From Flavobacteriia bacterium (GTDB lineage: Bacteria > Bacteroidota > Bacteroidia > Flavobacteriales > Schleiferiaceae), in assembly GCA_013373425.1 (NCBI GenBank), contig JABXHW010000030.1:42836-106835 (forward strand): a stretch of 64,000 nt of DNA, read 5' to 3'. Of this stretch, positions 1 to 64,000 are shown piece by piece. The notes beneath the pieces are model-generated. The model made no database searches. It was not told the DNA's origin and saw nothing but the letters and a program-made list of their open reading frames with translations. Each line of letters starts with the position of its first letter. Position 1 is the stretch's first letter. A program made the translations under genes and the position numbers.

Positions 1-365
1 AAGAATTGAAAAGTGGGAATTTGCACTTGGAATGGCTCACCATCTGATAGTCGAACCATATTGTATACACCTCGCATTGCCCCAATGCTGGCTCTCAAAT
101 GACATCCTGATCGGTAAGTGTGTACTTCTCCGGGGGCAATCACGGGTTGCTTACCAACAACTCCAGTTCCTTCAACCTCGCTTGGTCCGTCTCCCGTATC
201 GTAAATAAACCAGTGTCTGCCTAAGAGCTGAACAGTTTCATGACCTAGGTTCTCGATTTGTACATCGTAGGTAAAAACATATAGAGGACCGTGCTTACTG
301 AAGAAGCGTCCTTCAAAACCCGTTTCGACGGAAATTTTAATGCCTGATGTGACGAGAGTAACCAA
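1..365 (-). CDS. apaG: ApaG domain protein (partial at window edge; probable TTG start)
   Basis: Reverse-strand translation by eye: VTLVTSGIKISVETGFEGRFFSKHGPLYVFTYDVQIENLGHETVQLLGRHWFIYDTGDGPSEVEGTGVVGKQPVIAPGEVHTYRSGCHLRASIGAMRGVYNMV..., typical of ApaG. Not in the ORF track because it lacks an ATG and runs off the window. Confidence 0.85.
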   Translation of the reverse strand, partial: MVTLVTSGIKISVETGFEGRFFSKHGPLYVFTYDVQIENLGHETVQLLGRHWFIYDTGDGPSEVEGTGVVGKQPVIAPGEVHTYRSGCHLRASIGAMRGVYNMVRLSDGEPFQVQIPTFQF

Positions 366-369
366 TGGG

Positions 370-1437
370 CTAGTAAAGGATTACGGATACACTTGTTACT
401 AAAAGTATGAAAATAATAGTTACGATAAACAGCAAAGCATTGAGCAGGAGAAATTTGATGATGGTCAGCCATGTTGACCCTCTGTAGTAGCGCTTAATAG
501 CTAAGAAGGAATACACCAGCATACCCAAGGAGTATAAGGCCCAAAATACATCGGCATCTGTGAGCCAAAAAAGTAAACTGGTTATCAGCGCATAGGCAAA
601 TAGGGCGGTCTGAACATGGAGCGCAAACACGAAGTGATCTACATAATGAATGCGTCGATTGTAGAATATCAACTTCAATAAAAAGGCAATGATTGGAATG
701 TGGAGCAGGAGGATGTAAAGCACATTTCTCCGCATATAATTGCCGAGCTCATTGCCTTCCATGAGCGAGATTTTCAGGCAGTTGGAGTAGAGAAGCAAGC
801 GCCAGAATGTTCTTGGTTCAGCCATCTCTTCAAAGGCCTCGTCGACGGTCATTTCAGGGTGCGCCGTTGCGAAATTCAGATAACGATCTACGATTTCGAT
901 ATCTGAATTGATGGTCAAGCTACCGGGCTCATCTTTTAGCTCATACTTATCGAGTTCTTCATTCCATTCTATGGTTCCTTGATTCACCAGCGAGTCGATT
1001 ATTTCTCGAGAAGCCAAGGCGGTATCCGATGCCAAGGAATCAATTTGTACAGCGAAGGCCTCCATTCTTTGTTCTTGCAAAGACTTGGGAGTTTCTACAT
1101 CATACCAATGGTCTTTATCCAATCGATTCTGGCAACTGGAAGCGGCGAGTAGAAGAATGGTTATCAATATGAACAAGCGAATCGGGAGAACATAGCTCGT
1201 TCGCTTTCCGCTGTTGTAGAGTAGTGTAAGCTTGCCAGGACGCCAAAGTAGTGGACCTAGGCTTCGGTAGAATTTGGAATCAAATGCGAAGAGATTCTCT
1301 ACGGCGTCGCGGATGTATTCGAAGAAGTTGGGCTTGTGGCTATTGTTCTTCTGGCCACAATTCGGGCAAAAGTTTGCATCCCCTTGTTCGGCTCCGCAAT
1401 TCGGGCAGATGTCGGTTTTAACAATTCGGCGTGTCAT
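370..1437 (-). CDS. DUF3667-type membrane protein with N-terminal zinc ribbon
   Basis: ORF 355 aa; CPNCG...FCPNCGQKN double-CxxC ribbon, FFEYIRDAVENLFAFDSKFYRSLGPLLWRPGKLT, then TM helices. Confidence 0.8.
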   Translation of the reverse strand: MTRRIVKTDICPNCGAEQGDANFCPNCGQKNNSHKPNFFEYIRDAVENLFAFDSKFYRSLGPLLWRPGKLTLLYNSGKRTSYVLPIRLFILITILLLAASSCQNRLDKDHWYDVETPKSLQEQRMEAFAVQIDSLASDTALASREIIDSLVNQGTIEWNEELDKYELKDEPGSLTINSDIEIVDRYLNFATAHPEMTVDEAFEEMAEPRTFWRLLLYSNCLKISLMEGNELGNYMRRNVLYILLLHIPIIAFLLKLIFYNRRIHYVDHFVFALHVQTALFAYALITSLLFWLTDADVFWALYSLGMLVYSFLAIKRYYRGSTWLTIIKFLLLNALLFIVTIIFILLVTSVSVILY

Positions 1438-1473
1438 CGGGTAGTTTGTGGCTTACCCAATGTTACGAATTTT

Positions 1474-2730
1474 CTAGTCGCCGATATAGTTGGCGTTGGT
1501 TACCCCGATCACACGGTCGTATCGAATGCCGATTTCACGGTGATACACAATAATAGTATACTCATTCTCAGTCTGCCAGTGATTGCCTTCGAACTCAGTT
1601 GTACTCGGCGAACCGTCTGCATTCTGAGTAGCGTAGTGATAATTGTAGAAGCCTTGCTTGGCGTAGAATCGACCGCGGTAAGCACCTTCGTCGTAATCGT
1701 ATTGAAGCGCCCAATTTGGATCGCAGGTCCAGTTGGAGAGTTCTCCATACACGTAAACACCACCGGGAATAGGGTTTGGGTATCTCAAGTAGAAATCCAT
1801 CAATATATAATCCGCTTCCGTTCCCGAATCTTCTGCGTCGAGTTTTTGAACGTGATACGAACCATTCAAATCAGGCCAGGTAAGGTATTGCATAAAGCGT
1901 CGACTGTCTTCTTGTTGAATATAGGCCACCCAGGAAGTGTCGATTTCAATTTTGCGAATTCTCAGTGAATTCGACTGCATATTTCGAGTTTGGAATTCGC
2001 GGAACTCGTTGCTTCCGAGGAAATTGTTCTCGAAGTCATAATCGTAGTTCAACGTACCGTTGCTTAGGAATCGAGGCTTGAGGTCGGTGATGGCGTTATT
2101 CCAATTGTGGTTTTGGAGGACCACCACTTTTAAATCGCGGAATGGATCTGGAATGGGGTAGCTGCCGTGGAATATGTTGAAATCCACTTGCTGGTATTCC
2201 GCCATCATATCTGCTGTGTTGGCACGATGGGTATCTGTAGTGATATTGACAATGTCTTCGTACACCACAAGCTTCAAAGTGAATGAAGGCTCTTGCTCGT
2301 TGTCCTTATATACAATGAGTAAATAATTCCCACTTTTGGTGAGCTTCATGTATTCATTTGGGAAACTTACCGAGTAGTGAGTGTAAGGTACATAGGTGTT
2401 GAACGAGAAATTGTAATCTCGAATGATGTCTTGCTGATAGGTAGCGAGATATTCACTCTTCATTAAATCGGACGGAGTCCAATCTGCATTGCAATGAAGG
2501 AAAGTGTAGTTGTAGTTGGTGAAGTCGGCATGGAAGTCATCGAACGACAATTGCATGGTGTTCAATGCTCCGAGAGGGATATAGCGAATGGCCCCTAACT
2601 CTCCAGTTCGTCGGAGTTGAACCGTGTGTAGATTGTCGTCGTACACGCGATTTTCAATCGGTGGATTGTTGGCTAAAGTGGTTGCGGAAAGACCGAAACC
2701 GAGTAGAAGTGTGAAGAGGGTTTTATACAT
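1474..2730 (-). CDS. Type IX secretion system plug-like protein (DUF5103)
   Basis: ORF 418 aa with signal peptide; NPPIENRVYDDNLHTVQLRRTGE...LHCNADWTPSDLMKSEYL resembles the DUF5103/T9SS Plug family. Confidence 0.8.
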   Translation of the reverse strand: MYKTLFTLLLGFGLSATTLANNPPIENRVYDDNLHTVQLRRTGELGAIRYIPLGALNTMQLSFDDFHADFTNYNYTFLHCNADWTPSDLMKSEYLATYQQDIIRDYNFSFNTYVPYTHYSVSFPNEYMKLTKSGNYLLIVYKDNEQEPSFTLKLVVYEDIVNITTDTHRANTADMMAEYQQVDFNIFHGSYPIPDPFRDLKVVVLQNHNWNNAITDLKPRFLSNGTLNYDYDFENNFLGSNEFREFQTRNMQSNSLRIRKIEIDTSWVAYIQQEDSRRFMQYLTWPDLNGSYHVQKLDAEDSGTEADYILMDFYLRYPNPIPGGVYVYGELSNWTCDPNWALQYDYDEGAYRGRFYAKQGFYNYHYATQNADGSPSTTEFEGNHWQTENEYTIIVYHREIGIRYDRVIGVTNANYIGD

Positions 2731-2870
2731 ATCGCTCAGAGAACGTTCAATTCGCCTGCCAAAGTACCTATTTATTCATAAATTTGCCGACCTCTAAACC
2801 ATGGGGGAGGAAGTGTTGTTTAGAAATCATATAAATAACCGAAAGGGTACATATGGATACGAACAATACG

Positions 2871-2878
2871 TACTTTTG
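2871..2878 (+). promoter_or_regulatory. Candidate Bacteroidota -7 box (TACTTTTG) upstream of nqrA
   Basis: Matches TANNTTTG 35 bp before the nqrA ATG; no clear TTG -33 box at the expected spacing. Confidence 0.4.
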
Positions 2879-2913
2879 CCCGTGTTTTTCTAAATGCTAA
2901 TCGACTCGGTGAC

Positions 2914-4266
2914 ATGTCGAATGTGATCAAAATCCGCAAAGGATACGACATCAAGCTTATAGGGGCCGCAGAACAGAAGTTCGGCGACGCTCCTTCAGTA
3001 AGCCATTACGCGCTTATTCCCGACGATTTTACAGACGTAATTCCAAAACTCGAAGCACGCGAGGGCGACAAGGTCCTAGCTGGTGATCCTGTTTTCCACA
3101 TTAAAGGAAAAGAGGCTATCAAGGTTTGCGCGCCAGTGAGTGGAGAGATTGCTGAAGTAGTTCGTGGAGCTAAGCGTAAAATTGAAGCTATCCGCATTTT
3201 GCCGGACAGCGAAGTAAAATACCGTGACTTCGGTGTGAGCAATCCTGCTGACTTATCTCGCGAAGACATCATCAAGCGCATGCTAGACAGCGGCGTTTGG
3301 GCGAATGTTGAGATGCGTCCTTATGGCAGAATTGCAGATCCTGAAGATCAGCCTAAGGCGGTTTTCATCTCAGGGATGAATACCAATCCATTGGCTCCGG
3401 ATATGAACTTCGTTATGTCAGGTTTGGAAAGTGAATTCCAAACGGGCATCAATGCCTTGGCAAAATTGACAGAAGGAAAGATTCATCTCTCGCTTGAGGC
3501 AGGGGTGAAGGCTTGTCCAGCTTTCGAAAATGCGCAAGGAGTGACGAAGCACTTCTTCTCAGGTCCGCATCCTGCAGGTAATGTTGGAACTCAAATTCAC
3601 CACATCGACCCAATCAACAAGGGCGAGGTAGTTTGGACCATGAAGCCTCAGGACGTTGTTGTACTTGGTCGTCTTTTCGCTGAAGGAAAGTACAGAGCTG
3701 AGCGCATCGTTGCATTGACGGGTTCGGAAGTAGAGCAGCCTATGTATTACCGCCTAACTTCAGGTGCGTCGTTAAAGGGTTTGTTCGAGTCGGGCATCAA
3801 AGGAACTAACAACCGTTACATCTCAGGAAACGTCCTCACTGGTCGTTCTGCTGGAGCCGAGGGCTACCTTGGTTTTAATGATGAGCAGTTGACTGTAATT
3901 CCTGAGGGTGATCAAACAGAGTTCTTGGGCTGGGTTCTTCCTGGTTTCGGCAAGTTCTCATTGTCACGCACCTTCTGGAGCTGGCTCACGCCAAATAAGA
4001 AGTTCAAACTCGACACTAACATGCACGGTGAAGAGAGAGCTTTTGTAGTTACAGGACAGTACGAGAAAGTTTTTCCATTTGATATCTATCCTCAGCAGTT
4101 GGTTAAGGCCATTATGGTTCGCGACCTCGAGTTGATGGAGAACTTGGGTATTTACGAAGTAACCGATGAAGACTTTGCGCTTGCTGAGGTGATTTGTACT
4201 TCCAAGATTCCATTGCAGGAGACTGTGCGTGAAGGATTGGATTTCATGTATCAAGAAATGAATTAA
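2914..4266 (+). CDS. nqrA: Na+-translocating NADH:quinone reductase subunit A
   Basis: 450 aa; KIRKGYDIKLIGAAE... and synteny with nqrB-F. Confidence 0.95.
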   Translation: MSNVIKIRKGYDIKLIGAAEQKFGDAPSVSHYALIPDDFTDVIPKLEAREGDKVLAGDPVFHIKGKEAIKVCAPVSGEIAEVVRGAKRKIEAIRILPDSEVKYRDFGVSNPADLSREDIIKRMLDSGVWANVEMRPYGRIADPEDQPKAVFISGMNTNPLAPDMNFVMSGLESEFQTGINALAKLTEGKIHLSLEAGVKACPAFENAQGVTKHFFSGPHPAGNVGTQIHHIDPINKGEVVWTMKPQDVVVLGRLFAEGKYRAERIVALTGSEVEQPMYYRLTSGASLKGLFESGIKGTNNRYISGNVLTGRSAGAEGYLGFNDEQLTVIPEGDQTEFLGWVLPGFGKFSLSRTFWSWLTPNKKFKLDTNMHGEERAFVVTGQYEKVFPFDIYPQQLVKAIMVRDLELMENLGIYEVTDEDFALAEVICTSKIPLQETVREGLDFMYQEMN

Positions 4267-4276
4267 GAGAAGACCT

Positions 4277-5482
4277 ATGAAATTTATTCAAGATCTACTC
4301 GATAAGGCTCGCCCAGCGGTTACTACCGGAAAGTTGAAGCCATTATATCCGCTACACAATGCCATCGAGACGATGATGTTTGTTCCGGATCACACTACTC
4401 ACAGTGGAGCTCACGTACGTGACTCTATCGATTTGAAGCGTACCATGGTGACTGTTATTTTCGCCTTGGTTCCTGCTTTGTTGTTCGGAATGTGGAACAT
4501 CGGTCACTGGCACTACATCGCCACCGGTGAATCTGAAACAATGGGCTTGATGGATAACGTGATTTACGGTGCCATCAAGTTGCTCCCAATGATCATTGTA
4601 ACCTATGCTGCTGGTTTGGGTGTAGAGATTTTGTTCTCTTACCTCCGCAAGCACCCGGTGAATGAGGGGTTCTTGGTTTCAGGTATTTTGATTCCATTGA
4701 TTATGCCAGCGGATATGCCACTTTGGATGGTGGCCGTATCAACCATCTTCGCCGTTCTTATCGGTAAAGAGGTATTCGGTGGAACGGGGATGAACATCCT
4801 CAACCCAGCACTTACTGCGCGTGCATTCGCATTCTTCGCTTATCCGAAGTCGATGTCTGGCGATAGCGCTTGGATCTCTGGTCTAGGTGGTGAAGGAATC
4901 GTTGACGGTTTCTCTGGTGCAACTGCACTTAGCCAGTTTGCTGCGGGAAACACTGCACCTGAAATTGCAGGTCACGCGTTGGATATGAAAAACGCATTCT
5001 TGGGAATTATCCCAGGTTCGATTGGTGAAACAAGCGTCCTCGCTATTTTGATTGGTGCCGCTATCCTTATCTACACAGGTATTGGTAGCTGGAAAATCAT
5101 GTTCAGCGGTGTTATTGGCGCATTGTTCATGGGATTGGTATTTAACTGGGTTGCTCCTTACGCAGCTACTCCAGCGGTATCTGATTTCATGGCTATCCCA
5201 CCACATTGGCACTTGCTCTACGGAGGTTTTGCTTTCGGTATTGTCTTTATGGCTACCGACCCAGTATCTGCATCGCAGACTGAAAAGGGTAAATGGATTT
5301 ATGGATTCCTCACTGGATTCTTCTGTATTGCGATTCGTGTATTCAACCCAGGTTTCCCTGAAGGTGTGATGCTCGCTATCCTCTTCATGAATGTGATGGC
5401 TCCATTGATTGACCACTACGTTGTACAAGCAAACGTCAAGAAGCGTCAGAAGCGCGCACAACTAGCGAACGCAAACGCCTAA
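4277..5482 (+). CDS. nqrB: Na+-translocating NADH:quinone reductase subunit B
   Basis: 401 aa membrane protein; FMN attachment motif DGFSGAT; operon context. Confidence 0.95.
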   Translation: MKFIQDLLDKARPAVTTGKLKPLYPLHNAIETMMFVPDHTTHSGAHVRDSIDLKRTMVTVIFALVPALLFGMWNIGHWHYIATGESETMGLMDNVIYGAIKLLPMIIVTYAAGLGVEILFSYLRKHPVNEGFLVSGILIPLIMPADMPLWMVAVSTIFAVLIGKEVFGGTGMNILNPALTARAFAFFAYPKSMSGDSAWISGLGGEGIVDGFSGATALSQFAAGNTAPEIAGHALDMKNAFLGIIPGSIGETSVLAILIGAAILIYTGIGSWKIMFSGVIGALFMGLVFNWVAPYAATPAVSDFMAIPPHWHLLYGGFAFGIVFMATDPVSASQTEKGKWIYGFLTGFFCIAIRVFNPGFPEGVMLAILFMNVMAPLIDHYVVQANVKKRQKRAQLANANA

Positions 5483-5486
5483 GATC

Positions 5487-6194
5487 ATGGATAAAAACAG
5501 TAATACTTATACGTACATCTTCGCCTTGATCATGGTAACTGTAGTTGCCGCGTTGCTTTCAGGCGCATCCATCGCATTGAAGGATCGTCAGGAAATGAAC
5601 GTTGAACAAGAGAAGCAACAGAGCATCCTCAAGTCGATTGGGGTAAACTTGGACCGCGCACAGTCTGCGGAGCAGTTCAGCAATTATATCACTGAGCAAT
5701 TGGTTATTCAAAATGGTTCTGCGATTGAATCGGAAACTTCAGCTTTCGATATCAAAATGGACGAGGCAATCGATTTGTCGGTTGAAGAACGTCAGGTTCC
5801 ACTTTATGTAGCCACCAAGAATGATACTACATTCTACGTAATTCCTCTTCGTGGAAAGGGATTATGGGGTCCGATTTGGGGCTACATTTCACTCCTCGAT
5901 GATGGCAACACCGTTTATGGTACTACATTCGACCACAAGAGTGAAACTCCTGGTCTAGGTGCGGAAATCGTTGGTGATCAATTCCAAAATCAATTCTTTG
6001 GAAAAGAGATCATGAACAACGGTGAATTCGTTTCAGTATCGGTTGTAAAAACTGGGGCGAGCAACGAGCACGAAGTAGACGGCATCTCTGGAGGTACAAT
6101 TACTTCTGTAGGTGTAGATAAGATGTTGGACGATTGTCTTCGTCCTTATGTAGGATATTTCAACAATCGCGCGACAGCGCTCAACGCAGAGTAA
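5487..6194 (+). CDS. nqrC: Na+-translocating NADH:quinone reductase subunit C
   Basis: 235 aa; N-terminal [24 protein letters not shown] flavinylation-like site. Confidence 0.95.
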
Positions 6195-6195
6195 T

Positions 6196-6864
6196 ATGAG
6201 CACAGAAACGCAAGAAGTAGCAAAGAAAAGCGAGCCGCTATTCTCAAAGAAGAACCGTCGTTTGATGACGGATCCGTTAAATGAGAATAACCCGATTACC
6301 GTTCAGGTTTTGGGCATTTGTTCGGCCCTCGCTATTACTGTAAAGCTGGAACCAGCGATTGTAATGTCCCTTTCGGTATTCTTCGTATTGGGTGCGGGTA
6401 ACGTTATCATTTCATTGATGCGTAACCTCATTCCTAACCGAATCCGTATCATCGTTCAATTGGTTGTGGTTGCCTCATTGGTAATCTTGGTTGACCAGAC
6501 TTTGAAAGCATTCCTCTACGACGTCAGCAAGCAGCTTTCGGTATTCGTAGGTTTGATTATCACCAACTGTATCATCATGGGTCGTTTTGAGGCATTCGCT
6601 TTGGGTAACACCCCTTGGAAATCATTCCTCGATGCAGTAGGTAACGCTGCAGGATACGGTGCCATCTTGATTATGGTAGCATTCGTTCGTGAACTATTCG
6701 GTTCAGGAGCGTTGTTCGGTGTTGATGTGTTGAGCTGGACCGGTATCTACGAGATTGGATACGTTAACAACGGTATGATGTTGTTGCCTCCGATGGCCTT
6801 GATCATTGTAGCGATCATCATCTGGATTCAACGTAGCCGTACCAAGTCATTGATTGAAGAATAA
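6196..6864 (+). CDS. nqrD: Na+-translocating NADH:quinone reductase subunit D
   Basis: 222 aa polytopic; [12 protein letters not shown]; operon order. Confidence 0.95.
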
Positions 6865-6886
6865 CCGGAAGTAAAGAGATATAACG

Positions 6887-7504
6887 ATGCAAGAATTAGC
6901 AAGCATATTCGTAAAGAGCATCTTTACAGACAACATGATCTTCGCATACTTCCTTGGTATGTGTTCATACCTCGCGGTATCGAAAACGGTTAAGACCGGT
7001 GTTGGCTTGGGTGCAGCTGTAATTTTCGTTTTGGGCATTACTGTTCCGGTGAACTATTTGCTCGAAAACTATGTGCTCCAGAAAGGAGCATTGACATGGA
7101 TTAGTGCCGATTTCGCAGAAGTTGATTTGAGCTTCTTGAGCTTTATCATGTTCATCGCGGTTATCGCATCTATCGTTCAGTTGGTTGAGATGATTGTTGA
7201 GCGTTTCGCTCCAGCTCTCTATTCAGCCTTGGGCATCTTCCTTCCATTGATCGCGGTAAACTGTTCGATCTTGGGTGGAGCACTCTTCATGCAAGAGCGT
7301 GGATACAACACGATTGGTGAAGCAACTACTTTCGGATTGGGTAGTGGTGTGGGTTGGTTCCTAGCCATCGTAGCCATTGCAGCTATCCGCGAAAAGATTC
7401 GTTACTCAGCTGTACCTGCGCCACTTCGTGGATTGGGTATCACCTTTATCATTACAGGTTTGATGGGTATCGCTTTCATGAGCTTCATGGGAATTAACTG
7501 GTAA
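6887..7504 (+). CDS. nqrE: Na+-translocating NADH:quinone reductase subunit E
   Basis: 205 aa polytopic; [15 protein letters not shown]; operon order. Confidence 0.95.
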
Positions 7505-7528
7505 TTGAATTAGGAAAAAGAAAAGAAT

Positions 7529-8836
7529 ATGTTCTTAGCAAGCGCAACGACCGTTATCGGACTTAGCCTAGCTGCCTTCCTAGCAGTAATCGTACTTCTT
7601 GTTACGATTCTCCTTCAGGCAAAAGCGCGTTTGGCTCCATCCGGACCAGTGAAGCTCGATATCAACGGCGAAGAAAAAGAAGTAGAATCAGGAAGCACAC
7701 TCCTTCAAGTGTTGAGCAACGAAAAGATTTTCTTGCCTTCAGCTTGTGGTGGCGGTGGTACTTGCGGTATGTGTAAGTGTCAGGTTACCGAAGGTGGTGG
7801 TGAAATCCTTCCTACTGAAACAGGGTTCTTCAACCGTAAGCAAATCCAAGACGATTGGCGTTTGGGTTGCCAGGTGAAGGTGAAGAACGATATGAAAATC
7901 AAGGTTCCTGAAGAAATCTTCGGAATTAAGAAGTGGGAGTGTGAAGTTGTTTCTAACTACAACGTTGCATCCTTCATTAAGGAGTTCGTGGTGAAGCTTC
8001 CTGAGGGAGAAACTCTCGACTTCGAAGCGGGTGGTTACATCCAGGTGGACGTTCCACCAATCGAAGTAGACTTCAAGGACATCGATATTACGGCCCACCC
8101 AGACCTTGGACGTGATCCAATGGACTTCAAGAGCGAATGGGATAAGTTCGGTCTTTGGGATCTTAAGATGAAGAATGACGAGGAAATTTTCCGCGCTTAT
8201 TCTATGGCCAACCACCCTGCAGAAGGGAACATCATCATGTTGAATATTCGTATCGCTACTCCACCATGGGATCGCAAGAAGAACCAGTGGATGGACGTGA
8301 ATCCGGGTATCTGTTCTTCTTTCGTATTCGGAAGCAAGCCAGGCGACAAGGTGACTATCTCTGGTCCTTACGGTGAATTCTTCATCAAGGAGACCAACGC
8401 AGAGATGTTGTACATCGGTGGTGGTGCAGGTATGGCTCCAATGCGTTCACACCTCTTCCACTTGTTCCACACGTTGAAGACCGACCGTAAGGTGAGCTTC
8501 TGGTACGGTGGGCGTTCGAAGCGTGAGCTCTTCTATTTGGAGGATTTCCGCGGTATCGAGCGTGAATTCCCTAACTTCAAGTTCCACGTTGTTCTTTCTG
8601 AGCCATTGCCAGAAGATAAGTGGAATGCGAAGGAATCTATGGAAGATGAAGGTGATGGATTCACTGGTTTCGTACACCAAGCAGTTATCGATAACTACTT
8701 GAGCAAGCACGACACTCCAGAAGAAATCGAGTTCTATTTCTGTGGACCTCCTTTGATGAACGCAGCGGTTATCAAAATGTGTGATGACTTCGGTGTTCCA
8801 GAAGAGAACGTATCATTTGACGACTTCGGAGGATAA
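7529..8836 (+). CDS. nqrF: Na+-translocating NADH:quinone reductase subunit F
   Basis: 435 aa; 2Fe-2S motif SACGGGGTCGMCKC and ferredoxin-reductase domain RAYSMANHP...GGGAGMAPMRSH. Confidence 0.95.
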   Translation: MFLASATTVIGLSLAAFLAVIVLLVTILLQAKARLAPSGPVKLDINGEEKEVESGSTLLQVLSNEKIFLPSACGGGGTCGMCKCQVTEGGGEILPTETGFFNRKQIQDDWRLGCQVKVKNDMKIKVPEEIFGIKKWECEVVSNYNVASFIKEFVVKLPEGETLDFEAGGYIQVDVPPIEVDFKDIDITAHPDLGRDPMDFKSEWDKFGLWDLKMKNDEEIFRAYSMANHPAEGNIIMLNIRIATPPWDRKKNQWMDVNPGICSSFVFGSKPGDKVTISGPYGEFFIKETNAEMLYIGGGAGMAPMRSHLFHLFHTLKTDRKVSFWYGGRSKRELFYLEDFRGIEREFPNFKFHVVLSEPLPEDKWNAKESMEDEGDGFTGFVHQAVIDNYLSKHDTPEEIEFYFCGPPLMNAAVIKMCDDFGVPEENVSFDDFGG

Positions 8837-8860
8837 TCGATATTCCCGATTAGATATAAG

Positions 8861-8891
8861 AGCCCTGACGGTAAACGTCGGGGCTTTTTTT
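8861..8891 (+). terminator. Rho-independent terminator after nqrF
   Basis: agccctgacg-gtaaa-cgtcggggct followed by a T run. Confidence 0.85.
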
Positions 8892-8893
8892 AT

Positions 8894-8990
8894 GACTGGT
8901 GAGCTGGTGACCCAGTGAGATGGTGGGCTGGTGAGCTGGTAGGTTGGTGAGCTAGTGAGCTGGTGACCTAGAGACCTAGTGGGCTGGTTA
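8894..8990. repeat. Degenerate 8-bp tandem repeat (GAGCTGGT-like)
   Basis: ggtgagctggtgacccagtgagatggtgggctggtgagctggtaggttggtgagctagtgagctggtgacctag... Confidence 0.85.
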
Positions 8991-9018
8991 GTTCAGTCCA
9001 CTACACAGTACCCATGAA

Positions 9019-9468
9019 TCACTTATCCTCATTCTGGGCCTGCTCGATTTCCTTTTTTAGTCTCAATGCATATTCGACAGGGAAGTACTTTAGCTCGTCG
9101 ATGATATCGATTCTGGCGACGTTGCTTTTCTCCCAAGGTCCCCAACCATGAGCAAACTTGATGAGCTCATCTAGTCCGCGGTTGTCGTTGAGAATAGCAA
9201 GTGCTACTGCTGCTTCAAAAACTCGATCTTCATTGTCGCCATCCAATCGGTCAACCAGCCAGTTGATATCGAAATCGCGCATTCCCGCTTTTACAAAGAG
9301 GGTAACTAAGTATTCGGCACCAGGCGAATTGGAGGCGTATTTGAAAGCTTCGGCGTTGCTATATTGGCCAATTACCGTTCTTATTGCTGGAATAGTCTCC
9401 GTGTCCTCATCGAGGTCGACGTGAATACGAAGTATGTGATCTATGTCTGATTCAAATGTAGCCATCAC
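9019..9468 (-). CDS. Hypothetical helical-repeat (HEAT-like) protein
   Basis: 149 aa ORF; EAAVALAILNDNRGLDELIKF helical repeat character. Confidence 0.6.
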   Translation of the reverse strand: MMATFESDIDHILRIHVDLDEDTETIPAIRTVIGQYSNAEAFKYASNSPGAEYLVTLFVKAGMRDFDINWLVDRLDGDNEDRVFEAAVALAILNDNRGLDELIKFAHGWGPWEKSNVARIDIIDELKYFPVEYALRLKKEIEQAQNEDK

Positions 9469-9494
9469 TCTAATTCTTCATTCCGTTCTTAAAT

Positions 9495-9980
9495 TCAGTC
9501 TCTTTCCCTCTGCTTGAGCAACCAATGCGCAATACGGCGAGCATTGCTGAAGATGAGAACTCCAAGGACAATCTTGAGTAAACTGAGAACAACAAACCCT
9601 GCCTGATTAAAATAGAATAAATTCGATACCGCGCTCTCTACAACGACGCACCCAATAATAATCACGGCAGCGTACAGGATGTGTATTTCCTTCAGATGCC
9701 CGAAGTCGATTATGGTAGAATCACTCAAGGTTGAGTCACCTTTTTGCACTTCAAGATCCTTAATGATGTCGACTACTTTTTCAGCGTAAAGGATAAGGAC
9801 GATGGGCACACCGATGCTCAAAGCTAAAGTGCCAATAAGTTGGAACAAGTGTGAGAAGTTAAAGAGGGAATCATTCCAGACCAAAAAGGGAAGAGAAGAT
9901 AAAGCACTGACACCATGGATAAGTAAGTATCCAAGTCCGACTAGTTTAATCAGAAGCACAGTAAGAGAGCGTATCGACAT
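9495..9980 (-). CDS. Hypothetical membrane protein
   Basis: Likely start at internal Met MSIRSLTVLLIKLVGLGYLL; four hydrophobic segments. Confidence 0.6.
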   Translation of the reverse strand: MSIRSLTVLLIKLVGLGYLLIHGVSALSSLPFLVWNDSLFNFSHLFQLIGTLALSIGVPIVLILYAEKVVDIIKDLEVQKGDSTLSDSTIIDFGHLKEIHILYAAVIIIGCVVVESAVSNLFYFNQAGFVVLSLLKIVLGVLIFSNARRIAHWLLKQRERD

Positions 9981-10067
9981 ACGTTGAAGTTTGATTGAAG
10001 GAGGAAGATAGAAAAAAGGATAGCAATGACTCCGCGATAAAATTACCTTTGTCAAAACCCCAACGAC

Positions 10068-11063
10068 ATGCTCAGACTTCTAAGTTTCATTTCGGTGCTT
10101 TCGCTCTTGATTTCATGTGGTGGTCCTGATGAGTACATCGTAACCTTACAAGGAAACACGCAAGGGACAACGTATAAGATTCTCTATGTGGTGGATCAAC
10201 CGATTCGATACAATGAGGCAGTAGATTCCATTCTATTTGCAGTGGATAGAAGCATGTCAGCATGGAATCCGCACAGCACACTGAGTAAGGTCAACCGAGG
10301 AATGGATTCACTGTTGGACCCACTCTTTCAGCAAGTCATCAAGAGGGGATTGCAAGTCTCGCAAATGACAAATGGCGCATTTGATATGACCGTTGCTCCT
10401 TTGGTCAATGCCTGGGGATTTGGTTCTATGGAGAAAGCGGATGTGGATTCCGCATATGTGGACAGCCTGCTGGGAATATCTGGCTACAAGCGACTTCACT
10501 TATTGTCGAGTGGCAGATTGCACCGCCCGGATGGAATGCAAATCGACGTCAATGCCATTGCCCAAGGCTATTCTGTGGATTTGGTTGCTGATTACCTTGA
10601 AAGCAAAGGCATCAATAATTACCTCATTGAAATTGGTGGGGAGATGCGTGCCAATGGGACCAAGTTCGGTAACAATTCGTGGGTGGTTGGGATTGATAAA
10701 CCGATGGAGACCATTCAGGAAGAGCGCTTTCAGATTACCTTGAATCTCGACACGATGTCGCTTGCTACGAGCGGTAATTATCGAAAATTCATTGTCGATG
10801 AAGAAACCGGTATCAAGTATAGCCATACCATCGACCCGCACACAGGTTACCCTGTCAGTGACCGTTTGCTCAGCGCAACTATTCTATCGCCTGATTGTAT
10901 GACTGCAGATGCAGTGGCCACCGCTTGCATGGTCATGGGCTTGGACAACGCCAAGGTTTGGGTTCAAGAACAACCCGAGTTTGAAGCTTACTTCATTTAT
11001 TCTGACTTAACCGGCGACCTGCAAGAATGGTGGACGCCGGGGTTTGAGAAGAGGAAGAGGTAG
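10068..11063 (+). CDS. apbE: FAD:protein FMN transferase (lipoprotein)
   Basis: 331 aa; lipobox LLISCGG, GTTYKI, DVNAIAQGYSVD, YSHTIDPHTGYPV. Confidence 0.92.
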   Translation: MLRLLSFISVLSLLISCGGPDEYIVTLQGNTQGTTYKILYVVDQPIRYNEAVDSILFAVDRSMSAWNPHSTLSKVNRGMDSLLDPLFQQVIKRGLQVSQMTNGAFDMTVAPLVNAWGFGSMEKADVDSAYVDSLLGISGYKRLHLLSSGRLHRPDGMQIDVNAIAQGYSVDLVADYLESKGINNYLIEIGGEMRANGTKFGNNSWVVGIDKPMETIQEERFQITLNLDTMSLATSGNYRKFIVDEETGIKYSHTIDPHTGYPVSDRLLSATILSPDCMTADAVATACMVMGLDNAKVWVQEQPEFEAYFIYSDLTGDLQEWWTPGFEKRKR

Positions 11064-11134
11064 GGGCTAGCAAGCTAGCAGCATATAGCATTTGGCTCTA
11101 TTGTGGTGAGTTCACAAAAGGAGGATAGCAGCAA

Positions 11135-11169
11135 GTAACGAGTAACGGGTGACGAGTAACGAGTGTTGA
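11135..11169. repeat. 7-bp degenerate tandem repeat (GTAACGA-like, about 5 units)
   Basis: gtaacga gtaacgg gtgacga gtaacga gtgttga. Confidence 0.75.
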
Positions 11170-11259
11170 GAGACCGGTGATCCATGGCTTAGGTTGCTCT
11201 AACGTGCTTGTGTGCCTACGCAGCTAGTAGATGTAGGCTCAATTTAATTAACCAATGGG

Positions 11260-11303
11260 CTGAACGAACTTGCGTTCCCGCGTTCCTAAGTACCTGCGCT
11301 CCT
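11260..11303 (+). repeat. Dispersed intergenic TGCGCACC/TGCGTTCC-type repeat, copy A
   Basis: ctgaacgaacttgcgttcccgcgttcctaagtacctgcgctcc; related to copies listed below. Confidence 0.6.
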
Positions 11304-11307
11304 TCAC

Positions 11308-11336
11308 AAAAAAAGGCGCCCCTTTCGGAGCGCCTC
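11308..11336 (-). terminator. Rho-independent terminator of the 677-aa secreted protein gene
   Basis: Reverse strand: ggcgctcc-gaaa-ggggcgcc followed by a T run. Confidence 0.85.
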
Positions 11337-11364
11337 ACCTCATGTTGCAAAAGTACACTTACAC

Positions 11365-13398
11365 TTATTTCGCAATCATAATCTTTTCGGTATGTACACC
11401 TGCTTCGCTAGAAAGTCGAACCATGTACATGCCGTTGGTTACGTGGCTCAAGTCGATAGTCTCGTTGATAGAGCTACCCAATTCTGAGCTGTAAATTACT
11501 TGTCCCTGTAGGTTGAGAACCTCAAGATTAGCGTTTGCGTTGTTCAAAAGCTCTGCTGAGATTGAGATAACACCGTTGCTTGGGTTAGGATGAACTGTAA
11601 AGGTTTCGATCCATGCATTCTCTTCGATGCCAATGCTCTCACAGTCTACACACGCTTCCCAACAAACTACTGGAAGAGTAGTGTCGCCTGCTGGTACAGC
11701 CAAACGGTTGGTGAAAGTACCACCTGCGTCTGTTGTCGTGATAGTACATGGCATTCCTTGCATCAATTGCTCATCAACGGTCCATCCGTCTAGGGTGAAC
11801 TTATATTCGATAGAGTCAGCTGGAACGGTTACAGTCAATTCGTAAATTGAATCGTTATCTGCGTCTGTCATTACCGCACATGATCCACACCAGTTGTTGA
11901 AAGAACCGTTGAGGTTTACTTCAGTGTATGAACCTGTGTACGTTGAAAGGTCAACTCGGAAAGTCACATCCACATTCTGTGGAGCGTTCGCACAAGTCAC
12001 ACAAGCTTCCCAACAAACTGGATCGAGCACGGTGTCTTTTGTAACGTACATGAAGCGGTTAGTGAAACCATTTGCTGTACGAGTACAGGCTGAACCTGGA
12101 GCTAGGTTTTCTTGACCAGCCCAGTTGTCGTGTGAGAATTTGTATTCAATTGAATCTTCGGCGATAGCAACAGTGATTTCCCAAATGCCATCGTTATCAG
12201 CATCGGTCATTGCAGCACAGTTGCCACACCAACCGTTGAATACTCCGTTTACTTCTGGTGTGGTGAAAGACCCGGTGTAGTTGTTCATGTCAACTTTAAA
12301 TGTCACGTCGTATGTACCTGCTGGGTTGCCGGCGCCGAACATCACATTGTCACAATAGTACGTTTTTGCACTACCTACGGTAGCTCCATCTACTCCGAAG
12401 TTGTAGAAGATAGAGAGCATGTCATAAGTGTAGGCAAAGTTGATCGCTGCAGTTCCTGCTGCTTGATTCGAGAAGTCGAATGTCAATGTCTGCCATCCGC
12501 CTGCAACGGTAGTAGTAGCGACTGTCTCTACTGATTTAGTAGGGTCGGTGTGATCTTCTGCCTTAAGGCGAACTTCAATACCTGCGTCAGGCGACCATAC
12601 GTCCAATGTAATAATGGTATTACCAGCACTGAATGGAATGGCTGATGCGAGGCCTTGTGAATTGCTCAGTGTTGTTCCTGCCCAAGTCTGAGCAGTGGCT
12701 GACTTCACCGACTCAAGAACCATATTGTTCAAGTTGCTTGGGTCAACTACAACTTGTGAAGCGTTGCCTCCAAAGTCTGCTACTGTAAAGTCTGTAGATG
12801 TGCCTTCCCATGAAATGGGTAAGTCGATTTGGCTCAATGTGGAACCTGCTCCCATACGCACACTGTCTGCATAATAGGTTTGCAGTGCTGCCGGAGAAAC
12901 ACCAAAGTTGTAGAAGATAGACAGCATGTCGTACGTGTTTGCTGTATTCAAAGCAGCAGTACCGGGCGCTTGATTTGCGAAATCGAAAGCAAGGGTTTGC
13001 CACTGACCAGCAACTGTAGTCATTGCCTCAGTCTCAACTGTAATAGTGTTATTCGTGTGGTCTTCTGCCTTGAGGCGAACCACAACACCTGAATCTGCTG
13101 CCCATACGTCTACCAAAATCACCGTGCTTGATGAGAATGGAATCGCAGTGGCCAAGCCATTAGAAGTACTCAAGGTAGTACCTGCCCAAGTTTGAGCACC
13201 AATGGTCTTGTCCGTTTTTAACACGGTGTCCATGGAGTTGGTTGGATTCGCTACTCTGGATGAGGCGGCACCACCAAAGTCTGTTACCGTGTAATCGGTA
13301 GTTTGACTATCCCAATCGATTGGGAGGTCGATCTGATTGAGTTGTGCGGAGGCGAATCCGAACGACAACAACAGAATGAAAGTGTAAATATTCTTCAT
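11365..13398 (-). CDS. T9SS-type secreted protein with two duplicated beta-sandwich (CBM-like) modules, two CBM/starch-binding-like modules and C-terminal sorting domain
   Basis: 677 aa; signal peptide; duplicated QIDLPI.W...TWAGTTLS..GLA.AIPFS; duplicated VTF.VD...YTGS...VNG.FN.WCG.CA.MTDADND; C-term HPNPSNGVISISAE...GMYMVRLSSEAGVHTEKIMIAK. Confidence 0.8.
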   Translation of the reverse strand: MKNIYTFILLLSFGFASAQLNQIDLPIDWDSQTTDYTVTDFGGAASSRVANPTNSMDTVLKTDKTIGAQTWAGTTLSTSNGLATAIPFSSSTVILVDVWAADSGVVVRLKAEDHTNNTITVETEAMTTVAGQWQTLAFDFANQAPGTAALNTANTYDMLSIFYNFGVSPAALQTYYADSVRMGAGSTLSQIDLPISWEGTSTDFTVADFGGNASQVVVDPSNLNNMVLESVKSATAQTWAGTTLSNSQGLASAIPFSAGNTIITLDVWSPDAGIEVRLKAEDHTDPTKSVETVATTTVAGGWQTLTFDFSNQAAGTAAINFAYTYDMLSIFYNFGVDGATVGSAKTYYCDNVMFGAGNPAGTYDVTFKVDMNNYTGSFTTPEVNGVFNGWCGNCAAMTDADNDGIWEITVAIAEDSIEYKFSHDNWAGQENLAPGSACTRTANGFTNRFMYVTKDTVLDPVCWEACVTCANAPQNVDVTFRVDLSTYTGSYTEVNLNGSFNNWCGSCAVMTDADNDSIYELTVTVPADSIEYKFTLDGWTVDEQLMQGMPCTITTTDAGGTFTNRLAVPAGDTTLPVVCWEACVDCESIGIEENAWIETFTVHPNPSNGVISISAELLNNANANLEVLNLQGQVIYSSELGSSINETIDLSHVTNGMYMVRLSSEAGVHTEKIMIAK

Positions 13399-13417
13399 GA
13401 GATTAGAATTTGAGATT

Positions 13418-13449
13418 CAAAGATAGAGACCTTTTGGTTTAAAAAACAA
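13418..13449 (-). promoter_or_regulatory. Bacteroidota-type promoter (TTG-N21-TATCTTTG) for the 677-aa protein gene
   Basis: Reverse strand TTG (13449-13447), 21-bp spacer, TATCTTTG (13425-13418). Confidence 0.7.
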
Positions 13450-13528
13450 TAAGTAGTGTATTATTTACACTTGAAACAATTTAAATGATTGATAATCAGT
13501 ACAATAAAAATAAAATACTTATAGTCAC

Positions 13529-13560
13529 TTGTACAATTACTTTCAATTCACATATATTTG
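13529..13560 (+). promoter_or_regulatory. Bacteroidota-type promoter (TTG-N21-TATATTTG) for the Nudix-regulator/glucan cluster
   Basis: TTG 13529-13531, 21-bp spacer, TATATTTG 13553-13560, 24 bp before the ATG at 13585. Confidence 0.7.
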
Positions 13561-13584
13561 AAACTCATCATTAGTACTTCACCC

Positions 13585-14331
13585 ATGGATGATAAGCCGC
13601 TTTCTAAGGATCCCAATCAGCAGTTTTCGGTGCCTTATTATGAGATACCTTATGAGAAGTTCTTCCAATTCGGTATGTCAGTAGACTCCGTAGTCTTCGG
13701 GTACCATGACGGACAACTCAAAGTGCTTCTTATTAAAAGAGGTGCTGCTCCATTTAAAGGAGAGCTCGCACTTCCTGGTGACTTGGTTTATCCAAATGAA
13801 ACCATTGAAGTAGCTGCTCATCGAATCCTTAAAGACCTAACTGGCATCGATGAGCATTTCATTCGTCAGACCAAAGTCTATTCGCAAGTCGACCGTCACC
13901 CTGTGGCGAGGGTCATTACAACTGGCGTTTATTCAGTTATAGATATTGCCAAGCACGATCCGCATGCATCGGCATGGGCGGAAGGTGTTTATTGGGTGCC
14001 CGTAGATGAAGTTCCGCATCTCGCATTCGATCACGATTGCATTTTCAGAGATGCACTCGAAATTCTCAGAGACCGCGTACGTAAAGAGCCGGTTGGATTT
14101 GAGCTCCTTCCAAGCAAGTTCGTATTGGCGGAGCTTCAAGGATTGTATGAAGCAGTGCTCAATGTAAAATTTGATAAGGCCAATTTCCGCAAGCGAATCC
14201 TCAGTGGAAAATTCCTTCGTGACCTCAATGAGTTTCAAGAAGGTGTGCCTCACCGTCCCGCTCGATTGTACTCTTTCGATGCAAATAAATATGAAGAGCT
14301 AACTTCAAGTGGATTCTCTATTCAAGTTTAA
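13585..14331 (+). CDS. NrtR/AraR-like transcriptional regulator (degenerate Nudix domain + C-terminal winged helix)
   Basis: VDSVVFGYHDGQLKVLLIKRGAAPFKGELALPGDLVYPNETIEVAAHRILKDLTGI; C-term FELLPSKFVLAELQGLYEAVLNVKFDKANFRKRILSGKFL. Start moved from TTG 13558 (inside the predicted -7 box) to ATG 13585. Confidence 0.8.
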   Translation: MDDKPLSKDPNQQFSVPYYEIPYEKFFQFGMSVDSVVFGYHDGQLKVLLIKRGAAPFKGELALPGDLVYPNETIEVAAHRILKDLTGIDEHFIRQTKVYSQVDRHPVARVITTGVYSVIDIAKHDPHASAWAEGVYWVPVDEVPHLAFDHDCIFRDALEILRDRVRKEPVGFELLPSKFVLAELQGLYEAVLNVKFDKANFRKRILSGKFLRDLNEFQEGVPHRPARLYSFDANKYEELTSSGFSIQV

Positions 14332-14335
14332 GCCT

Positions 14336-15667
14336 ATGAAGAAGCTACTTACCCTATTCGTCCTTTGTTCATCCATTCTGGTTTCTGCGCAAGCCATTCC
14401 GGTTCGCGTGGTTCAGTCCGATCACGGATTTACTTTGATGCGTGGCGGAGAGCCCTATTACATTAGAGGTGCTGGTGGACATGATAACTTGGATGAGCTC
14501 TTAGTTTTAGGAGGAAATTCAATTCGGACATGGAGTGCAGAAGACGCTGGCGAGATTCTAGATGCTGCGGAAGCGCACGGTTTAACCGTTATGTTCGGAC
14601 TTTGGGTGCAGCACGAACGTCATGGATTTAATTACAACGATGAAACGGCAGTTCAAGCGCAGCTCGATCACTTTCGAGAAATCGTGACCACCTACAAAGA
14701 TCACCCTGCACTGCTTCTATGGGGGGTAGGGAATGAGGTGGATCTTTTCTATTCGAACACTAAGGTTTGGGATGCCGTTCAAGACATCGCCGCCATGATT
14801 CACGAAGTTGATCCCAATCATCCTACTTCAACGGTCACTGCCGGAATCGACTCAACGGAGATTTACCTTATTAAAACGAGAGCTCCAGACATCGACATCT
14901 TCGCATGTAATACGTATGGGGATCTCTATAAAACACCCAGCAACATCATCAAGTATGGATGGGAAGGCCCGTTCATCATTGCAGAATGGGGGCCGAATGG
15001 ACACTGGGAAGTTGAAAAGACCGAATGGGGAGCTCCGATTGAGCAAACCAGCACAGAGAAGGCCGAGTCGTATGGTAGCAGATATGGCAATTACATCGCT
15101 TCTTATCGCGACCAATGCATTGGGTCGTATGTTTTCCTATGGGGACAGAAACAGGAGACCACCTCCACATGGTACGGGCTGTTTACAGAAGGAGGTAATC
15201 CCACAGAGCCATTAGATCGATTGTATGCCGCTTGGCAGGGAGAAGAGCCAATGAATGCTGCGCCGTCGATAGCGAGTCTCACCTTAGACAATAGAACGGC
15301 AAGCAATAGCATCTACTTGAAAGCCGAAGATGTATATGAAGCAGCTGTTGTCTTCTCTGATGACCGAAATGATGTGGATGTAGATTGGTTCGTGTATTCA
15401 GAAAGTACAGCCCAATCCGCTGGTGGTGATTTTGAGGATGCTATTCCCCCGGTGCTCGGCTTATTCAGCAGACGTGGTGACAATTCCGCCAGATTTAGAG
15501 CGCCAGAGGAAGAAGGAGCCTACCGTCTTTATGTGTTCATTACCGATGATGCAGGGAAGGTGGCTTACGCAAACATTCCATTTTATGTAAATCCGCGTTT
15601 AGAGTCCGATCCCCCTGCGCGCTCCATTCGACTCAAGCCTCAATCTTTAGACATCCCAGCGCCTTGA
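14336..15667 (+). CDS. Secreted clan GH-A TIM-barrel glycosidase (GH2-TIM-like; GH158-like is a possibility)
   Basis: Signal peptide MKKLLTLFVLCSSILVSAQA; IRGAGGHDNLDELLVLGGNSIRTW, acid/base-like GNEVD, nucleophile-like IIAEWGPNGHWE; C-terminal Ig-like region. Confidence 0.7.
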   Translation: MKKLLTLFVLCSSILVSAQAIPVRVVQSDHGFTLMRGGEPYYIRGAGGHDNLDELLVLGGNSIRTWSAEDAGEILDAAEAHGLTVMFGLWVQHERHGFNYNDETAVQAQLDHFREIVTTYKDHPALLLWGVGNEVDLFYSNTKVWDAVQDIAAMIHEVDPNHPTSTVTAGIDSTEIYLIKTRAPDIDIFACNTYGDLYKTPSNIIKYGWEGPFIIAEWGPNGHWEVEKTEWGAPIEQTSTEKAESYGSRYGNYIASYRDQCIGSYVFLWGQKQETTSTWYGLFTEGGNPTEPLDRLYAAWQGEEPMNAAPSIASLTLDNRTASNSIYLKAEDVYEAAVVFSDDRNDVDVDWFVYSESTAQSAGGDFEDAIPPVLGLFSRRGDNSARFRAPEEEGAYRLYVFITDDAGKVAYANIPFYVNPRLESDPPARSIRLKPQSLDIPAP

Positions 15668-15683
15668 TTTAGGCCATAACCTC

Positions 15684-17324
15684 ATGTCATCCCTCACTTT
15701 ACATAGCATCGATACTTGGGTCATCTTCGGATACTTCCTGCTAATTTTCATCGTGTCTGCAATCCTAATTGCTAAATCGAGAAGAGAAGAGGGTGCTGAA
15801 AATGCTCGAAGGTACTTCTTGGGAGGTAAAGGGTTTGGTTGGTTTGTGATTGGCGCTTCATTGTTCGCGTCAAATATTGGATCAGAGCACTTGGTAGGTT
15901 TAGCCGGAGCCGGAGCTTCTGGAGAATTCGTGGCCGCTCAGATTGAAATCATTGCGGCATTCATGCTATTGCTTTTGGGCTGGGTCTTTGTGCCATTCTA
16001 TTTGAAAACAGGAGTGTACACTATGCCCGAGTTTCTCGAACTCCGATATAATTCTTGGGCGAGAGGATACCTTTCTTGGGCCAGTGTCATCGCGTATATC
16101 CTGACAAAGATCTCAATCACCCTTGTTGCTGGAGGGTTAGTACTAACTGCCTTGTTGGATATTGATTTTTGGTGGAGTACGCTCATCATTGTAGCGGTGA
16201 CAGGATTGTACACGATCATAGGAGGACTGAAAGCTGTTTTATACACAGATATGATACAGCTTTTCGTCCTTCTGGGAGGAGCTGTCGCTTTGGTCTATTT
16301 CGGCTTAGATGCAGCAGGTGGTTGGAACAATGTCGTAGCATCCACGGAACCTAGTTATACCAGCCTATGGCGTACAATGAATGATGATGCTTTTCCATGG
16401 ACAGGCATTTTGATTGGCGCTCCCATTCTTGGAGTTTGGTACTGGTGTACAGATCAGTTTATCGTTCAAAGGGTGTTGGCCGCAAAGAACATCAAAGTAG
16501 CACGCAGAGGGGCTATTTTCGCTGGATTCCTCAAGCTTACACCGATGTTCCTATTCGTTATCCCAGGACTTATCGCATTTGTACTCTCCCAAGGACTAAA
16601 TCCTTTGATAGATTTCCCTGTCATTAATGGAGAAACAGCGTACGATTCAGCCCTACCACTATTGGCCATGTCGGTTTTACCCGAAGGGTTTAGAGGTCTC
16701 GTCATTGCCGGTTTGATTGCCGCTCTTATGAGCTCATTGTCCTCTGTTTTCAATTCGTGTTCAACTCTGTTCACGATGGATATCTATCGCAAATACAAGC
16801 CTGAAGCTGAAGAGGCGGAATTGGTTAAAGTAGGCCGTTGGGCAACCGTTTTAATAATAGGATTATCTCTCGCATGGATTCCAGTCCTTCAATCGCTAGA
16901 AGGAGGACTATTCCAGAAATTACAAAGTTTACAAGCTTATATCGCGCCGCCTATAGCTGCAGTCTTTCTATGGGGCGTCGCAACAAGACGGGTTGATGGG
17001 CGAGGTGCGAAAATCGCCCTCATTGTAGGCTCGCTTTTGGGTCTCGCCCGTCTCGTTTTAGAAAGTACAGGCGTTGAATTGCCAGGTGTTCTTTCCGTCT
17101 TTACGGAGATGAACTTCCTCCACTTCGCCATCTTCATTTTCGCAGTGAGCTCCGCGCTTCTCTTTTTCGTTCGCGACCGAAATCAGGTCGACTGGACAGT
17201 CGAAGCTGGGGCGTCAGATTTATCACTGCTCTCTATTAAAAGAATTACCGGAAATCGTACAAACGTGGTTCTTTCGGCCGTGCTTGTACTTTCCATCTTA
17301 ATCATCTGGTATGCGTTTTCTTAA
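15684..17324 (+). CDS. Sodium:solute symporter (SSS family, SGLT-like sugar cotransporter)
   Basis: 546 aa; FLGGKGFGWFVIGASLFASNIGSEHLVGLAGAGA signature, about 14 TM. Confidence 0.9.
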   Translation: MSSLTLHSIDTWVIFGYFLLIFIVSAILIAKSRREEGAENARRYFLGGKGFGWFVIGASLFASNIGSEHLVGLAGAGASGEFVAAQIEIIAAFMLLLLGWVFVPFYLKTGVYTMPEFLELRYNSWARGYLSWASVIAYILTKISITLVAGGLVLTALLDIDFWWSTLIIVAVTGLYTIIGGLKAVLYTDMIQLFVLLGGAVALVYFGLDAAGGWNNVVASTEPSYTSLWRTMNDDAFPWTGILIGAPILGVWYWCTDQFIVQRVLAAKNIKVARRGAIFAGFLKLTPMFLFVIPGLIAFVLSQGLNPLIDFPVINGETAYDSALPLLAMSVLPEGFRGLVIAGLIAALMSSLSSVFNSCSTLFTMDIYRKYKPEAEEAELVKVGRWATVLIIGLSLAWIPVLQSLEGGLFQKLQSLQAYIAPPIAAVFLWGVATRRVDGRGAKIALIVGSLLGLARLVLESTGVELPGVLSVFTEMNFLHFAIFIFAVSSALLFFVRDRNQVDWTVEAGASDLSLLSIKRITGNRTNVVLSAVLVLSILIIWYAFS

Positions 17325-19272
17325 ATCAACACAAAGGAAGGCCGTCGTACCACTCTTGCTTCTATCCACAGCAGGATGGAGCCAAGCTATCCCCGATTCC
17401 ACGGTATTGGATTGGGGAAGAGGTTCCTTCCCGAAGGAGAAGACCGACGAGATTTATCAATTAAAACTCAATGGCTTCTACCGATTCTTCTCGACGCATC
17501 TACTCATGGATCAGCCGTACGGACTAGATCCTAATTCGGGTGCAGTTTTGGACAATCGGACACTGTTCATCGGAGACGATAGTCAGTTGCCGAACTTGTG
17601 GCTGAATGTGAGTGGTAGACCAACTCGTAAAGCTTCCTGGGGCTTCGACCTGTTCATGTTTCAGTTCATGGATGGAAATGTAAACTCCACCTATGGTTCG
17701 GGTCAAGTGGCCCAGACGGCTCGTCCTACAGTATGGGATCCGTTGCCAGGCGTTCGTCTCGGCAACAACATGAGCCTGAATCTCGGAATGAACTTGTATG
17801 GATCTTACTTAACCGAAGTAGGGACATTCAACGTCCGTATGGGAGGTATTCACTGGTATTCCATGAGTGATCTTACCATGGCGACATTCCAAGGGTACAA
17901 TCGATTTACGCTTACTGAACGCAATCCGTGGGATCCCATCGGGAATCGCCTTGGAGTTCGCTATCAGCAAATGTTCCAGAATGGAGATGTATACCAAGAT
18001 ACACGTTGGGGTGAGCGCGCATTGCAAGGTATTATCGTCGACGGAATCAACCTTCCCGGGGATTTGAATGTGTCGGCATTCTTTGGAAAAACGGAACTCA
18101 ATGGTGGGTTCCTAACTATCCCCAACAATACCTACGGTGGCATGATCACACACATGTATAATGATGAGGATGTGATCAAGTTCAATACTATCAACAATAC
18201 AACTTGGCAAGATTCCCTCAATGAGATGCAACTTGGATTCAATGTTCACACTTTTGAGTGGGATGCGAATTACGAGTATTTCCGGGCACATGTTGAAGCA
18301 GGGATTGGGCGCTTCAGGAGAGATGGAGAAGATTACCCCTGGGGTGAAGCCATCAACGCGAAAATCACTACCAAGAGAAACGTATTACCCATTCCAATTG
18401 AGGTTCAATATTATCGCGTGAGCCCATATGTGGTAAACAACAACGCTATTTTCTGGAATGCATCCTTCGCAGAGTTTCAGAACGTGAATCAGACAAGCGT
18501 TTCGACTCAAGGCTCGGCTGTGCTCACACCTTTTGCGAGTTCGGTAACCATGCTCGGACAGATGACGAACAACCGAACCGGTGTCAATTTGAATACAGCT
18601 TTTAAGGTGGGCGACTTTAATATTGGTTTGGGATACGGAATTTCTAGGGAGATTCAAGCGATACAGAGCAGAGTTACTTTCTCTCATTTTGTAAATCAGC
18701 TCACCAGAAGTCGTTTTTGGCGTTGGACATTCCCGAGTAATGTAGGCCCATACGGCAACTACAGCAAGGTGTATCGTGATGCGTTCCAGTTGGTTAATCT
18801 TACCGACGATAGCTTAGGTGTAACCGTGACACCTAAGTATTTCAATCAATTTGAAGTACACGCCAAGTACAGGACCAAGCTGGCGTATCGCAATTTCTAT
18901 GCGTTCTTCTTGGGAAGGTATTACACGGTTCAACCAGAGTTCTCTTTCCTTCCACAGTTCAATGGAGAACCGTACTTGAGGTTGTATAGCTCAGAATTGG
19001 AGATGTTCTACGAATTGTCTGAATCCTTCATTATCAACTCCTACTTGGGGTATGAAAGGAATATCGGCAATTATGATACGGAGCTCAATGGAAACACGCT
19101 ACGTCCGCTCAATCAGAACGGATGGGGTGTAGGTGTTGGCTTCGATGTTAGTCTTGGAAGCAATGCGGGACTCTTTTTCCGCCATCGTTGGTTCTCGTTT
19201 GAGGACACAAGTTTTGAATTGGATGCCTTTAGCGGGCAGGAAAGCAGTCTCGAACTCAAAGTATTTTTCTGA
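17311..19272 (+). CDS. Outer-membrane beta-barrel-like protein of unrecognised family
   Basis: 653 aa; signal peptide; alternating aromatic beta-strand pattern; C-terminal ELKVFF. Confidence 0.6.
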   Translation: MRFLKSTQRKAVVPLLLLSTAGWSQAIPDSTVLDWGRGSFPKEKTDEIYQLKLNGFYRFFSTHLLMDQPYGLDPNSGAVLDNRTLFIGDDSQLPNLWLNVSGRPTRKASWGFDLFMFQFMDGNVNSTYGSGQVAQTARPTVWDPLPGVRLGNNMSLNLGMNLYGSYLTEVGTFNVRMGGIHWYSMSDLTMATFQGYNRFTLTERNPWDPIGNRLGVRYQQMFQNGDVYQDTRWGERALQGIIVDGINLPGDLNVSAFFGKTELNGGFLTIPNNTYGGMITHMYNDEDVIKFNTINNTTWQDSLNEMQLGFNVHTFEWDANYEYFRAHVEAGIGRFRRDGEDYPWGEAINAKITTKRNVLPIPIEVQYYRVSPYVVNNNAIFWNASFAEFQNVNQTSVSTQGSAVLTPFASSVTMLGQMTNNRTGVNLNTAFKVGDFNIGLGYGISREIQAIQSRVTFSHFVNQLTRSRFWRWTFPSNVGPYGNYSKVYRDAFQLVNLTDDSLGVTVTPKYFNQFEVHAKYRTKLAYRNFYAFFLGRYYTVQPEFSFLPQFNGEPYLRLYSSELEMFYELSESFIINSYLGYERNIGNYDTELNGNTLRPLNQNGWGVGVGFDVSLGSNAGLFFRHRWFSFEDTSFELDAFSGQESSLELKVFF

Positions 19273-20990
19273 TGAAGAAGTTTAACTATATCACGCTGAC
19301 TTTAGTCTTACTCGGACTTTCGTCATTTGATGCACTTGCCCAGCAAAAGGTTTGGGTTTCGGGTGCAGCCCGAGGTATCATGTATGCGGATGAATACGGC
19401 ATGGAAGGCGACTCAACTACCGCGCGCCGTCAGGAATCTGGCCATACTATGGTTGACGTTGGGGTGAATATTCGTCCAAACGACAACATATACATTCTTG
19501 GGATGGTCCGTGTCCGTAACGACTACGGCGGATTCTGGGGAAGTGGTGTCACTTTCGATGTTCGTCAGCTTACGTTAAAAGGAATTCTAGGCGGATTCTT
19601 GAAGTATGAGCTTGGCGATATCGATTACCGAATGACTCCGTACACCATGTACAATAACGTATCCATGGCGAATCGTTTTGCCGGTGAAATCACCACTACA
19701 CCCTTGGAGCAAATTCAATACGATTTATTCTTTACGGATGACAATACGTGGAGACAGCAAGGTGGGTCTGTGAATTTCGGATTGGAGTTCAGCTCTGTTT
19801 TGCAAGAGGCGCAGTTCGATTTCTTCACGACTCGCGTGCGAACCACCAACTTCACCAGTTTTGATGATCGCCTATTCAGTGGAGGTAGTATCGTTCTTCT
19901 TCAAAGCGATCGATTTAAAGTAGGTGGGCAGTATGCCAATTTGTGGGATTTGAGTGGGACAAGTGACGCAACGGTCTTCCTGAGAAACCCTGTAATGACC
20001 TTAACTTCTGAGTACACGCTTCCATTTGCGAATTCAAGCTTGTCGGTTGCCTTGGAAACAGGGCGCTCGACCATGCGATGGGAAGGGGATGCGGAGGCTC
20101 CGGAATTGAATGACTTCTTTTACGATGTTCGACTTCGTTGGAAAGAGAACTCATCTGGATTTTCGGCAGAATTGGGATACCGAGAAGTTGGACCGAACTT
20201 CCGAGCTCCTGGAGCGCAGACCTTGAGAATTAACTATGCGAGTCAGCCTCGAGCCTATGGTAGAATTGGAAACGACCAAACAGCCAGAGTGCTCAGCCTG
20301 CTCGACTTGAGTAGGGACGCATCGCTTTATCGCACGCAAATCAACTCTTCATTGATGAGTTATGATCCGCGTTATGACAATGCAACTCCATACGGTTTAG
20401 CAACTCCAAACCGCACGGGCTTCACAGCGAAAGTGGGATATGAAGATGCACAGAAGCGCTGGAAGGCAGGCGTTGAAGCCGATATGTTGAACGACCTAGT
20501 GGGATTGGGAACAACAGCGCTCACTTCGTACAACACGCTTTACGGAGATGTTGAACTACGAATCGATCGCATGATTGCCTCAATCGCTAACCTCGACAGA
20601 GAAATTGTGATTTCGGGAGGGTATGGAATGCAGGCATCGGCAAGAACTGGTGAAAACGCCTATGAAACCATTGACCTATCTAGTGCGTTCTATAATATGA
20701 ACCTCTCAGCTACTCTTGTGGGTGACTTGTCACTCATCGGAGAATGGAGAAACTGGCAAACATCAGGATCGACGTTGGTCAGTGAGCGTAACATGTACAC
20801 CGAGATTATTGATTTCACGGAGTATGATATTGATTACAACGAGAGCATTATGGGCATCGGTTTGAAGTATGCATTTGCAGAGGGAACCGCACTGCGTATC
20901 ATGTATCAAAACTTCGACTGGAATGATAGTCAGTCGATGGAAGCATTTGACATTAGGACTTGGAACATCTACTTCACCATGAAGTTTTAA
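19272..20990 (+). CDS. Outer-membrane beta-barrel-like protein of unrecognised family
   Basis: 572 aa; signal peptide ...SFDALAQQK; amphipathic strands; C-term TWNIYFTMKF. Confidence 0.6.
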   Translation: MKKFNYITLTLVLLGLSSFDALAQQKVWVSGAARGIMYADEYGMEGDSTTARRQESGHTMVDVGVNIRPNDNIYILGMVRVRNDYGGFWGSGVTFDVRQLTLKGILGGFLKYELGDIDYRMTPYTMYNNVSMANRFAGEITTTPLEQIQYDLFFTDDNTWRQQGGSVNFGLEFSSVLQEAQFDFFTTRVRTTNFTSFDDRLFSGGSIVLLQSDRFKVGGQYANLWDLSGTSDATVFLRNPVMTLTSEYTLPFANSSLSVALETGRSTMRWEGDAEAPELNDFFYDVRLRWKENSSGFSAELGYREVGPNFRAPGAQTLRINYASQPRAYGRIGNDQTARVLSLLDLSRDASLYRTQINSSLMSYDPRYDNATPYGLATPNRTGFTAKVGYEDAQKRWKAGVEADMLNDLVGLGTTALTSYNTLYGDVELRIDRMIASIANLDREIVISGGYGMQASARTGENAYETIDLSSAFYNMNLSATLVGDLSLIGEWRNWQTSGSTLVSERNMYTEIIDFTEYDIDYNESIMGIGLKYAFAEGTALRIMYQNFDWNDSQSMEAFDIRTWNIYFTMKF

Positions 20991-21002
20991 AACAGGAAGA
21001 GG

Positions 21003-22001
21003 ATGAAGAAATTATTTTTAATCGGATTGGTTGCAAGCATCGCGATTTCATGTAATCGCGACACAGAACCTTTGGGGCCAGGCTTAGATGAAATCTATGG
21101 TCCATTTTCAGTCTTGGAAGATTTTCAAGTGTCCGACAATGCGGTAGACTTCAAATCGGGCGAGAACCTTGTTTTCTCCGTGAGATTCAGTAAAACGGTA
21201 GATTGGGAACTACACGTCATTGGCGAAACCTCTGGCGCAGAGAAGGTTCTTTCCGGAAAATCAAAGGTCGTGGATGAATCGAATGCTACTTGGGATGGCA
21301 CGACGACTACACCACCTATGTTCAAAGAAGAGAGCTGTTGGGCCTATGTGACCGTTCCTGAAGAGGGATATGCGGATACCATTATGGGACTGACCATCGA
21401 TAGTGCGCGTACCGTTTCAGGGTTTGTCGTGGCCGATTTCGAAAACGGTATCAATCCAGGATGGAACATTTTCGCTCAATCAGGAGCTAATATGAGCTTC
21501 AATATTGTTGAGGCGGACAGCGCGGCGCAAAGCGGACATTACTATGACATGGGTGGCGAGGTAAGTTGGGACTGGCTTATCGGTCTAATCGACTTCCCAG
21601 CAAGCGCCTATGGAGTACAAGCGTATCCACTCTCCGATAACTCCGGAGAGGTTTATTTCAACACTTTTCTTTATGTTCCAGAAGGGATTTCGAATGAGGT
21701 GATTTTATTTCAGTTCAGTGAGGATGAAGACGGCAACGGCTCTTTCCAATCTGCAAGTGAAGATATGTACTCTCTTGAGTTGAGAGGGCTAGAAACGGGT
21801 TGGCAACTGATATCAGTGCGCTACTCTGATTTGCAAGCGCTCGTGAATGGTCAGCCTTCAACACCTGCCGGAAATGAAGTACATGAGCCTCACAAGCTGT
21901 ATCAAGTTTCCCTTCTTTTCTTGGCAAACCCCAGCTCAGGATACTCTCAAACATTCGTAGACTATATCGTCTTTACGGAGAATGGACCATTAGTACCATG
22001 A
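21003..22001 (+). CDS. Lipoprotein, candidate surface glycan-binding protein
   Basis: 332 aa; lipobox SIAISCN; beta-sandwich/CBM-like C-terminal half (VADFENGINPGWNIF...FVDYIVF). Confidence 0.6.
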   Translation: MKKLFLIGLVASIAISCNRDTEPLGPGLDEIYGPFSVLEDFQVSDNAVDFKSGENLVFSVRFSKTVDWELHVIGETSGAEKVLSGKSKVVDESNATWDGTTTTPPMFKEESCWAYVTVPEEGYADTIMGLTIDSARTVSGFVVADFENGINPGWNIFAQSGANMSFNIVEADSAAQSGHYYDMGGEVSWDWLIGLIDFPASAYGVQAYPLSDNSGEVYFNTFLYVPEGISNEVILFQFSEDEDGNGSFQSASEDMYSLELRGLETGWQLISVRYSDLQALVNGQPSTPAGNEVHEPHKLYQVSLLFLANPSSGYSQTFVDYIVFTENGPLVP

Positions 22002-23215
22002 GTTCGGCTGGGAAACATATCGGTTTAATGGTGATGGCCTTAGTCGCTGTTTCGAGCTGTGTGAGCGTTCAAGAGAACAGCTTTTACATTGAAACACCGG
22101 AGGAGCCAAAGCCATTTCACACTTCGCAAGAGATTTATCACGATTACATGACCTCTGAGTTTTGGATGTCTCGTGAAGGAGGTTGCATCGAAGTGACTGC
22201 TGGAAAGGAGTATGCCAGAGCAGGTAATGCCGGATTAAATCTAAAATGGTCGAAGGTTTCCAATGGCTGCGATTGGGTGGGCTTTGGCTTCGGCTGGGAC
22301 AATTGGAGTGGCAAAGACCTAAGCTCAATCTACTCCACAGGAAGCATCCAATTCTATGTGAGATTGAAGGAAGGGGAAAGAACAACACTGCCTTGGGCGG
22401 TGGGTATTGAGGACTTTTCCGGAGCACAAGCTTGGCTGGGTATGTCGAGCAACGCTGTTGAAGGAGATGCCATCACTACGGAATGGACAAAGATTCAGCT
22501 TCCACTTTCAGAATTCAATTGGGATGAGCAAGGAGCAGACCCATCCAATATCAAGCAAGTGATCATTGAAGTTCAAGGCGACGGTGAGATCGAGATTGAT
22601 GAAATCAGCCTTGCCCCGTATGAAGGTGGGTACAGAAAACGTGCAGTCCTCCAAGTAGCAGAGAATAACCTCCAAATTGATGGAAGGTTGATAGAAGAGG
22701 TTTGGAGATCCGATGCTCTTCAGGTAGGTCAAAGTCAAATTCACATTGCTGCTTCGGCAGGTGGATTGATGATGGCCGGAAGAATAATGGATGAAACCCC
22801 ATTAGTGAATGCACATGACGGTGCAGAGATTTACAACGGTGATGCTGTTGAGATTGCATTTTCAACCGACCAAGGCTCTTACACACGAAGGACCATGTAT
22901 CGTTCTACCGATCGTCATTTTGGTATTCGCATGAGTAGGACTCCCCAGGTGTATGATTTCCGCGCTAAGCGTGTGGTAGAGAATGCTACGGTTGCAGTGT
23001 ATGAAACGCAAAATGGGTATTCCTTCGAAGCATTTATTCCTGTGCCGAATTTTACAGATGAGATACTGAAAGCAGGGCAACTTTTCGGATTAGAAGTAGC
23101 CGTTGATCAAGGCGATAGTGAAGTAAGAGAGATTCAGCAGAGATGGAATAATCCAGAAGCTGCAGGATTTCACGAATACCCCAACTTGTGGGGCGAGATG
23201 ATAGTTAAACGATAG
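21998..23215 (+). CDS. Lipoprotein with N-terminal CBM-like and C-terminal CBM9-like domain
   Basis: 405 aa; lipobox VAVSSCV; NNLQIDGRLIEEVWRSDALQVG...YNGDAVEIAFSTD characteristic of CBM9-like domains. Confidence 0.7.
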   Translation: MSSAGKHIGLMVMALVAVSSCVSVQENSFYIETPEEPKPFHTSQEIYHDYMTSEFWMSREGGCIEVTAGKEYARAGNAGLNLKWSKVSNGCDWVGFGFGWDNWSGKDLSSIYSTGSIQFYVRLKEGERTTLPWAVGIEDFSGAQAWLGMSSNAVEGDAITTEWTKIQLPLSEFNWDEQGADPSNIKQVIIEVQGDGEIEIDEISLAPYEGGYRKRAVLQVAENNLQIDGRLIEEVWRSDALQVGQSQIHIAASAGGLMMAGRIMDETPLVNAHDGAEIYNGDAVEIAFSTDQGSYTRRTMYRSTDRHFGIRMSRTPQVYDFRAKRVVENATVAVYETQNGYSFEAFIPVPNFTDEILKAGQLFGLEVAVDQGDSEVREIQQRWNNPEAAGFHEYPNLWGEMIVKR

Positions 23216-23219
23216 CGCT

Positions 23220-24041
23220 ATGAAATTGAGATATACATTCTTGTTCATCATTGGATTCATACTCCAAGGCTGCACGCAATCGAATCCCGTGTTCAATGCA
23301 CGTGAAGGAGATACCTTGACTTTCTCAGGAAGAAAGTGGACTATTAAACACAGTGTGGGGCTACAAGGTCCCGGCCCCAATCTCTTTTCCAAGCATCCAA
23401 ACGATGTTTTTGTAGATGAGAATGGGTACCTGCACCTAACGATATCATTGCGTGAAAATCAGTGGCAATCCACCGAGGTAATCTCCGAAGAGAACATGGG
23501 CTATGGAACCTACATCTGGACACTCGAAGGAGATCCTGTGAATATCGATGAACAGGCAGTTATTGGTCTATTTACCTGGGACAATAATACTTTTCAAGAA
23601 CAGGCGAACAGCGAAGTGGACATTGAATTCTCAAAATGGGGAGATGCGAGTGAAACGCAGACACTTCAATATGGCGTTCAACCGATATTCTTTGGTCCTT
23701 ACAACGAAGAGCGCGTGGACCAGCCTCAAGAGAACAGCGACAATTGGATCGGAGTGAGCACGCATGCCTTCACTTGGACAGATACATTGATTACCTGGCA
23801 GAGTTGGATTGGGTCGGAGTATGGGGCTGGCGAGCCAGATGCTAGCTGGTCGTTCGATTTAGATAATCCCGCAAAGATCAAGTACGAAGGGAACAATCAA
23901 AGCGACCCTATCATCATTCCTGCTCCTGGTGAAACTACCAATGCCAGGATGAACTATTGGTTGTTGAGCGGACTCGACGGTCCGAATTCGCAAACGCGAC
24001 ATGAGATTATCATTCGCAAGTTCGATTATATCCCACTATAA
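23220..24041 (+). CDS. GH16-like lipoprotein (divergent)
   Basis: 273 aa; lipobox ILQGCT; EVDIEFSKWG matches E-x-D-x-E of GH16 clan; jelly-roll character. Confidence 0.6.
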   Translation: MKLRYTFLFIIGFILQGCTQSNPVFNAREGDTLTFSGRKWTIKHSVGLQGPGPNLFSKHPNDVFVDENGYLHLTISLRENQWQSTEVISEENMGYGTYIWTLEGDPVNIDEQAVIGLFTWDNNTFQEQANSEVDIEFSKWGDASETQTLQYGVQPIFFGPYNEERVDQPQENSDNWIGVSTHAFTWTDTLITWQSWIGSEYGAGEPDASWSFDLDNPAKIKYEGNNQSDPIIIPAPGETTNARMNYWLLSGLDGPNSQTRHEIIIRKFDYIPL

Positions 24042-24058
24042 CCTAACCTTACATCACT

Positions 24059-25630
24059 ATGTCGACTTCCGTAAATTCTTCGGCGTTGATCCGTATTGCC
24101 CTCATCGTGGCACTTGGCGGATTGCTTATGGGCTTCGATGCTTCTGTTATTTCAGGAGTAAATAAGTTTATCAAACTTGAGTTTGAATTGACCGACTTCC
24201 AGCTTGGGTGGGCGGTGAGTTCTCTGACGCTGATTGCTGCCTTAGCTATGCTGGTTTCTGGACCTTTAAGCGATCGCTATGGTCGCCGTGCTGTACTTCG
24301 CGTGGCATCTGTTCTCTATGCAATTTCTGCATTGGGTTCGGCTTTAGCTCCAGATTTTACTTGGTTGGTAGTCTTCAGGATGATAGGCGGATTGGGCGTT
24401 GGCGCTTCATTGATCCTTGCACCAATGTACATCGCGGAGATTGCACCATCGGAAGAACGAGGCAAGCTCGTATCATTCAACCAGCTCAACATCGTAATCG
24501 GTATTACACTGGCTTACTTCACAAACTTACTGATTGTTGACCTTGGAGATTCCGATTTGGCCTGGGTGGAGAGTTTGGGAATCAAGGAGCACAATTGGCG
24601 CTGGATGTTGGGTCTTGAAGCTGTTCCAGCCGTTCTCTATTTCTTATGTCTATTCATGGTGCCGAGAAGTCCACGTTGGTTGCTAATGCAAGGCAAGAGT
24701 GAAGAGGCTACAAGAATCTTTGCTCGTTTCTTCGATCCAGCTCGAATCAAAGAAGAGGTGAGTTCTATTGTTGAGAGCTTAGACAATCCAGATAAGAATA
24801 AATCAAGGGTTAAAGATCTGTTTAACCCTGCCCTTAAACTCGTTCTCACCATTGGATTGGTGATGGCAGTACTCCAGCAGATCACCGGTATTAACGCGGT
24901 CTTCTTCTATGCACCTATGATATTTGAACAAACCGGAATTGGAACCGATGCGTCCTTGATGCAAGCTGTTCTCGTTGGATTGGTCAATCTCGTTTTCACC
25001 GTCATAGCGATGATCGTTATTGATCGTTTAGGACGAAAACCGCTCCTGATCATCGGTGTATTGGGTATCACTTTGAGCATGGCAACATTGAGCTATTCGT
25101 TCAGTCAGGCTACATATACCTACAACGAAGATTCATTCAAGAACATCGAGTGGGAGATGGGTACAGGTCAGCCTGAAACCATCAATGCTGCTTCTTTCGA
25201 CAATCGTTCTGAATTTAGAGCACACCTGCAGGCTGAAGTCAGCGAAGTTACATGGGAGAAGCACAGAGCAGACATCACGAATCACAGCATCGGTGTCGAC
25301 GGATGGGTGGTGCTTATTGCCATCCTGGTCTTTGTAGCCTCTTTCGCGGTTTCTGTAGGGCCCGTAATGTGGGTGCTCTTTTCTGAATTATTCCCAACCA
25401 TGATTCGCGGGTTGGCCATCGCCGTAGTTGGACTGGTAAATTCATTGGTTAGTTTCGGAGTTCAATTGGTATTCCCGTGGGAGCTTGACGCACTCGGCAG
25501 TACAATCACATTTGCTCTTTATGGTGGATTTGCCTTCTTCGGACTCATATTCATCTTGAGAGTGGTTCCTGAAACTAAAGGCCGAACCCTCGAGCAAATC
25601 GAAGATGAACTTGTAACCAATAAATCATGA
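24059..25630 (+). CDS. MFS sugar porter (XylE/GLUT-like)
   Basis: 523 aa; GFDASVISGVNKFI, DRYGRRAVLR, RxxGGLGVGA, QQITGINAVFFYAP, PETKGRTLEQIE. Confidence 0.95.
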   Translation: MSTSVNSSALIRIALIVALGGLLMGFDASVISGVNKFIKLEFELTDFQLGWAVSSLTLIAALAMLVSGPLSDRYGRRAVLRVASVLYAISALGSALAPDFTWLVVFRMIGGLGVGASLILAPMYIAEIAPSEERGKLVSFNQLNIVIGITLAYFTNLLIVDLGDSDLAWVESLGIKEHNWRWMLGLEAVPAVLYFLCLFMVPRSPRWLLMQGKSEEATRIFARFFDPARIKEEVSSIVESLDNPDKNKSRVKDLFNPALKLVLTIGLVMAVLQQITGINAVFFYAPMIFEQTGIGTDASLMQAVLVGLVNLVFTVIAMIVIDRLGRKPLLIIGVLGITLSMATLSYSFSQATYTYNEDSFKNIEWEMGTGQPETINAASFDNRSEFRAHLQAEVSEVTWEKHRADITNHSIGVDGWVVLIAILVFVASFAVSVGPVMWVLFSELFPTMIRGLAIAVVGLVNSLVSFGVQLVFPWELDALGSTITFALYGGFAFFGLIFILRVVPETKGRTLEQIEDELVTNKS

Positions 25631-26847
25631 TAATTAGATCAGCAATTCTCACACTGGCGGTTTTGCTTATTTCTTGCCAATCAGAGCAAGAATGGATCAT
25701 TGATGATAATTCGTATATCCGATTTAAGGCAGAAGATCTGGTCCAAGTGGATAGCAACTCCTGGGAAATCCCTTTTACGGTTGATGTGACGACTTCCGGC
25801 AGATATATCGTTCGACCTTATCAAATGGACACAGATACTGTTGAGATGTGGTTGGAGGATTACGTGGATAACAAGGATGAAAGAACGTACAATGTGACAG
25901 GCACCATGCATGTCTTCAATACTCGTGAAACGAACCCTCGAGATGTAGAGCAAGTACATGGATCTCCGCTAGGAGAAGGACGCCATCACATGAAGCTTCA
26001 CCTCAATCGTGGGGACATAGAGGACATTTTTCTTGAGTTTGAATTGATCCAGTCGCACAAAGCCTCGGAAGAGGTTCTGACGCAGTCGATGTCTGGAGAA
26101 GTATGGACACAAGTATGGGGAGATGAATTCAATGAAGATGGTTTGCCTGATACTACCAAATGGACCTACGATGTGGGTGATTGGGGCTGGGGAAACAATG
26201 AGCTTCAGTATTACACAGTCGCAGATGCTCGCAATGCACACGTCTCGGATGGAACTTTGAAAATCACCGCTCGACGAGATTGGGAGGGAAACTGGACTTC
26301 AGCTCGTTTGACGACTCGCGGCAAGACTGCGTTCACTCACGGACGAATCGAGTTCAGAGCAAAGGTGCCCACCCATCGTGGAACTTGGGCTGCTGGATGG
26401 CTGTTGGGCAACGAATACGTAGACGAGATTTCTTGGCCTTACTGCGGTGAAATCGATGTCCTAGAATGCGTGGGCTTTGAGATTGACGATACCATAGGGC
26501 AAGGACTCAATCACGCCACATGCCACACAAGGAAGTACTATTTCAAGCAAGGCAATCAGATTGGTGCCGAGATAGAGGTGGATAGTATGAATACGGTTTT
26601 TCACACGTATGCCATTGAGTGGGATGAGAAAGAGGTTCGAGCTTTTTTGGATGGTGAGCATTACTACACCTACGACAAGAATGCCGATGAACTAGAATGG
26701 CCGTTTAACGATCCTCAGAACATTATCATCAACCTCGCTATTGGCGGTGGTTGGGGAGGCGCTCAAGGCATGTCGGATTTCGACAATGCCGTGTATGAGC
26801 TCGACTATGTAAGAGTATATGAGCGTGCAACTTCAATCGTTCCATGA
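25627..26847 (+). CDS. GH16 beta-glucanase (laminarinase-like) lipoprotein
   Basis: 406 aa; lipobox LLISCQS; WGDEFNEDGLPDTTKWTYDVGDWGWGNNELQYYT, AGWLLGNEY, catalytic GEIDVLECVG. Confidence 0.9.
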   Translation: MIIRSAILTLAVLLISCQSEQEWIIDDNSYIRFKAEDLVQVDSNSWEIPFTVDVTTSGRYIVRPYQMDTDTVEMWLEDYVDNKDERTYNVTGTMHVFNTRETNPRDVEQVHGSPLGEGRHHMKLHLNRGDIEDIFLEFELIQSHKASEEVLTQSMSGEVWTQVWGDEFNEDGLPDTTKWTYDVGDWGWGNNELQYYTVADARNAHVSDGTLKITARRDWEGNWTSARLTTRGKTAFTHGRIEFRAKVPTHRGTWAAGWLLGNEYVDEISWPYCGEIDVLECVGFEIDDTIGQGLNHATCHTRKYYFKQGNQIGAEIEVDSMNTVFHTYAIEWDEKEVRAFLDGEHYYTYDKNADELEWPFNDPQNIIINLAIGGGWGGAQGMSDFDNAVYELDYVRVYERATSIVP

Positions 26848-28331
26848 GAATCCTTGTACTCACCGTTTCATTACTTTTTTTAGTCTCCTGTTCGAATGAA
26901 AACAATTGGAGTTCTTCCGCCGTGGTCACCTCGGCTGAAGGTCACAAATGGACTCCAGTAGAGGAGGGGATAGAGGGAGAGGCCTCAACGACACTTGTTC
27001 TACAACCTGAACTCACCTATCAAGAAATTTTGGGTATTGGAGGCGCATTCACTGAGTCGAGTGCAGCTCTGCTCAATGCTATGCCTGAATCCATTTACGA
27101 TTCCATCATTCAAGCTTATTTCAGTGAGGAAGGGTGCAACTACACCTTGACGCGCACCCACATGGCCAGTTGTGATTTTTCATTAGCGCCCTATTCCTAT
27201 GATGAGGTTCCAGGAGATACAGCCTTGGAATACTTCACTATTGAGCCTGATCGAGACGATTTGATTCCCATGATAAAACGCGCTCAAGATGCTTCGCCGT
27301 CAGGGTTCAATATCATCGCTTCGCCGTGGACCGCTCCACCGTGGATGAAGGATAATGAAGCCTGGTTTGGAGGAAGTTTGAAGGAAAAATTTTATCCCGT
27401 TTGGGCCGACTTTTTTGCCAATTACATCGAGGCATATGCCGAGGAAGGTATTGACCTCTGGGGCGTGACTGTAGAGAATGAGCCTCTTGGAAACGATGCC
27501 CACTGGGAGAGTATGCATTACACTCCTGAGACGATGGGACAGTTCGTGTCCCAGCATTTAGGTCCGCGTTTAGCCGATGTAAATCCTGATTTGCAGATTC
27601 TCCTCTACGATCAAAACAGAGGCGAGGAACTTGTAGAGTGGGGCGAGCATTTGCTTCACGATGATGCCGTGTTGGAATACGCGGATGGCTTTGCGGTACA
27701 CTGGTACAACAGCACTTATGACGTCTTCCCTGAATCATTGGATGCCATTCACGAAATGCAGCCCAATCTTCATTTGATTGAAACCGAGGGTTGTGTAGAT
27801 GCTGAAAAGCCAGCTTGGCAAAATGATGCTTGGTATTGGGACACCACCGCCACCGACTGGGGATTTGATTGGGCGAAAGAAGAGGATAAATACTTACACA
27901 GGCCTTACGTACCGGCCTATCGATACGCAAGGGATATCATCGGTTGTCTGAACCATTGGGTAGAAGGCTGGATTGACTGGAATATGGTCCTTGATCAAGA
28001 AGGCGGTCCCAACCACGTTTCCAACTGGTGTGTTGCTCCCGTGCTAGTGGATACCACAAAACAAGAAGTGTATTTCACGCCCCTTTACTTTGTCATGGGG
28101 CAATTCAGTAAATACATCAAGCCGGGCGCTCACCGCATCGGGTTTGAAACAAGTAAGAGTGAATTGCAGATGACCGCCATCGAGAATCCACAAGGAGACT
28201 TGGTCGTCTTTGTCTTGAATGAAGGACCAGAGGAATCCTTGAGAATTGAAATCGGTGAACAGGGATTTGAGTACATTATTCCTGCTCGCAGCATTGAAAC
28301 AATACATCTAACTCGAGAAATCGAAGAATGA
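26844..28331 (+). CDS. GH30-family glycoside hydrolase (glucosylceramidase/beta-1,6-glucanase-like) lipoprotein
   Basis: 495 aa; lipobox LLFLVSCS; GIGGAFTESSAALLNAM, SPWTAPPWMKDN, VTVENEPLG, LIETEGC. Confidence 0.88.
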   Translation: MRILVLTVSLLFLVSCSNENNWSSSAVVTSAEGHKWTPVEEGIEGEASTTLVLQPELTYQEILGIGGAFTESSAALLNAMPESIYDSIIQAYFSEEGCNYTLTRTHMASCDFSLAPYSYDEVPGDTALEYFTIEPDRDDLIPMIKRAQDASPSGFNIIASPWTAPPWMKDNEAWFGGSLKEKFYPVWADFFANYIEAYAEEGIDLWGVTVENEPLGNDAHWESMHYTPETMGQFVSQHLGPRLADVNPDLQILLYDQNRGEELVEWGEHLLHDDAVLEYADGFAVHWYNSTYDVFPESLDAIHEMQPNLHLIETEGCVDAEKPAWQNDAWYWDTTATDWGFDWAKEEDKYLHRPYVPAYRYARDIIGCLNHWVEGWIDWNMVLDQEGGPNHVSNWCVAPVLVDTTKQEVYFTPLYFVMGQFSKYIKPGAHRIGFETSKSELQMTAIENPQGDLVVFVLNEGPEESLRIEIGEQGFEYIIPARSIETIHLTREIEE

Positions 28332-31300
28332 CGAAGATATTTTCCGGCAATCAAGAGTTGCACCACAGAACCGCTGAAGTTTCAGGTGAACTCGTTAACA
28401 TCGACGGTGAAAGATTCTATAAGATTGAGCATGTAGATCACATGCGACATTTTTTCATGAGCGTTGTCAGTGCTTATGATCACTGGCTTTTTATATCCAG
28501 CAACGATGGAATCACGGCTGGACGAAACTCTGCGGAGAAAGCACTTTTCCCATATTACACAGCCGACCTGATCATCCATGATGCTTCGCGAACAGGTGGA
28601 TATACCAGTGTTCGAGTGCACACGGATGAAGGACTCAAGCTTTGGCGTCCATTATCCAATCACTACCGAGGAATTTATCGGGTTTGGAAGAATGCGTACA
28701 AGAATGCTGCTGGAAACCGACTCATTCTTGAAGAGGTGAATGAAGACCTGGGATTGGTTTTCACTGTGGAGTGGACAAGTGCCAAGAAGGAGGGAATCAT
28801 CCGCAGATGCGCATTGACGAATACATCTGACAAAGCGGTTAAGCTGGATATCCTTGATGGACTCTTGAATGTAATGCCAGCGGGGATTAGTCCGGAGATG
28901 CAGCAAATGAAAAGTGTGCTCGTGGATGGATATCGTCACACGGAACTCGACGAAGAAACGGGCTTGGCCATGTTCAATTTGGGCTCTAAAATTGTAGATA
29001 AAGCAGAACCGAGCGAGTCGCTTTCTTCCAACGTGGTTTGGAATGCCGGACTTAAAAGAGAAGCCGTTTTGCTCTCCTCTGCGCAGATTCCTGTGTTTGG
29101 AGCTGGAGGAAAAGTAGAAAACGAACCATACGTGAGAGGCCAGAAAGGTGCGTACCTGGTTCAATCTACATTAGCGCTAGAGCCAAAGGAAATCAAAGAA
29201 TGGGTGGTGGTTGGAGATGTAGACCTGTCTACCGCTCAAGTGGCGAATACAATGGCCTCATTGAAATCGGGAGAGTTCTCATTCGAAGCGACCATCCGCG
29301 GAATTGATGAAGGAACCCTCGCTTTGCAGAAGCTCGTGGCCATGAATGATGGTCAGCAGCGCACAGGCGATGTGAGCACAGAGATGCGTCATCACAACAA
29401 CGTACTTTTTAACGTCATGCGAGGCGGACTTTTCCGCAAAGGGTACGCGGTGCAAATTGCGCATTTACGTGATTTTGTTACCCACTATAACAAAGGGTAT
29501 GCGTCGGTTTTCGATGCGCATTTCAAAGGTGATGTATTGACTTACCCGGAGCTTTTATCCAAGTTAGATTCTATTGAGCACTCAGGACTGAAGCGACTTT
29601 GCACCATGTATTTGCCATTGTCTTTCAGTAGGCGACATGGCGATCCATCCCGACCTTGGAATAAGTTTGACATCCAATCAGACGCCAATGAAGCCGGAAC
29701 CTATGAAGGAAACTGGCGCGACATCTTCCAGAATTGGGAGGCGATGTCGTATTCCTATCCGCATTACATCTTTGGAATGATATACAAGTTCCTCAACTCT
29801 TCTACGATTGACGGGTACAATCCGTATCGAATCACGGAAGAGGGAATCGATTGGGAAGTCATTGAGCCTGATGATGAATGGTCTTATATCGGGTACTGGG
29901 GCGATCACCAGATTGTGTATTTACACCGTTTACTCGTGCATGCTGAGAAGCATTTCCCGGGTCGACTTTCGAAAGCCCTGCGTGAAAAGTCGTTCGCATA
30001 CGCGAATGTGCCGTACCGTATCAAGGGATTTGATGCTATCAAGCTTAACCCTAAGGATACGATTGATTATGACTTTGATGTAGCGGACCAGGTAGAGAAG
30101 CGCAAAGAGAAAATCGGTGAAGATGGAGCTATGGTTCCTGACGATCAAGGCTATCTCCTAGAGGCTACATTGCTTGAAAAGCTCATGGTTCCACTCTTGG
30201 TGAAGCTCTCGAATTTTGTCCCGAATGGCGGTATTTGGCTCAACACTCAACGTCCCGAATGGAACGACGCGAACAATGCTTTGGTAGGCTATGGTATGTC
30301 TGTGGTTACAATCGGACAAATGGTACCCTTCATAGACACACTCATCGATTTGATCGAGCGTGATGCCAGTGCTGATTTTGAGGTCAATGAAAATGTTGCT
30401 CAACTCTTCAGTAGGGTCTATGAAGTGTTGAAGAATGCTGAACCTTCTGAATCCATGATGGGCGCACGTGTTCGAGCTGAGGTTGTTGAGTCGTTGGGTA
30501 GGGCTGGTGAGACTTATCGTCAGAACGTGTATGACTCTGTTAGCTCAAATCGATCAAAACTCAATCCGAAGGATATTCTGGAGGCTCTAAATACTTTCAA
30601 GGCACATCTTCAAGCTACTTTGGCAAGTAACCGAAGAGATGACAGTCTGTTCCACTCTTACAATTTGATGAATTGGGAAGGGGATGGTTTGGAGATCGAA
30701 CGACTGCCGCTTATGTTGGAAGGTCAGGTAACGGCTTTGCCATCGCTAGCGAGTAACAAAGCGGAATTGAAGCGGACGTTAGAAGCGCTTTTCAAAAGTG
30801 CGTTGTATCGAAAGGATCAAGACAGTTTCATGCTGTATCCGAACCGCGATATGCCGAGAACACTTGCTAAGAATACCTTGTCGAAGGACGAGCTGAAGGG
30901 CAATGTGCTGATTGAGATGATGCATTTAAATGCGGATTTCAGGATAATCGAATTGGACAAAGCGGGAGGACTTCACTTCAATGCTTCCCTTCACAATGCG
31001 GATGCCTTGAGAGAGGTGTTGGAGTCCTTGAAAGCGGAAGGACTGGAGAAAGAAGTGGAGGCCAGTGCTTATCAGTTATTGGATGCTTATGAGCGTAAGT
31101 TCAATCACCGAGCGTTTACGGGAAGATCAACTACATTCTTTGCTTTTGAAGGACTGGGATCGATTTACTGGCACATGGTTTCAAAGCTCTATCTCGCATC
31201 TCTAGAAACAATATGCGATACGGATTTGGCTGAATCGAGGGACGAAGAGTTGCTTGACATTGCCGCTCATATGAAACGCGGCATTGGCGCTCAGAAATCC

Positions 31301-31759
31301 CCAGAGCAATATGGAGCCTTTCCAACCGATCCATATTCACATACCCCAGCTCATGCGGGAGCTCAACAGCCTGGAATGACGGGTCAGGTGAAGGAGGATG
31401 TTTTGTCGAGATGGATTGAATTGGGTGTTCGTGTAAACGACGGACAGTTGTCATTTGCTCCTATTCGTCTGAGCCGTCAAGAGCAACTCTCAGAAGCCAT
31501 TGAGCTCAAATACATGGACGCCGCCTTTAATTGGAAATCGATTAATGTAGCTCCGGGCGAACTCGCCTTCACCTATTTAGGCATTCCTGTCATTTACTCC
31601 GAGGGCGAAAAAGACGAACTCAGAATCCAGTTTGCTTCAGGCAGCACGAAAGAGCTTTCCGGACTCAAGCTTTCTCCAGAATTAAGCGCGGAATGCTTCG
31701 AGAGGAAATCTGGCGTTGAGGTGGTGAGAGTTGTGTTGAGTAGCGGCAGATGGGGGTGA
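28328..31759 (+). CDS. Large cytoplasmic protein, putative GH94/GH149-like beta-glucan phosphorylase
   Basis: 1143 aa, no signal peptide; N-terminal beta-sandwich-like half, then NTQRPEWNDANNALVGYG (WND as in GH94-type catalytic acid region) and GTYEGNWRDIFQNWEA; operon context with beta-glucanases. Confidence 0.5.
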   Translation: MTKIFSGNQELHHRTAEVSGELVNIDGERFYKIEHVDHMRHFFMSVVSAYDHWLFISSNDGITAGRNSAEKALFPYYTADLIIHDASRTGGYTSVRVHTDEGLKLWRPLSNHYRGIYRVWKNAYKNAAGNRLILEEVNEDLGLVFTVEWTSAKKEGIIRRCALTNTSDKAVKLDILDGLLNVMPAGISPEMQQMKSVLVDGYRHTELDEETGLAMFNLGSKIVDKAEPSESLSSNVVWNAGLKREAVLLSSAQIPVFGAGGKVENEPYVRGQKGAYLVQSTLALEPKEIKEWVVVGDVDLSTAQVANTMASLKSGEFSFEATIRGIDEGTLALQKLVAMNDGQQRTGDVSTEMRHHNNVLFNVMRGGLFRKGYAVQIAHLRDFVTHYNKGYASVFDAHFKGDVLTYPELLSKLDSIEHSGLKRLCTMYLPLSFSRRHGDPSRPWNKFDIQSDANEAGTYEGNWRDIFQNWEAMSYSYPHYIFGMIYKFLNSSTIDGYNPYRITEEGIDWEVIEPDDEWSYIGYWGDHQIVYLHRLLVHAEKHFPGRLSKALREKSFAYANVPYRIKGFDAIKLNPKDTIDYDFDVADQVEKRKEKIGEDGAMVPDDQGYLLEATLLEKLMVPLLVKLSNFVPNGGIWLNTQRPEWNDANNALVGYGMSVVTIGQMVPFIDTLIDLIERDASADFEVNENVAQLFSRVYEVLKNAEPSESMMGARVRAEVVESLGRAGETYRQNVYDSVSSNRSKLNPKDILEALNTFKAHLQATLASNRRDDSLFHSYNLMNWEGDGLEIERLPLMLEGQVTALPSLASNKAELKRTLEALFKSALYRKDQDSFMLYPNRDMPRTLAKNTLSKDELKGNVLIEMMHLNADFRIIELDKAGGLHFNASLHNADALREVLESLKAEGLEKEVEASAYQLLDAYERKFNHRAFTGRSTTFFAFEGLGSIYWHMVSKLYLASLETICDTDLAESRDEELLDIAAHMKRGIGAQKSPEQYGAFPTDPYSHTPAHAGAQQPGMTGQVKEDVLSRWIELGVRVNDGQLSFAPIRLSRQEQLSEAIELKYMDAAFNWKSINVAPGELAFTYLGIPVIYSEGEKDELRIQFASGSTKELSGLKLSPELSAECFERKSGVEVVRVVLSSGRWG

Positions 31760-31804
31760 GGATGGAGGACTGGGTGAGGCTCGGTTGTTATATGACGCTG
31801 GACT

Positions 31805-31850
31805 GTACGAAACTGCGTTCCTGCCCACCTACGCACTTGCGCTCCTCCAG
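31805..31850 (+). repeat. Dispersed intergenic TGCGCACC-type repeat, copy B
   Basis: gtacgaaactgcgttcctgcccacctacgcacttgcgctcctcc. Confidence 0.6.
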
Positions 31851-31852
31851 TG

Positions 31853-32272
31853 TCAATACCTCCTCCCAAGCAATATTCCACCAATAGCAGCCGATGCTCC
31901 GTAGTATATCGCAAAAATAGGCATGTAGCTTCCTGAAATAATAAAATTGGTGATGATTGCTCCGCTTACAGTTATTCCTATCAATATCCACTTTATGCTT
32001 TTCCATTGAACATTCCTAGCAGCGAAGTAGTGATAAGCTAGGAAGTAAACCAGGAAAGTTGGCATAGATAGGAAGCTGCTGAAGAGTATGGCAAGGACAA
32101 GAAACTCAATTGAATCGAGTACAGGGTTAAAAGAGAAAATGCCACCGACAACCAACATCAACACTGGCGCTAGAAGTTGAGTGCCAAGCCAATGAAACAC
32201 CATGAAAAGCTTGTGGTTTCGTGGAAAATTGTACGGTGTGTGTGCCATGAGGAGAGCAAGTGTAAGATGCAC
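31853..32272 (-). CDS. Hypothetical membrane protein
   Basis: 139 aa ORF with hydrophobic helices. Confidence 0.55.
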   Translation of the reverse strand: MHLTLALLMAHTPYNFPRNHKLFMVFHWLGTQLLAPVLMLVVGGIFSFNPVLDSIEFLVLAILFSSFLSMPTFLVYFLAYHYFAARNVQWKSIKWILIGITVSGAIITNFIISGSYMPIFAIYYGASAAIGGILLGRRY

Positions 32273-32278
32273 TACAAT

Positions 32279-32533
32279 TTACCTAGAATACCCTTGTTCC
32301 CAGACAAATTCTTGGAACATAAGCTCTTCGTACTGCCTTTCTGGATCAAGATCTTCTAGTCGTAAATCTGACATGCCCGTTGGAGAGTAGAAACTCCATT
32401 TCCAAATTGGGCGATGCTTGATGAAAAGATGCGTTCCGCCAAATTCGTCGTGACTGTAGACGCCGACAAGAAAACGAAAGCATATAAATAGCAAGCAAGT
32501 ACTAAGAATAGAGAATAGCCGTACAGTTCTCAT
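32279..32533 (-). CDS. Hypothetical small protein
   Basis: 84 aa ORF, N-terminal TM, overlaps the next gene start by 4 bp. Confidence 0.5.
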   Translation of the reverse strand: MRTVRLFSILSTCLLFICFRFLVGVYSHDEFGGTHLFIKHRPIWKWSFYSPTGMSDLRLEDLDPERQYEELMFQEFVWEQGYSR

Positions 32534-33015
32534 TGCGGTTGAATCATTTCTTTGTTCCGAATACGCTTTTTCAGAGTGTCCATCCTCTTTAACGCTTCAA
32601 CACCGCCGAAGACATATCCTAAGTAAGTAACGATGTTGATGCCTACTCCGAATACCATGAGGGGGGCACCTATAGCTAATATGGTATTGGACCAGAATAA
32701 GAGAGCAATCAGCGCCACTGCAAGGGCTGCGTAAATAAGGTATAGGCCTGTTTTGCTGTATCTGATCAACTCGTAGTACAGAATTCTTTTCGCCCCAGAA
32801 TCCTCAACCTTCAAACGAACTCCAGGGCGTACTCCCTTTATTTCAGGGTATTCCGGTTGTGTGTAGATCTTGAATGTATGCCCCTTCTTGCTGCCGAAGA
32901 ACAATACCTCCTTCTTCCGTTGACCCTTCAAACTGGGAACAATTAGAGATTCTTCAATCGATCGATTGAGGACTTCGAGCACTTCATTCAATGAGAGAGA
33001 CGTAGAGATTTGCAT
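32530..33015 (-). CDS. Hypothetical membrane protein
   Basis: 161 aa, two TM segments. Confidence 0.6.
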   Translation of the reverse strand: MQISTSLSLNEVLEVLNRSIEESLIVPSLKGQRKKEVLFFGSKKGHTFKIYTQPEYPEIKGVRPGVRLKVEDSGAKRILYYELIRYSKTGLYLIYAALAVALIALLFWSNTILAIGAPLMVFGVGINIVTYLGYVFGGVEALKRMDTLKKRIRNKEMIQPQ

Positions 33016-33032
33016 GAGAAGGAGGTGAGTGC

Positions 33033-33401
33033 TTATTTCTCTACCAAGGTATGAAAGCCACCGTACACCATTCTACTTGCATCGAATATTACACGTTCGC
33101 CTTGTGTAAGTGGTGCCACCAATTTCGCCATTCGAGGATCTTTGGGCACCTCAGCATTTGCTTTATCTCTAACTTCTTTCGAGGGAAATACTGCCCAGCC
33201 AAAAATCACCACTTCATCGGGTTGCGTATGCGTAATATCTACAAACGATTTCACCCCTTGTAGTGAGAAGTCATCACCCACACATTCGTAATAAGCTACT
33301 GCGCCGTACTCTTTCCATATCGCTCCTACTTGCTCAGCGACTTTCTGGTATTGCTCAATAGAATCGCTAGGAATAGGCAGAATGAAACCGTCGATGTACA
33401 T
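33033..33401 (-). CDS. DUF1428 family protein
   Basis: MYIDGFILPIPSDSIEQYQKVAEQVGAIWKEYGAVAYYECVGDD...GWAVFPSKEVRDKANA. Confidence 0.9.
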   Translation of the reverse strand: MYIDGFILPIPSDSIEQYQKVAEQVGAIWKEYGAVAYYECVGDDFSLQGVKSFVDITHTQPDEVVIFGWAVFPSKEVRDKANAEVPKDPRMAKLVAPLTQGERVIFDASRMVYGGFHTLVEK

Positions 33402-33660
33402 GATGTGAGGTATTTGGGGAAGTTAGGAAGAATTAGAGGTTAAAATTAGGAAGAAAAGGACGGAGACAGAGGACCTAGTAAGGAGGACAGGGGAAGACTC
33501 GGTAGAGGCTCGGTAGTTCTGAAAAGGTGGGTAGGACGGTCACGCCATGGATGAAGTTAGAGCGATGGATGTCATTCCATCTAGCGTCGGGTGGGAACCC
33601 GACGGACAGGAATAAGTTTGGCACACGGAGGACTGGGATGGGCCCTTTTGATCTTGAACG

Positions 33661-33710
33661 GTTGGCTGAACAAACCTGCGCTCTTGCGCACCTGCGCACC
33701 TGCGTTCCTA
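33661..33710 (+). repeat. Dispersed intergenic TGCGCACC-type repeat, copy C
   Basis: ggctgaacaaacctgcgctcttgcgcacctgcgcacctgcgttcct. Confidence 0.65.
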
Positions 33711-33807
33711 GAGCATGACTAAGGTTGGGCAAACTTGCTTACTTGCTCAGTGCATTCGTCTCCCTGAGCCCTTTAATCACCCTAAATCCTTTACTACCTT
33801 TACCCCC

Positions 33808-34143
33808 ATGTCAGATTCAACCCCTCCTTGCCCAGAGTGCAGCTCAGTTTATGCTTACCCAATGGATTCATTGCTCGTTTGTCCGGAATGTGGGCATGAG
33901 TGGAACCCAGATGAAGTAGAAGAAACAGGTTTGGTTGTCAAGGATGCCAATGGAAACGCCCTCCAAGATGGAGATACAGTGATTGTAGTGAAAAACCTCC
34001 CTGTCAAAGGAGCTTCAGGCCCAGTTAAAGCCGGCACCAAAGTGAAGAATATCCGTCTAACCGAAGGAGATCACAACATCGATTGTAAGATTGATGGTTT
34101 TGGTGCGATGGCGCTGAAGTCGGAGTTTGTGAAGAAAGGTTAG
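33808..34143 (+). CDS. yjdM: Zinc-ribbon protein YjdM/PhnA family
   Basis: [36 protein letters not shown]...[16 protein letters not shown]; start moved to ATG 33808. Confidence 0.9.
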
Positions 34144-34175
34144 GAGGTGCGCAAGTGCTCAGGTGCGTAGGTAGG
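34144..34175 (-). repeat. Dispersed intergenic TGCGCACC-type repeat, reverse orientation
   Basis: aggaggtgcgcaagtgctcaggtgcgtaggt. Confidence 0.5.
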
Positions 34176-34195
34176 CTCGGCCGAACCTTAACGGT

Positions 34196-34233
34196 TACTT
34201 CAACAACCGTGCATCCGTGCTCACGTGCATGCC
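34196..34233 (+). repeat. Dispersed intergenic repeat copy D (inverted twin of 36971-37019)
   Basis: Contains cgtgcatccgtgctcacgtgcatgc (34208-34232). Confidence 0.75.
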
Positions 34234-34288
34234 TGACCACTCACAAGGGCGAAATCTAGGGTTGTTATGGTCGTGCGCTGAGTGTGGC

Positions 34289-34320
34289 CTGAATGAACCT
34301 GAGCACCTGCGTTCCTGCCA
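34289..34320 (+). repeat. Dispersed intergenic TGCGCACC-type repeat, copy E
   Basis: ctgaatgaacctgagcacctgcgttcctgcca. Confidence 0.55.
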
Positions 34321-34342
34321 ACCTTTCCCTACCTTTACCCCA

Positions 34343-35245
34343 ATGTCTGTTCGAATCAACAAATACCTCAGTGAAATTGGTCTTTGCTCTCGCAGGGAAG
34401 CCGATAAATGGATTGAACTTGGTCGGGTTACTATCAATGGTAGAAAGCCTGGGCCTGGAGCAAAAGTGACGAGCAGAGATGTGATTCGCGTAAATGGGGC
34501 TATTGTTGAAAGTCCTGATGACGACCACACCTACTTGCTCTTCAACAAACCAACTGGAATCGTCACTACCACCGAGTCGTCGGAGAAAGACAATATCATC
34601 TCGTATATCAATTATCCCAAGCGCATCTTCCCAGTTGGACGATTGGATAAGATGAGTGAGGGTTTGATCATTCTCACAAGTGATGGCGATATCGTTAACA
34701 AGATACTTCGCGCTGGTAATAACCATGAGAAGGAGTACGAGGTTACGGTGGACAAGCCCATGAGTCCAGATTTTGCTGAAAAGATGAGCTCAGGTGTGCC
34801 CATTCTTGGTCAGGTGACTAAGAAGTGCAAAGTTGAGGTAATCACCCCAACTGTTTTCAAGATAGTCCTTAAGCAGGGACTGAACCGACAGATTCGAAGA
34901 ATGTGCGAGCACTTCGGATATGAAGTTTTGAAGCTCAAGCGCACGCGCATCATGCACGTTTCGCTCGACTTGCCTCCGGGGCAATTTCGCGATATGACTT
35001 CGCAGGAATTGGAGAAGCTATTTGAACTTATCAAGGACTCTAAGGGTACTGTAGAGAAGAAGCCTGCCAAGAAGAAGCCAACTCAGAATAAATCGAGTAA
35101 TTCTAAGTCGGATAAACCAAAATCGGGACAAAGTGGCAAGACTCATTTCCGTCCGAAATCCAAGAGCGGAGGTGGGAAGAAGCATCCTTCAAGAGGAGGA
35201 AAGCCAGGAGGAAAACCTGTGAAGGGGAGAGGGAAGAGGAGGTAA
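34343..35245 (+). CDS. rluF: 23S rRNA pseudouridine(2604) synthase RluF-like, with Lys/Ser/Gly-rich C-terminal tail
   Basis: S4 domain [52 protein letters not shown]; start moved to ATG 34343. Confidence 0.88.
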
Positions 35246-35272
35246 GGTTTAAAGGGCTTAGGGTCTGAAGGG

Positions 35273-36067
35273 CTAAGCGTTCTTCTTTTTGTGTTTACGC
35301 TTCTTAATCAAGATAAGGACATCTACAGTGATGAATAATCCACAAAAAACCAGAGCTGATATTCCCGTAACCAGTTCACCTTCGGTTAGGGCGATAAAGC
35401 TGACCATGGAAATTATCAGGCACAATGAGTAGAGGCCGATTCTCCTGAAAATACTTCCGGCGGTCCATTCAGAAGAAGCCATGAATTCCTGTTCCTTTCG
35501 GTCTCTTTTTGATACCGCCGAGTCTATTAGGTTAGCTTCTTCTTGGGCTACAGTTTTGTAAGCCTCTCGCAAAGCATCCACATAGATTTTAGCACTCCTA
35601 AAAGCGAACGGATGGGCTCTACTACTTGGAGTAGGCATACAGTTGATGTGTACTGCATCCTTGGTATGAATAGCCGTAAGACGCAAGCCTTCCCACAAAG
35701 AAAGGTGTCCAATGTATGCTGTGAATTTCTTTTTAGAGTTTGATAAAATCTTCCAATCCCCTAAGATGGCAGTTGTCTTGTTTGCCTCTTTGAACTGCTC
35801 CGGTGTAATCTTAATCTCGAAGCTGGAAAAGGTTCGAAGTCCCCAATACTTGTAGGACGTCCATAGCGCAAATGCGGTGATGGCTATGCTTATGTAGGGC
35901 ACATTGCCTTCCTCGAGTGCAGACAGAAACGCAGTTGCTGCTATGAAGTATAGTAGACCTGGAAGGGCTATCATCCCAAGCCAGTAATCGAAGCGTTCAG
36001 ATTTTTTTAATTCAACTTTCACAGGAGATTTATTGATTGTGGAATTGTACGTCTGTGTTTTTCTCAA
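35273..36067 (-). CDS. Hypothetical membrane protein
   Basis: 264 aa with two TM pairs. Confidence 0.6.
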   Translation of the reverse strand: MRKTQTYNSTINKSPVKVELKKSERFDYWLGMIALPGLLYFIAATAFLSALEEGNVPYISIAITAFALWTSYKYWGLRTFSSFEIKITPEQFKEANKTTAILGDWKILSNSKKKFTAYIGHLSLWEGLRLTAIHTKDAVHINCMPTPSSRAHPFAFRSAKIYVDALREAYKTVAQEEANLIDSAVSKRDRKEQEFMASSEWTAGSIFRRIGLYSLCLIISMVSFIALTEGELVTGISALVFCGLFITVDVLILIKKRKHKKKNA

Positions 36068-36680
36068 GAGCCTTCATGTAGAAATCAAAATCTTTCAACT
36101 GGGTTTCTTCTGTTTGGGTAATGGTAGTGTCGGATTCCGGAAGTTGGATGACGTCATTATAGAGATGAATCCCGTTGTACCAATAGGATTGCCAAACCGA
36201 TACACTTGATTTACTTGCATCAAAGACCTGGGTGTCACTGTTGAGTTTCATCTCCGTTGAATCCCAGTGAACAGGACGATTGTATCGGGTGTCAACATTG
36301 TAAATGGAGGCTAAATCTCCTTTCATGAAATAATAATTCACGGTGGATTGCCCCGTGTGTCCGAAGGCTTCCACATGAATTTTTTGAAGTGTATCGTTCC
36401 AAAAGAAGTAGCGAGCTGATCCTTCCTCTGTTGAGGCTACATATTTTTCTATTACGGTGTCCCAATTTTCAATCTGATCGATCAGTTGAATCTGCGATTG
36501 GATGTCTTGGATGAGCAAGGCAGTATCTCCCGAAAATACAGGCATGGGCTCAGCAATGGCAATTGACGCTGTGTCCTCTGTTTCACTTGAGATAGGTTTC
36601 CCGTCGGTTGTGTGATCACAAGAGGCTGTAATTATTATCGAAGTGACTAGAACGGGGAAGAGAAAGTGGTGAGTCCGCAT
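36030..36680 (-). CDS. Hypothetical lipoprotein
   Basis: 216 aa; lipobox IIITASCD. Confidence 0.65.
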   Translation of the reverse strand: MRTHHFLFPVLVTSIIITASCDHTTDGKPISSETEDTASIAIAEPMPVFSGDTALLIQDIQSQIQLIDQIENWDTVIEKYVASTEEGSARYFFWNDTLQKIHVEAFGHTGQSTVNYYFMKGDLASIYNVDTRYNRPVHWDSTEMKLNSDTQVFDASKSSVSVWQSYWYNGIHLYNDVIQLPESDTTITQTEETQLKDFDFYMKALEKNTDVQFHNQ

Positions 36681-36970
36681 ATCTGTAGGAGAGCATTAGG
36701 TGTGAAAAGGTACGGAAAAAGTGGAATGTGAGAGGAGGGGCTGTTGCTGGTGCCCGGGGCGCGTACCCGCTGCCCCGCTATCAAATTAAAAATTCTGCAA
36801 TGGCTAGTCTGATGTTAAACGTGTACTTACGGCTCCAAAAAATAAAATAAGTGAATCACACATCTCCTCCTCGAGATTACGGAATTTAAAAATCTTGTTC
36901 CGAACTTGAGAGTGGGGTCGCGGGAAGCGGCCCCCGGGGGCGACGCTCTTCAGCTGACGAGTTTCAAATA

Positions 36971-37019
36971 TCGTAGGCACGCATGCACGTGAGCACGGAT
37001 GCACGTTCGTTGAGCTCAC
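36971..37019 (-). repeat. Dispersed intergenic repeat copy F (inverted twin of 34196-34233)
   Basis: gcatgcacgtgagcacggatgcacg at 36981-37005 is the exact reverse complement of 34208-34232. Confidence 0.75.
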
Positions 37020-37072
37020 CGTTTCAGTGAAAATGTCCTTTTCGCCCCACGTCCATCTGTCCCCACTAAAAT

Positions 37073-37103
37073 AAAATCCCCCTCCAATTTCTCGGAGAGG
37101 GAC
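37073..37103 (-). terminator. Probable terminator of the 71-aa protein gene
   Basis: Reverse strand: tccctctcc-gagaaatt-ggaggggga then T-rich. Confidence 0.55.
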
Positions 37104-37129
37104 ATTCTATATTTCAACTTGGCTCGGGT

Positions 37130-37345
37130 TTATGCTTGGGCCTTGTCTTCATTTTTGCACATTTGATCTGGAGTGGCGCCACAGAAGCTACACGATTCGC
37201 CCTCTTTGTTTAGGAATGGGCTCTGGCTCGCGCAAGTTCCAGCGAACTCACCGTCCTTCTTTGCCCAAATCTTGATGGCAATTCCCAAAAATCCAACGCC
37301 AATCAATCCAAAGGCGAGTAAAAAGAGTTTCAATTCAACAGACAT
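37130..37345 (-). CDS. Small Cys-rich membrane protein, candidate NqrM-like Na+-NQR maturation factor
   Basis: 71 aa; single N-terminal TM then GEFAGTCASQSPFLNKEGESCSFCGATPDQMCKNED. Confidence 0.5.
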   Translation of the reverse strand: MSVELKLFLLAFGLIGVGFLGIAIKIWAKKDGEFAGTCASQSPFLNKEGESCSFCGATPDQMCKNEDKAQA

Positions 37346-37398
37346 GCTTTTTTCTTTTCTGTGTTCTTACTCCGTAAGACGTATGGTCGGGTGCAAAA

Positions 37399-38418
37399 TT
37401 ACAAAATGTTGACCTCTGGCGTGAGTTTTACCCCGAAACGTTTATCGATATCCTCAATGATGTCAAGAGCCAATTTATAGACTTCCTGACCACGCGCTTC
37501 TCCATAGTTAACAAGAACAAGGGCCTGACGTTCATGAACTCCAGCATCTCCCCTTCGAAAGCCTTTCCAGCCCGCCTCTTCAATCAACCATCCGGCAGCC
37601 AATTTCATGCGACCTTCACCGGCAGGGTAGGCCACCACTTCAGGATACTCTGCATGAATTCGCTCATATTCCGATATAGCAACCACAGGGTTCTTGAAGA
37701 AACTACCACTATTTCCGATTTCTTGCGGGTCGGGCAACTTACTCTGACGAATAGCTATCACCGCATCTGAAACTTCCTTGATAGAAGGAGATGAGATGCC
37801 GCGTTTCTCCAACTCGGCTTGAATGGCTCCGTATTCCGTACGAATAGTGTGATTCTTTTTGGAGAGTTTAAATCGAACATCTGTGATAATAAACTTGCCT
37901 TTCAACTCGTGCTTGAAGATGGAATCACGATAACCAAATTGGCAATCTTGTAATGTGTATGTCTTCTTTGCACCTGAACCCAATTCAATACCGTCGAGAG
38001 ATACAAAGTGATCTTTCAATTCAACGCCATAGGCTCCAATGTTCTGTACAGGAGCGGTGCCAACCTGACCCGGAATCAAGCTCAAATTCTCCAAACCACC
38101 ATAGCCTTCCTGAAGGGTCCATAGAACAGTTTGGTGCCAATTTTCACCGGCTTGAACTTCAACGATAACATAGTCGTCATTTTCCTCGATAACCTGATGT
38201 CCACGAAGAGCGATATTCACGACTAATCCATCAATAGGTCCCGTGAGAAGCAAGTTAGACCCTCCTCCAAGAATCAGTTTCAGGTTCGAAACGGCCGCTT
38301 CATCTGTAGCGAATTCAACCACATCCTCTTCATCTTGAAGAACCCACACTTCGCGTGCCGATTCGTCCAAGCCAAAGGTGTTAAACCGTTGTAACGATGG
38401 ATTCTGGTACTTTCTCAT
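37399..38418 (-). CDS. murB: UDP-N-acetylmuramate dehydrogenase
   Basis: NTFGLDE, GGGSNLLL, GYGGLENLSLIPGQVGTAPVQNIGAYG, GNSGSFFKNP. Confidence 0.95.
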   Translation of the reverse strand: MRKYQNPSLQRFNTFGLDESAREVWVLQDEEDVVEFATDEAAVSNLKLILGGGSNLLLTGPIDGLVVNIALRGHQVIEENDDYVIVEVQAGENWHQTVLWTLQEGYGGLENLSLIPGQVGTAPVQNIGAYGVELKDHFVSLDGIELGSGAKKTYTLQDCQFGYRDSIFKHELKGKFIITDVRFKLSKKNHTIRTEYGAIQAELEKRGISSPSIKEVSDAVIAIRQSKLPDPQEIGNSGSFFKNPVVAISEYERIHAEYPEVVAYPAGEGRMKLAAGWLIEEAGWKGFRRGDAGVHERQALVLVNYGEARGQEVYKLALDIIEDIDKRFGVKLTPEVNIL

Positions 38419-39617
38419 TAAACGTAGCGTCCAGGGTATTCTTCGAGTGCGCGGCGAATGATTTCAACCGACTTCTTCAATGTCTCTTTGTTGAGCACAT
38501 AGGCCAGTCGAGCCTGGCGCTTACCCAATCGAGGTTGGGCGTAGAAACCAGAAGCCGGTGCAATCATAACAGTTTCACCTTCGTAGTCGAACGACTGAAG
38601 TAACCATTGTGCAAAGCGATCGGCATCATCAACAGGGAGTTGTGCAACGGCATAAAATGCTCCTTTCGGCATCGGGCAGAATACACCTTCGATGCTATTC
38701 AATCCTTCAACCAAGATGTTTCTGCGCTCAACATATTCATCGTTCACTTCTGTGAAGTAGGTGTCAGGTGTGTCGAGGGCAGCTTCCACTGCAATTTGAG
38801 CATAGGTAGGAGGACTCAATCGAGCTTGGGCGAACTTCAATGCGGTACGCATGAAGATGGTATTTCGAGATACGAGCATCCCAATACGAGCACCACACAT
38901 AGAGTATCGCTTAGATACGGAGTCAATCATGATGGCGTGATCCTTCAATTGGGGAATGCTCATGATGCTGTAGTGCTTCACCCCGTCGTAAACAAACTCG
39001 CGATAGACTTCATCTGCGATGAGGAAGAGGTTGTATCGAACCACTAATTCCGCAAGCTTTGCAATCTCCTCAGGAGAATAGAGGTACCCCGTTGGGTTTC
39101 CTGGATTGCAAATGAGAATGGCTTTGGTTTGCTCAGTAATGAGGTCTTCAAATCGCTCAATAGGAGGAAGGGCAAATCCATTTTGAATAGTTGCCTCAAC
39201 CGGAACCACTTTTACTCCATTCTGAATGGCGAATCCATTGTAGTTCGCATAAAATGGTTCTGGAACGATCACTTCATCACCCTCGTCCATGATGGCGCCG
39301 AAAGCGAATGTAAGTGCTTCTGAACCACCAGTGGTGACCATTACATCGGATGCCTCAACATCAATGTTATTCTTTCTGTAGTAGTCGGCTAGGCCTTCAC
39401 GAAGTGATTCGTTTCCGGCAGAGTGACTGTAGGCCAAGATATCGACGTTTGCTTTTTTCACGGCGTCACGAGCTCCTTTTGGAGTCTCAATATCAGGCTG
39501 ACCAATATTTAGATAGTGTACCTTTTTTCCTTCAGCTTCCGCAGCTTCCGCGAATGGAACTAACTTTCGAATAGGAGATTCTGGCATGGCCATCCCTTTG
39601 CTAGAGATCTTCGGCAT
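38418..39617 (-). CDS. PLP-dependent class I/II aminotransferase (aspartate aminotransferase-like)
   Basis: NIGQPDIETP, ICNPGNPTGYLYS, ADEVYREFVYDG, SVSKRYSMCGARIG. Confidence 0.92.
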   Translation of the reverse strand: MPKISSKGMAMPESPIRKLVPFAEAAEAEGKKVHYLNIGQPDIETPKGARDAVKKANVDILAYSHSAGNESLREGLADYYRKNNIDVEASDVMVTTGGSEALTFAFGAIMDEGDEVIVPEPFYANYNGFAIQNGVKVVPVEATIQNGFALPPIERFEDLITEQTKAILICNPGNPTGYLYSPEEIAKLAELVVRYNLFLIADEVYREFVYDGVKHYSIMSIPQLKDHAIMIDSVSKRYSMCGARIGMLVSRNTIFMRTALKFAQARLSPPTYAQIAVEAALDTPDTYFTEVNDEYVERRNILVEGLNSIEGVFCPMPKGAFYAVAQLPVDDADRFAQWLLQSFDYEGETVMIAPASGFYAQPRLGKRQARLAYVLNKETLKKSVEIIRRALEEYPGRYV

Positions 39618-39644
39618 GTCATGGTGTATTAGATTGCTACAAAT

Positions 39645-39678
39645 AAAAAACCCCGACGTTCAATGTGAGCGTCGGGGC
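39645..39678 (-). terminator. Rho-independent terminator downstream of the DUF1573 gene
   Basis: Reverse strand: ccccgacgctcacattgaacgtcgggg then TTTTTT. Confidence 0.85.
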
Positions 39679-39700
39679 AAATTTAATCTGAAAATCTAGC

Positions 39701-40144
39701 TTAGCGAGAAACGCGAGAAGATTCTCCTCCTTCGTTAGTTGGAGTTGTTTGTGGTCTGGTAACTTCACCTTTGATGGTTACACGCATTGAAGGGCGTGAA
39801 GCATTAGAAGTTACAGTAACAGTTTTTTGGAATCGACCGATACGGTGAGTGTCGTAACGAACTTTCAATTGTCCAGACTCACCTGGAGCAAATGGTCGGT
39901 TTACGATGCTGCGATCAGGAACGGTGCAACCGCATGAACCCTGAACGTTATTGATAATCAACGGCTCCTGGCCTTCGTTCGTAAACTGGAAGTAACGAAC
40001 GCCATCAGCGTCTTGGTCAATTGTACCGTAATCAATCACATTTTGCTCGAATGTCAAAACCGGAGCGTTTGGATTCGTCTCTTGTGCAGTTGCATAAGTG
40101 AAGCCGAACACAGCTACGGCTAGGGTCATCAGCATTTTTTTCAT
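39701..40144 (-). CDS. DUF1573 domain protein
   Basis: FEQNVIDYGTIDQDADGVRYFQFTNEGQEPLIINNVQGSCGCTVPD... Confidence 0.9.
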   Translation of the reverse strand: MKKMLMTLAVAVFGFTYATAQETNPNAPVLTFEQNVIDYGTIDQDADGVRYFQFTNEGQEPLIINNVQGSCGCTVPDRSIVNRPFAPGESGQLKVRYDTHRIGRFQKTVTVTSNASRPSMRVTIKGEVTRPQTTPTNEGGESSRVSR

Positions 40145-40296
40145 TGTTCTCGTCCTTTAGTTAAACACGAATTGTAAAGTTAAGATGATTCGATGAAATA
40201 TTCGACATCTCTGAAACATTATCAATAACCGTTCAAACATCATGCCCCGTCGGTGAATTGCATTTTCTAAATTTGCGGCTCATAGAAAACCAAAGC

Positions 40297-42915
40297 ATGG
40301 AAATTCCCGCGAAGTACAACCCGAGTACGACAGAAGATAAGTGGTATAGCTACTGGATGGAAAACGGATTCTTCCGTTCGGTTCCCGATGAGCGCGAACC
40401 GTACACTATCGTTATTCCGCCACCAAACGTCACCGGTGTCTTGCACATGGGGCACATGCTCAATAATACAATCCAAGACGTACTCGTTCGTCGCGCTCGC
40501 ATGCGTGGCTTGAATGCGTGTTGGGTACCTGGAACCGACCATGCTTCTATCGCTACTGAAGCAAAAGTGGTTCAGAAACTTCGCGCAGAAGGTGTCAAGA
40601 AGTCAGACTTGTCACGTGACGAGTTCCTCAATCATGCATGGGACTGGACACACAAGCATGGCGGAATCATTCTACAACAGCTCAAGAAGTTGGGTGCTTC
40701 TTGTGACTGGGATCGCGAGGCGTTCACTATGGATGAGCCGCGTAGCGAAAGCGTACTTCAAGTATTCGTCGACCTTCACGAGAAAGGGCACATCTATCGT
40801 GGTAACCGAATGGTGAACTGGGATCCAGAGGCTAAAACCACTGTATCCGACGAAGAAGTAATTCACAAAGATGTAAACGCAAAACTCTACTATCTCAAAT
40901 ACTTCATTGAAGGAACAGAGGAGTACGTAGTTGTTGCAACCACTCGTCCTGAGACCATCATGGGCGATACCGCCGTGTGTGTGAATCCAAAGGATGAGCG
41001 ATACACGAAACTCAAAGGCAAGAAGTTAATCGTTCCTGTTGTTGGTCGCGCTGTACCAGTTATTGAAGATGATTATGTAGATCTTGAGTTCGGTACAGGC
41101 TGTTTGAAAGTGACACCAGCTCACGACGTGAACGACTATGAAATTGGTCAGCGCCACAATTTGGAGAGCATTGATATCTTCAATGAAGACGGCACGTTGA
41201 ATGATCACGGACTTCACTTTGCTGGAAAGGATCGATTCGCTGTTCGAAAAGAAATCTCCAAAGAGCTCGAAGGGAAAGGACTTCTCGAAAAAGTAGAAGA
41301 CTATCAAACTTCAGTGGGTACTTCTGAAAGAACTGGCGCTGTAATCGAACCAAGACTTAGTCTTCAATGGTTCCTCCGCATGTCTCAGATTTCAGAGCCA
41401 GCGCTCAAAGCGGTGATGGAAGACGAAGTTCGCCTAATCCCTGAAAAGTTCAAGAACACCTACCGTCATTGGATGGAGAACGTTCGCGATTGGAATATTA
41501 GTCGCCAGCTTTGGTGGGGACATAGAATTCCTGCTTTCTATTATGGAAAGGGAGAAGACGATTTCGTCGTGGCCATGACGGCCGAAGAAGCGCTAGAAAA
41601 GGCTAAATCGAAGTCGGGCAAAGACCTATCAGCTTCTGACCTTCGTCAGGATGAGGATGTACTTGATACATGGTTCAGCTCATGGTTGTGGCCTATTTCA
41701 GTATTCGACGGTGTCCGTAATCCGGAGAATGAAGAGATTCAATATTATTATCCTACAAACGACCTAGTTACAGCTCCGGAGATTCTGTTCTTCTGGGTGG
41801 CTAGAATGATTTTGGCGGGTTACGAATACAGAGACCAGAAGCCTTTCCAGAATGTATACCTCACAGGTATCGTTCGTGATAAGCTCGGTCGTAAGATGTC
41901 GAAGTCATTGGGTAATTCACCTGATCCGCTCGACCTTATCGATAACTATAGCGCAGATGGAGTTCGTGTAGGTATGCTGCTGACCTCGCCTGCCGGGAAC
42001 GACCTTCCATTCGATGAAGAACTCTGCGTTCAAGGACGAAATTTCGCCAACAAGATTTGGAATGCATTCCGTTTGGTGAAAGGCTGGGAGGTTGTAGATC
42101 AAGAACCAGATGCGGCGAGTAGAAATGCAATGGCATGGTTTGAAGCCCGCTTCAACGCTACTTTGAAAGATATCAATGAGAACTTCGAGAAGTACCGCAT
42201 TTCTGATGCGTTGATGTCGACGTACAAATTGGTGTGGGATGACTTTTGTTCTTGGTATCTAGAGATGGTGAAGCCAGCCTATCAGCATCCAATTTCAAAA
42301 GAGACTTACGAGGCTACGATTGGCTATTTTGAAAAGCTCTTGAAAGTCCTTCATCCTTTCATGCCATTCCTCACAGAAGAGATTTGGCATCTCATTGAAG
42401 AGAGAGGAGAGAAGGAAACCATCATGTACGCAGAGTGGCCACAAATTGGTGAACCATCGAGCGAAGCCCTTGCTTCATTCGATCATGCACAAGAAGTGAT
42501 TTCAGCCATTCGCAACCTCAGAAAGGAGAAGAATATCGCACCCAAGGAGCCATTAGAGCTCATCGGAATGGGGACAAACTCTCCAGAATTCCTACCGGTT
42601 ATCATGAAGCTCGGATTCATTTCTGAATTCACTAATCAAGACGAGAAACCTGAGCAAGCCTTTGCATTCAGAGCGGGTACAGAGGAGTATCATGTTCCAG
42701 TGTCAGACGCTATCGACGTTGAGGCAGAACTCGAGAAACTGAAGAAGGAGCTCGAGTATCAGAAAGGCTTCTTGAACTCCGTATCCAAGAAACTCAGCAA
42801 TGAACGCTTCGTCAACAATGCACCTGAGCAAGTTGTAGCTAATGAGCGCAAGAAAATGGCCGATGCAGAAGCGAAGATTAAGTTGATGGAGGATAGGATA
42901 GCATCCTTGAAATAG
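40297..42915 (+). CDS. valS: Valyl-tRNA synthetase
   Basis: [45 protein letters not shown]; start moved to ATG 40297 ([10 protein letters not shown]). Confidence 0.97.
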
Positions 42916-42957
42916 GTACTGAGTACTAGGTACTGGGTACTAGGTACTGGGTACTGG
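42916..42957. repeat. 7-bp tandem repeat GTACTGG/GTACTAG x6, abutting the valS stop codon
   Basis: gtactga gtactag gtactgg gtactag gtactgg gtactgg. Confidence 0.9.
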
Positions 42958-43003
42958 GTGAGATTTAAAGAGAGTTGTTCTATTGGGTGTTAAGTGTGCG
43001 GGG

Positions 43004-43038
43004 GATACTGGATACTTAATACTCGATACTGGGAACTG
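43004..43038. repeat. 7-bp tandem repeat GATACTG-like x5
   Basis: gatactg gatactt aatactc gatactg ggaactg. Confidence 0.8.
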
Positions 43039-43134
43039 TAGGGTGAGTTCTTCTGATGGGGTCGTCTTTAATCGCTTGGCGAGCGATACTGCTAAACTGT
43101 GCGTACGGACCTACGAAACGTGATATATGGCTGA

Positions 43135-43440
43135 TTAACCAAGGTTGTAAAGGGTTCGGATTTCTTCGTTCCAGGTAACCCCATTAGCTGAGATCGTCAG
43201 GATGATTGGGTCTTTCAGATTTTTTAGGGTGCTATTGTTATTGCCATAATCAATAATTCGATATTGCCTTTCGCAATTCATCCAACTTGTACAAGGACAT
43301 GCATTGGGCGCTTGATCATACGGGATTTCGGCTCTTACTTTTAAGGCTTGGAGCGCTTGTTCGAATGTCTCGAAATGTCCTTCTTGGAGTTCGGCATGGA
43401 TATCATCTTCTATTCTAAACATAGCCTCGCTAGTTACCAA
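43135..43440 (-). CDS. Hypothetical protein
   Basis: 101 aa ORF. Confidence 0.5.
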   Translation of the reverse strand: MVTSEAMFRIEDDIHAELQEGHFETFEQALQALKVRAEIPYDQAPNACPCTSWMNCERQYRIIDYGNNNSTLKNLKDPIILTISANGVTWNEEIRTLYNLG

Positions 43441-43762
43441 TTTGTCCGTGAATGAATTGCCCTAGTATTAGAAATAGGGTAATGCTGAAAGTTATGATAG
43501 TCCACTTTTTCTGTCCTTTTATGATTAGGAAAGTGGAGATGAGTAATACCGATAGAAACACTATTCCCCATATCAAGCTTACAGTTGAGTACAGCTCAGC
43601 CGATTTGTAGTGGTAGGGCGTTGACCCCTCTCCGCCGAATGGATACTCTGCTATTCTACCTTGGACTTTCACCGTATACCACTCCGAGAAATTCACAAGA
43701 GCTAAGCATCCGCTAAGTATGAAGGTGGATAAGCTCAGAATTAAATATGTCGACCTGTTCAT
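43430..43762 (-). CDS. Hypothetical membrane protein
   Basis: 110 aa, three TM segments. Confidence 0.55.
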   Translation of the reverse strand: MNRSTYLILSLSTFILSGCLALVNFSEWYTVKVQGRIAEYPFGGEGSTPYHYKSAELYSTVSLIWGIVFLSVLLISTFLIIKGQKKWTIITFSITLFLILGQFIHGQIGN

Positions 43763-43858
43763 TTAAGAGGAGCTCTGGCTTAATTGTCTACCACAAGGAA
43801 GAACCTGCTTCACAATATCAGTCCAATAATCTAAAAGTCTATCAGTCTAACAGCCTAT

Positions 43859-46249
43859 CTATCTCGTAAGTACGACCCTCTCTTCTCCAGCCGTCGTCTT
43901 GATGATGTACGTCCCGTCTGGGAGTGATACAGTGGGAACACGGTATTGATTCCAACCAATGTTCAGTGCCCATTGAGTGGCAAAAATAGACTTGCCGTTG
44001 AGGTCGTATACTTCGAGTAATGAAGTGTCAACTGAGTTGGAATATTGATCTACGATGACTTCGCCGCTGCTTGGATTTGGATAAACTTTGAACCCTTCGT
44101 TTTGAGCCTCATTTTCTTCCATCCCGATGTCTTCTGGCGCGTTTGCGAATACATAGTCGCCTGGAAGGATGTCGGTAAGGGTTACGTAACCGAAGGCATT
44201 GCTGCTAGAACCCATGGTGTTCTTTGTAAAATGAGGATAGAGTTGCCAATCATAAGAGGCATCCGGTCTCCATAATACAACGAGGCTGTCTTCTGTCACC
44301 CCCACTAGGTCAGCATCCAAGGCGCCACTGGCAGGACGTCCATCGTAGAAAATACGCATCTCAGCGTCGAAGTCACCCGACCAAGTTCCGCGGATGGTCC
44401 AAAAACGACCTGTAGAAAGTCGAGCAATTGAGCTGCCGTTTTCAGGACCTGCCCAATGCTGTTCCATGTAAATCTCATGGTCGTCGGTAGAGGTGTTGAC
44501 TGTCAATCTTGCCAGGCAAGCATCCAGGTTGTAGATATTGAAACCATTCCCGCGAACCAATTCATATGTGCTTCCAACTAAATATTCTTCGCCTTCATTC
44601 ACTGTTACATAAGCAGGTGCAAACGGAATATTGCTCACATTGAATGCTTGAGAAGGCTGATTCACCCGAACAGCCACGCTAAAGGTTGAAGTTTGATCCG
44701 CACTGTGGAAAGTGAGCACCATTGGCGCGTCAGAGAGGTAATTGGATCTCTCTTTTCTATGCTGAGATACCCCAACAACGGCAGTATAGTTTGAACCTGA
44801 GCCGCTGTAGGATACACTATCAACACTGATAGCTACTTGTCCGGCAGATGTAATCCAATCCGTAAAGAAGCCGCTCATGTTTACCCCAGATTCTTGCGTT
44901 AGCCATTGCTCAAAGGTCGAAGTTGTAGCATTTTCATGTGCATGATTTGTGAAAATGCTGGCGATGGTTGATTTGTAGAGCGCATCGCCTAAGTATCCTC
45001 TCAAATTATGTCCAATCCAAGCTCCTTTGTTATAAACGTGCATTCCATAAGTAGTTCCGTGGTCAACACCGTTCAAGGCCAAATATCCTCCATCTTGAGC
45101 ATGCGCATAATGCAATACTTGAAGTTGGTTACCTCGAACTGAAGTCATGTATCGCTCGCGATCATACACATCTTCAAGAAAGAGGTGAGAAGAGAATTCG
45201 GCCATGCCTTCATTGATCCACATGTCCTCCGCCTTTTCACAAGTGATGAGATTCCCCCACCAGTGATGCGCGTGCTCGTGTGCAATGATACGCTCACCAT
45301 TGTATGTTCCATCGGCAAGAGTGCGTGGAAGATGAATGCTCGTCGCATGTTCCATCGCTCCTTGAGTGGTCAGTGCATACCCGACTTTATCCCAAACGTA
45401 ATCGCCGAAGAACTCCTCATACGAATCCATGATCCCCTGCATGTGGGTGAAAGACGATTTTGCGTTGGTCGTGTCATTTGCGCGCGCAAGAATCAGATAT
45501 GGGATTGTACCGTTATTCGTTTGAATCGTACGTTCCAACTCTTGGTAGTCGGATACAGCAACGCTCACCAAATAGGCTGAAATAGGGGTAGAGCAAGACC
45601 ACTCCTGCATTATCGTGTCGCCGTTGACGCTGTACATATTCGTACGAAGACCATTTGCATAGGCTCTCCTCGGCAGCTCTGTAATGATTTCAAAGCTGTA
45701 TGTGCTGTGTTCTACAAAATTGTCGAATGCTGGAAACATTGAACGACCGTAGGAATGCGGATTCACACCAAAGCCAACACCCAAGTTGAAAAAGTAAGGT
45801 GCGTTGTGATGCCATCCTCCCCATCCAGACGGATCGGCGGGCATGCTGCCATGATACCAGATCTCAACCATTGCATTGTTGCCTACAGCCCAGGAACCTG
45901 GAAGTCCGCTCGCAACTCTGAAATCGCCCATCGTCGCGACAGGCACATTGGATTGATTGACATGAATTGAATCGATGGTGAAATTGTCGAGCTCAAATCG
46001 AAAAGCCGAAGTAGCTTGAAGCATTTTCACATTCAAACTCGCTTTAGCAGTGAGTTGATTCGAGGGAAGCTGAGTGAAATCGTACTCTAAATGCGTGTGC
46101 TCAATATCGAACGTGTCGCTCAATGCCGAGTGGTCCTTGTTGGGAACAGCTGCTGCAACGAATGAGTTCTTAAAATCGTAGCATGCATGCTGTGCAAATC
46201 CCGAAAGTGAAATTCCGAGAAGTAATATGGATAAGTGCGATTTCCTCAT
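43859..46249 (-). CDS. M1-family metallopeptidase with T9SS C-terminal sorting domain
   Basis: HEHAHHWWGN...WINEGMAEF zinc site; C-term VYPNPSSGEVIVDQY...DGTYIIKTTAGEERVVLTR. Confidence 0.92.
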   Translation of the reverse strand: MRKSHLSILLLGISLSGFAQHACYDFKNSFVAAAVPNKDHSALSDTFDIEHTHLEYDFTQLPSNQLTAKASLNVKMLQATSAFRFELDNFTIDSIHVNQSNVPVATMGDFRVASGLPGSWAVGNNAMVEIWYHGSMPADPSGWGGWHHNAPYFFNLGVGFGVNPHSYGRSMFPAFDNFVEHSTYSFEIITELPRRAYANGLRTNMYSVNGDTIMQEWSCSTPISAYLVSVAVSDYQELERTIQTNNGTIPYLILARANDTTNAKSSFTHMQGIMDSYEEFFGDYVWDKVGYALTTQGAMEHATSIHLPRTLADGTYNGERIIAHEHAHHWWGNLITCEKAEDMWINEGMAEFSSHLFLEDVYDRERYMTSVRGNQLQVLHYAHAQDGGYLALNGVDHGTTYGMHVYNKGAWIGHNLRGYLGDALYKSTIASIFTNHAHENATTSTFEQWLTQESGVNMSGFFTDWITSAGQVAISVDSVSYSGSGSNYTAVVGVSQHRKERSNYLSDAPMVLTFHSADQTSTFSVAVRVNQPSQAFNVSNIPFAPAYVTVNEGEEYLVGSTYELVRGNGFNIYNLDACLARLTVNTSTDDHEIYMEQHWAGPENGSSIARLSTGRFWTIRGTWSGDFDAEMRIFYDGRPASGALDADLVGVTEDSLVVLWRPDASYDWQLYPHFTKNTMGSSSNAFGYVTLTDILPGDYVFANAPEDIGMEENEAQNEGFKVYPNPSSGEVIVDQYSNSVDTSLLEVYDLNGKSIFATQWALNIGWNQYRVPTVSLPDGTYIIKTTAGEERVVLTR

Positions 46250-46275
46250 AATGCTAAAATAGTAGAACCAGCGAA

Positions 46276-47040
46276 TTATTCGTTTGTTCTACGCTGTCGT
46301 ACGCTCTCCCACAGAATTACGCCCGTTGCAACACTCACATTCAGCGAGCCAATGTTGCCCATCATAGGGATTTGAGCTCGGTGCTTACACAAACGCATCA
46401 CAGCAGGTGAAATGCCGTCTTCTTCAGATCCCATCACAATTGCCATTGGCTTGGTAAAGTCCACCTCATACATTGCTCCATCTGTCTTTTCTGTACACGC
46501 AACCGTTTCAACTCCAGAGTCGTGCAGAATATGAATGGCATCTTGCAAGTTTTTAACGCGGCAAACCGGCATTCTCAAAAGTGCACCCGCAGAACTCTTC
46601 ACTGCATCTTCGTGCATTGGAGCAGAGTGGTTTTCAGGAATCACAATGGCTTGAACACCAGCACACTCTGCACTTCGGGCGATGGCGCCAACGTTGCGAA
46701 CGTCGGTGAGGCGATCGAGTAGGAGTAGAAGAGGTGTCTCTCCTTTCTCATAAATTCCAGGTAGGATATCTTCCAAATCACCGAATGGAACAGCGCTGAT
46801 GTAAGCAACTACACCTTGATGATTCTTTCTTGTCAGCTTATTAAGCTTATCTACTGGCACGTGTTTGAATGGGAGGCCACGTTCTTTGATGTAAGGCCAA
46901 AGCTCTTGAAAAACAGTGCTTCGTGCTCCTTTTTGAACGTAAATGCGATCAATATCAAGACCTTCTTCAATCGCCTCAATTACCGGTCTAATACCATATA
47001 TAAGGCGGGGCTGTTTGCCGGAGTTGTTGGTCTCGCTCAT
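46276..47040 (-). CDS. rlmB: 23S rRNA (guanosine-2'-O-)-methyltransferase RlmB / TrmH-family SpoU methylase
   Basis: LIYGIRPVIEAIEEGLDIDRIYVQKGA; RLTDVRNVGAIARSAECAGVQ; IVMGSEEDGIS; NIGSLNVSVATGVILWE. Start taken as ATG 47040. Confidence 0.9.
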   Translation of the reverse strand: MSETNNSGKQPRLIYGIRPVIEAIEEGLDIDRIYVQKGARSTVFQELWPYIKERGLPFKHVPVDKLNKLTRKNHQGVVAYISAVPFGDLEDILPGIYEKGETPLLLLLDRLTDVRNVGAIARSAECAGVQAIVIPENHSAPMHEDAVKSSAGALLRMPVCRVKNLQDAIHILHDSGVETVACTEKTDGAMYEVDFTKPMAIVMGSEEDGISPAVMRLCKHRAQIPMMGNIGSLNVSVATGVILWESVRQRRTNE

Positions 47041-48331
47041 CTTGTGCTCTTTTGATGTCTTCAATGTCGTAAATCCTACCGTGACGCCAGGCCTCAATGG
47101 CCAAGCCCCATCCATAGCGATAATCGGCTTTTCGTTGAAGCTGATAATCGTTGTCTGTGAATGGGTTAATCATTCTATCGAAGACAAAGGTATAGTTAAG
47201 TGAGCTAGCTTCTTCTCCATACACCCAGGTTTCGGTATCTAGGGTGCGATATATTCCAGTTGGTGGTCCGTAGACCACATACAGTACACCTCTATCTGTA
47301 CGCCATCCTTGTTTGTAAGAGCTGAAGAGTTGATTGGCAACCTCCACGCGCTGGTAGTATTCTTCAATCTGATCACGAGCCCGCTCTTGGGTGCCTGCAT
47401 GGCGGAGCCAGAATTCATCGATGACCATCTTAGCTGAATCGGCAGATTTCAAATCCATGCCCACAAATTCAAGATTGGAAGTGACGAATCGCATTGGACC
47501 AACCAAATGCCGCTTTTGCGTGATGAATGGGAAAGATGAATAGTGATGATAAACGGTGTACCCTTCGTGTGTGGATGCATCCGTTTGAAAATGATAGAAC
47601 CCTCTATCGTGCATCTTAAATGTACCACCATTTGGAATTGAAAATGCACTGTCCGCCCGGTAGTTGAACTGAAGGGGAGGAGCATCGACAAATGGAGGTG
47701 TGGCCAAATCAAACTCTCGTTGGTAATACCTTACGTTCAGTGTCTCGACATCTGAATTGGCGAAAATTCGATAGGTCGCACTCGTGTCGAGATGATTACT
47801 GAGTACCACGTTGCTGTCCGCATCGGTAAGCAAGAAGTTTTGGCGATGTAAAGGATCGGATCTGTGAAGTAATTGCACCTTGTCGAAATACAAACGGCGT
47901 TTCACATCATAGAAGCGAACTACCACTACATAGGTTTCACGAGGAGTAGCATCCGGAACTTCAATTTCAAGTGCTCCAGATAGTATTTCAGGGCGCAATG
48001 ACACTTGCGTATCTCGAACAGTGATGCTCGTAGAATCCAAAATCTCCGAGTCGTCGAATGATTTATAAAGAAAGACCGAAACTTCTAGCTCAGCCGTGAA
48101 ATTCGAAATGGGATAATCACGGACGTAGAGAAGCTGGTCGGATTCAATTTCGAAAAAGACCTTTGAGGTAAAATCAGTAGTGTGATAGAACGAGATTTGT
48201 GGACGAAGAGCAACCCCACTCATCTGGTACGAGGAAGCCATATTCACCGCGGTTAAGCCTTTGCGGCTCACGCAGCTTGTTAGAGCGAACGTCAATATGC
48301 CAATAAGAACTAAAGCTCTTCTCATTTTCAT
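46988..48331 (-). CDS. GWxTD domain-containing lipoprotein
   Basis: 447 aa; lipobox LTSCVS; YKQGWRTDRGVLYVVYGPPTGIYR; C-term APPYIWY. Confidence 0.88.
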   Translation of the reverse strand: MKMRRALVLIGILTFALTSCVSRKGLTAVNMASSYQMSGVALRPQISFYHTTDFTSKVFFEIESDQLLYVRDYPISNFTAELEVSVFLYKSFDDSEILDSTSITVRDTQVSLRPEILSGALEIEVPDATPRETYVVVVRFYDVKRRLYFDKVQLLHRSDPLHRQNFLLTDADSNVVLSNHLDTSATYRIFANSDVETLNVRYYQREFDLATPPFVDAPPLQFNYRADSAFSIPNGGTFKMHDRGFYHFQTDASTHEGYTVYHHYSSFPFITQKRHLVGPMRFVTSNLEFVGMDLKSADSAKMVIDEFWLRHAGTQERARDQIEEYYQRVEVANQLFSSYKQGWRTDRGVLYVVYGPPTGIYRTLDTETWVYGEEASSLNYTFVFDRMINPFTDNDYQLQRKADYRYGWGLAIEAWRHGRIYDIEDIKRAQDERDQQLRQTAPPYIWY

Positions 48332-49638
48332 TCTGTATCGTCTTCATCCAACAACTTGGTCGGGAGGCTTTTTGTTGTCTGCAGACCCAGTTTCTTCATT
48401 TTCTCTGCACGTGTCACCAAATTGCCTCGGCCTGTATAGAGCTTGTTCCAAGCATCTTCGTATGTGCTTTGAGCCGTTTTCATTTGCTTGCCGAGCTTTT
48501 CCATTTCATCGACAAAGCCCACAAATTTATCGTACAACTTAGCGCCTTCGTTGGCTATGGCTTCGATATTTCTGCTTCGATTCTCTTGTTTCCATATCGA
48601 AGAAATAGTGCGAAGAGTTGCCAGTAGAGTGGTGGTGCTCACAATGACGATGTTCTTTTCCATCGCTTTCTGGTACAAGTTATTGTCGTTCTGCAAAGCT
48701 GCGTTGAATGCCCCTTCAATTGGTATGAAGAGAAGGACGAAGTCTGGGCTCTTATCTCCGTGCAAGTTTTGATACTCCTTCTTGCTAAGGCCGTCGATGT
48801 GTGCATACATTGCCAACAAGTGGTCCTTCAATGCCTTGTCTCTGTCTTCATCTGTTTCTGCGGAAACCAGACGTTCGTACGCTGTGAGGGTAACTTTGGA
48901 ATCTACAATGACATACTTTTCATCCGGGAGGTGAATCACTACATCGGGTTGCAATCTTCGACCATCCTCTGTGGTGTGACTCGACTGAGTTTCGAATTCT
49001 TTGCCCTCGGTCAATCCGGAAATCTCAAGTAGGCGTTTCAAGACAACTTCTCCCCAGTTCCCTTGCTTCTTCACATCACCTTTCAACGCTCTCGTAAGGT
49101 TGTTGGCCTCCTCCTGCAAACTTTGATTCTGCTCAACCAGCTTTTTAATCTCGGTACTCAAGGTGGTGCGTTCCGCGAGCCCTTTTTCATAGGTGTCTTG
49201 AACCTTCTTTTCAAAAGACTGAAGCTTTTCTTTGAGCGGGTTTAGCAAGTTACCGACTTCCACCTTGCTTTTTTCTTGAAAGCTCGCCGTGTTCTTTTCA
49301 AGGATCTCAGTGGCGGTGAGTTTGAATTGTTTGTAGAATTCATCTCTCAACTTTTCCATTTCCGATCCGTGCTCATCGATTCGTCTTTCAAAGTCTTTTC
49401 GCTCTTGCTCAAATGCCGAAATCTGACGATTGAGTTGTACGACTTCAGATCTCAATTTCTCGGCTTCTGCTTTTGCATCAGCAGCTTCCTTTACTTCTCG
49501 TTCGTACAATGCGGTACTCACCGTTGAAGATGAGACGGATTGAGCACCTTTCTTACCTATTCTATATCCAAACCAAACACCAAGAAGGGCGGCTACAGGA
49601 ATCATTATAGACAAAATGAGAAGCGCAACGTCGTTCAT
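48328..49638 (-). CDS. rmuC: DNA recombination protein RmuC
   Basis: N-terminal TM, coiled coil, KGDVKKQGNWGEVVLKRLLEISGLTEGKEFETQ, DSKVTLTAYERLV. Confidence 0.93.
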   Translation of the reverse strand: MNDVALLILSIMIPVAALLGVWFGYRIGKKGAQSVSSSTVSTALYEREVKEAADAKAEAEKLRSEVVQLNRQISAFEQERKDFERRIDEHGSEMEKLRDEFYKQFKLTATEILEKNTASFQEKSKVEVGNLLNPLKEKLQSFEKKVQDTYEKGLAERTTLSTEIKKLVEQNQSLQEEANNLTRALKGDVKKQGNWGEVVLKRLLEISGLTEGKEFETQSSHTTEDGRRLQPDVVIHLPDEKYVIVDSKVTLTAYERLVSAETDEDRDKALKDHLLAMYAHIDGLSKKEYQNLHGDKSPDFVLLFIPIEGAFNAALQNDNNLYQKAMEKNIVIVSTTTLLATLRTISSIWKQENRSRNIEAIANEGAKLYDKFVGFVDEMEKLGKQMKTAQSTYEDAWNKLYTGRGNLVTRAEKMKKLGLQTTKSLPTKLLDEDDTE

Positions 49639-49644
49639 GAAATT

Positions 49645-50364
49645 CTAAATCTTTGAGAATAAGTCGGGTTGAGAGGGAAGGCACCAGTCAATAGGTTTTC
49701 TTCCGGATTGTTGAAGGTACGCATTCGCTTCCACGAAATGGTCACATCCAATAAATCCTTTATGTGCCGATAATGGCGAAGGATGTGGAGCGCTGAGGAT
49801 GAGGTTAGACTCCGGTTGAATCAAAGCTCTTTTAGCTTCTGCATGGTTTCCCCACAACAAATACACGACGTGCTCGACATCTTGCAAGCAATCCAAGACG
49901 GCGTCAGTGTAATCTTGCCATCCTATTTTCGCATGACTCCCAGCTTTCCCAGCCTCGACGGTAAGACTTGTATTGAGAAGCAGCACGCCTTGTTCAGCCC
50001 AAGATGTGAGATTGCCATGGACGGGGATGGGGCAGTTTAACGATCTGTTTAACTCCTTGAAGATGTTTCTCAGGGAGGGTGGGGTTTTTACGCCCATGGG
50101 AACAGAAAAGCTCAACCCATGTGCTTGCCCTGGACCGTGATACGGATCTTGTCCGACGATGACCACCTTAACATCTTGTGGAGATACAAATTCAAGCGCC
50201 TTGAATACGTCTTCCTTTCGTGGATAAACCTTTGACTCATTGTAAACGTTATCAATGGAAGAGAACAATGTGGACCAATCTACCTCCGGATGTTTTGTAA
50301 GGATGGCATCCTTCCAGCGTTTTGGTTCGTATATGTAGAGTGGAGCTTGATGAGTTTGCATCAT
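49645..50364 (-). CDS. ung: Uracil-DNA glycosylase
   Basis: VVIVGQDPYHGPGQAHGLSFSVP; LLLNTSLTVEAGKAGSH; APHPSPLSAHKGF. Confidence 0.96.
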   Translation of the reverse strand: MMQTHQAPLYIYEPKRWKDAILTKHPEVDWSTLFSSIDNVYNESKVYPRKEDVFKALEFVSPQDVKVVIVGQDPYHGPGQAHGLSFSVPMGVKTPPSLRNIFKELNRSLNCPIPVHGNLTSWAEQGVLLLNTSLTVEAGKAGSHAKIGWQDYTDAVLDCLQDVEHVVYLLWGNHAEAKRALIQPESNLILSAPHPSPLSAHKGFIGCDHFVEANAYLQQSGRKPIDWCLPSQPDLFSKI

Positions 50365-50447
50365 CGATGAATGATTCGGACTACTATGGCTTATGCTATT
50401 TTAGCTACATTTGTCGTTGATACAAAAGAACAATTAAAAACACCATT

Positions 50448-50570
50448 ATGAAGCGTTTCGGAATTGTATTGATTGCTGTATTGGGATTGATTGCTGCTTC
50501 TTGTGCCTCGCACGAGCCATGCCCGGCTTTTAGTGACGCAGAACCAACCACACTAGATCAGAACGTTTAA
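50448..50570 (+). CDS. Small (40-aa) lipoprotein
   Basis: MKRFGIVLIAVLGLIAASCASHEPCPAFSDAEPTTLDQNV*; lipobox IAASC; TAATG junction with the next gene; preceded by TACATTTG at 50406-50413. Not in the ORF track (short). Confidence 0.7.
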   Translation: MKRFGIVLIAVLGLIAASCASHEPCPAFSDAEPTTLDQNV

Positions 50571-50908
50571 TGAAGTTTGCAGCTTCTCTCACCTCGCTTG
50601 AGGAGCTTGATAAATTGGACGCCCACTCGTCAAACGGAGAGGGTGTTCTCATTTATAAGCACAGCACGAGGTGTTTCATTTCCACGATGGCTCAACGCCG
50701 CTTAGCTGAGTGGGATCAGGAGAAGATGCCGATATATTATTTGGACCTACTTCGGTATCGAGAGGTTTCAAATGAAGTGGCAAAAAGATACCATGTGATT
50801 CATCAATCGCCACAGCTCATCCTCGTAAAAGACGGTAAAAGAGTGGTAGATGCATCGCACGAAGGAATAAGCGCCGATGTGATTAGTAGTTGGTTGAATA
50901 ATGATTAG
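50570..50908 (+). CDS. ytxJ: YtxJ-like (bacillithiol-associated) thioredoxin-fold protein
   Basis: LIYKHSTRCFISTMAQRRL...YLDLLRYREVSNEVAKRYHVIHQSPQLILVKDGK. Confidence 0.85.
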   Translation: MKFAASLTSLEELDKLDAHSSNGEGVLIYKHSTRCFISTMAQRRLAEWDQEKMPIYYLDLLRYREVSNEVAKRYHVIHQSPQLILVKDGKRVVDASHEGISADVISSWLNND

Positions 50909-51671
50909 AAGGTTCGTCATCGCTTTACTTTTCTTCTCGACAAGCCTCATGGCTCAGTACGAGACGGAACAGGATGTGGCGAGATTCGTCTACCGAGATC
51001 AATATTCAATCGGTGTAATGCTCCACACGGGAAGCTTGTGGCCAGGAGTTAATTTCCGCAGACTCTACTGGGCCGATGGATTTAGAAAGTGGGGATATGA
51101 AATCGATTACACTGCGTATCGACATCCACGAGAAATCAAATTCCCTGCTCAGAGTTTCTTGGGTTCTTCAAGAAGCTTTACTTACGGTAAAATCAATGAC
51201 TTCTTCGCCTTTCGCGGAGGATATGGTAGAGAACGTGTTTTGTATGATAAACGCGATCAAGGCAGTATCTCTATCTCGCTTGAAACCTTTGGGGGAGTTT
51301 CCTTAGGATTCTTGAAACCGATATATGTGGAGACGAGAAGAACTTCAGATGACGGCGCTTACATCGAGCAAACCGAGCGATACGATCCAGACATACACGA
51401 CAATGTGACAATTTTCGGAGAGGCTCCTTACTTCACTGGGTTCAATGAAACACAGCTCCGCCCCGGAGTTTATGGAAAAGTGGGAGTCAGCTTCGATTAC
51501 AATTTCTTAGATCAAAGAATCACCAGTATGGAAGTGGGAAGCATCTTCGATTTCTATCCAGATTGGTCGAACCTTACCAGTGGTGAAGGTGTTCCCGTTC
51601 TAGCGAGGGTGGACAACCCCACACTTTGGTGGCAGATCTATGTGAGCTTCAATTTTGGAAATAAGTGGTAA
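50901..51671 (+). CDS. Hypothetical outer-membrane-type protein
   Basis: 256 aa; signal peptide; beta-strand-rich; C-term YVSFNFGNKW. Confidence 0.6.
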   Translation: MIRRFVIALLFFSTSLMAQYETEQDVARFVYRDQYSIGVMLHTGSLWPGVNFRRLYWADGFRKWGYEIDYTAYRHPREIKFPAQSFLGSSRSFTYGKINDFFAFRGGYGRERVLYDKRDQGSISISLETFGGVSLGFLKPIYVETRRTSDDGAYIEQTERYDPDIHDNVTIFGEAPYFTGFNETQLRPGVYGKVGVSFDYNFLDQRITSMEVGSIFDFYPDWSNLTSGEGVPVLARVDNPTLWWQIYVSFNFGNKW

Positions 51672-51679
51672 GAGAATAA

Positions 51680-52558
51680 ATGGAAACGAAGGCGAATACA
51701 GCAGAGAAAACCACTCGTACAGCAAAGCCGAAATGGCTGAGAGTAAAACTCCCAACAGGAGGAGAATACAAGAGTGTTCGAAAGCTTGTAGATAACTACG
51801 ACCTACACACAATTTGCGAAAGCGGTCACTGTCCGAACATGGGAGAATGTTGGGGCGCAGGTACTGCTACTTTTATGATTGCTGGAAACACATGCACACG
51901 TTCATGTGGATTCTGTAACGTGGCAACTGGTCGGCCAGACTCTATTGACTGGGACGAGCCGGAGCGCGTGGCGCGAAGTGTAAGGTTGATGAAAGTGAAG
52001 CACTGTGTACTTACTTCAGTAGACCGTGATGACTTGGCAGATGGTGGTTCTATCTTGTGGGCAGAGACCGTTAAGGCGGTGAGAAGAATGAGCCCAGGAA
52101 CAACCATGGAAACCCTAATTCCGGATTTTCAGGGTATCACGAGAAACATCGATCGCATTGTGGAAGCGAATCCAGAAATCGTTTCTCACAACATCGAAAC
52201 CGTACGTCGATTGACTCGAAAAGTGCGTATTCAGGCCAAATACGACCGTAGTATTGAGGTTCTACGCTACTTAAAAGAGCAGGGAATCCACAGAACGAAG
52301 TCGGGAATTATGCTCGGACTCGGAGAAACTGAAGATGAGGTAATTGAGGCTTTACGGGACTTGAGAGCGGCAAATGTAGATATTGTTACACTTGGGCAGT
52401 ACCTACAGCCAACCCCAAAGCACCTTCCTGTCGTAAGCTTTATAGAACCTGAAATGTTCGACAAGTACAAAGAAATTGGCTTGGAGATGGGATTTAAATA
52501 TGTGGAGAGTGGCCCATTAGTGCGCTCTTCTTACCACGCTGAAAAACATCTTGTGTAA
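51680..52558 (+). CDS. lipA: Lipoyl synthase
   Basis: [47 protein letters not shown]. Confidence 0.97.
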
Positions 52559-52640
52559 ATCAGCTGTTAAGATTGCTGTATGCAACGTACATTTTTAACT
52601 ATTTTTAACGCCTCAGAATCGCGATAACAAGAATTTGTCT

Positions 52641-55600
52641 ATGAAAAAAGGACGTTTACTCACTGGTATTGTTGCAGTTGGAGTTGTTGGGACGGCCGCT
52701 ATCCTCGCTAATGGGGAAGAGGCACGTTACACGCCACTCTCAACTTCAGATAATGTTGAGGCCATTGCTGGCGCTGCTGAATACCTGCACATGTTGAGAG
52801 CAAACCCTGAAACTGGTGAAGTTTCCCTCGCAGAGGTTATGGCTGCTCGTACTCAGGCACAGAACATGCCTTCTTCTAAAACTCTTAACCTTCAATGGGA
52901 GAGCCTCGGACCAGCTAACGCAGGTGGTCGTGCAAGAGCACTGCTCATTGATAAGGACTCATCAAATATTGTTTACGCAGGTTCTGTGAGTGGCGGTTTG
53001 TTCCGTTCACGCACAGGTGGTTCTTCTTGGGAAGTGGTTAGCGACCCAACGAGTAACCTAGCTGTTGTATCCATCACTCAAGCTGCCAATGGTGATATCT
53101 ATTACGGCACAGGCGAGTGGCCATTCATCTCTTACGGAGGTGGTGGTGCTGCATCTACACCAGCATTCATTGGTGGTGGTATTTACAAGAGTACAGACAA
53201 TGGAAAGACTTTCTCAGTTCTTCAAAGTACTCAGCCTTCTAGCAATACACCAAACGATAACTGGTCTGCTGTAGGTGATATGGGTGCAGATCCAACGGAT
53301 GGGGACGTAATTTATGCTGCAACTCCAGCTGGGGTTCGCAAAACAACTGACGGTGGTGACAGTTGGACCGTTGTAATGTCGGGCTTCTGTCGCGATCTCT
53401 TCGTAGACCAAAACGGTGCAGTTTATGCAGACGTTGGAAACCGCTTGATGTTCTCTGCTTCAGGTGATGCAGGAACATTTAACGAATTGTCAACTGGTGC
53501 AGGTGGTGCTGGTACACTTCCACGTTCAGGTGGTCGTATGCGTATCGCCGTTTCACCACAAGATGCAAATTATATCTATGTAGTTCAGCTTCAAGGTAGC
53601 GCCCTCAAGGCGGTTTACCGTTCAATTGATGGCGGTTCAACATGGACTCAAATTGGACAGAAAGGTCAGCAGTTCGACCCAATGTGTAGCGGTACGCGTT
53701 GCCAAGGTACTTACGACTTACTCTTCGCGGTCAGTGCGAAAGACAAAGACCGTATCTGGATGGGAGGTATCACTGTGTGGACTTGGAAAGCGGGTCAGTG
53801 GAGCCAGGTGAATACCACAGGTTCTGCTCCAGGTAATCCGTTCTACATTCACTCGGATGTTCACGAATTGATTAGTGATCCAAAGAACCCTGATGTTCTA
53901 TGGTGTGCTACTGACGGTGGATTGTTTAAGTCGAACGACCACGGCGTAACTTGGGTTGAGAGAAACCTCGAGTTCCGTACACTTCAATTCTACAAGTTTG
54001 GTGTTGGTGAAGACCGTAGCCTTATCGGTGGTACCCAAGATAATGGTACTCAGTTGATGGACGGTTCACAGAACTTTTCAAACTACGCTACTCGCGTGCT
54101 CATCAACGGCGCTGTTGCCGATGGCGGTGAAGCAGACATTTCTTGGTTGTCTCCTAAAGTGATGTTCGGTGAAAACCAGAATGGTGATTTGGGTAGATCT
54201 GAAAATAACGGTGAGAGCTTCTCACGATTCTTTGAAGGAAACATGTTGGCAGGTGCACAACCTTTCAACGGAGCATTCTCTAACTGGATTATGCCTTACG
54301 AGTTGTACGAGACTACAAACGATCCTTTGTCAACCGACAGTGTATTGTTCTATGCATTCCCTGCTTCTCAAAGTTTAGGATTCGGTAACGGTACAGATGT
54401 ATCGTTCTCATCAACTCTTGCTCGTCCTTATGCTCCAGCAGTATTCCAGGCAGGTTCATTCCGCATCGTGAGTGGTGGCCTAACGGTTACTTCTGATGCA
54501 GCAGGTAACCTTTCTGGTGACGGAACAGGTACTTTTGATGCGTCTACTGGTGCTTACAGTGTGACCTTCAACCAAGCTCCTTTGGCTGAAATCGTAATTA
54601 GCTGTGATGTTTCTTACCCAGCAGGTTCAGAAATCAGCTTGGCTAGTAATATCGCTGCACTTCCATACAATTACACGCTTCCTGTAACGGTGAATCCTGA
54701 TGATTCATTGATGGTTCAGGACCCTGTACAGAGTATGCTTATCACTGGTTTGACATCTTATGACAGCTTCGGCGGTAGAGTTACTGGTGGTATCTGGATG
54801 ACGCGTGAAGCACACGACTTCTCTAAGACTCCAAACTGGTTCAAGATTGGTCAGTTGAATAACGGCGAAACGCCACTTAGCATGACTATCTCTGCTGATG
54901 GCGATATTTGCTATATCGGTACAACAAGCGGTAACGTTTGGAGATTGTCGAATATCAACGCTGCTCGTTCTGATTCAGACGATATTCTTCTCAATCCGAA
55001 TTCAAACCCAACGGTTGATGTGGATATGATTCGCAGCTTCGGTGGTACCGTAACAGATGTGGCCGTTGATCCAAACAACAACGACCGTGTTCTTGTAACT
55101 CTTGGTGGTTACGGTAACGGTTCACGTGTTTACTATTCAACGAATGCAACTGGAGCTTCTCCAACCTTCGTAGCTAAGCACTCTAACTTGCCACAAATGC
55201 CAGTTTATTGTGGATTGTTCGACAAGAACAACCCGAGCGCTGTGATTGTGGGTACAGAACTAGGTGTTTATTCTTTGGATAACATCGACGGAGCTTCACC
55301 TCAGTGGGCTGACGAAAACAACGGACTTCCACAAGTGGCTGTCTTCGAAATGGAGCAGTACCGTACAGACAAGTTGAGCCCAGACACTGCTAATACAGTG
55401 GTTGATGGTGACATCTACTTGGCTACTCACGGTCGTGGATTCTTCCGTACTGGTTCTACTACAGTGAACCGTCCAGTATCTGTTGAAGAGAATGAATTGG
55501 AGTTCGCAACTCGCGAAGACCTTAACGTATTCCCGAACCCAACTCGTGGAAATACCAACATTCAAATCGACTTGACTGAAACAGTTGACGTGAACGTGAT

Positions 55601-55769
55601 TGTACGCGACCTCAACGGTAAGACGGTAATCAATAGAAACATGGGTCGCATGAGCGCAGGTAACCACGACATTCCAATGTCTATGGGTTGGTTGAACTCT
55701 GGCGTATATATCATCTCTGTTGAGATGGGTGACCGTGTTCAAACCGGAAAAGTTGTTCTACAGCGATAA
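52641..55769 (+). CDS. T9SS-secreted BNR/VPS10-type beta-propeller protein
   Basis: Repeated S.DGG.TW-like Asp-box motifs (SIDGGSTWTQIG, TTDGGDSWTVV, SNDHGVTWVE); C-term VFPNPTRGNTNIQIDLTE...GVYIISVEMGDRVQTGKVVLQR; start moved to ATG 52641. Confidence 0.88.
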   Translation: MKKGRLLTGIVAVGVVGTAAILANGEEARYTPLSTSDNVEAIAGAAEYLHMLRANPETGEVSLAEVMAARTQAQNMPSSKTLNLQWESLGPANAGGRARALLIDKDSSNIVYAGSVSGGLFRSRTGGSSWEVVSDPTSNLAVVSITQAANGDIYYGTGEWPFISYGGGGAASTPAFIGGGIYKSTDNGKTFSVLQSTQPSSNTPNDNWSAVGDMGADPTDGDVIYAATPAGVRKTTDGGDSWTVVMSGFCRDLFVDQNGAVYADVGNRLMFSASGDAGTFNELSTGAGGAGTLPRSGGRMRIAVSPQDANYIYVVQLQGSALKAVYRSIDGGSTWTQIGQKGQQFDPMCSGTRCQGTYDLLFAVSAKDKDRIWMGGITVWTWKAGQWSQVNTTGSAPGNPFYIHSDVHELISDPKNPDVLWCATDGGLFKSNDHGVTWVERNLEFRTLQFYKFGVGEDRSLIGGTQDNGTQLMDGSQNFSNYATRVLINGAVADGGEADISWLSPKVMFGENQNGDLGRSENNGESFSRFFEGNMLAGAQPFNGAFSNWIMPYELYETTNDPLSTDSVLFYAFPASQSLGFGNGTDVSFSSTLARPYAPAVFQAGSFRIVSGGLTVTSDAAGNLSGDGTGTFDASTGAYSVTFNQAPLAEIVISCDVSYPAGSEISLASNIAALPYNYTLPVTVNPDDSLMVQDPVQSMLITGLTSYDSFGGRVTGGIWMTREAHDFSKTPNWFKIGQLNNGETPLSMTISADGDICYIGTTSGNVWRLSNINAARSDSDDILLNPNSNPTVDVDMIRSFGGTVTDVAVDPNNNDRVLVTLGGYGNGSRVYYSTNATGASPTFVAKHSNLPQMPVYCGLFDKNNPSAVIVGTELGVYSLDNIDGASPQWADENNGLPQVAVFEMEQYRTDKLSPDTANTVVDGDIYLATHGRGFFRTGSTTVNRPVSVEENELEFATREDLNVFPNPTRGNTNIQIDLTETVDVNVIVRDLNGKTVINRNMGRMSAGNHDIPMSMGWLNSGVYIISVEMGDRVQTGKVVLQR

Positions 55770-55794
55770 GCTGACGCGATAACTGAATATGAGA

Positions 55795-55828
55795 AGAGCT
55801 GTCCACTTGGGCAGCTCTTTTTTTATTC
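55795..55828 (+). terminator. Rho-independent terminator
   Basis: agagctgtcc-actt-gggcagctct followed by TTTTTT. Confidence 0.85.
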
Positions 55829-55873
55829 CCGAACTGCCTATTCCTTACTTTTGTTTACTCGCAAACACAGGCT

Positions 55874-56860
55874 ATGATTAGAGTTGGTATCAACGGTTTC
55901 GGTCGGATTGGACGAATGTTCTATCGCATTGCATCGCAAACCCCAGGAGTCGAAGTAGTTCAGGTCAATGATTTGGCCGATACACACGTTTTAGCGCACT
56001 TGCTCAAGTACGATAGTGTACATGGACATTTCCCACTCGAAGTGAGCTCAGAGGGCGAAATTATTCGCGCTGGAGACTCGATAACTCGAGTGACCCACGA
56101 GGCAAGTCCAACTGATATCACTTGGTCCGAGGTAGATGTCGTTTTAGAATCTACGGGCAAGTTCAAAACGGAAGCAGAATTAAACGGCCACCGTCAGAAT
56201 GGCGTGAAGCGGGTGGTGCTTAGCGCGCCGTCGAATGATCCCAATATTCCAATGGTGGTACTCGGTGTGAATGATGCAGTCCTTGATTCCAATCCAGTCA
56301 TCATTTCGAACGCCTCTTGTACGACCAATTGTGCCGCACCAATGATCAAGCTGATGTTAGAGAACTTTGGGGTAGAGCACGCTTACATTACCACTGTTCA
56401 CAGCTTTACCAGCGATCAGCGATTGCATGATGCTCCGCATTCTGATTTGCGGAGAGCGCGTGCAGCAACTTTGTCGATGGTTCCAACTACCACGGGAGCA
56501 GCGAAGGCACTGGGAACTATCTTCCCTACGCTTGAAGGTAAAATGGGAGGTTGCGGAATACGCGTTCCTGTACCCGACGGATCATTGACGGATATTACAC
56601 TAACCGTTCAGAAGGACACCACGATTCAGGAGGTCAATCAGATATTTAAAGAAGCAGCCGAGGTTGAGCTGAAAGGTATTCTTGGCTATACAGAAGACCC
56701 ATTGGTTTCCGCTGATATCGTCGGATTGAAGAACAGTTGTCTGTTCGACGAGCAACTCACTAGCGTACTTGGCCGACAAGTTAAAATTGTGGGTTGGTAC
56801 GACAATGAGGTCGGCTACAGCAACCGATTGATGGATCTAATTCAGAGAATCCTTCCTTAA
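55874..56860 (+). CDS. gap: Type I glyceraldehyde-3-phosphate dehydrogenase
   Basis: MIRVGINGFGRIGR; SNASCTTNCAAP; WYDNEVGYSNRLMDL. Confidence 0.95.
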   Translation: MIRVGINGFGRIGRMFYRIASQTPGVEVVQVNDLADTHVLAHLLKYDSVHGHFPLEVSSEGEIIRAGDSITRVTHEASPTDITWSEVDVVLESTGKFKTEAELNGHRQNGVKRVVLSAPSNDPNIPMVVLGVNDAVLDSNPVIISNASCTTNCAAPMIKLMLENFGVEHAYITTVHSFTSDQRLHDAPHSDLRRARAATLSMVPTTTGAAKALGTIFPTLEGKMGGCGIRVPVPDGSLTDITLTVQKDTTIQEVNQIFKEAAEVELKGILGYTEDPLVSADIVGLKNSCLFDEQLTSVLGRQVKIVGWYDNEVGYSNRLMDLIQRILP

Positions 56861-58071
56861 AGGATTTGCGATAGCTTTCGGTCAAGACCTTCTCCATGTA
56901 GGTCAATCCCCAGAATAACACCTCTTGGGTCGATGAGAATGGTTCTAGGAATGTTCTCTACGCCATAGTCGAGTACGATCTGTGAATCCCATCCATTCAT
57001 GTCAGATACATGATTTGGCCACGTCATACCGTCTTCTTCAATGGCTGCTCGCCAAGCCGTTTTCAAAAGCATTTCGCTTTGTCCATCGCCACCGTCTAAG
57101 TTCACGCTGAACACCTCAAAGTTGCGATCGCCATACTTCTCATACATCTCTGCGAGGTGCAAATGGTTCTGACGGCAGGGTCCACAATCGAGTTTCCAGA
57201 ACTCAATCAACACGACATTTCCACGAAGACTTTTCAAAGTCATTTCTTCACCCGATGGGTTTGTAGAAGTTATCGATGGCGCCAACTCACCTGGCTCCAT
57301 ATTTCTAGAGGCTTGAAGGATAAGTCGACGACGCTCCACTGTGCGTCTGAGATTCACCACATCCTTATGAAACCAGTCGAATAGTGGATGGTTGGCCTTG
57401 TCTGTGCTACCAATTCCATTGTCAAGCGCCAAGTAATATGGATACTCTTGTTCAACAGGTAATACTCTATGTTGACCGATGTAATGCATGAAAGCAAAGA
57501 CGTTCACCAATTGTGTGGTGTCCGCTTTAATCATGCTTTTCAATGAATCTTGATGATAGAGGAAGGTCTCAATATCACTCTCGTGATAATGCTGAAGCAG
57601 GGAATCCTTCCGAGGATCAACCGTTCTGAGATTTACGATGCGCTGACGCAGCATGTCAATCGAATCCAAATGCGCAATGGTTCTAGCCATCAACATGTGC
57701 ATTCCTCTGAGCTTCTTTGAATCTTTGTTTCCTTCCACTTGATAGTGAAGCGGACTTGCATTCAAATCAACATTGGAAATGGAGATCTCATCACCCACGC
57801 TGGCTTGGAAGCGGAGGATTTGCTCTCCTGGGAATTTGATTTGATAGAAACCGTAGGGAAGAGCCGCTGAAATATCACCAGATGCCTTTCCGCCTTCGAA
57901 ACGAAGAGTGTCTACAATATTGAGACTGTCACCCGTAAAGTGCTGCACAAAGGCAATATCGTCGTATTCAGCTGAAACCTCAACGTGAAAGGTCTCACCT
58001 GTTTTTTCAGAATTGTCGCAAGCAGTAAGTAGTAGTCCTGTGGAAAAAGCGAGTAGAAGTCCTTTTCTCAT
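56857..58071 (-). CDS. TlpA-like thioredoxin-fold lipoprotein
   Basis: 404 aa; lipobox LLTACD; IEFWKLDCGPCRQNHLHLAEMYEKY. Confidence 0.85.
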   Translation of the reverse strand: MRKGLLLAFSTGLLLTACDNSEKTGETFHVEVSAEYDDIAFVQHFTGDSLNIVDTLRFEGGKASGDISAALPYGFYQIKFPGEQILRFQASVGDEISISNVDLNASPLHYQVEGNKDSKKLRGMHMLMARTIAHLDSIDMLRQRIVNLRTVDPRKDSLLQHYHESDIETFLYHQDSLKSMIKADTTQLVNVFAFMHYIGQHRVLPVEQEYPYYLALDNGIGSTDKANHPLFDWFHKDVVNLRRTVERRRLILQASRNMEPGELAPSITSTNPSGEEMTLKSLRGNVVLIEFWKLDCGPCRQNHLHLAEMYEKYGDRNFEVFSVNLDGGDGQSEMLLKTAWRAAIEEDGMTWPNHVSDMNGWDSQIVLDYGVENIPRTILIDPRGVILGIDLHGEGLDRKLSQIL

Positions 58072-59522
58072 TTTTCTAGAGTCTGTCTTAGCATTTGATT
58101 GGCCACTTTTGGGTCGGCTTTGCCTTGTGATCTCTTCATCACTTCACCCATGAACAGTCCAATAACGCCTTTCTTACCGTTTTTGTATTCTTCCACTTTG
58201 TCAGGATACATGGCCAATGCGGCATTGATGTGCTCTTGTAACGCGCCTTCGTCACTTTCTTGAATCCAGTCGTTCTCCGTCGCAATACCTGCTGGAGAAG
58301 CTTCTGGGTTCTCTAAAAGAAGTGGGAAGATCTTTTGGTTGGCCACAGTGTTGCTGACCTTTCCTTCTTCTACAAGCTCAATCAATTCAGCGATAGTAGC
58401 TGCCGAAATAGGAAATGCTTCAATCGGTTCAGCTCGGTCGTTAAGCCATGCTTTAATCGGACCTTGAATCCAGTTTGCAGCTGCTTTTGCCTTGGCTTTT
58501 GCCGATAGACATTCTTCGAAGTACATGGCGATGCCCTTGTCTTCTGTGAGTACGCGTGCATCGTAATCCGACAATCCCAGCTCCTTAGTGTACTTCAAAT
58601 ACAGTTCATAAGGAAGGGGCGGAAGGGTGCTCTTCACTTTGTTGATGTACTCCTCAGTAACTACAACAGGCTGTAGGTCTGGTTCGGTGAAGTATCTGTA
58701 GTCGTGTGCATCTTCCTTGGTTCTCAATACCGCAGTAGTGCCTGTAGATGCATCGAATGTTTTGGTTTCTTGATAAATGGTCTCTCCCGCATTGATAGCA
58801 TCAATCTGACGTTTGATTTCAAAATCAATGGCCTTCTGCACATTGCGGAACGAGTTCAGGTTTTTCACCTCGACTTTAGTGCCGAACTCCTTTTGACCCT
58901 TTGGACGAACAGAAACGTTTACATCACAACGAAGTGAGCCTTCCTCCATGTTTCCATCACTGATATCAAGATAGCGAACCAGCTTTCTGATTTCACTTAA
59001 ATAGGCATACGCTTCATCACCGTTTCTGAACTCGGGTTCCGAAACGATTTCGAGAAGAGGAACCCCAGCACGGTTCAAGTCGATAAGCGAGTGGAATGGA
59101 TCGAGGTCGTGAATACTCTTTCCAGAATCCTCCTCCATGTGAATACGGGTGAGGTTAATGTGTTTCACACCACCACTCGTTTCTATTCGTACCGCACCAC
59201 CTGTACAAATTGGCGTCTTATCTTGCGTAATCTGATACCCTTTCGGCAAATCGGCGTAGAAGTAATTCTTGCGAGCGTATTCGTTCCATTCACGGATATC
59301 ACATCCGCAGGCAATACCTAGACGAACGGCATATTCGATAACTGCTGTGTTAGCGACGGGCAGCGTACCAGGATGGCCGAGTGAAATCGGGCTCACCTGA
59401 GTATTGGGTGAAGCGCCATATTCCGTTGCATCGGAAGAGTATGCCTTGCTGTTGGTGCTCAGCTGTGTGTGGACTTCGAGGCCAATAACCGCCTCCCAAT
59501 TATCATAATTCGAATCACTCAT
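58068..59522 (-). CDS. gatB: Asp/Glu-tRNA amidotransferase subunit B
   Basis: WEAVIGLEVHTQLSTNSKAYS; YFYADLPKGYQITQ; DLNRAGVPLLEIVSEPEFR. Confidence 0.97.
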   Translation of the reverse strand: MSDSNYDNWEAVIGLEVHTQLSTNSKAYSSDATEYGASPNTQVSPISLGHPGTLPVANTAVIEYAVRLGIACGCDIREWNEYARKNYFYADLPKGYQITQDKTPICTGGAVRIETSGGVKHINLTRIHMEEDSGKSIHDLDPFHSLIDLNRAGVPLLEIVSEPEFRNGDEAYAYLSEIRKLVRYLDISDGNMEEGSLRCDVNVSVRPKGQKEFGTKVEVKNLNSFRNVQKAIDFEIKRQIDAINAGETIYQETKTFDASTGTTAVLRTKEDAHDYRYFTEPDLQPVVVTEEYINKVKSTLPPLPYELYLKYTKELGLSDYDARVLTEDKGIAMYFEECLSAKAKAKAAANWIQGPIKAWLNDRAEPIEAFPISAATIAELIELVEEGKVSNTVANQKIFPLLLENPEASPAGIATENDWIQESDEGALQEHINAALAMYPDKVEEYKNGKKGVIGLFMGEVMKRSQGKADPKVANQMLRQTLEK

Positions 59523-59591
59523 GAAGTGCCTTTTTTGCGAAGATGCAAAGTAAGTAAATCCACAGGAATTATGGGCGCTACGACTGAGGTC

Positions 59592-60614
59592 TTAGTCGTG
59601 GAAATCGGAGATAAAACGCTCAATTATGCGGGTGAAGACACCACCGTCGTCATCCATCACAATTTCGATATCCTGAATGTAGGTTGGAATAGCTGAGAGG
59701 TCGTCGGATGTAGGCCATCGCACAAAGTCCTTCCGAGTGGTAATAACGACTGGCTTTTCAAGACTTTCGGTGGCATTCAAAATGCGTTGTCCGTCCGCAT
59801 AAGTAAACTGTCTATGATCTGGAAAACTCAAGTGGATACATTCTATACCCATCGATTCCAAGTGATGAAGCAGTGGACTAGGGTTGGCAATCCCAGTAAC
59901 TACGACAGCCCGCTCGGGCCTCTCAACTTCGTTGTTCATAGCATCAACAAGAGGAGTGTAGCTCATTCTACTGAATCCCAAAGTTTGGATATCTGTGGGT
60001 CCTATTTCTTTTCTCAAGTCAGCCCGCTCAAAAGGAGTTGGCTTTGCAGGGCATTTTGTTACTGTGATTAAGTCGGCTCTCTCTGCCCCTCTAATATCCT
60101 CACGAAGATTACCTAGTGGAATAATGTAGTCTTTGGTGTAAAGATCATCCCAAGGTGTAAGGAGCCATTTAAGGCCTGCATTGACATATCGGTGTTGGAA
60201 GGCGTCATCGAGAATGATGAATTCTGGAGCGTCGTCTTTACTTAATAGCATTTCAATTCCGAATACTCGATTCTCGCAGACCACGACCTTCACTTCTGGA
60301 AACTTTTGGTGAATCTGAAGGGGTTCGTCGCCTATATCTCTCGCTGTTGAAGTCGAGTCGGCTTCAATGTAACCTTTAGTGACTCGACCGTAGCCTCTGC
60401 TCAAAACGGCGATTCTGTATTTATCCTTGAATTGTTGAATGACCCATTCTGTGTGTGGGGTTTTGCCCGTTCCACCAGCACTCAGGTTTCCAATACACAA
60501 AATGGGCACGTCAAATGCATGCGAGCGCAGTATCCCCAAGTCGAATAATGAGTTCCTAGCCGAAGTAATCAGCCAGTAAATTGGAGCAAATGGAATTAAC
60601 CACGGTCTACGCAT
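59592..60614 (-). CDS. lpxK: Tetraacyldisaccharide 4'-kinase
   Basis: CIGNLSAGGTGKTPHTEWVI; VLSRGYGRVTKGY; GDEPLQI; ILDDAFQHR. Confidence 0.95.
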   Translation of the reverse strand: MRRPWLIPFAPIYWLITSARNSLFDLGILRSHAFDVPILCIGNLSAGGTGKTPHTEWVIQQFKDKYRIAVLSRGYGRVTKGYIEADSTSTARDIGDEPLQIHQKFPEVKVVVCENRVFGIEMLLSKDDAPEFIILDDAFQHRYVNAGLKWLLTPWDDLYTKDYIIPLGNLREDIRGAERADLITVTKCPAKPTPFERADLRKEIGPTDIQTLGFSRMSYTPLVDAMNNEVERPERAVVVTGIANPSPLLHHLESMGIECIHLSFPDHRQFTYADGQRILNATESLEKPVVITTRKDFVRWPTSDDLSAIPTYIQDIEIVMDDDGGVFTRIIERFISDFHD

Positions 60615-60623
60615 ATACCGAAG

Positions 60624-61526
60624 TTACTTCAATTTGGAATGAAGTTCGTCAAGGAGCGCGTCAAAATCATCAGGAGAATAGAGTAATAGATCTTTCTCTT
60701 TTCGATTCCAAGTCAGTTGACGCTTTGCGTAATTCCGGCTGTTCTGTTTGATTTTTTCAATGGCTTCATCACGGGACCATTCGCCGTCGAAATATTGAAA
60801 CCACTCTCTATAGCCCACTGTCTGCAAGGCTGCCAATTCCCGGTAGGCATAGACAGATTTCGCTTCCTGTTCGAGGCCTTCCGACACCATGATGTCTACA
60901 CGCCTATTGATTCGGTCATACAGAGCTTCGCGTTCCCAATCTGGTGCTACCTTGATGATATCGAATGGGCGTTTTGCTTTTCCGCCTGTTCTAAAGTTGG
61001 AGTAGGGTTGGCCGGTTTGTCGGTAGATCTCCAGCGCACGAATAACACGTTGGTGATTGTTTTGGTCTACACGCTTGGCATGGTCAGGGTCGACCTTTTC
61101 AAGCTCTTTGATTAGCGGTTCAATTCCATTCTGAGAGAATTCCTCATTGAGCTCGAGTCGGATTTCTTCGTCCACTTCTGGAATGTCATCAAATCCTTCA
61201 AACAATGCACGAGCAAAAAGACCAGAACCTCCAACGACTACTTGAATCGGGTTTTTCAGAAATAATTCATCGAGTAAGCTCAGAGCTTCCCTTTCGTATT
61301 CTCCTGCATTTAAGGGCTCATGGATGGATCTATCCGCGATGAAGTGGTGCTTAACCTGGCCTAATTCATCTTCTGTGGGACGAGCGACACCAATCTCTAG
61401 CTCTTTGTAAAACTGCCTTGAATCGCAGCTGAGGATTTCAGCTCCAAAATGTCGAGCAATCTGGATGGCCCATTCGGTTTTACCCGAGGCGGTCGGACCG
61501 AGAACTGCGATGAGAGTGTTGGACAT
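60624..61526 (-). CDS. miaA: tRNA dimethylallyltransferase
   Basis: AVLGPTASGKTEWAI; SCDSRQFYKELEIGVARP; YAKRQLTWNRKE. Confidence 0.96.
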   Translation of the reverse strand: MSNTLIAVLGPTASGKTEWAIQIARHFGAEILSCDSRQFYKELEIGVARPTEDELGQVKHHFIADRSIHEPLNAGEYEREALSLLDELFLKNPIQVVVGGSGLFARALFEGFDDIPEVDEEIRLELNEEFSQNGIEPLIKELEKVDPDHAKRVDQNNHQRVIRALEIYRQTGQPYSNFRTGGKAKRPFDIIKVAPDWEREALYDRINRRVDIMVSEGLEQEAKSVYAYRELAALQTVGYREWFQYFDGEWSRDEAIEKIKQNSRNYAKRQLTWNRKEKDLLLYSPDDFDALLDELHSKLK

Positions 61527-61592
61527 GGGGTAAAGGTAGGCAAAGGGCTTAGGGATTTAAAGGGCTCAGGGAAATACGTCCGTTCGTTCGTA

Positions 61593-61627
61593 AAAACTCC
61601 CCATCCCGAGAGTAATAGGATGGGGAG
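61593..61627 (-). terminator. Rho-independent terminator of the vWA protein gene
   Basis: Reverse strand: ctccccatcc-tattactctcg-ggatggggag then T run. Confidence 0.8.
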
Positions 61628-61649
61628 AAACACTACACACGACTCACCC

Positions 61650-63659
61650 TTAATCGTTTTGGGCCGTCAGGTCCCGATAGAGTTGTGCGAGCTGAATAAA
61701 GTCGGAGCGCATACCGTCTAGATCTTCACCTTTGGTCTCTTGTGCTTGAATGATGATATCCTCCACATCCATTCGCATGCTTACGTCGTTGCGAAGTGTG
61801 CCGGCAAATGAGGCAACTGCCATAGCGAATGTTTGATCTTGCGAAGGTTCATCTACAACTGTATTGCTGATAATGTGATTGAATTCGCTGCTTTCATCGC
61901 CGTCTGGTTCTTTATATCGAATGGACAAGAAGGCAATTTCATCGGTTTGAATGTTGGTGTTCATCGCCGATTGATAGCGCAGGTCGCGCTCTGATTCAGC
62001 TTCTCCTAAAGTGATTTCATAGATAGCAGTGACTTGATGTCCCATGCCCACTTCACCACCATCGATACTGTCATTGTCGAAGTCCTGAGCAGCTATCAAT
62101 CTATTTTCATATCCAATGAGACGATACTCTGAAACAACATTAGGATTGAATTCAACTTGAATCTTAGCGTCTTTTGCCACTGTGAAGAGCGTTGAAATGA
62201 ACTCACTTTGCATAATTCGACGAGCATCGTAAAGGTCTTTGATGTAGTTCATGTTACCGTTGCCTTTATTGGCCAATTGCTCCATCGTTCCTTCGCGGTA
62301 GTTCCCTTGTCCGTATCCAATCACACTCAAGAATACACCGGTCTCGCGCTTTTCTTCAATCATTTCAATGAGCTCACTTTGAGAGGATACCCCCACGTTG
62401 AAATCCCCATCTGTGCAGAGAATTACTCTGTTGTTTCCTCTGCGGATAAAGTTCTCTTCAGCTTCGCGATAAGCCAATTGAATTCCACCGGCACCGTTCG
62501 TGCTGCCACCAGAATGGAGGCGTTCAATGGCAGCTAAAATTTCAGCCTTATTCTCACCTGATGTAGAAGGTAGAACCAGTCGTACGCTACCCGCATAGGT
62601 GACAATCGACACTCTATCCTCATCTCTCAAATTGTTAGTAAGGATTCGAAGGGTCTCCTTTACCAGCGGCAGCTTGTCCGAACTGTTCATCGATCCGGAT
62701 ACGTCTACTAGGAACACATAGCTTGAAGGAGGGAGGTCGGCTAGGTCGACTTGGTCGGTGTTCAAGGTAAGGCGCAAGACGTGGTGGTCATCGTTCCATG
62801 AACACTCGGATAGCTCAGAAGTGACGCCGAAAACCTCCCCGTCTTCAGGCTGAGCAGCTTCATATTGAAAGCTGTTGATGAACTCTTCAACGCGGACTGC
62901 ATTTCTCGGAATGTACTGTCCGTACTCTATCATTCGCTTAACGTTGAAGTAGGATGCTCTATCGACATCCATTCCAAACGTGGATTGTGGCTCGTCGGCT
63001 GGAGAAACTCTGGGATTGGTTTCAATAGAATTGTATTCTTCAGTCTGAGTCGGTAGGGATGAATTGCCACTCACCTTGACTCCATCAATGAACACGACAT
63101 TGGCGTCGGAGCGAGTTCCTCGTACAACGGGAGCGCCAGCATCTTGGACGGCAACACCAGAGGCCAGAGACGACAGCGAACCAGTTCCGCGTGTAGCCAC
63201 ACGAGCTAAATTTTCTGAACCGATCGTTGTTGTATTACCCGTTCTCTCCTCATCTACAAGGGGAGCTTCCCATGTTATTGCTACTTCTTGGATTTCAACT
63301 GCTTTAGCGTGTAATTCCATGTTCACTTCTATCGTTCTATCGGTGGTGAGAGATATTCCATGAATTTCTACATCCCGAAATGCTAGACCTCCCATAGCTC
63401 GAACGCTATAAACTTTCGCCTCAAGTGAAGTAAACTGATACTCTCCATCGAAGTCAGTACTGACTCGTTGAACTACCGTGGAATCTGAAATGAGTTCTAA
63501 TACGATTTGGAACAGAGGTTCGCCTGTTTCAGCATCGGTTACAGTTCCGCGAATAGAACCTTGAGATTGCTGAGCATCTACGTTTAAGGATACCATCAAT
63601 AATACAGGAAGGAGAATCCCTTTGATGGCGGTTGCAATGTTTTTCATAATACAAGGCAT
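61650..63659 (-). CDS. vWA domain protein (YfbK-like) with N-terminal carboxypeptidase-regulatory-like and TonB-plug-like segment
   Basis: GSIRGTVTDAETGEPLFQI; LARVATRGTGSLSSLASGVAVQDAGAPVVRGTRSDANVVFIDGVKV; vWA MIDAS VFLVDVSGSMNSSDKL; C-terminal DUF3520-like. Confidence 0.88.
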   Translation of the reverse strand: MPCIMKNIATAIKGILLPVLLMVSLNVDAQQSQGSIRGTVTDAETGEPLFQIVLELISDSTVVQRVSTDFDGEYQFTSLEAKVYSVRAMGGLAFRDVEIHGISLTTDRTIEVNMELHAKAVEIQEVAITWEAPLVDEERTGNTTTIGSENLARVATRGTGSLSSLASGVAVQDAGAPVVRGTRSDANVVFIDGVKVSGNSSLPTQTEEYNSIETNPRVSPADEPQSTFGMDVDRASYFNVKRMIEYGQYIPRNAVRVEEFINSFQYEAAQPEDGEVFGVTSELSECSWNDDHHVLRLTLNTDQVDLADLPPSSYVFLVDVSGSMNSSDKLPLVKETLRILTNNLRDEDRVSIVTYAGSVRLVLPSTSGENKAEILAAIERLHSGGSTNGAGGIQLAYREAEENFIRRGNNRVILCTDGDFNVGVSSQSELIEMIEEKRETGVFLSVIGYGQGNYREGTMEQLANKGNGNMNYIKDLYDARRIMQSEFISTLFTVAKDAKIQVEFNPNVVSEYRLIGYENRLIAAQDFDNDSIDGGEVGMGHQVTAIYEITLGEAESERDLRYQSAMNTNIQTDEIAFLSIRYKEPDGDESSEFNHIISNTVVDEPSQDQTFAMAVASFAGTLRNDVSMRMDVEDIIIQAQETKGEDLDGMRSDFIQLAQLYRDLTAQND

Positions 63660-63784
63660 TTGATGGTTACGTCGTCTTCAATCGACTTAAATCAAGCCTT
63701 GCTCAAAAGTCCCGGGAAAGAGCGTGCTTCGAAAAGGATAACGCGGGGAGAGGAGAAAGGGTTGGTAGAGGTGGGGACGTGCGG

Positions 63785-63824
63785 AGGTGTGGAGGTGTGG
63801 AGGTGTGGAGGTGTGGAGGTGTGG
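63785..63824. repeat. 8-bp perfect tandem repeat AGGTGTGG x5
   Basis: aggtgtgg repeated five times without mismatch. Confidence 0.95.
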
Positions 63825-63943
63825 GGATAGCTCTAGATGGTCTAACGTCCTTGGATTTTCGAAGATGAAGAATAGCTATTCTTTTCCAAGATTGCGGAGA
63901 ACTTTCAACATCAATGGTTCACGGTCTGTTTTATTCCGAGAAC

Positions 63944-63964
63944 TTCACCAGCTCACCAGCTCAC
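63944..63964. repeat. CACCAGCT tandem repeat (reverse complement of the 8894-8990 unit)
   Basis: ttcaccagctcaccagctcac. Confidence 0.7.
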
Positions 63965-64000
63965 ATTTTTCTCATCTCTCAACTTCCATGTTTCGAAGGA

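Follow-up and report, generated by a model that had tools for sequence, protein, structure and literature searches.

The protein of 1143 residues encoded at positions 28328 to 31759 (+ strand) of the window, by which we mean the whole 64,000-nucleotide stretch of DNA analysed, is, at a probability of roughly 93%, a cytoplasmic GH149 beta-1,3-glucan phosphorylase whose gene closes a laminarin-type utilisation operon. A preliminary description had proposed such an enzyme from a motif, and what was then a guess is now a firm annotation. The analysis suggests phosphorolysis as this bacterium's chief means of degrading algal-type beta-1,3-glucan.

Family assignment and fold

The relationship to GH149 is established by the NCBIfam equivalog profile NF058639 (GH149_beta_1_3), which the protein matches at 1396.6 bits, above the curated cut-off of 1150 bits, over residues 16–1137 (positions 3–1133 of the 1134 in the profile). 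Pfam gives no match to the enzyme, an absence that carries no weight. When PDB sequences are searched with phmmer, the best match is Pro_7066 (6HQ6/6HQ8; E = 6.2e-291, residues 9–1135), a bacterial GH149 enzyme that has been biochemically characterised and crystallised (PMC5827456, PMC6771811). GH161 entries come next, with local similarity at E about 1e-10 (7e-11), and an entry named cellobiose phosphorylase (9h8v) yields a phmmer alignment nearly identical to that of a GH161 entry.

An AlphaFold2 model built on an alignment of 34 homologues (mean pLDDT 84, pTM 0.86, with low confidence in the active-site loops) agrees with the GH149 crystal structures 6HQ6/6HQ8, giving a TM-score of 0.94 as one whole-chain score over about 1140 columns; the structurally aligned residues are about 40% identical. 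The homology to Pro_7066 is full-length, and its architecture is matched here: an N-terminal beta-sandwich, a helical linker, an (alpha/alpha)6 domain, a C-terminal jelly roll, and the extra domains Dom1/Dom2. GH161 beta-1,3-glucan phosphorylases (PapP, and the PDB entries 9qqk/9gy9) and the GH94 laminaribiose phosphorylase PsLBP (6ggy/6gh3) have the GH-Q clan fold and a WND-type catalytic Asp in common with the protein; they are 13–16% identical to the model, with TM-scores of 0.64–0.66 and 0.57–0.59, respectively. This common clan, together with the local GH161 similarity, is what could be said for placing the protein in GH94 or GH161 instead of GH149, but the probability of either is negligible: the GH149 profile match, the phmmer values (6e-291 versus 7e-11 for GH161, with no convincing GH94 match), and the TM-scores (0.94 versus at most 0.66 for GH161 and 0.59 for GH94) refute it. 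Sequence, fold, and active-site mapping confirm the earlier GH149 reading and identify the protein as GH149 proper.

Active site

The segment PEWNDANNALVGYG (residues 643–656), which opens with PEWNDANN (643–650), contains the WND that had been likened to a catalytic-acid region. The likeness is borne out, as the motif aligns with W651-N652-D653 of Pro_7066 and is placed on the catalytic loop of that enzyme's (alpha/alpha)6 domain. It is also invariant in all 89 homologues examined, and is therefore not a chance motif. The active site published for Pro_7066 comprises W651-N652-D653, with D653 catalytic, together with R470-D471, E951, and H959 (PMC6771811); with the published residue numbers mapped at a chain numbering offset of 19, every residue named there is kept in the window protein:

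29717 to 29722, + strand: R464-D465 (Pro_7066 R470-D471), sugar-1-phosphate recognition, from the alignment
30260 to 30268, + strand: WND motif W645-N646-D647, in an ungapped alignment block with Pro_7066
31148 to 31174, + strand: E941 (Pro_7066 E951) and H949 (Pro_7066 H959, predicted phosphate recognition), from the alignment

The equivalents of R464-D465, E941, and H949 are likewise invariant among the 89 homologues. Since D647 matches the catalytic D653, it is probably the general acid of an inverting phosphorolysis. Six residues ahead of E941, T935 replaces a Gly that is otherwise invariant in the 89-homologue alignment.

Gene content of the operon

The GH149 reading frame is intact as described earlier, running uninterrupted from its ATG with zero internal stops. 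It is the last of twelve + strand genes (13558–31759), and by ORF coordinates the neighbours in this run overlap or are separated by no more than about 20 bases; the GH149 ATG and the GH30 stop share 4 nt (ATGA).

13558 to 14331, + strand: NUDIX-NrtR/AraR-type transcriptional regulator (PF21906, PF19368, PF00293)
14309 to 15667, + strand: GH158 endo-beta-1,3-glucanase (phmmer to GH158 structure 9oro, E = 6e-100)
15684 to 17324, + strand: sodium:solute (SSS) symporter (PF00474, TIGR00813)
17311 to 19272, + strand: OMP1, predicted outer-membrane beta-barrel, uncharacterised (mostly-beta AlphaFold2 model)
19272 to 20990, + strand: OMP2, predicted outer-membrane beta-barrel, uncharacterised (no Pfam match)
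21003 to 22001, + strand: uncharacterised lipoprotein of the OMP cassette (no Pfam or NCBIfam match; kept within the cassette)
21998 to 23215, + strand: lipoprotein with CBM30-like and CBM9-like domains (domain matches)
23220 to 24041, + strand: GH16-like lipoprotein (invariant EVDIE motif; no Pfam or PDB match)
24059 to 25630, + strand: MFS sugar porter, inner membrane (PF00083, E = 4e-107; TIGR00879 over cut-off)
25627 to 26847, + strand: GH16 laminarinase lipoprotein (PF00722; laminarinase 3iln, E = 9e-63)
26844 to 28331, + strand: GH30 lipoprotein, GH30_1-like, putative beta-1,6-debranching enzyme (phmmer to glucosylceramidases, E = 1e-78)
28328 to 31759, + strand: GH149 beta-1,3-glucan (laminaridextrin) phosphorylase, 1143 aa (NF058639; 6HQ6; TM 0.94)

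The other eleven proteins are smaller (257–653 aa), and the earlier statement that the operon encodes no other large cytoplasmic protein is fair. With the exception of the NrtR-type regulator, these eleven have signal- or lipobox-like N termini or are membrane transporters, as read by eye from their sequences, and the GH149 protein itself is probably cytoplasmic. For the regulator there is a precedent in Bacteroides, where arabinose use is controlled by an NrtR-family protein (PMC4666351). The called GTG start of the GH158 gene overlaps the regulator gene, and a downstream ATG is the likelier start. The GH30 lipoprotein scores 203 bits against the NCBIfam endo-1,6-beta-glucanase model, under the equivalog cut-off of 700. 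An invariant ANSEVDIEF motif marks the GH16-like lipoprotein at 23220–24041, which possibly represents an undescribed GH16-related group. Scans for promoters and terminators gave chance-level results only.

Conservation and comparison with known laminarin loci

Laminarin is a major marine polysaccharide, and the operon reads from its gene content as a laminarin-type utilisation locus. Its complete gene order is also found in a congener (G002), and the order MFS-GH16-GH30-GH149 is kept in G002, G010, G016, and G029 as well as in two Flavobacteriales MAGs (L024 and L026). GH149 clusters and laminarin PULs of marine Bacteroidota likewise combine GH149 with GH16, GH30_1, and MFS genes (PMC5827456, PMC6246565, PMC13188888); unlike them, the window operon is without GH17 and has GH158, an SSS symporter, and an NrtR-type regulator. 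In place of their SusCD it has a cassette of two OMPs and two lipoproteins, and Pfam and NCBIfam profiles find no susC/susD pair among the operon ORFs. Previous work had already described GH149 enzymes, GH149 in laminarin loci, and "CAZyme clusters lacking susCD" that contain GH149 (PMC5827456).

Relatives of OMP2 occur in 55 of 398 genomes of the host's order. A generic OMP barrel model matches two of 16 OMP2 members, weakly, and PDB profile searches with OMP1 and OMP2 gave nothing useful. The OMP1 model, mostly beta and of low confidence (mean pLDDT 63), retrieves nothing more specific than outer-membrane barrels of a generic kind (TM up to 0.38). In 14 neighbourhoods of the order, a set picked by OMP2 similarity and to be read with that ascertainment in mind, OMP1 and OMP2 are clustered with the lipoprotein and the CBM protein; GH158 adjoins the cassette in all of these except three (L152, L158, and L160), whose contigs are short or cut. 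The OMP2-selected neighbourhoods showed no ORF that resembles SusC in size and type. OMP2, the lipoprotein, the CBM protein, and GH158 are also present in a Rhodothermales MAG (L014). Several cassette loci carry GH3, while GH149 is the last gene in those of the window, G002, and G008, and in laminarin loci of Muricauda GH3 takes the place of GH149 (PMC13188888). A targeted search of the open-licence literature found no title or abstract describing the cassette. At slightly under even odds, we tentatively propose that the cassette, with its two unassigned barrels and two surface lipoproteins, forms an undescribed, SusCD-independent beta-1,3-glucan uptake system whose terminal step is taken alternately by a hydrolytic GH3 or a phosphorolytic GH149; such a system would be shared by several families of the order and partly by the Rhodothermales MAG, with GH158 beside it wherever the flanks can be checked. 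For laminarin, the conserved cassette is a candidate alternative to SusCD uptake that can be put to the test.

The genome's only SusD found, and its only SusC-family match over cut-off, lie together on another contig (L104, G000:C69:1-18000). Their neighbours are an alpha-amylase-family protein, a GH65 enzyme, and a HAD-type (beta-phosphoglucomutase-like) gene, along with a weak BadF-type kinase match. GH65 includes maltose phosphorylases, and the locus seems to serve starch or maltose, also by phosphorolysis. Because this starch locus carries a GH65-family enzyme, phosphorolysis may serve for both storage glucans.

Proposed pathway

GH149 enzymes catalyse both the phosphorolysis and the synthesis of beta-1,3-gluco-oligosaccharides, and take acceptors of DP 1. 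In the pathway that we propose, surface and periplasmic GH16 and GH158 enzymes would cleave beta-1,3-glucan and the GH30_1-like enzyme would strip beta-1,6 branches; the oligoglucosides would cross the outer membrane, probably via the OMP1/OMP2 cassette, and the MFS or SSS transporter would bring them into the cytoplasm. There GH149 would release glucosyl units from the non-reducing end through an inverting attack by phosphate, with Asp647 as general acid, and a phosphoglucomutase would pass the resulting alpha-glucose-1-phosphate to glycolysis, a route that would save ATP. Operation mainly in synthesis, making beta-1,3-glucan from glucose-1-phosphate, is very improbable: the GH149 reaction is reversible in vitro (PMC5827456), but the operon has three or more beta-glucanases as well as importers, and related loci have a catabolic GH3 in the place of GH149.

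The rest of the genome, which is about 96% complete and in which absences are therefore provisional, yielded no GH1, and its sole GH3 found is NagZ-like, with a second domain that resembles beta-lactamases when read by eye. With neither a GH1 nor an ordinary GH3 beta-glucosidase found, the chief visible route by which imported beta-1,3-oligoglucosides become sugar phosphate would seem to be phosphorolysis. Two phosphohexomutase-type genes are present in the same genome; a glucokinase of the PF02685 or ROK type was not found.

Divergence of the GH149 protein and its surface site

The window protein shares no more than 46% identity with any homologue found. In the GH149 tree it is paired with that of congener G002 (SH-aLRT 100), with end branches of 0.91 and 0.77, respectively, against a median of 0.3. 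It departs from the consensus at 17 of 248 near-invariant columns and the G002 protein at 21, while none of the 89 homologues besides these two exceeds 10. Between the window and G002, identity falls from 80% for the regulator to 66–69% for the transporters, 53% for GH30, and 45% for GH149; between G029 and G016, GH149 is again the least conserved shared gene (53%). Recent horizontal gain is unsupported, as the gene's GC (47.1%) and GC3 (49.2%) match the rest of the operon and the tree pairs the protein with its congener at full support. Rapid divergence could also point to a decayed, inactive copy, but we hold this to be highly unlikely given a full-length, intact frame, GC and GC3 typical of the operon, and the retention of all active-site residues.

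Among the less expected features, along with an operon that is without SusC/SusD, is the loss of a surface sugar-binding site. In Pro_7066 this site binds laminarihexaose; its residues K831, E838, Y841, E990, Y993, E994, and R1062 correspond to F822, K829, D832, D977, A980, H981, and S1049 in the window protein, and are thus not conserved, although GH149 membership does not depend on them. Both stacking tyrosines (Y841 and Y993) are absent, where Tyr is common elsewhere, or Phe at the second position. The missing residues are a lead toward changed specificity and not proof of it. Together with the 17 deviating columns and T935, they may give this enzyme a different preference for acceptor length or different kinetics. 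A GH149 member with such a shift, for example a short-chain (DP2-4) specialist, would go with the surface-site loss and the fast divergence in the genus, and the alteration of all seven surface positions and the two long branches speak for it. We nevertheless consider this somewhat unlikely, as the donor and catalytic sites are intact and the surface site is already less conserved in bacterial GH149s under 60% identical to Pro_7066 (PMC6771811), so that its loss need not alter specificity.

Other observations

Upstream of the operon, genes at 2914–8836 read by eye as a Na+-translocating NADH:quinone reductase (Nqr) operon, followed by an ApbE-like gene (10068–11063). The GH149 family has been described mainly from Gram-negatives, and a contig of Halolactibacillus miurensis (L069, Bacillota) encodes a full GH149. 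Two relatives of genus g6 (L009 and L119) have GH149 genes with one in-frame TAA inside the matched stretch. In a further locus (L127, G097:C23), the GH149 match lies within an unusually long open frame (1587 aa), a possible fusion or upstream extension.
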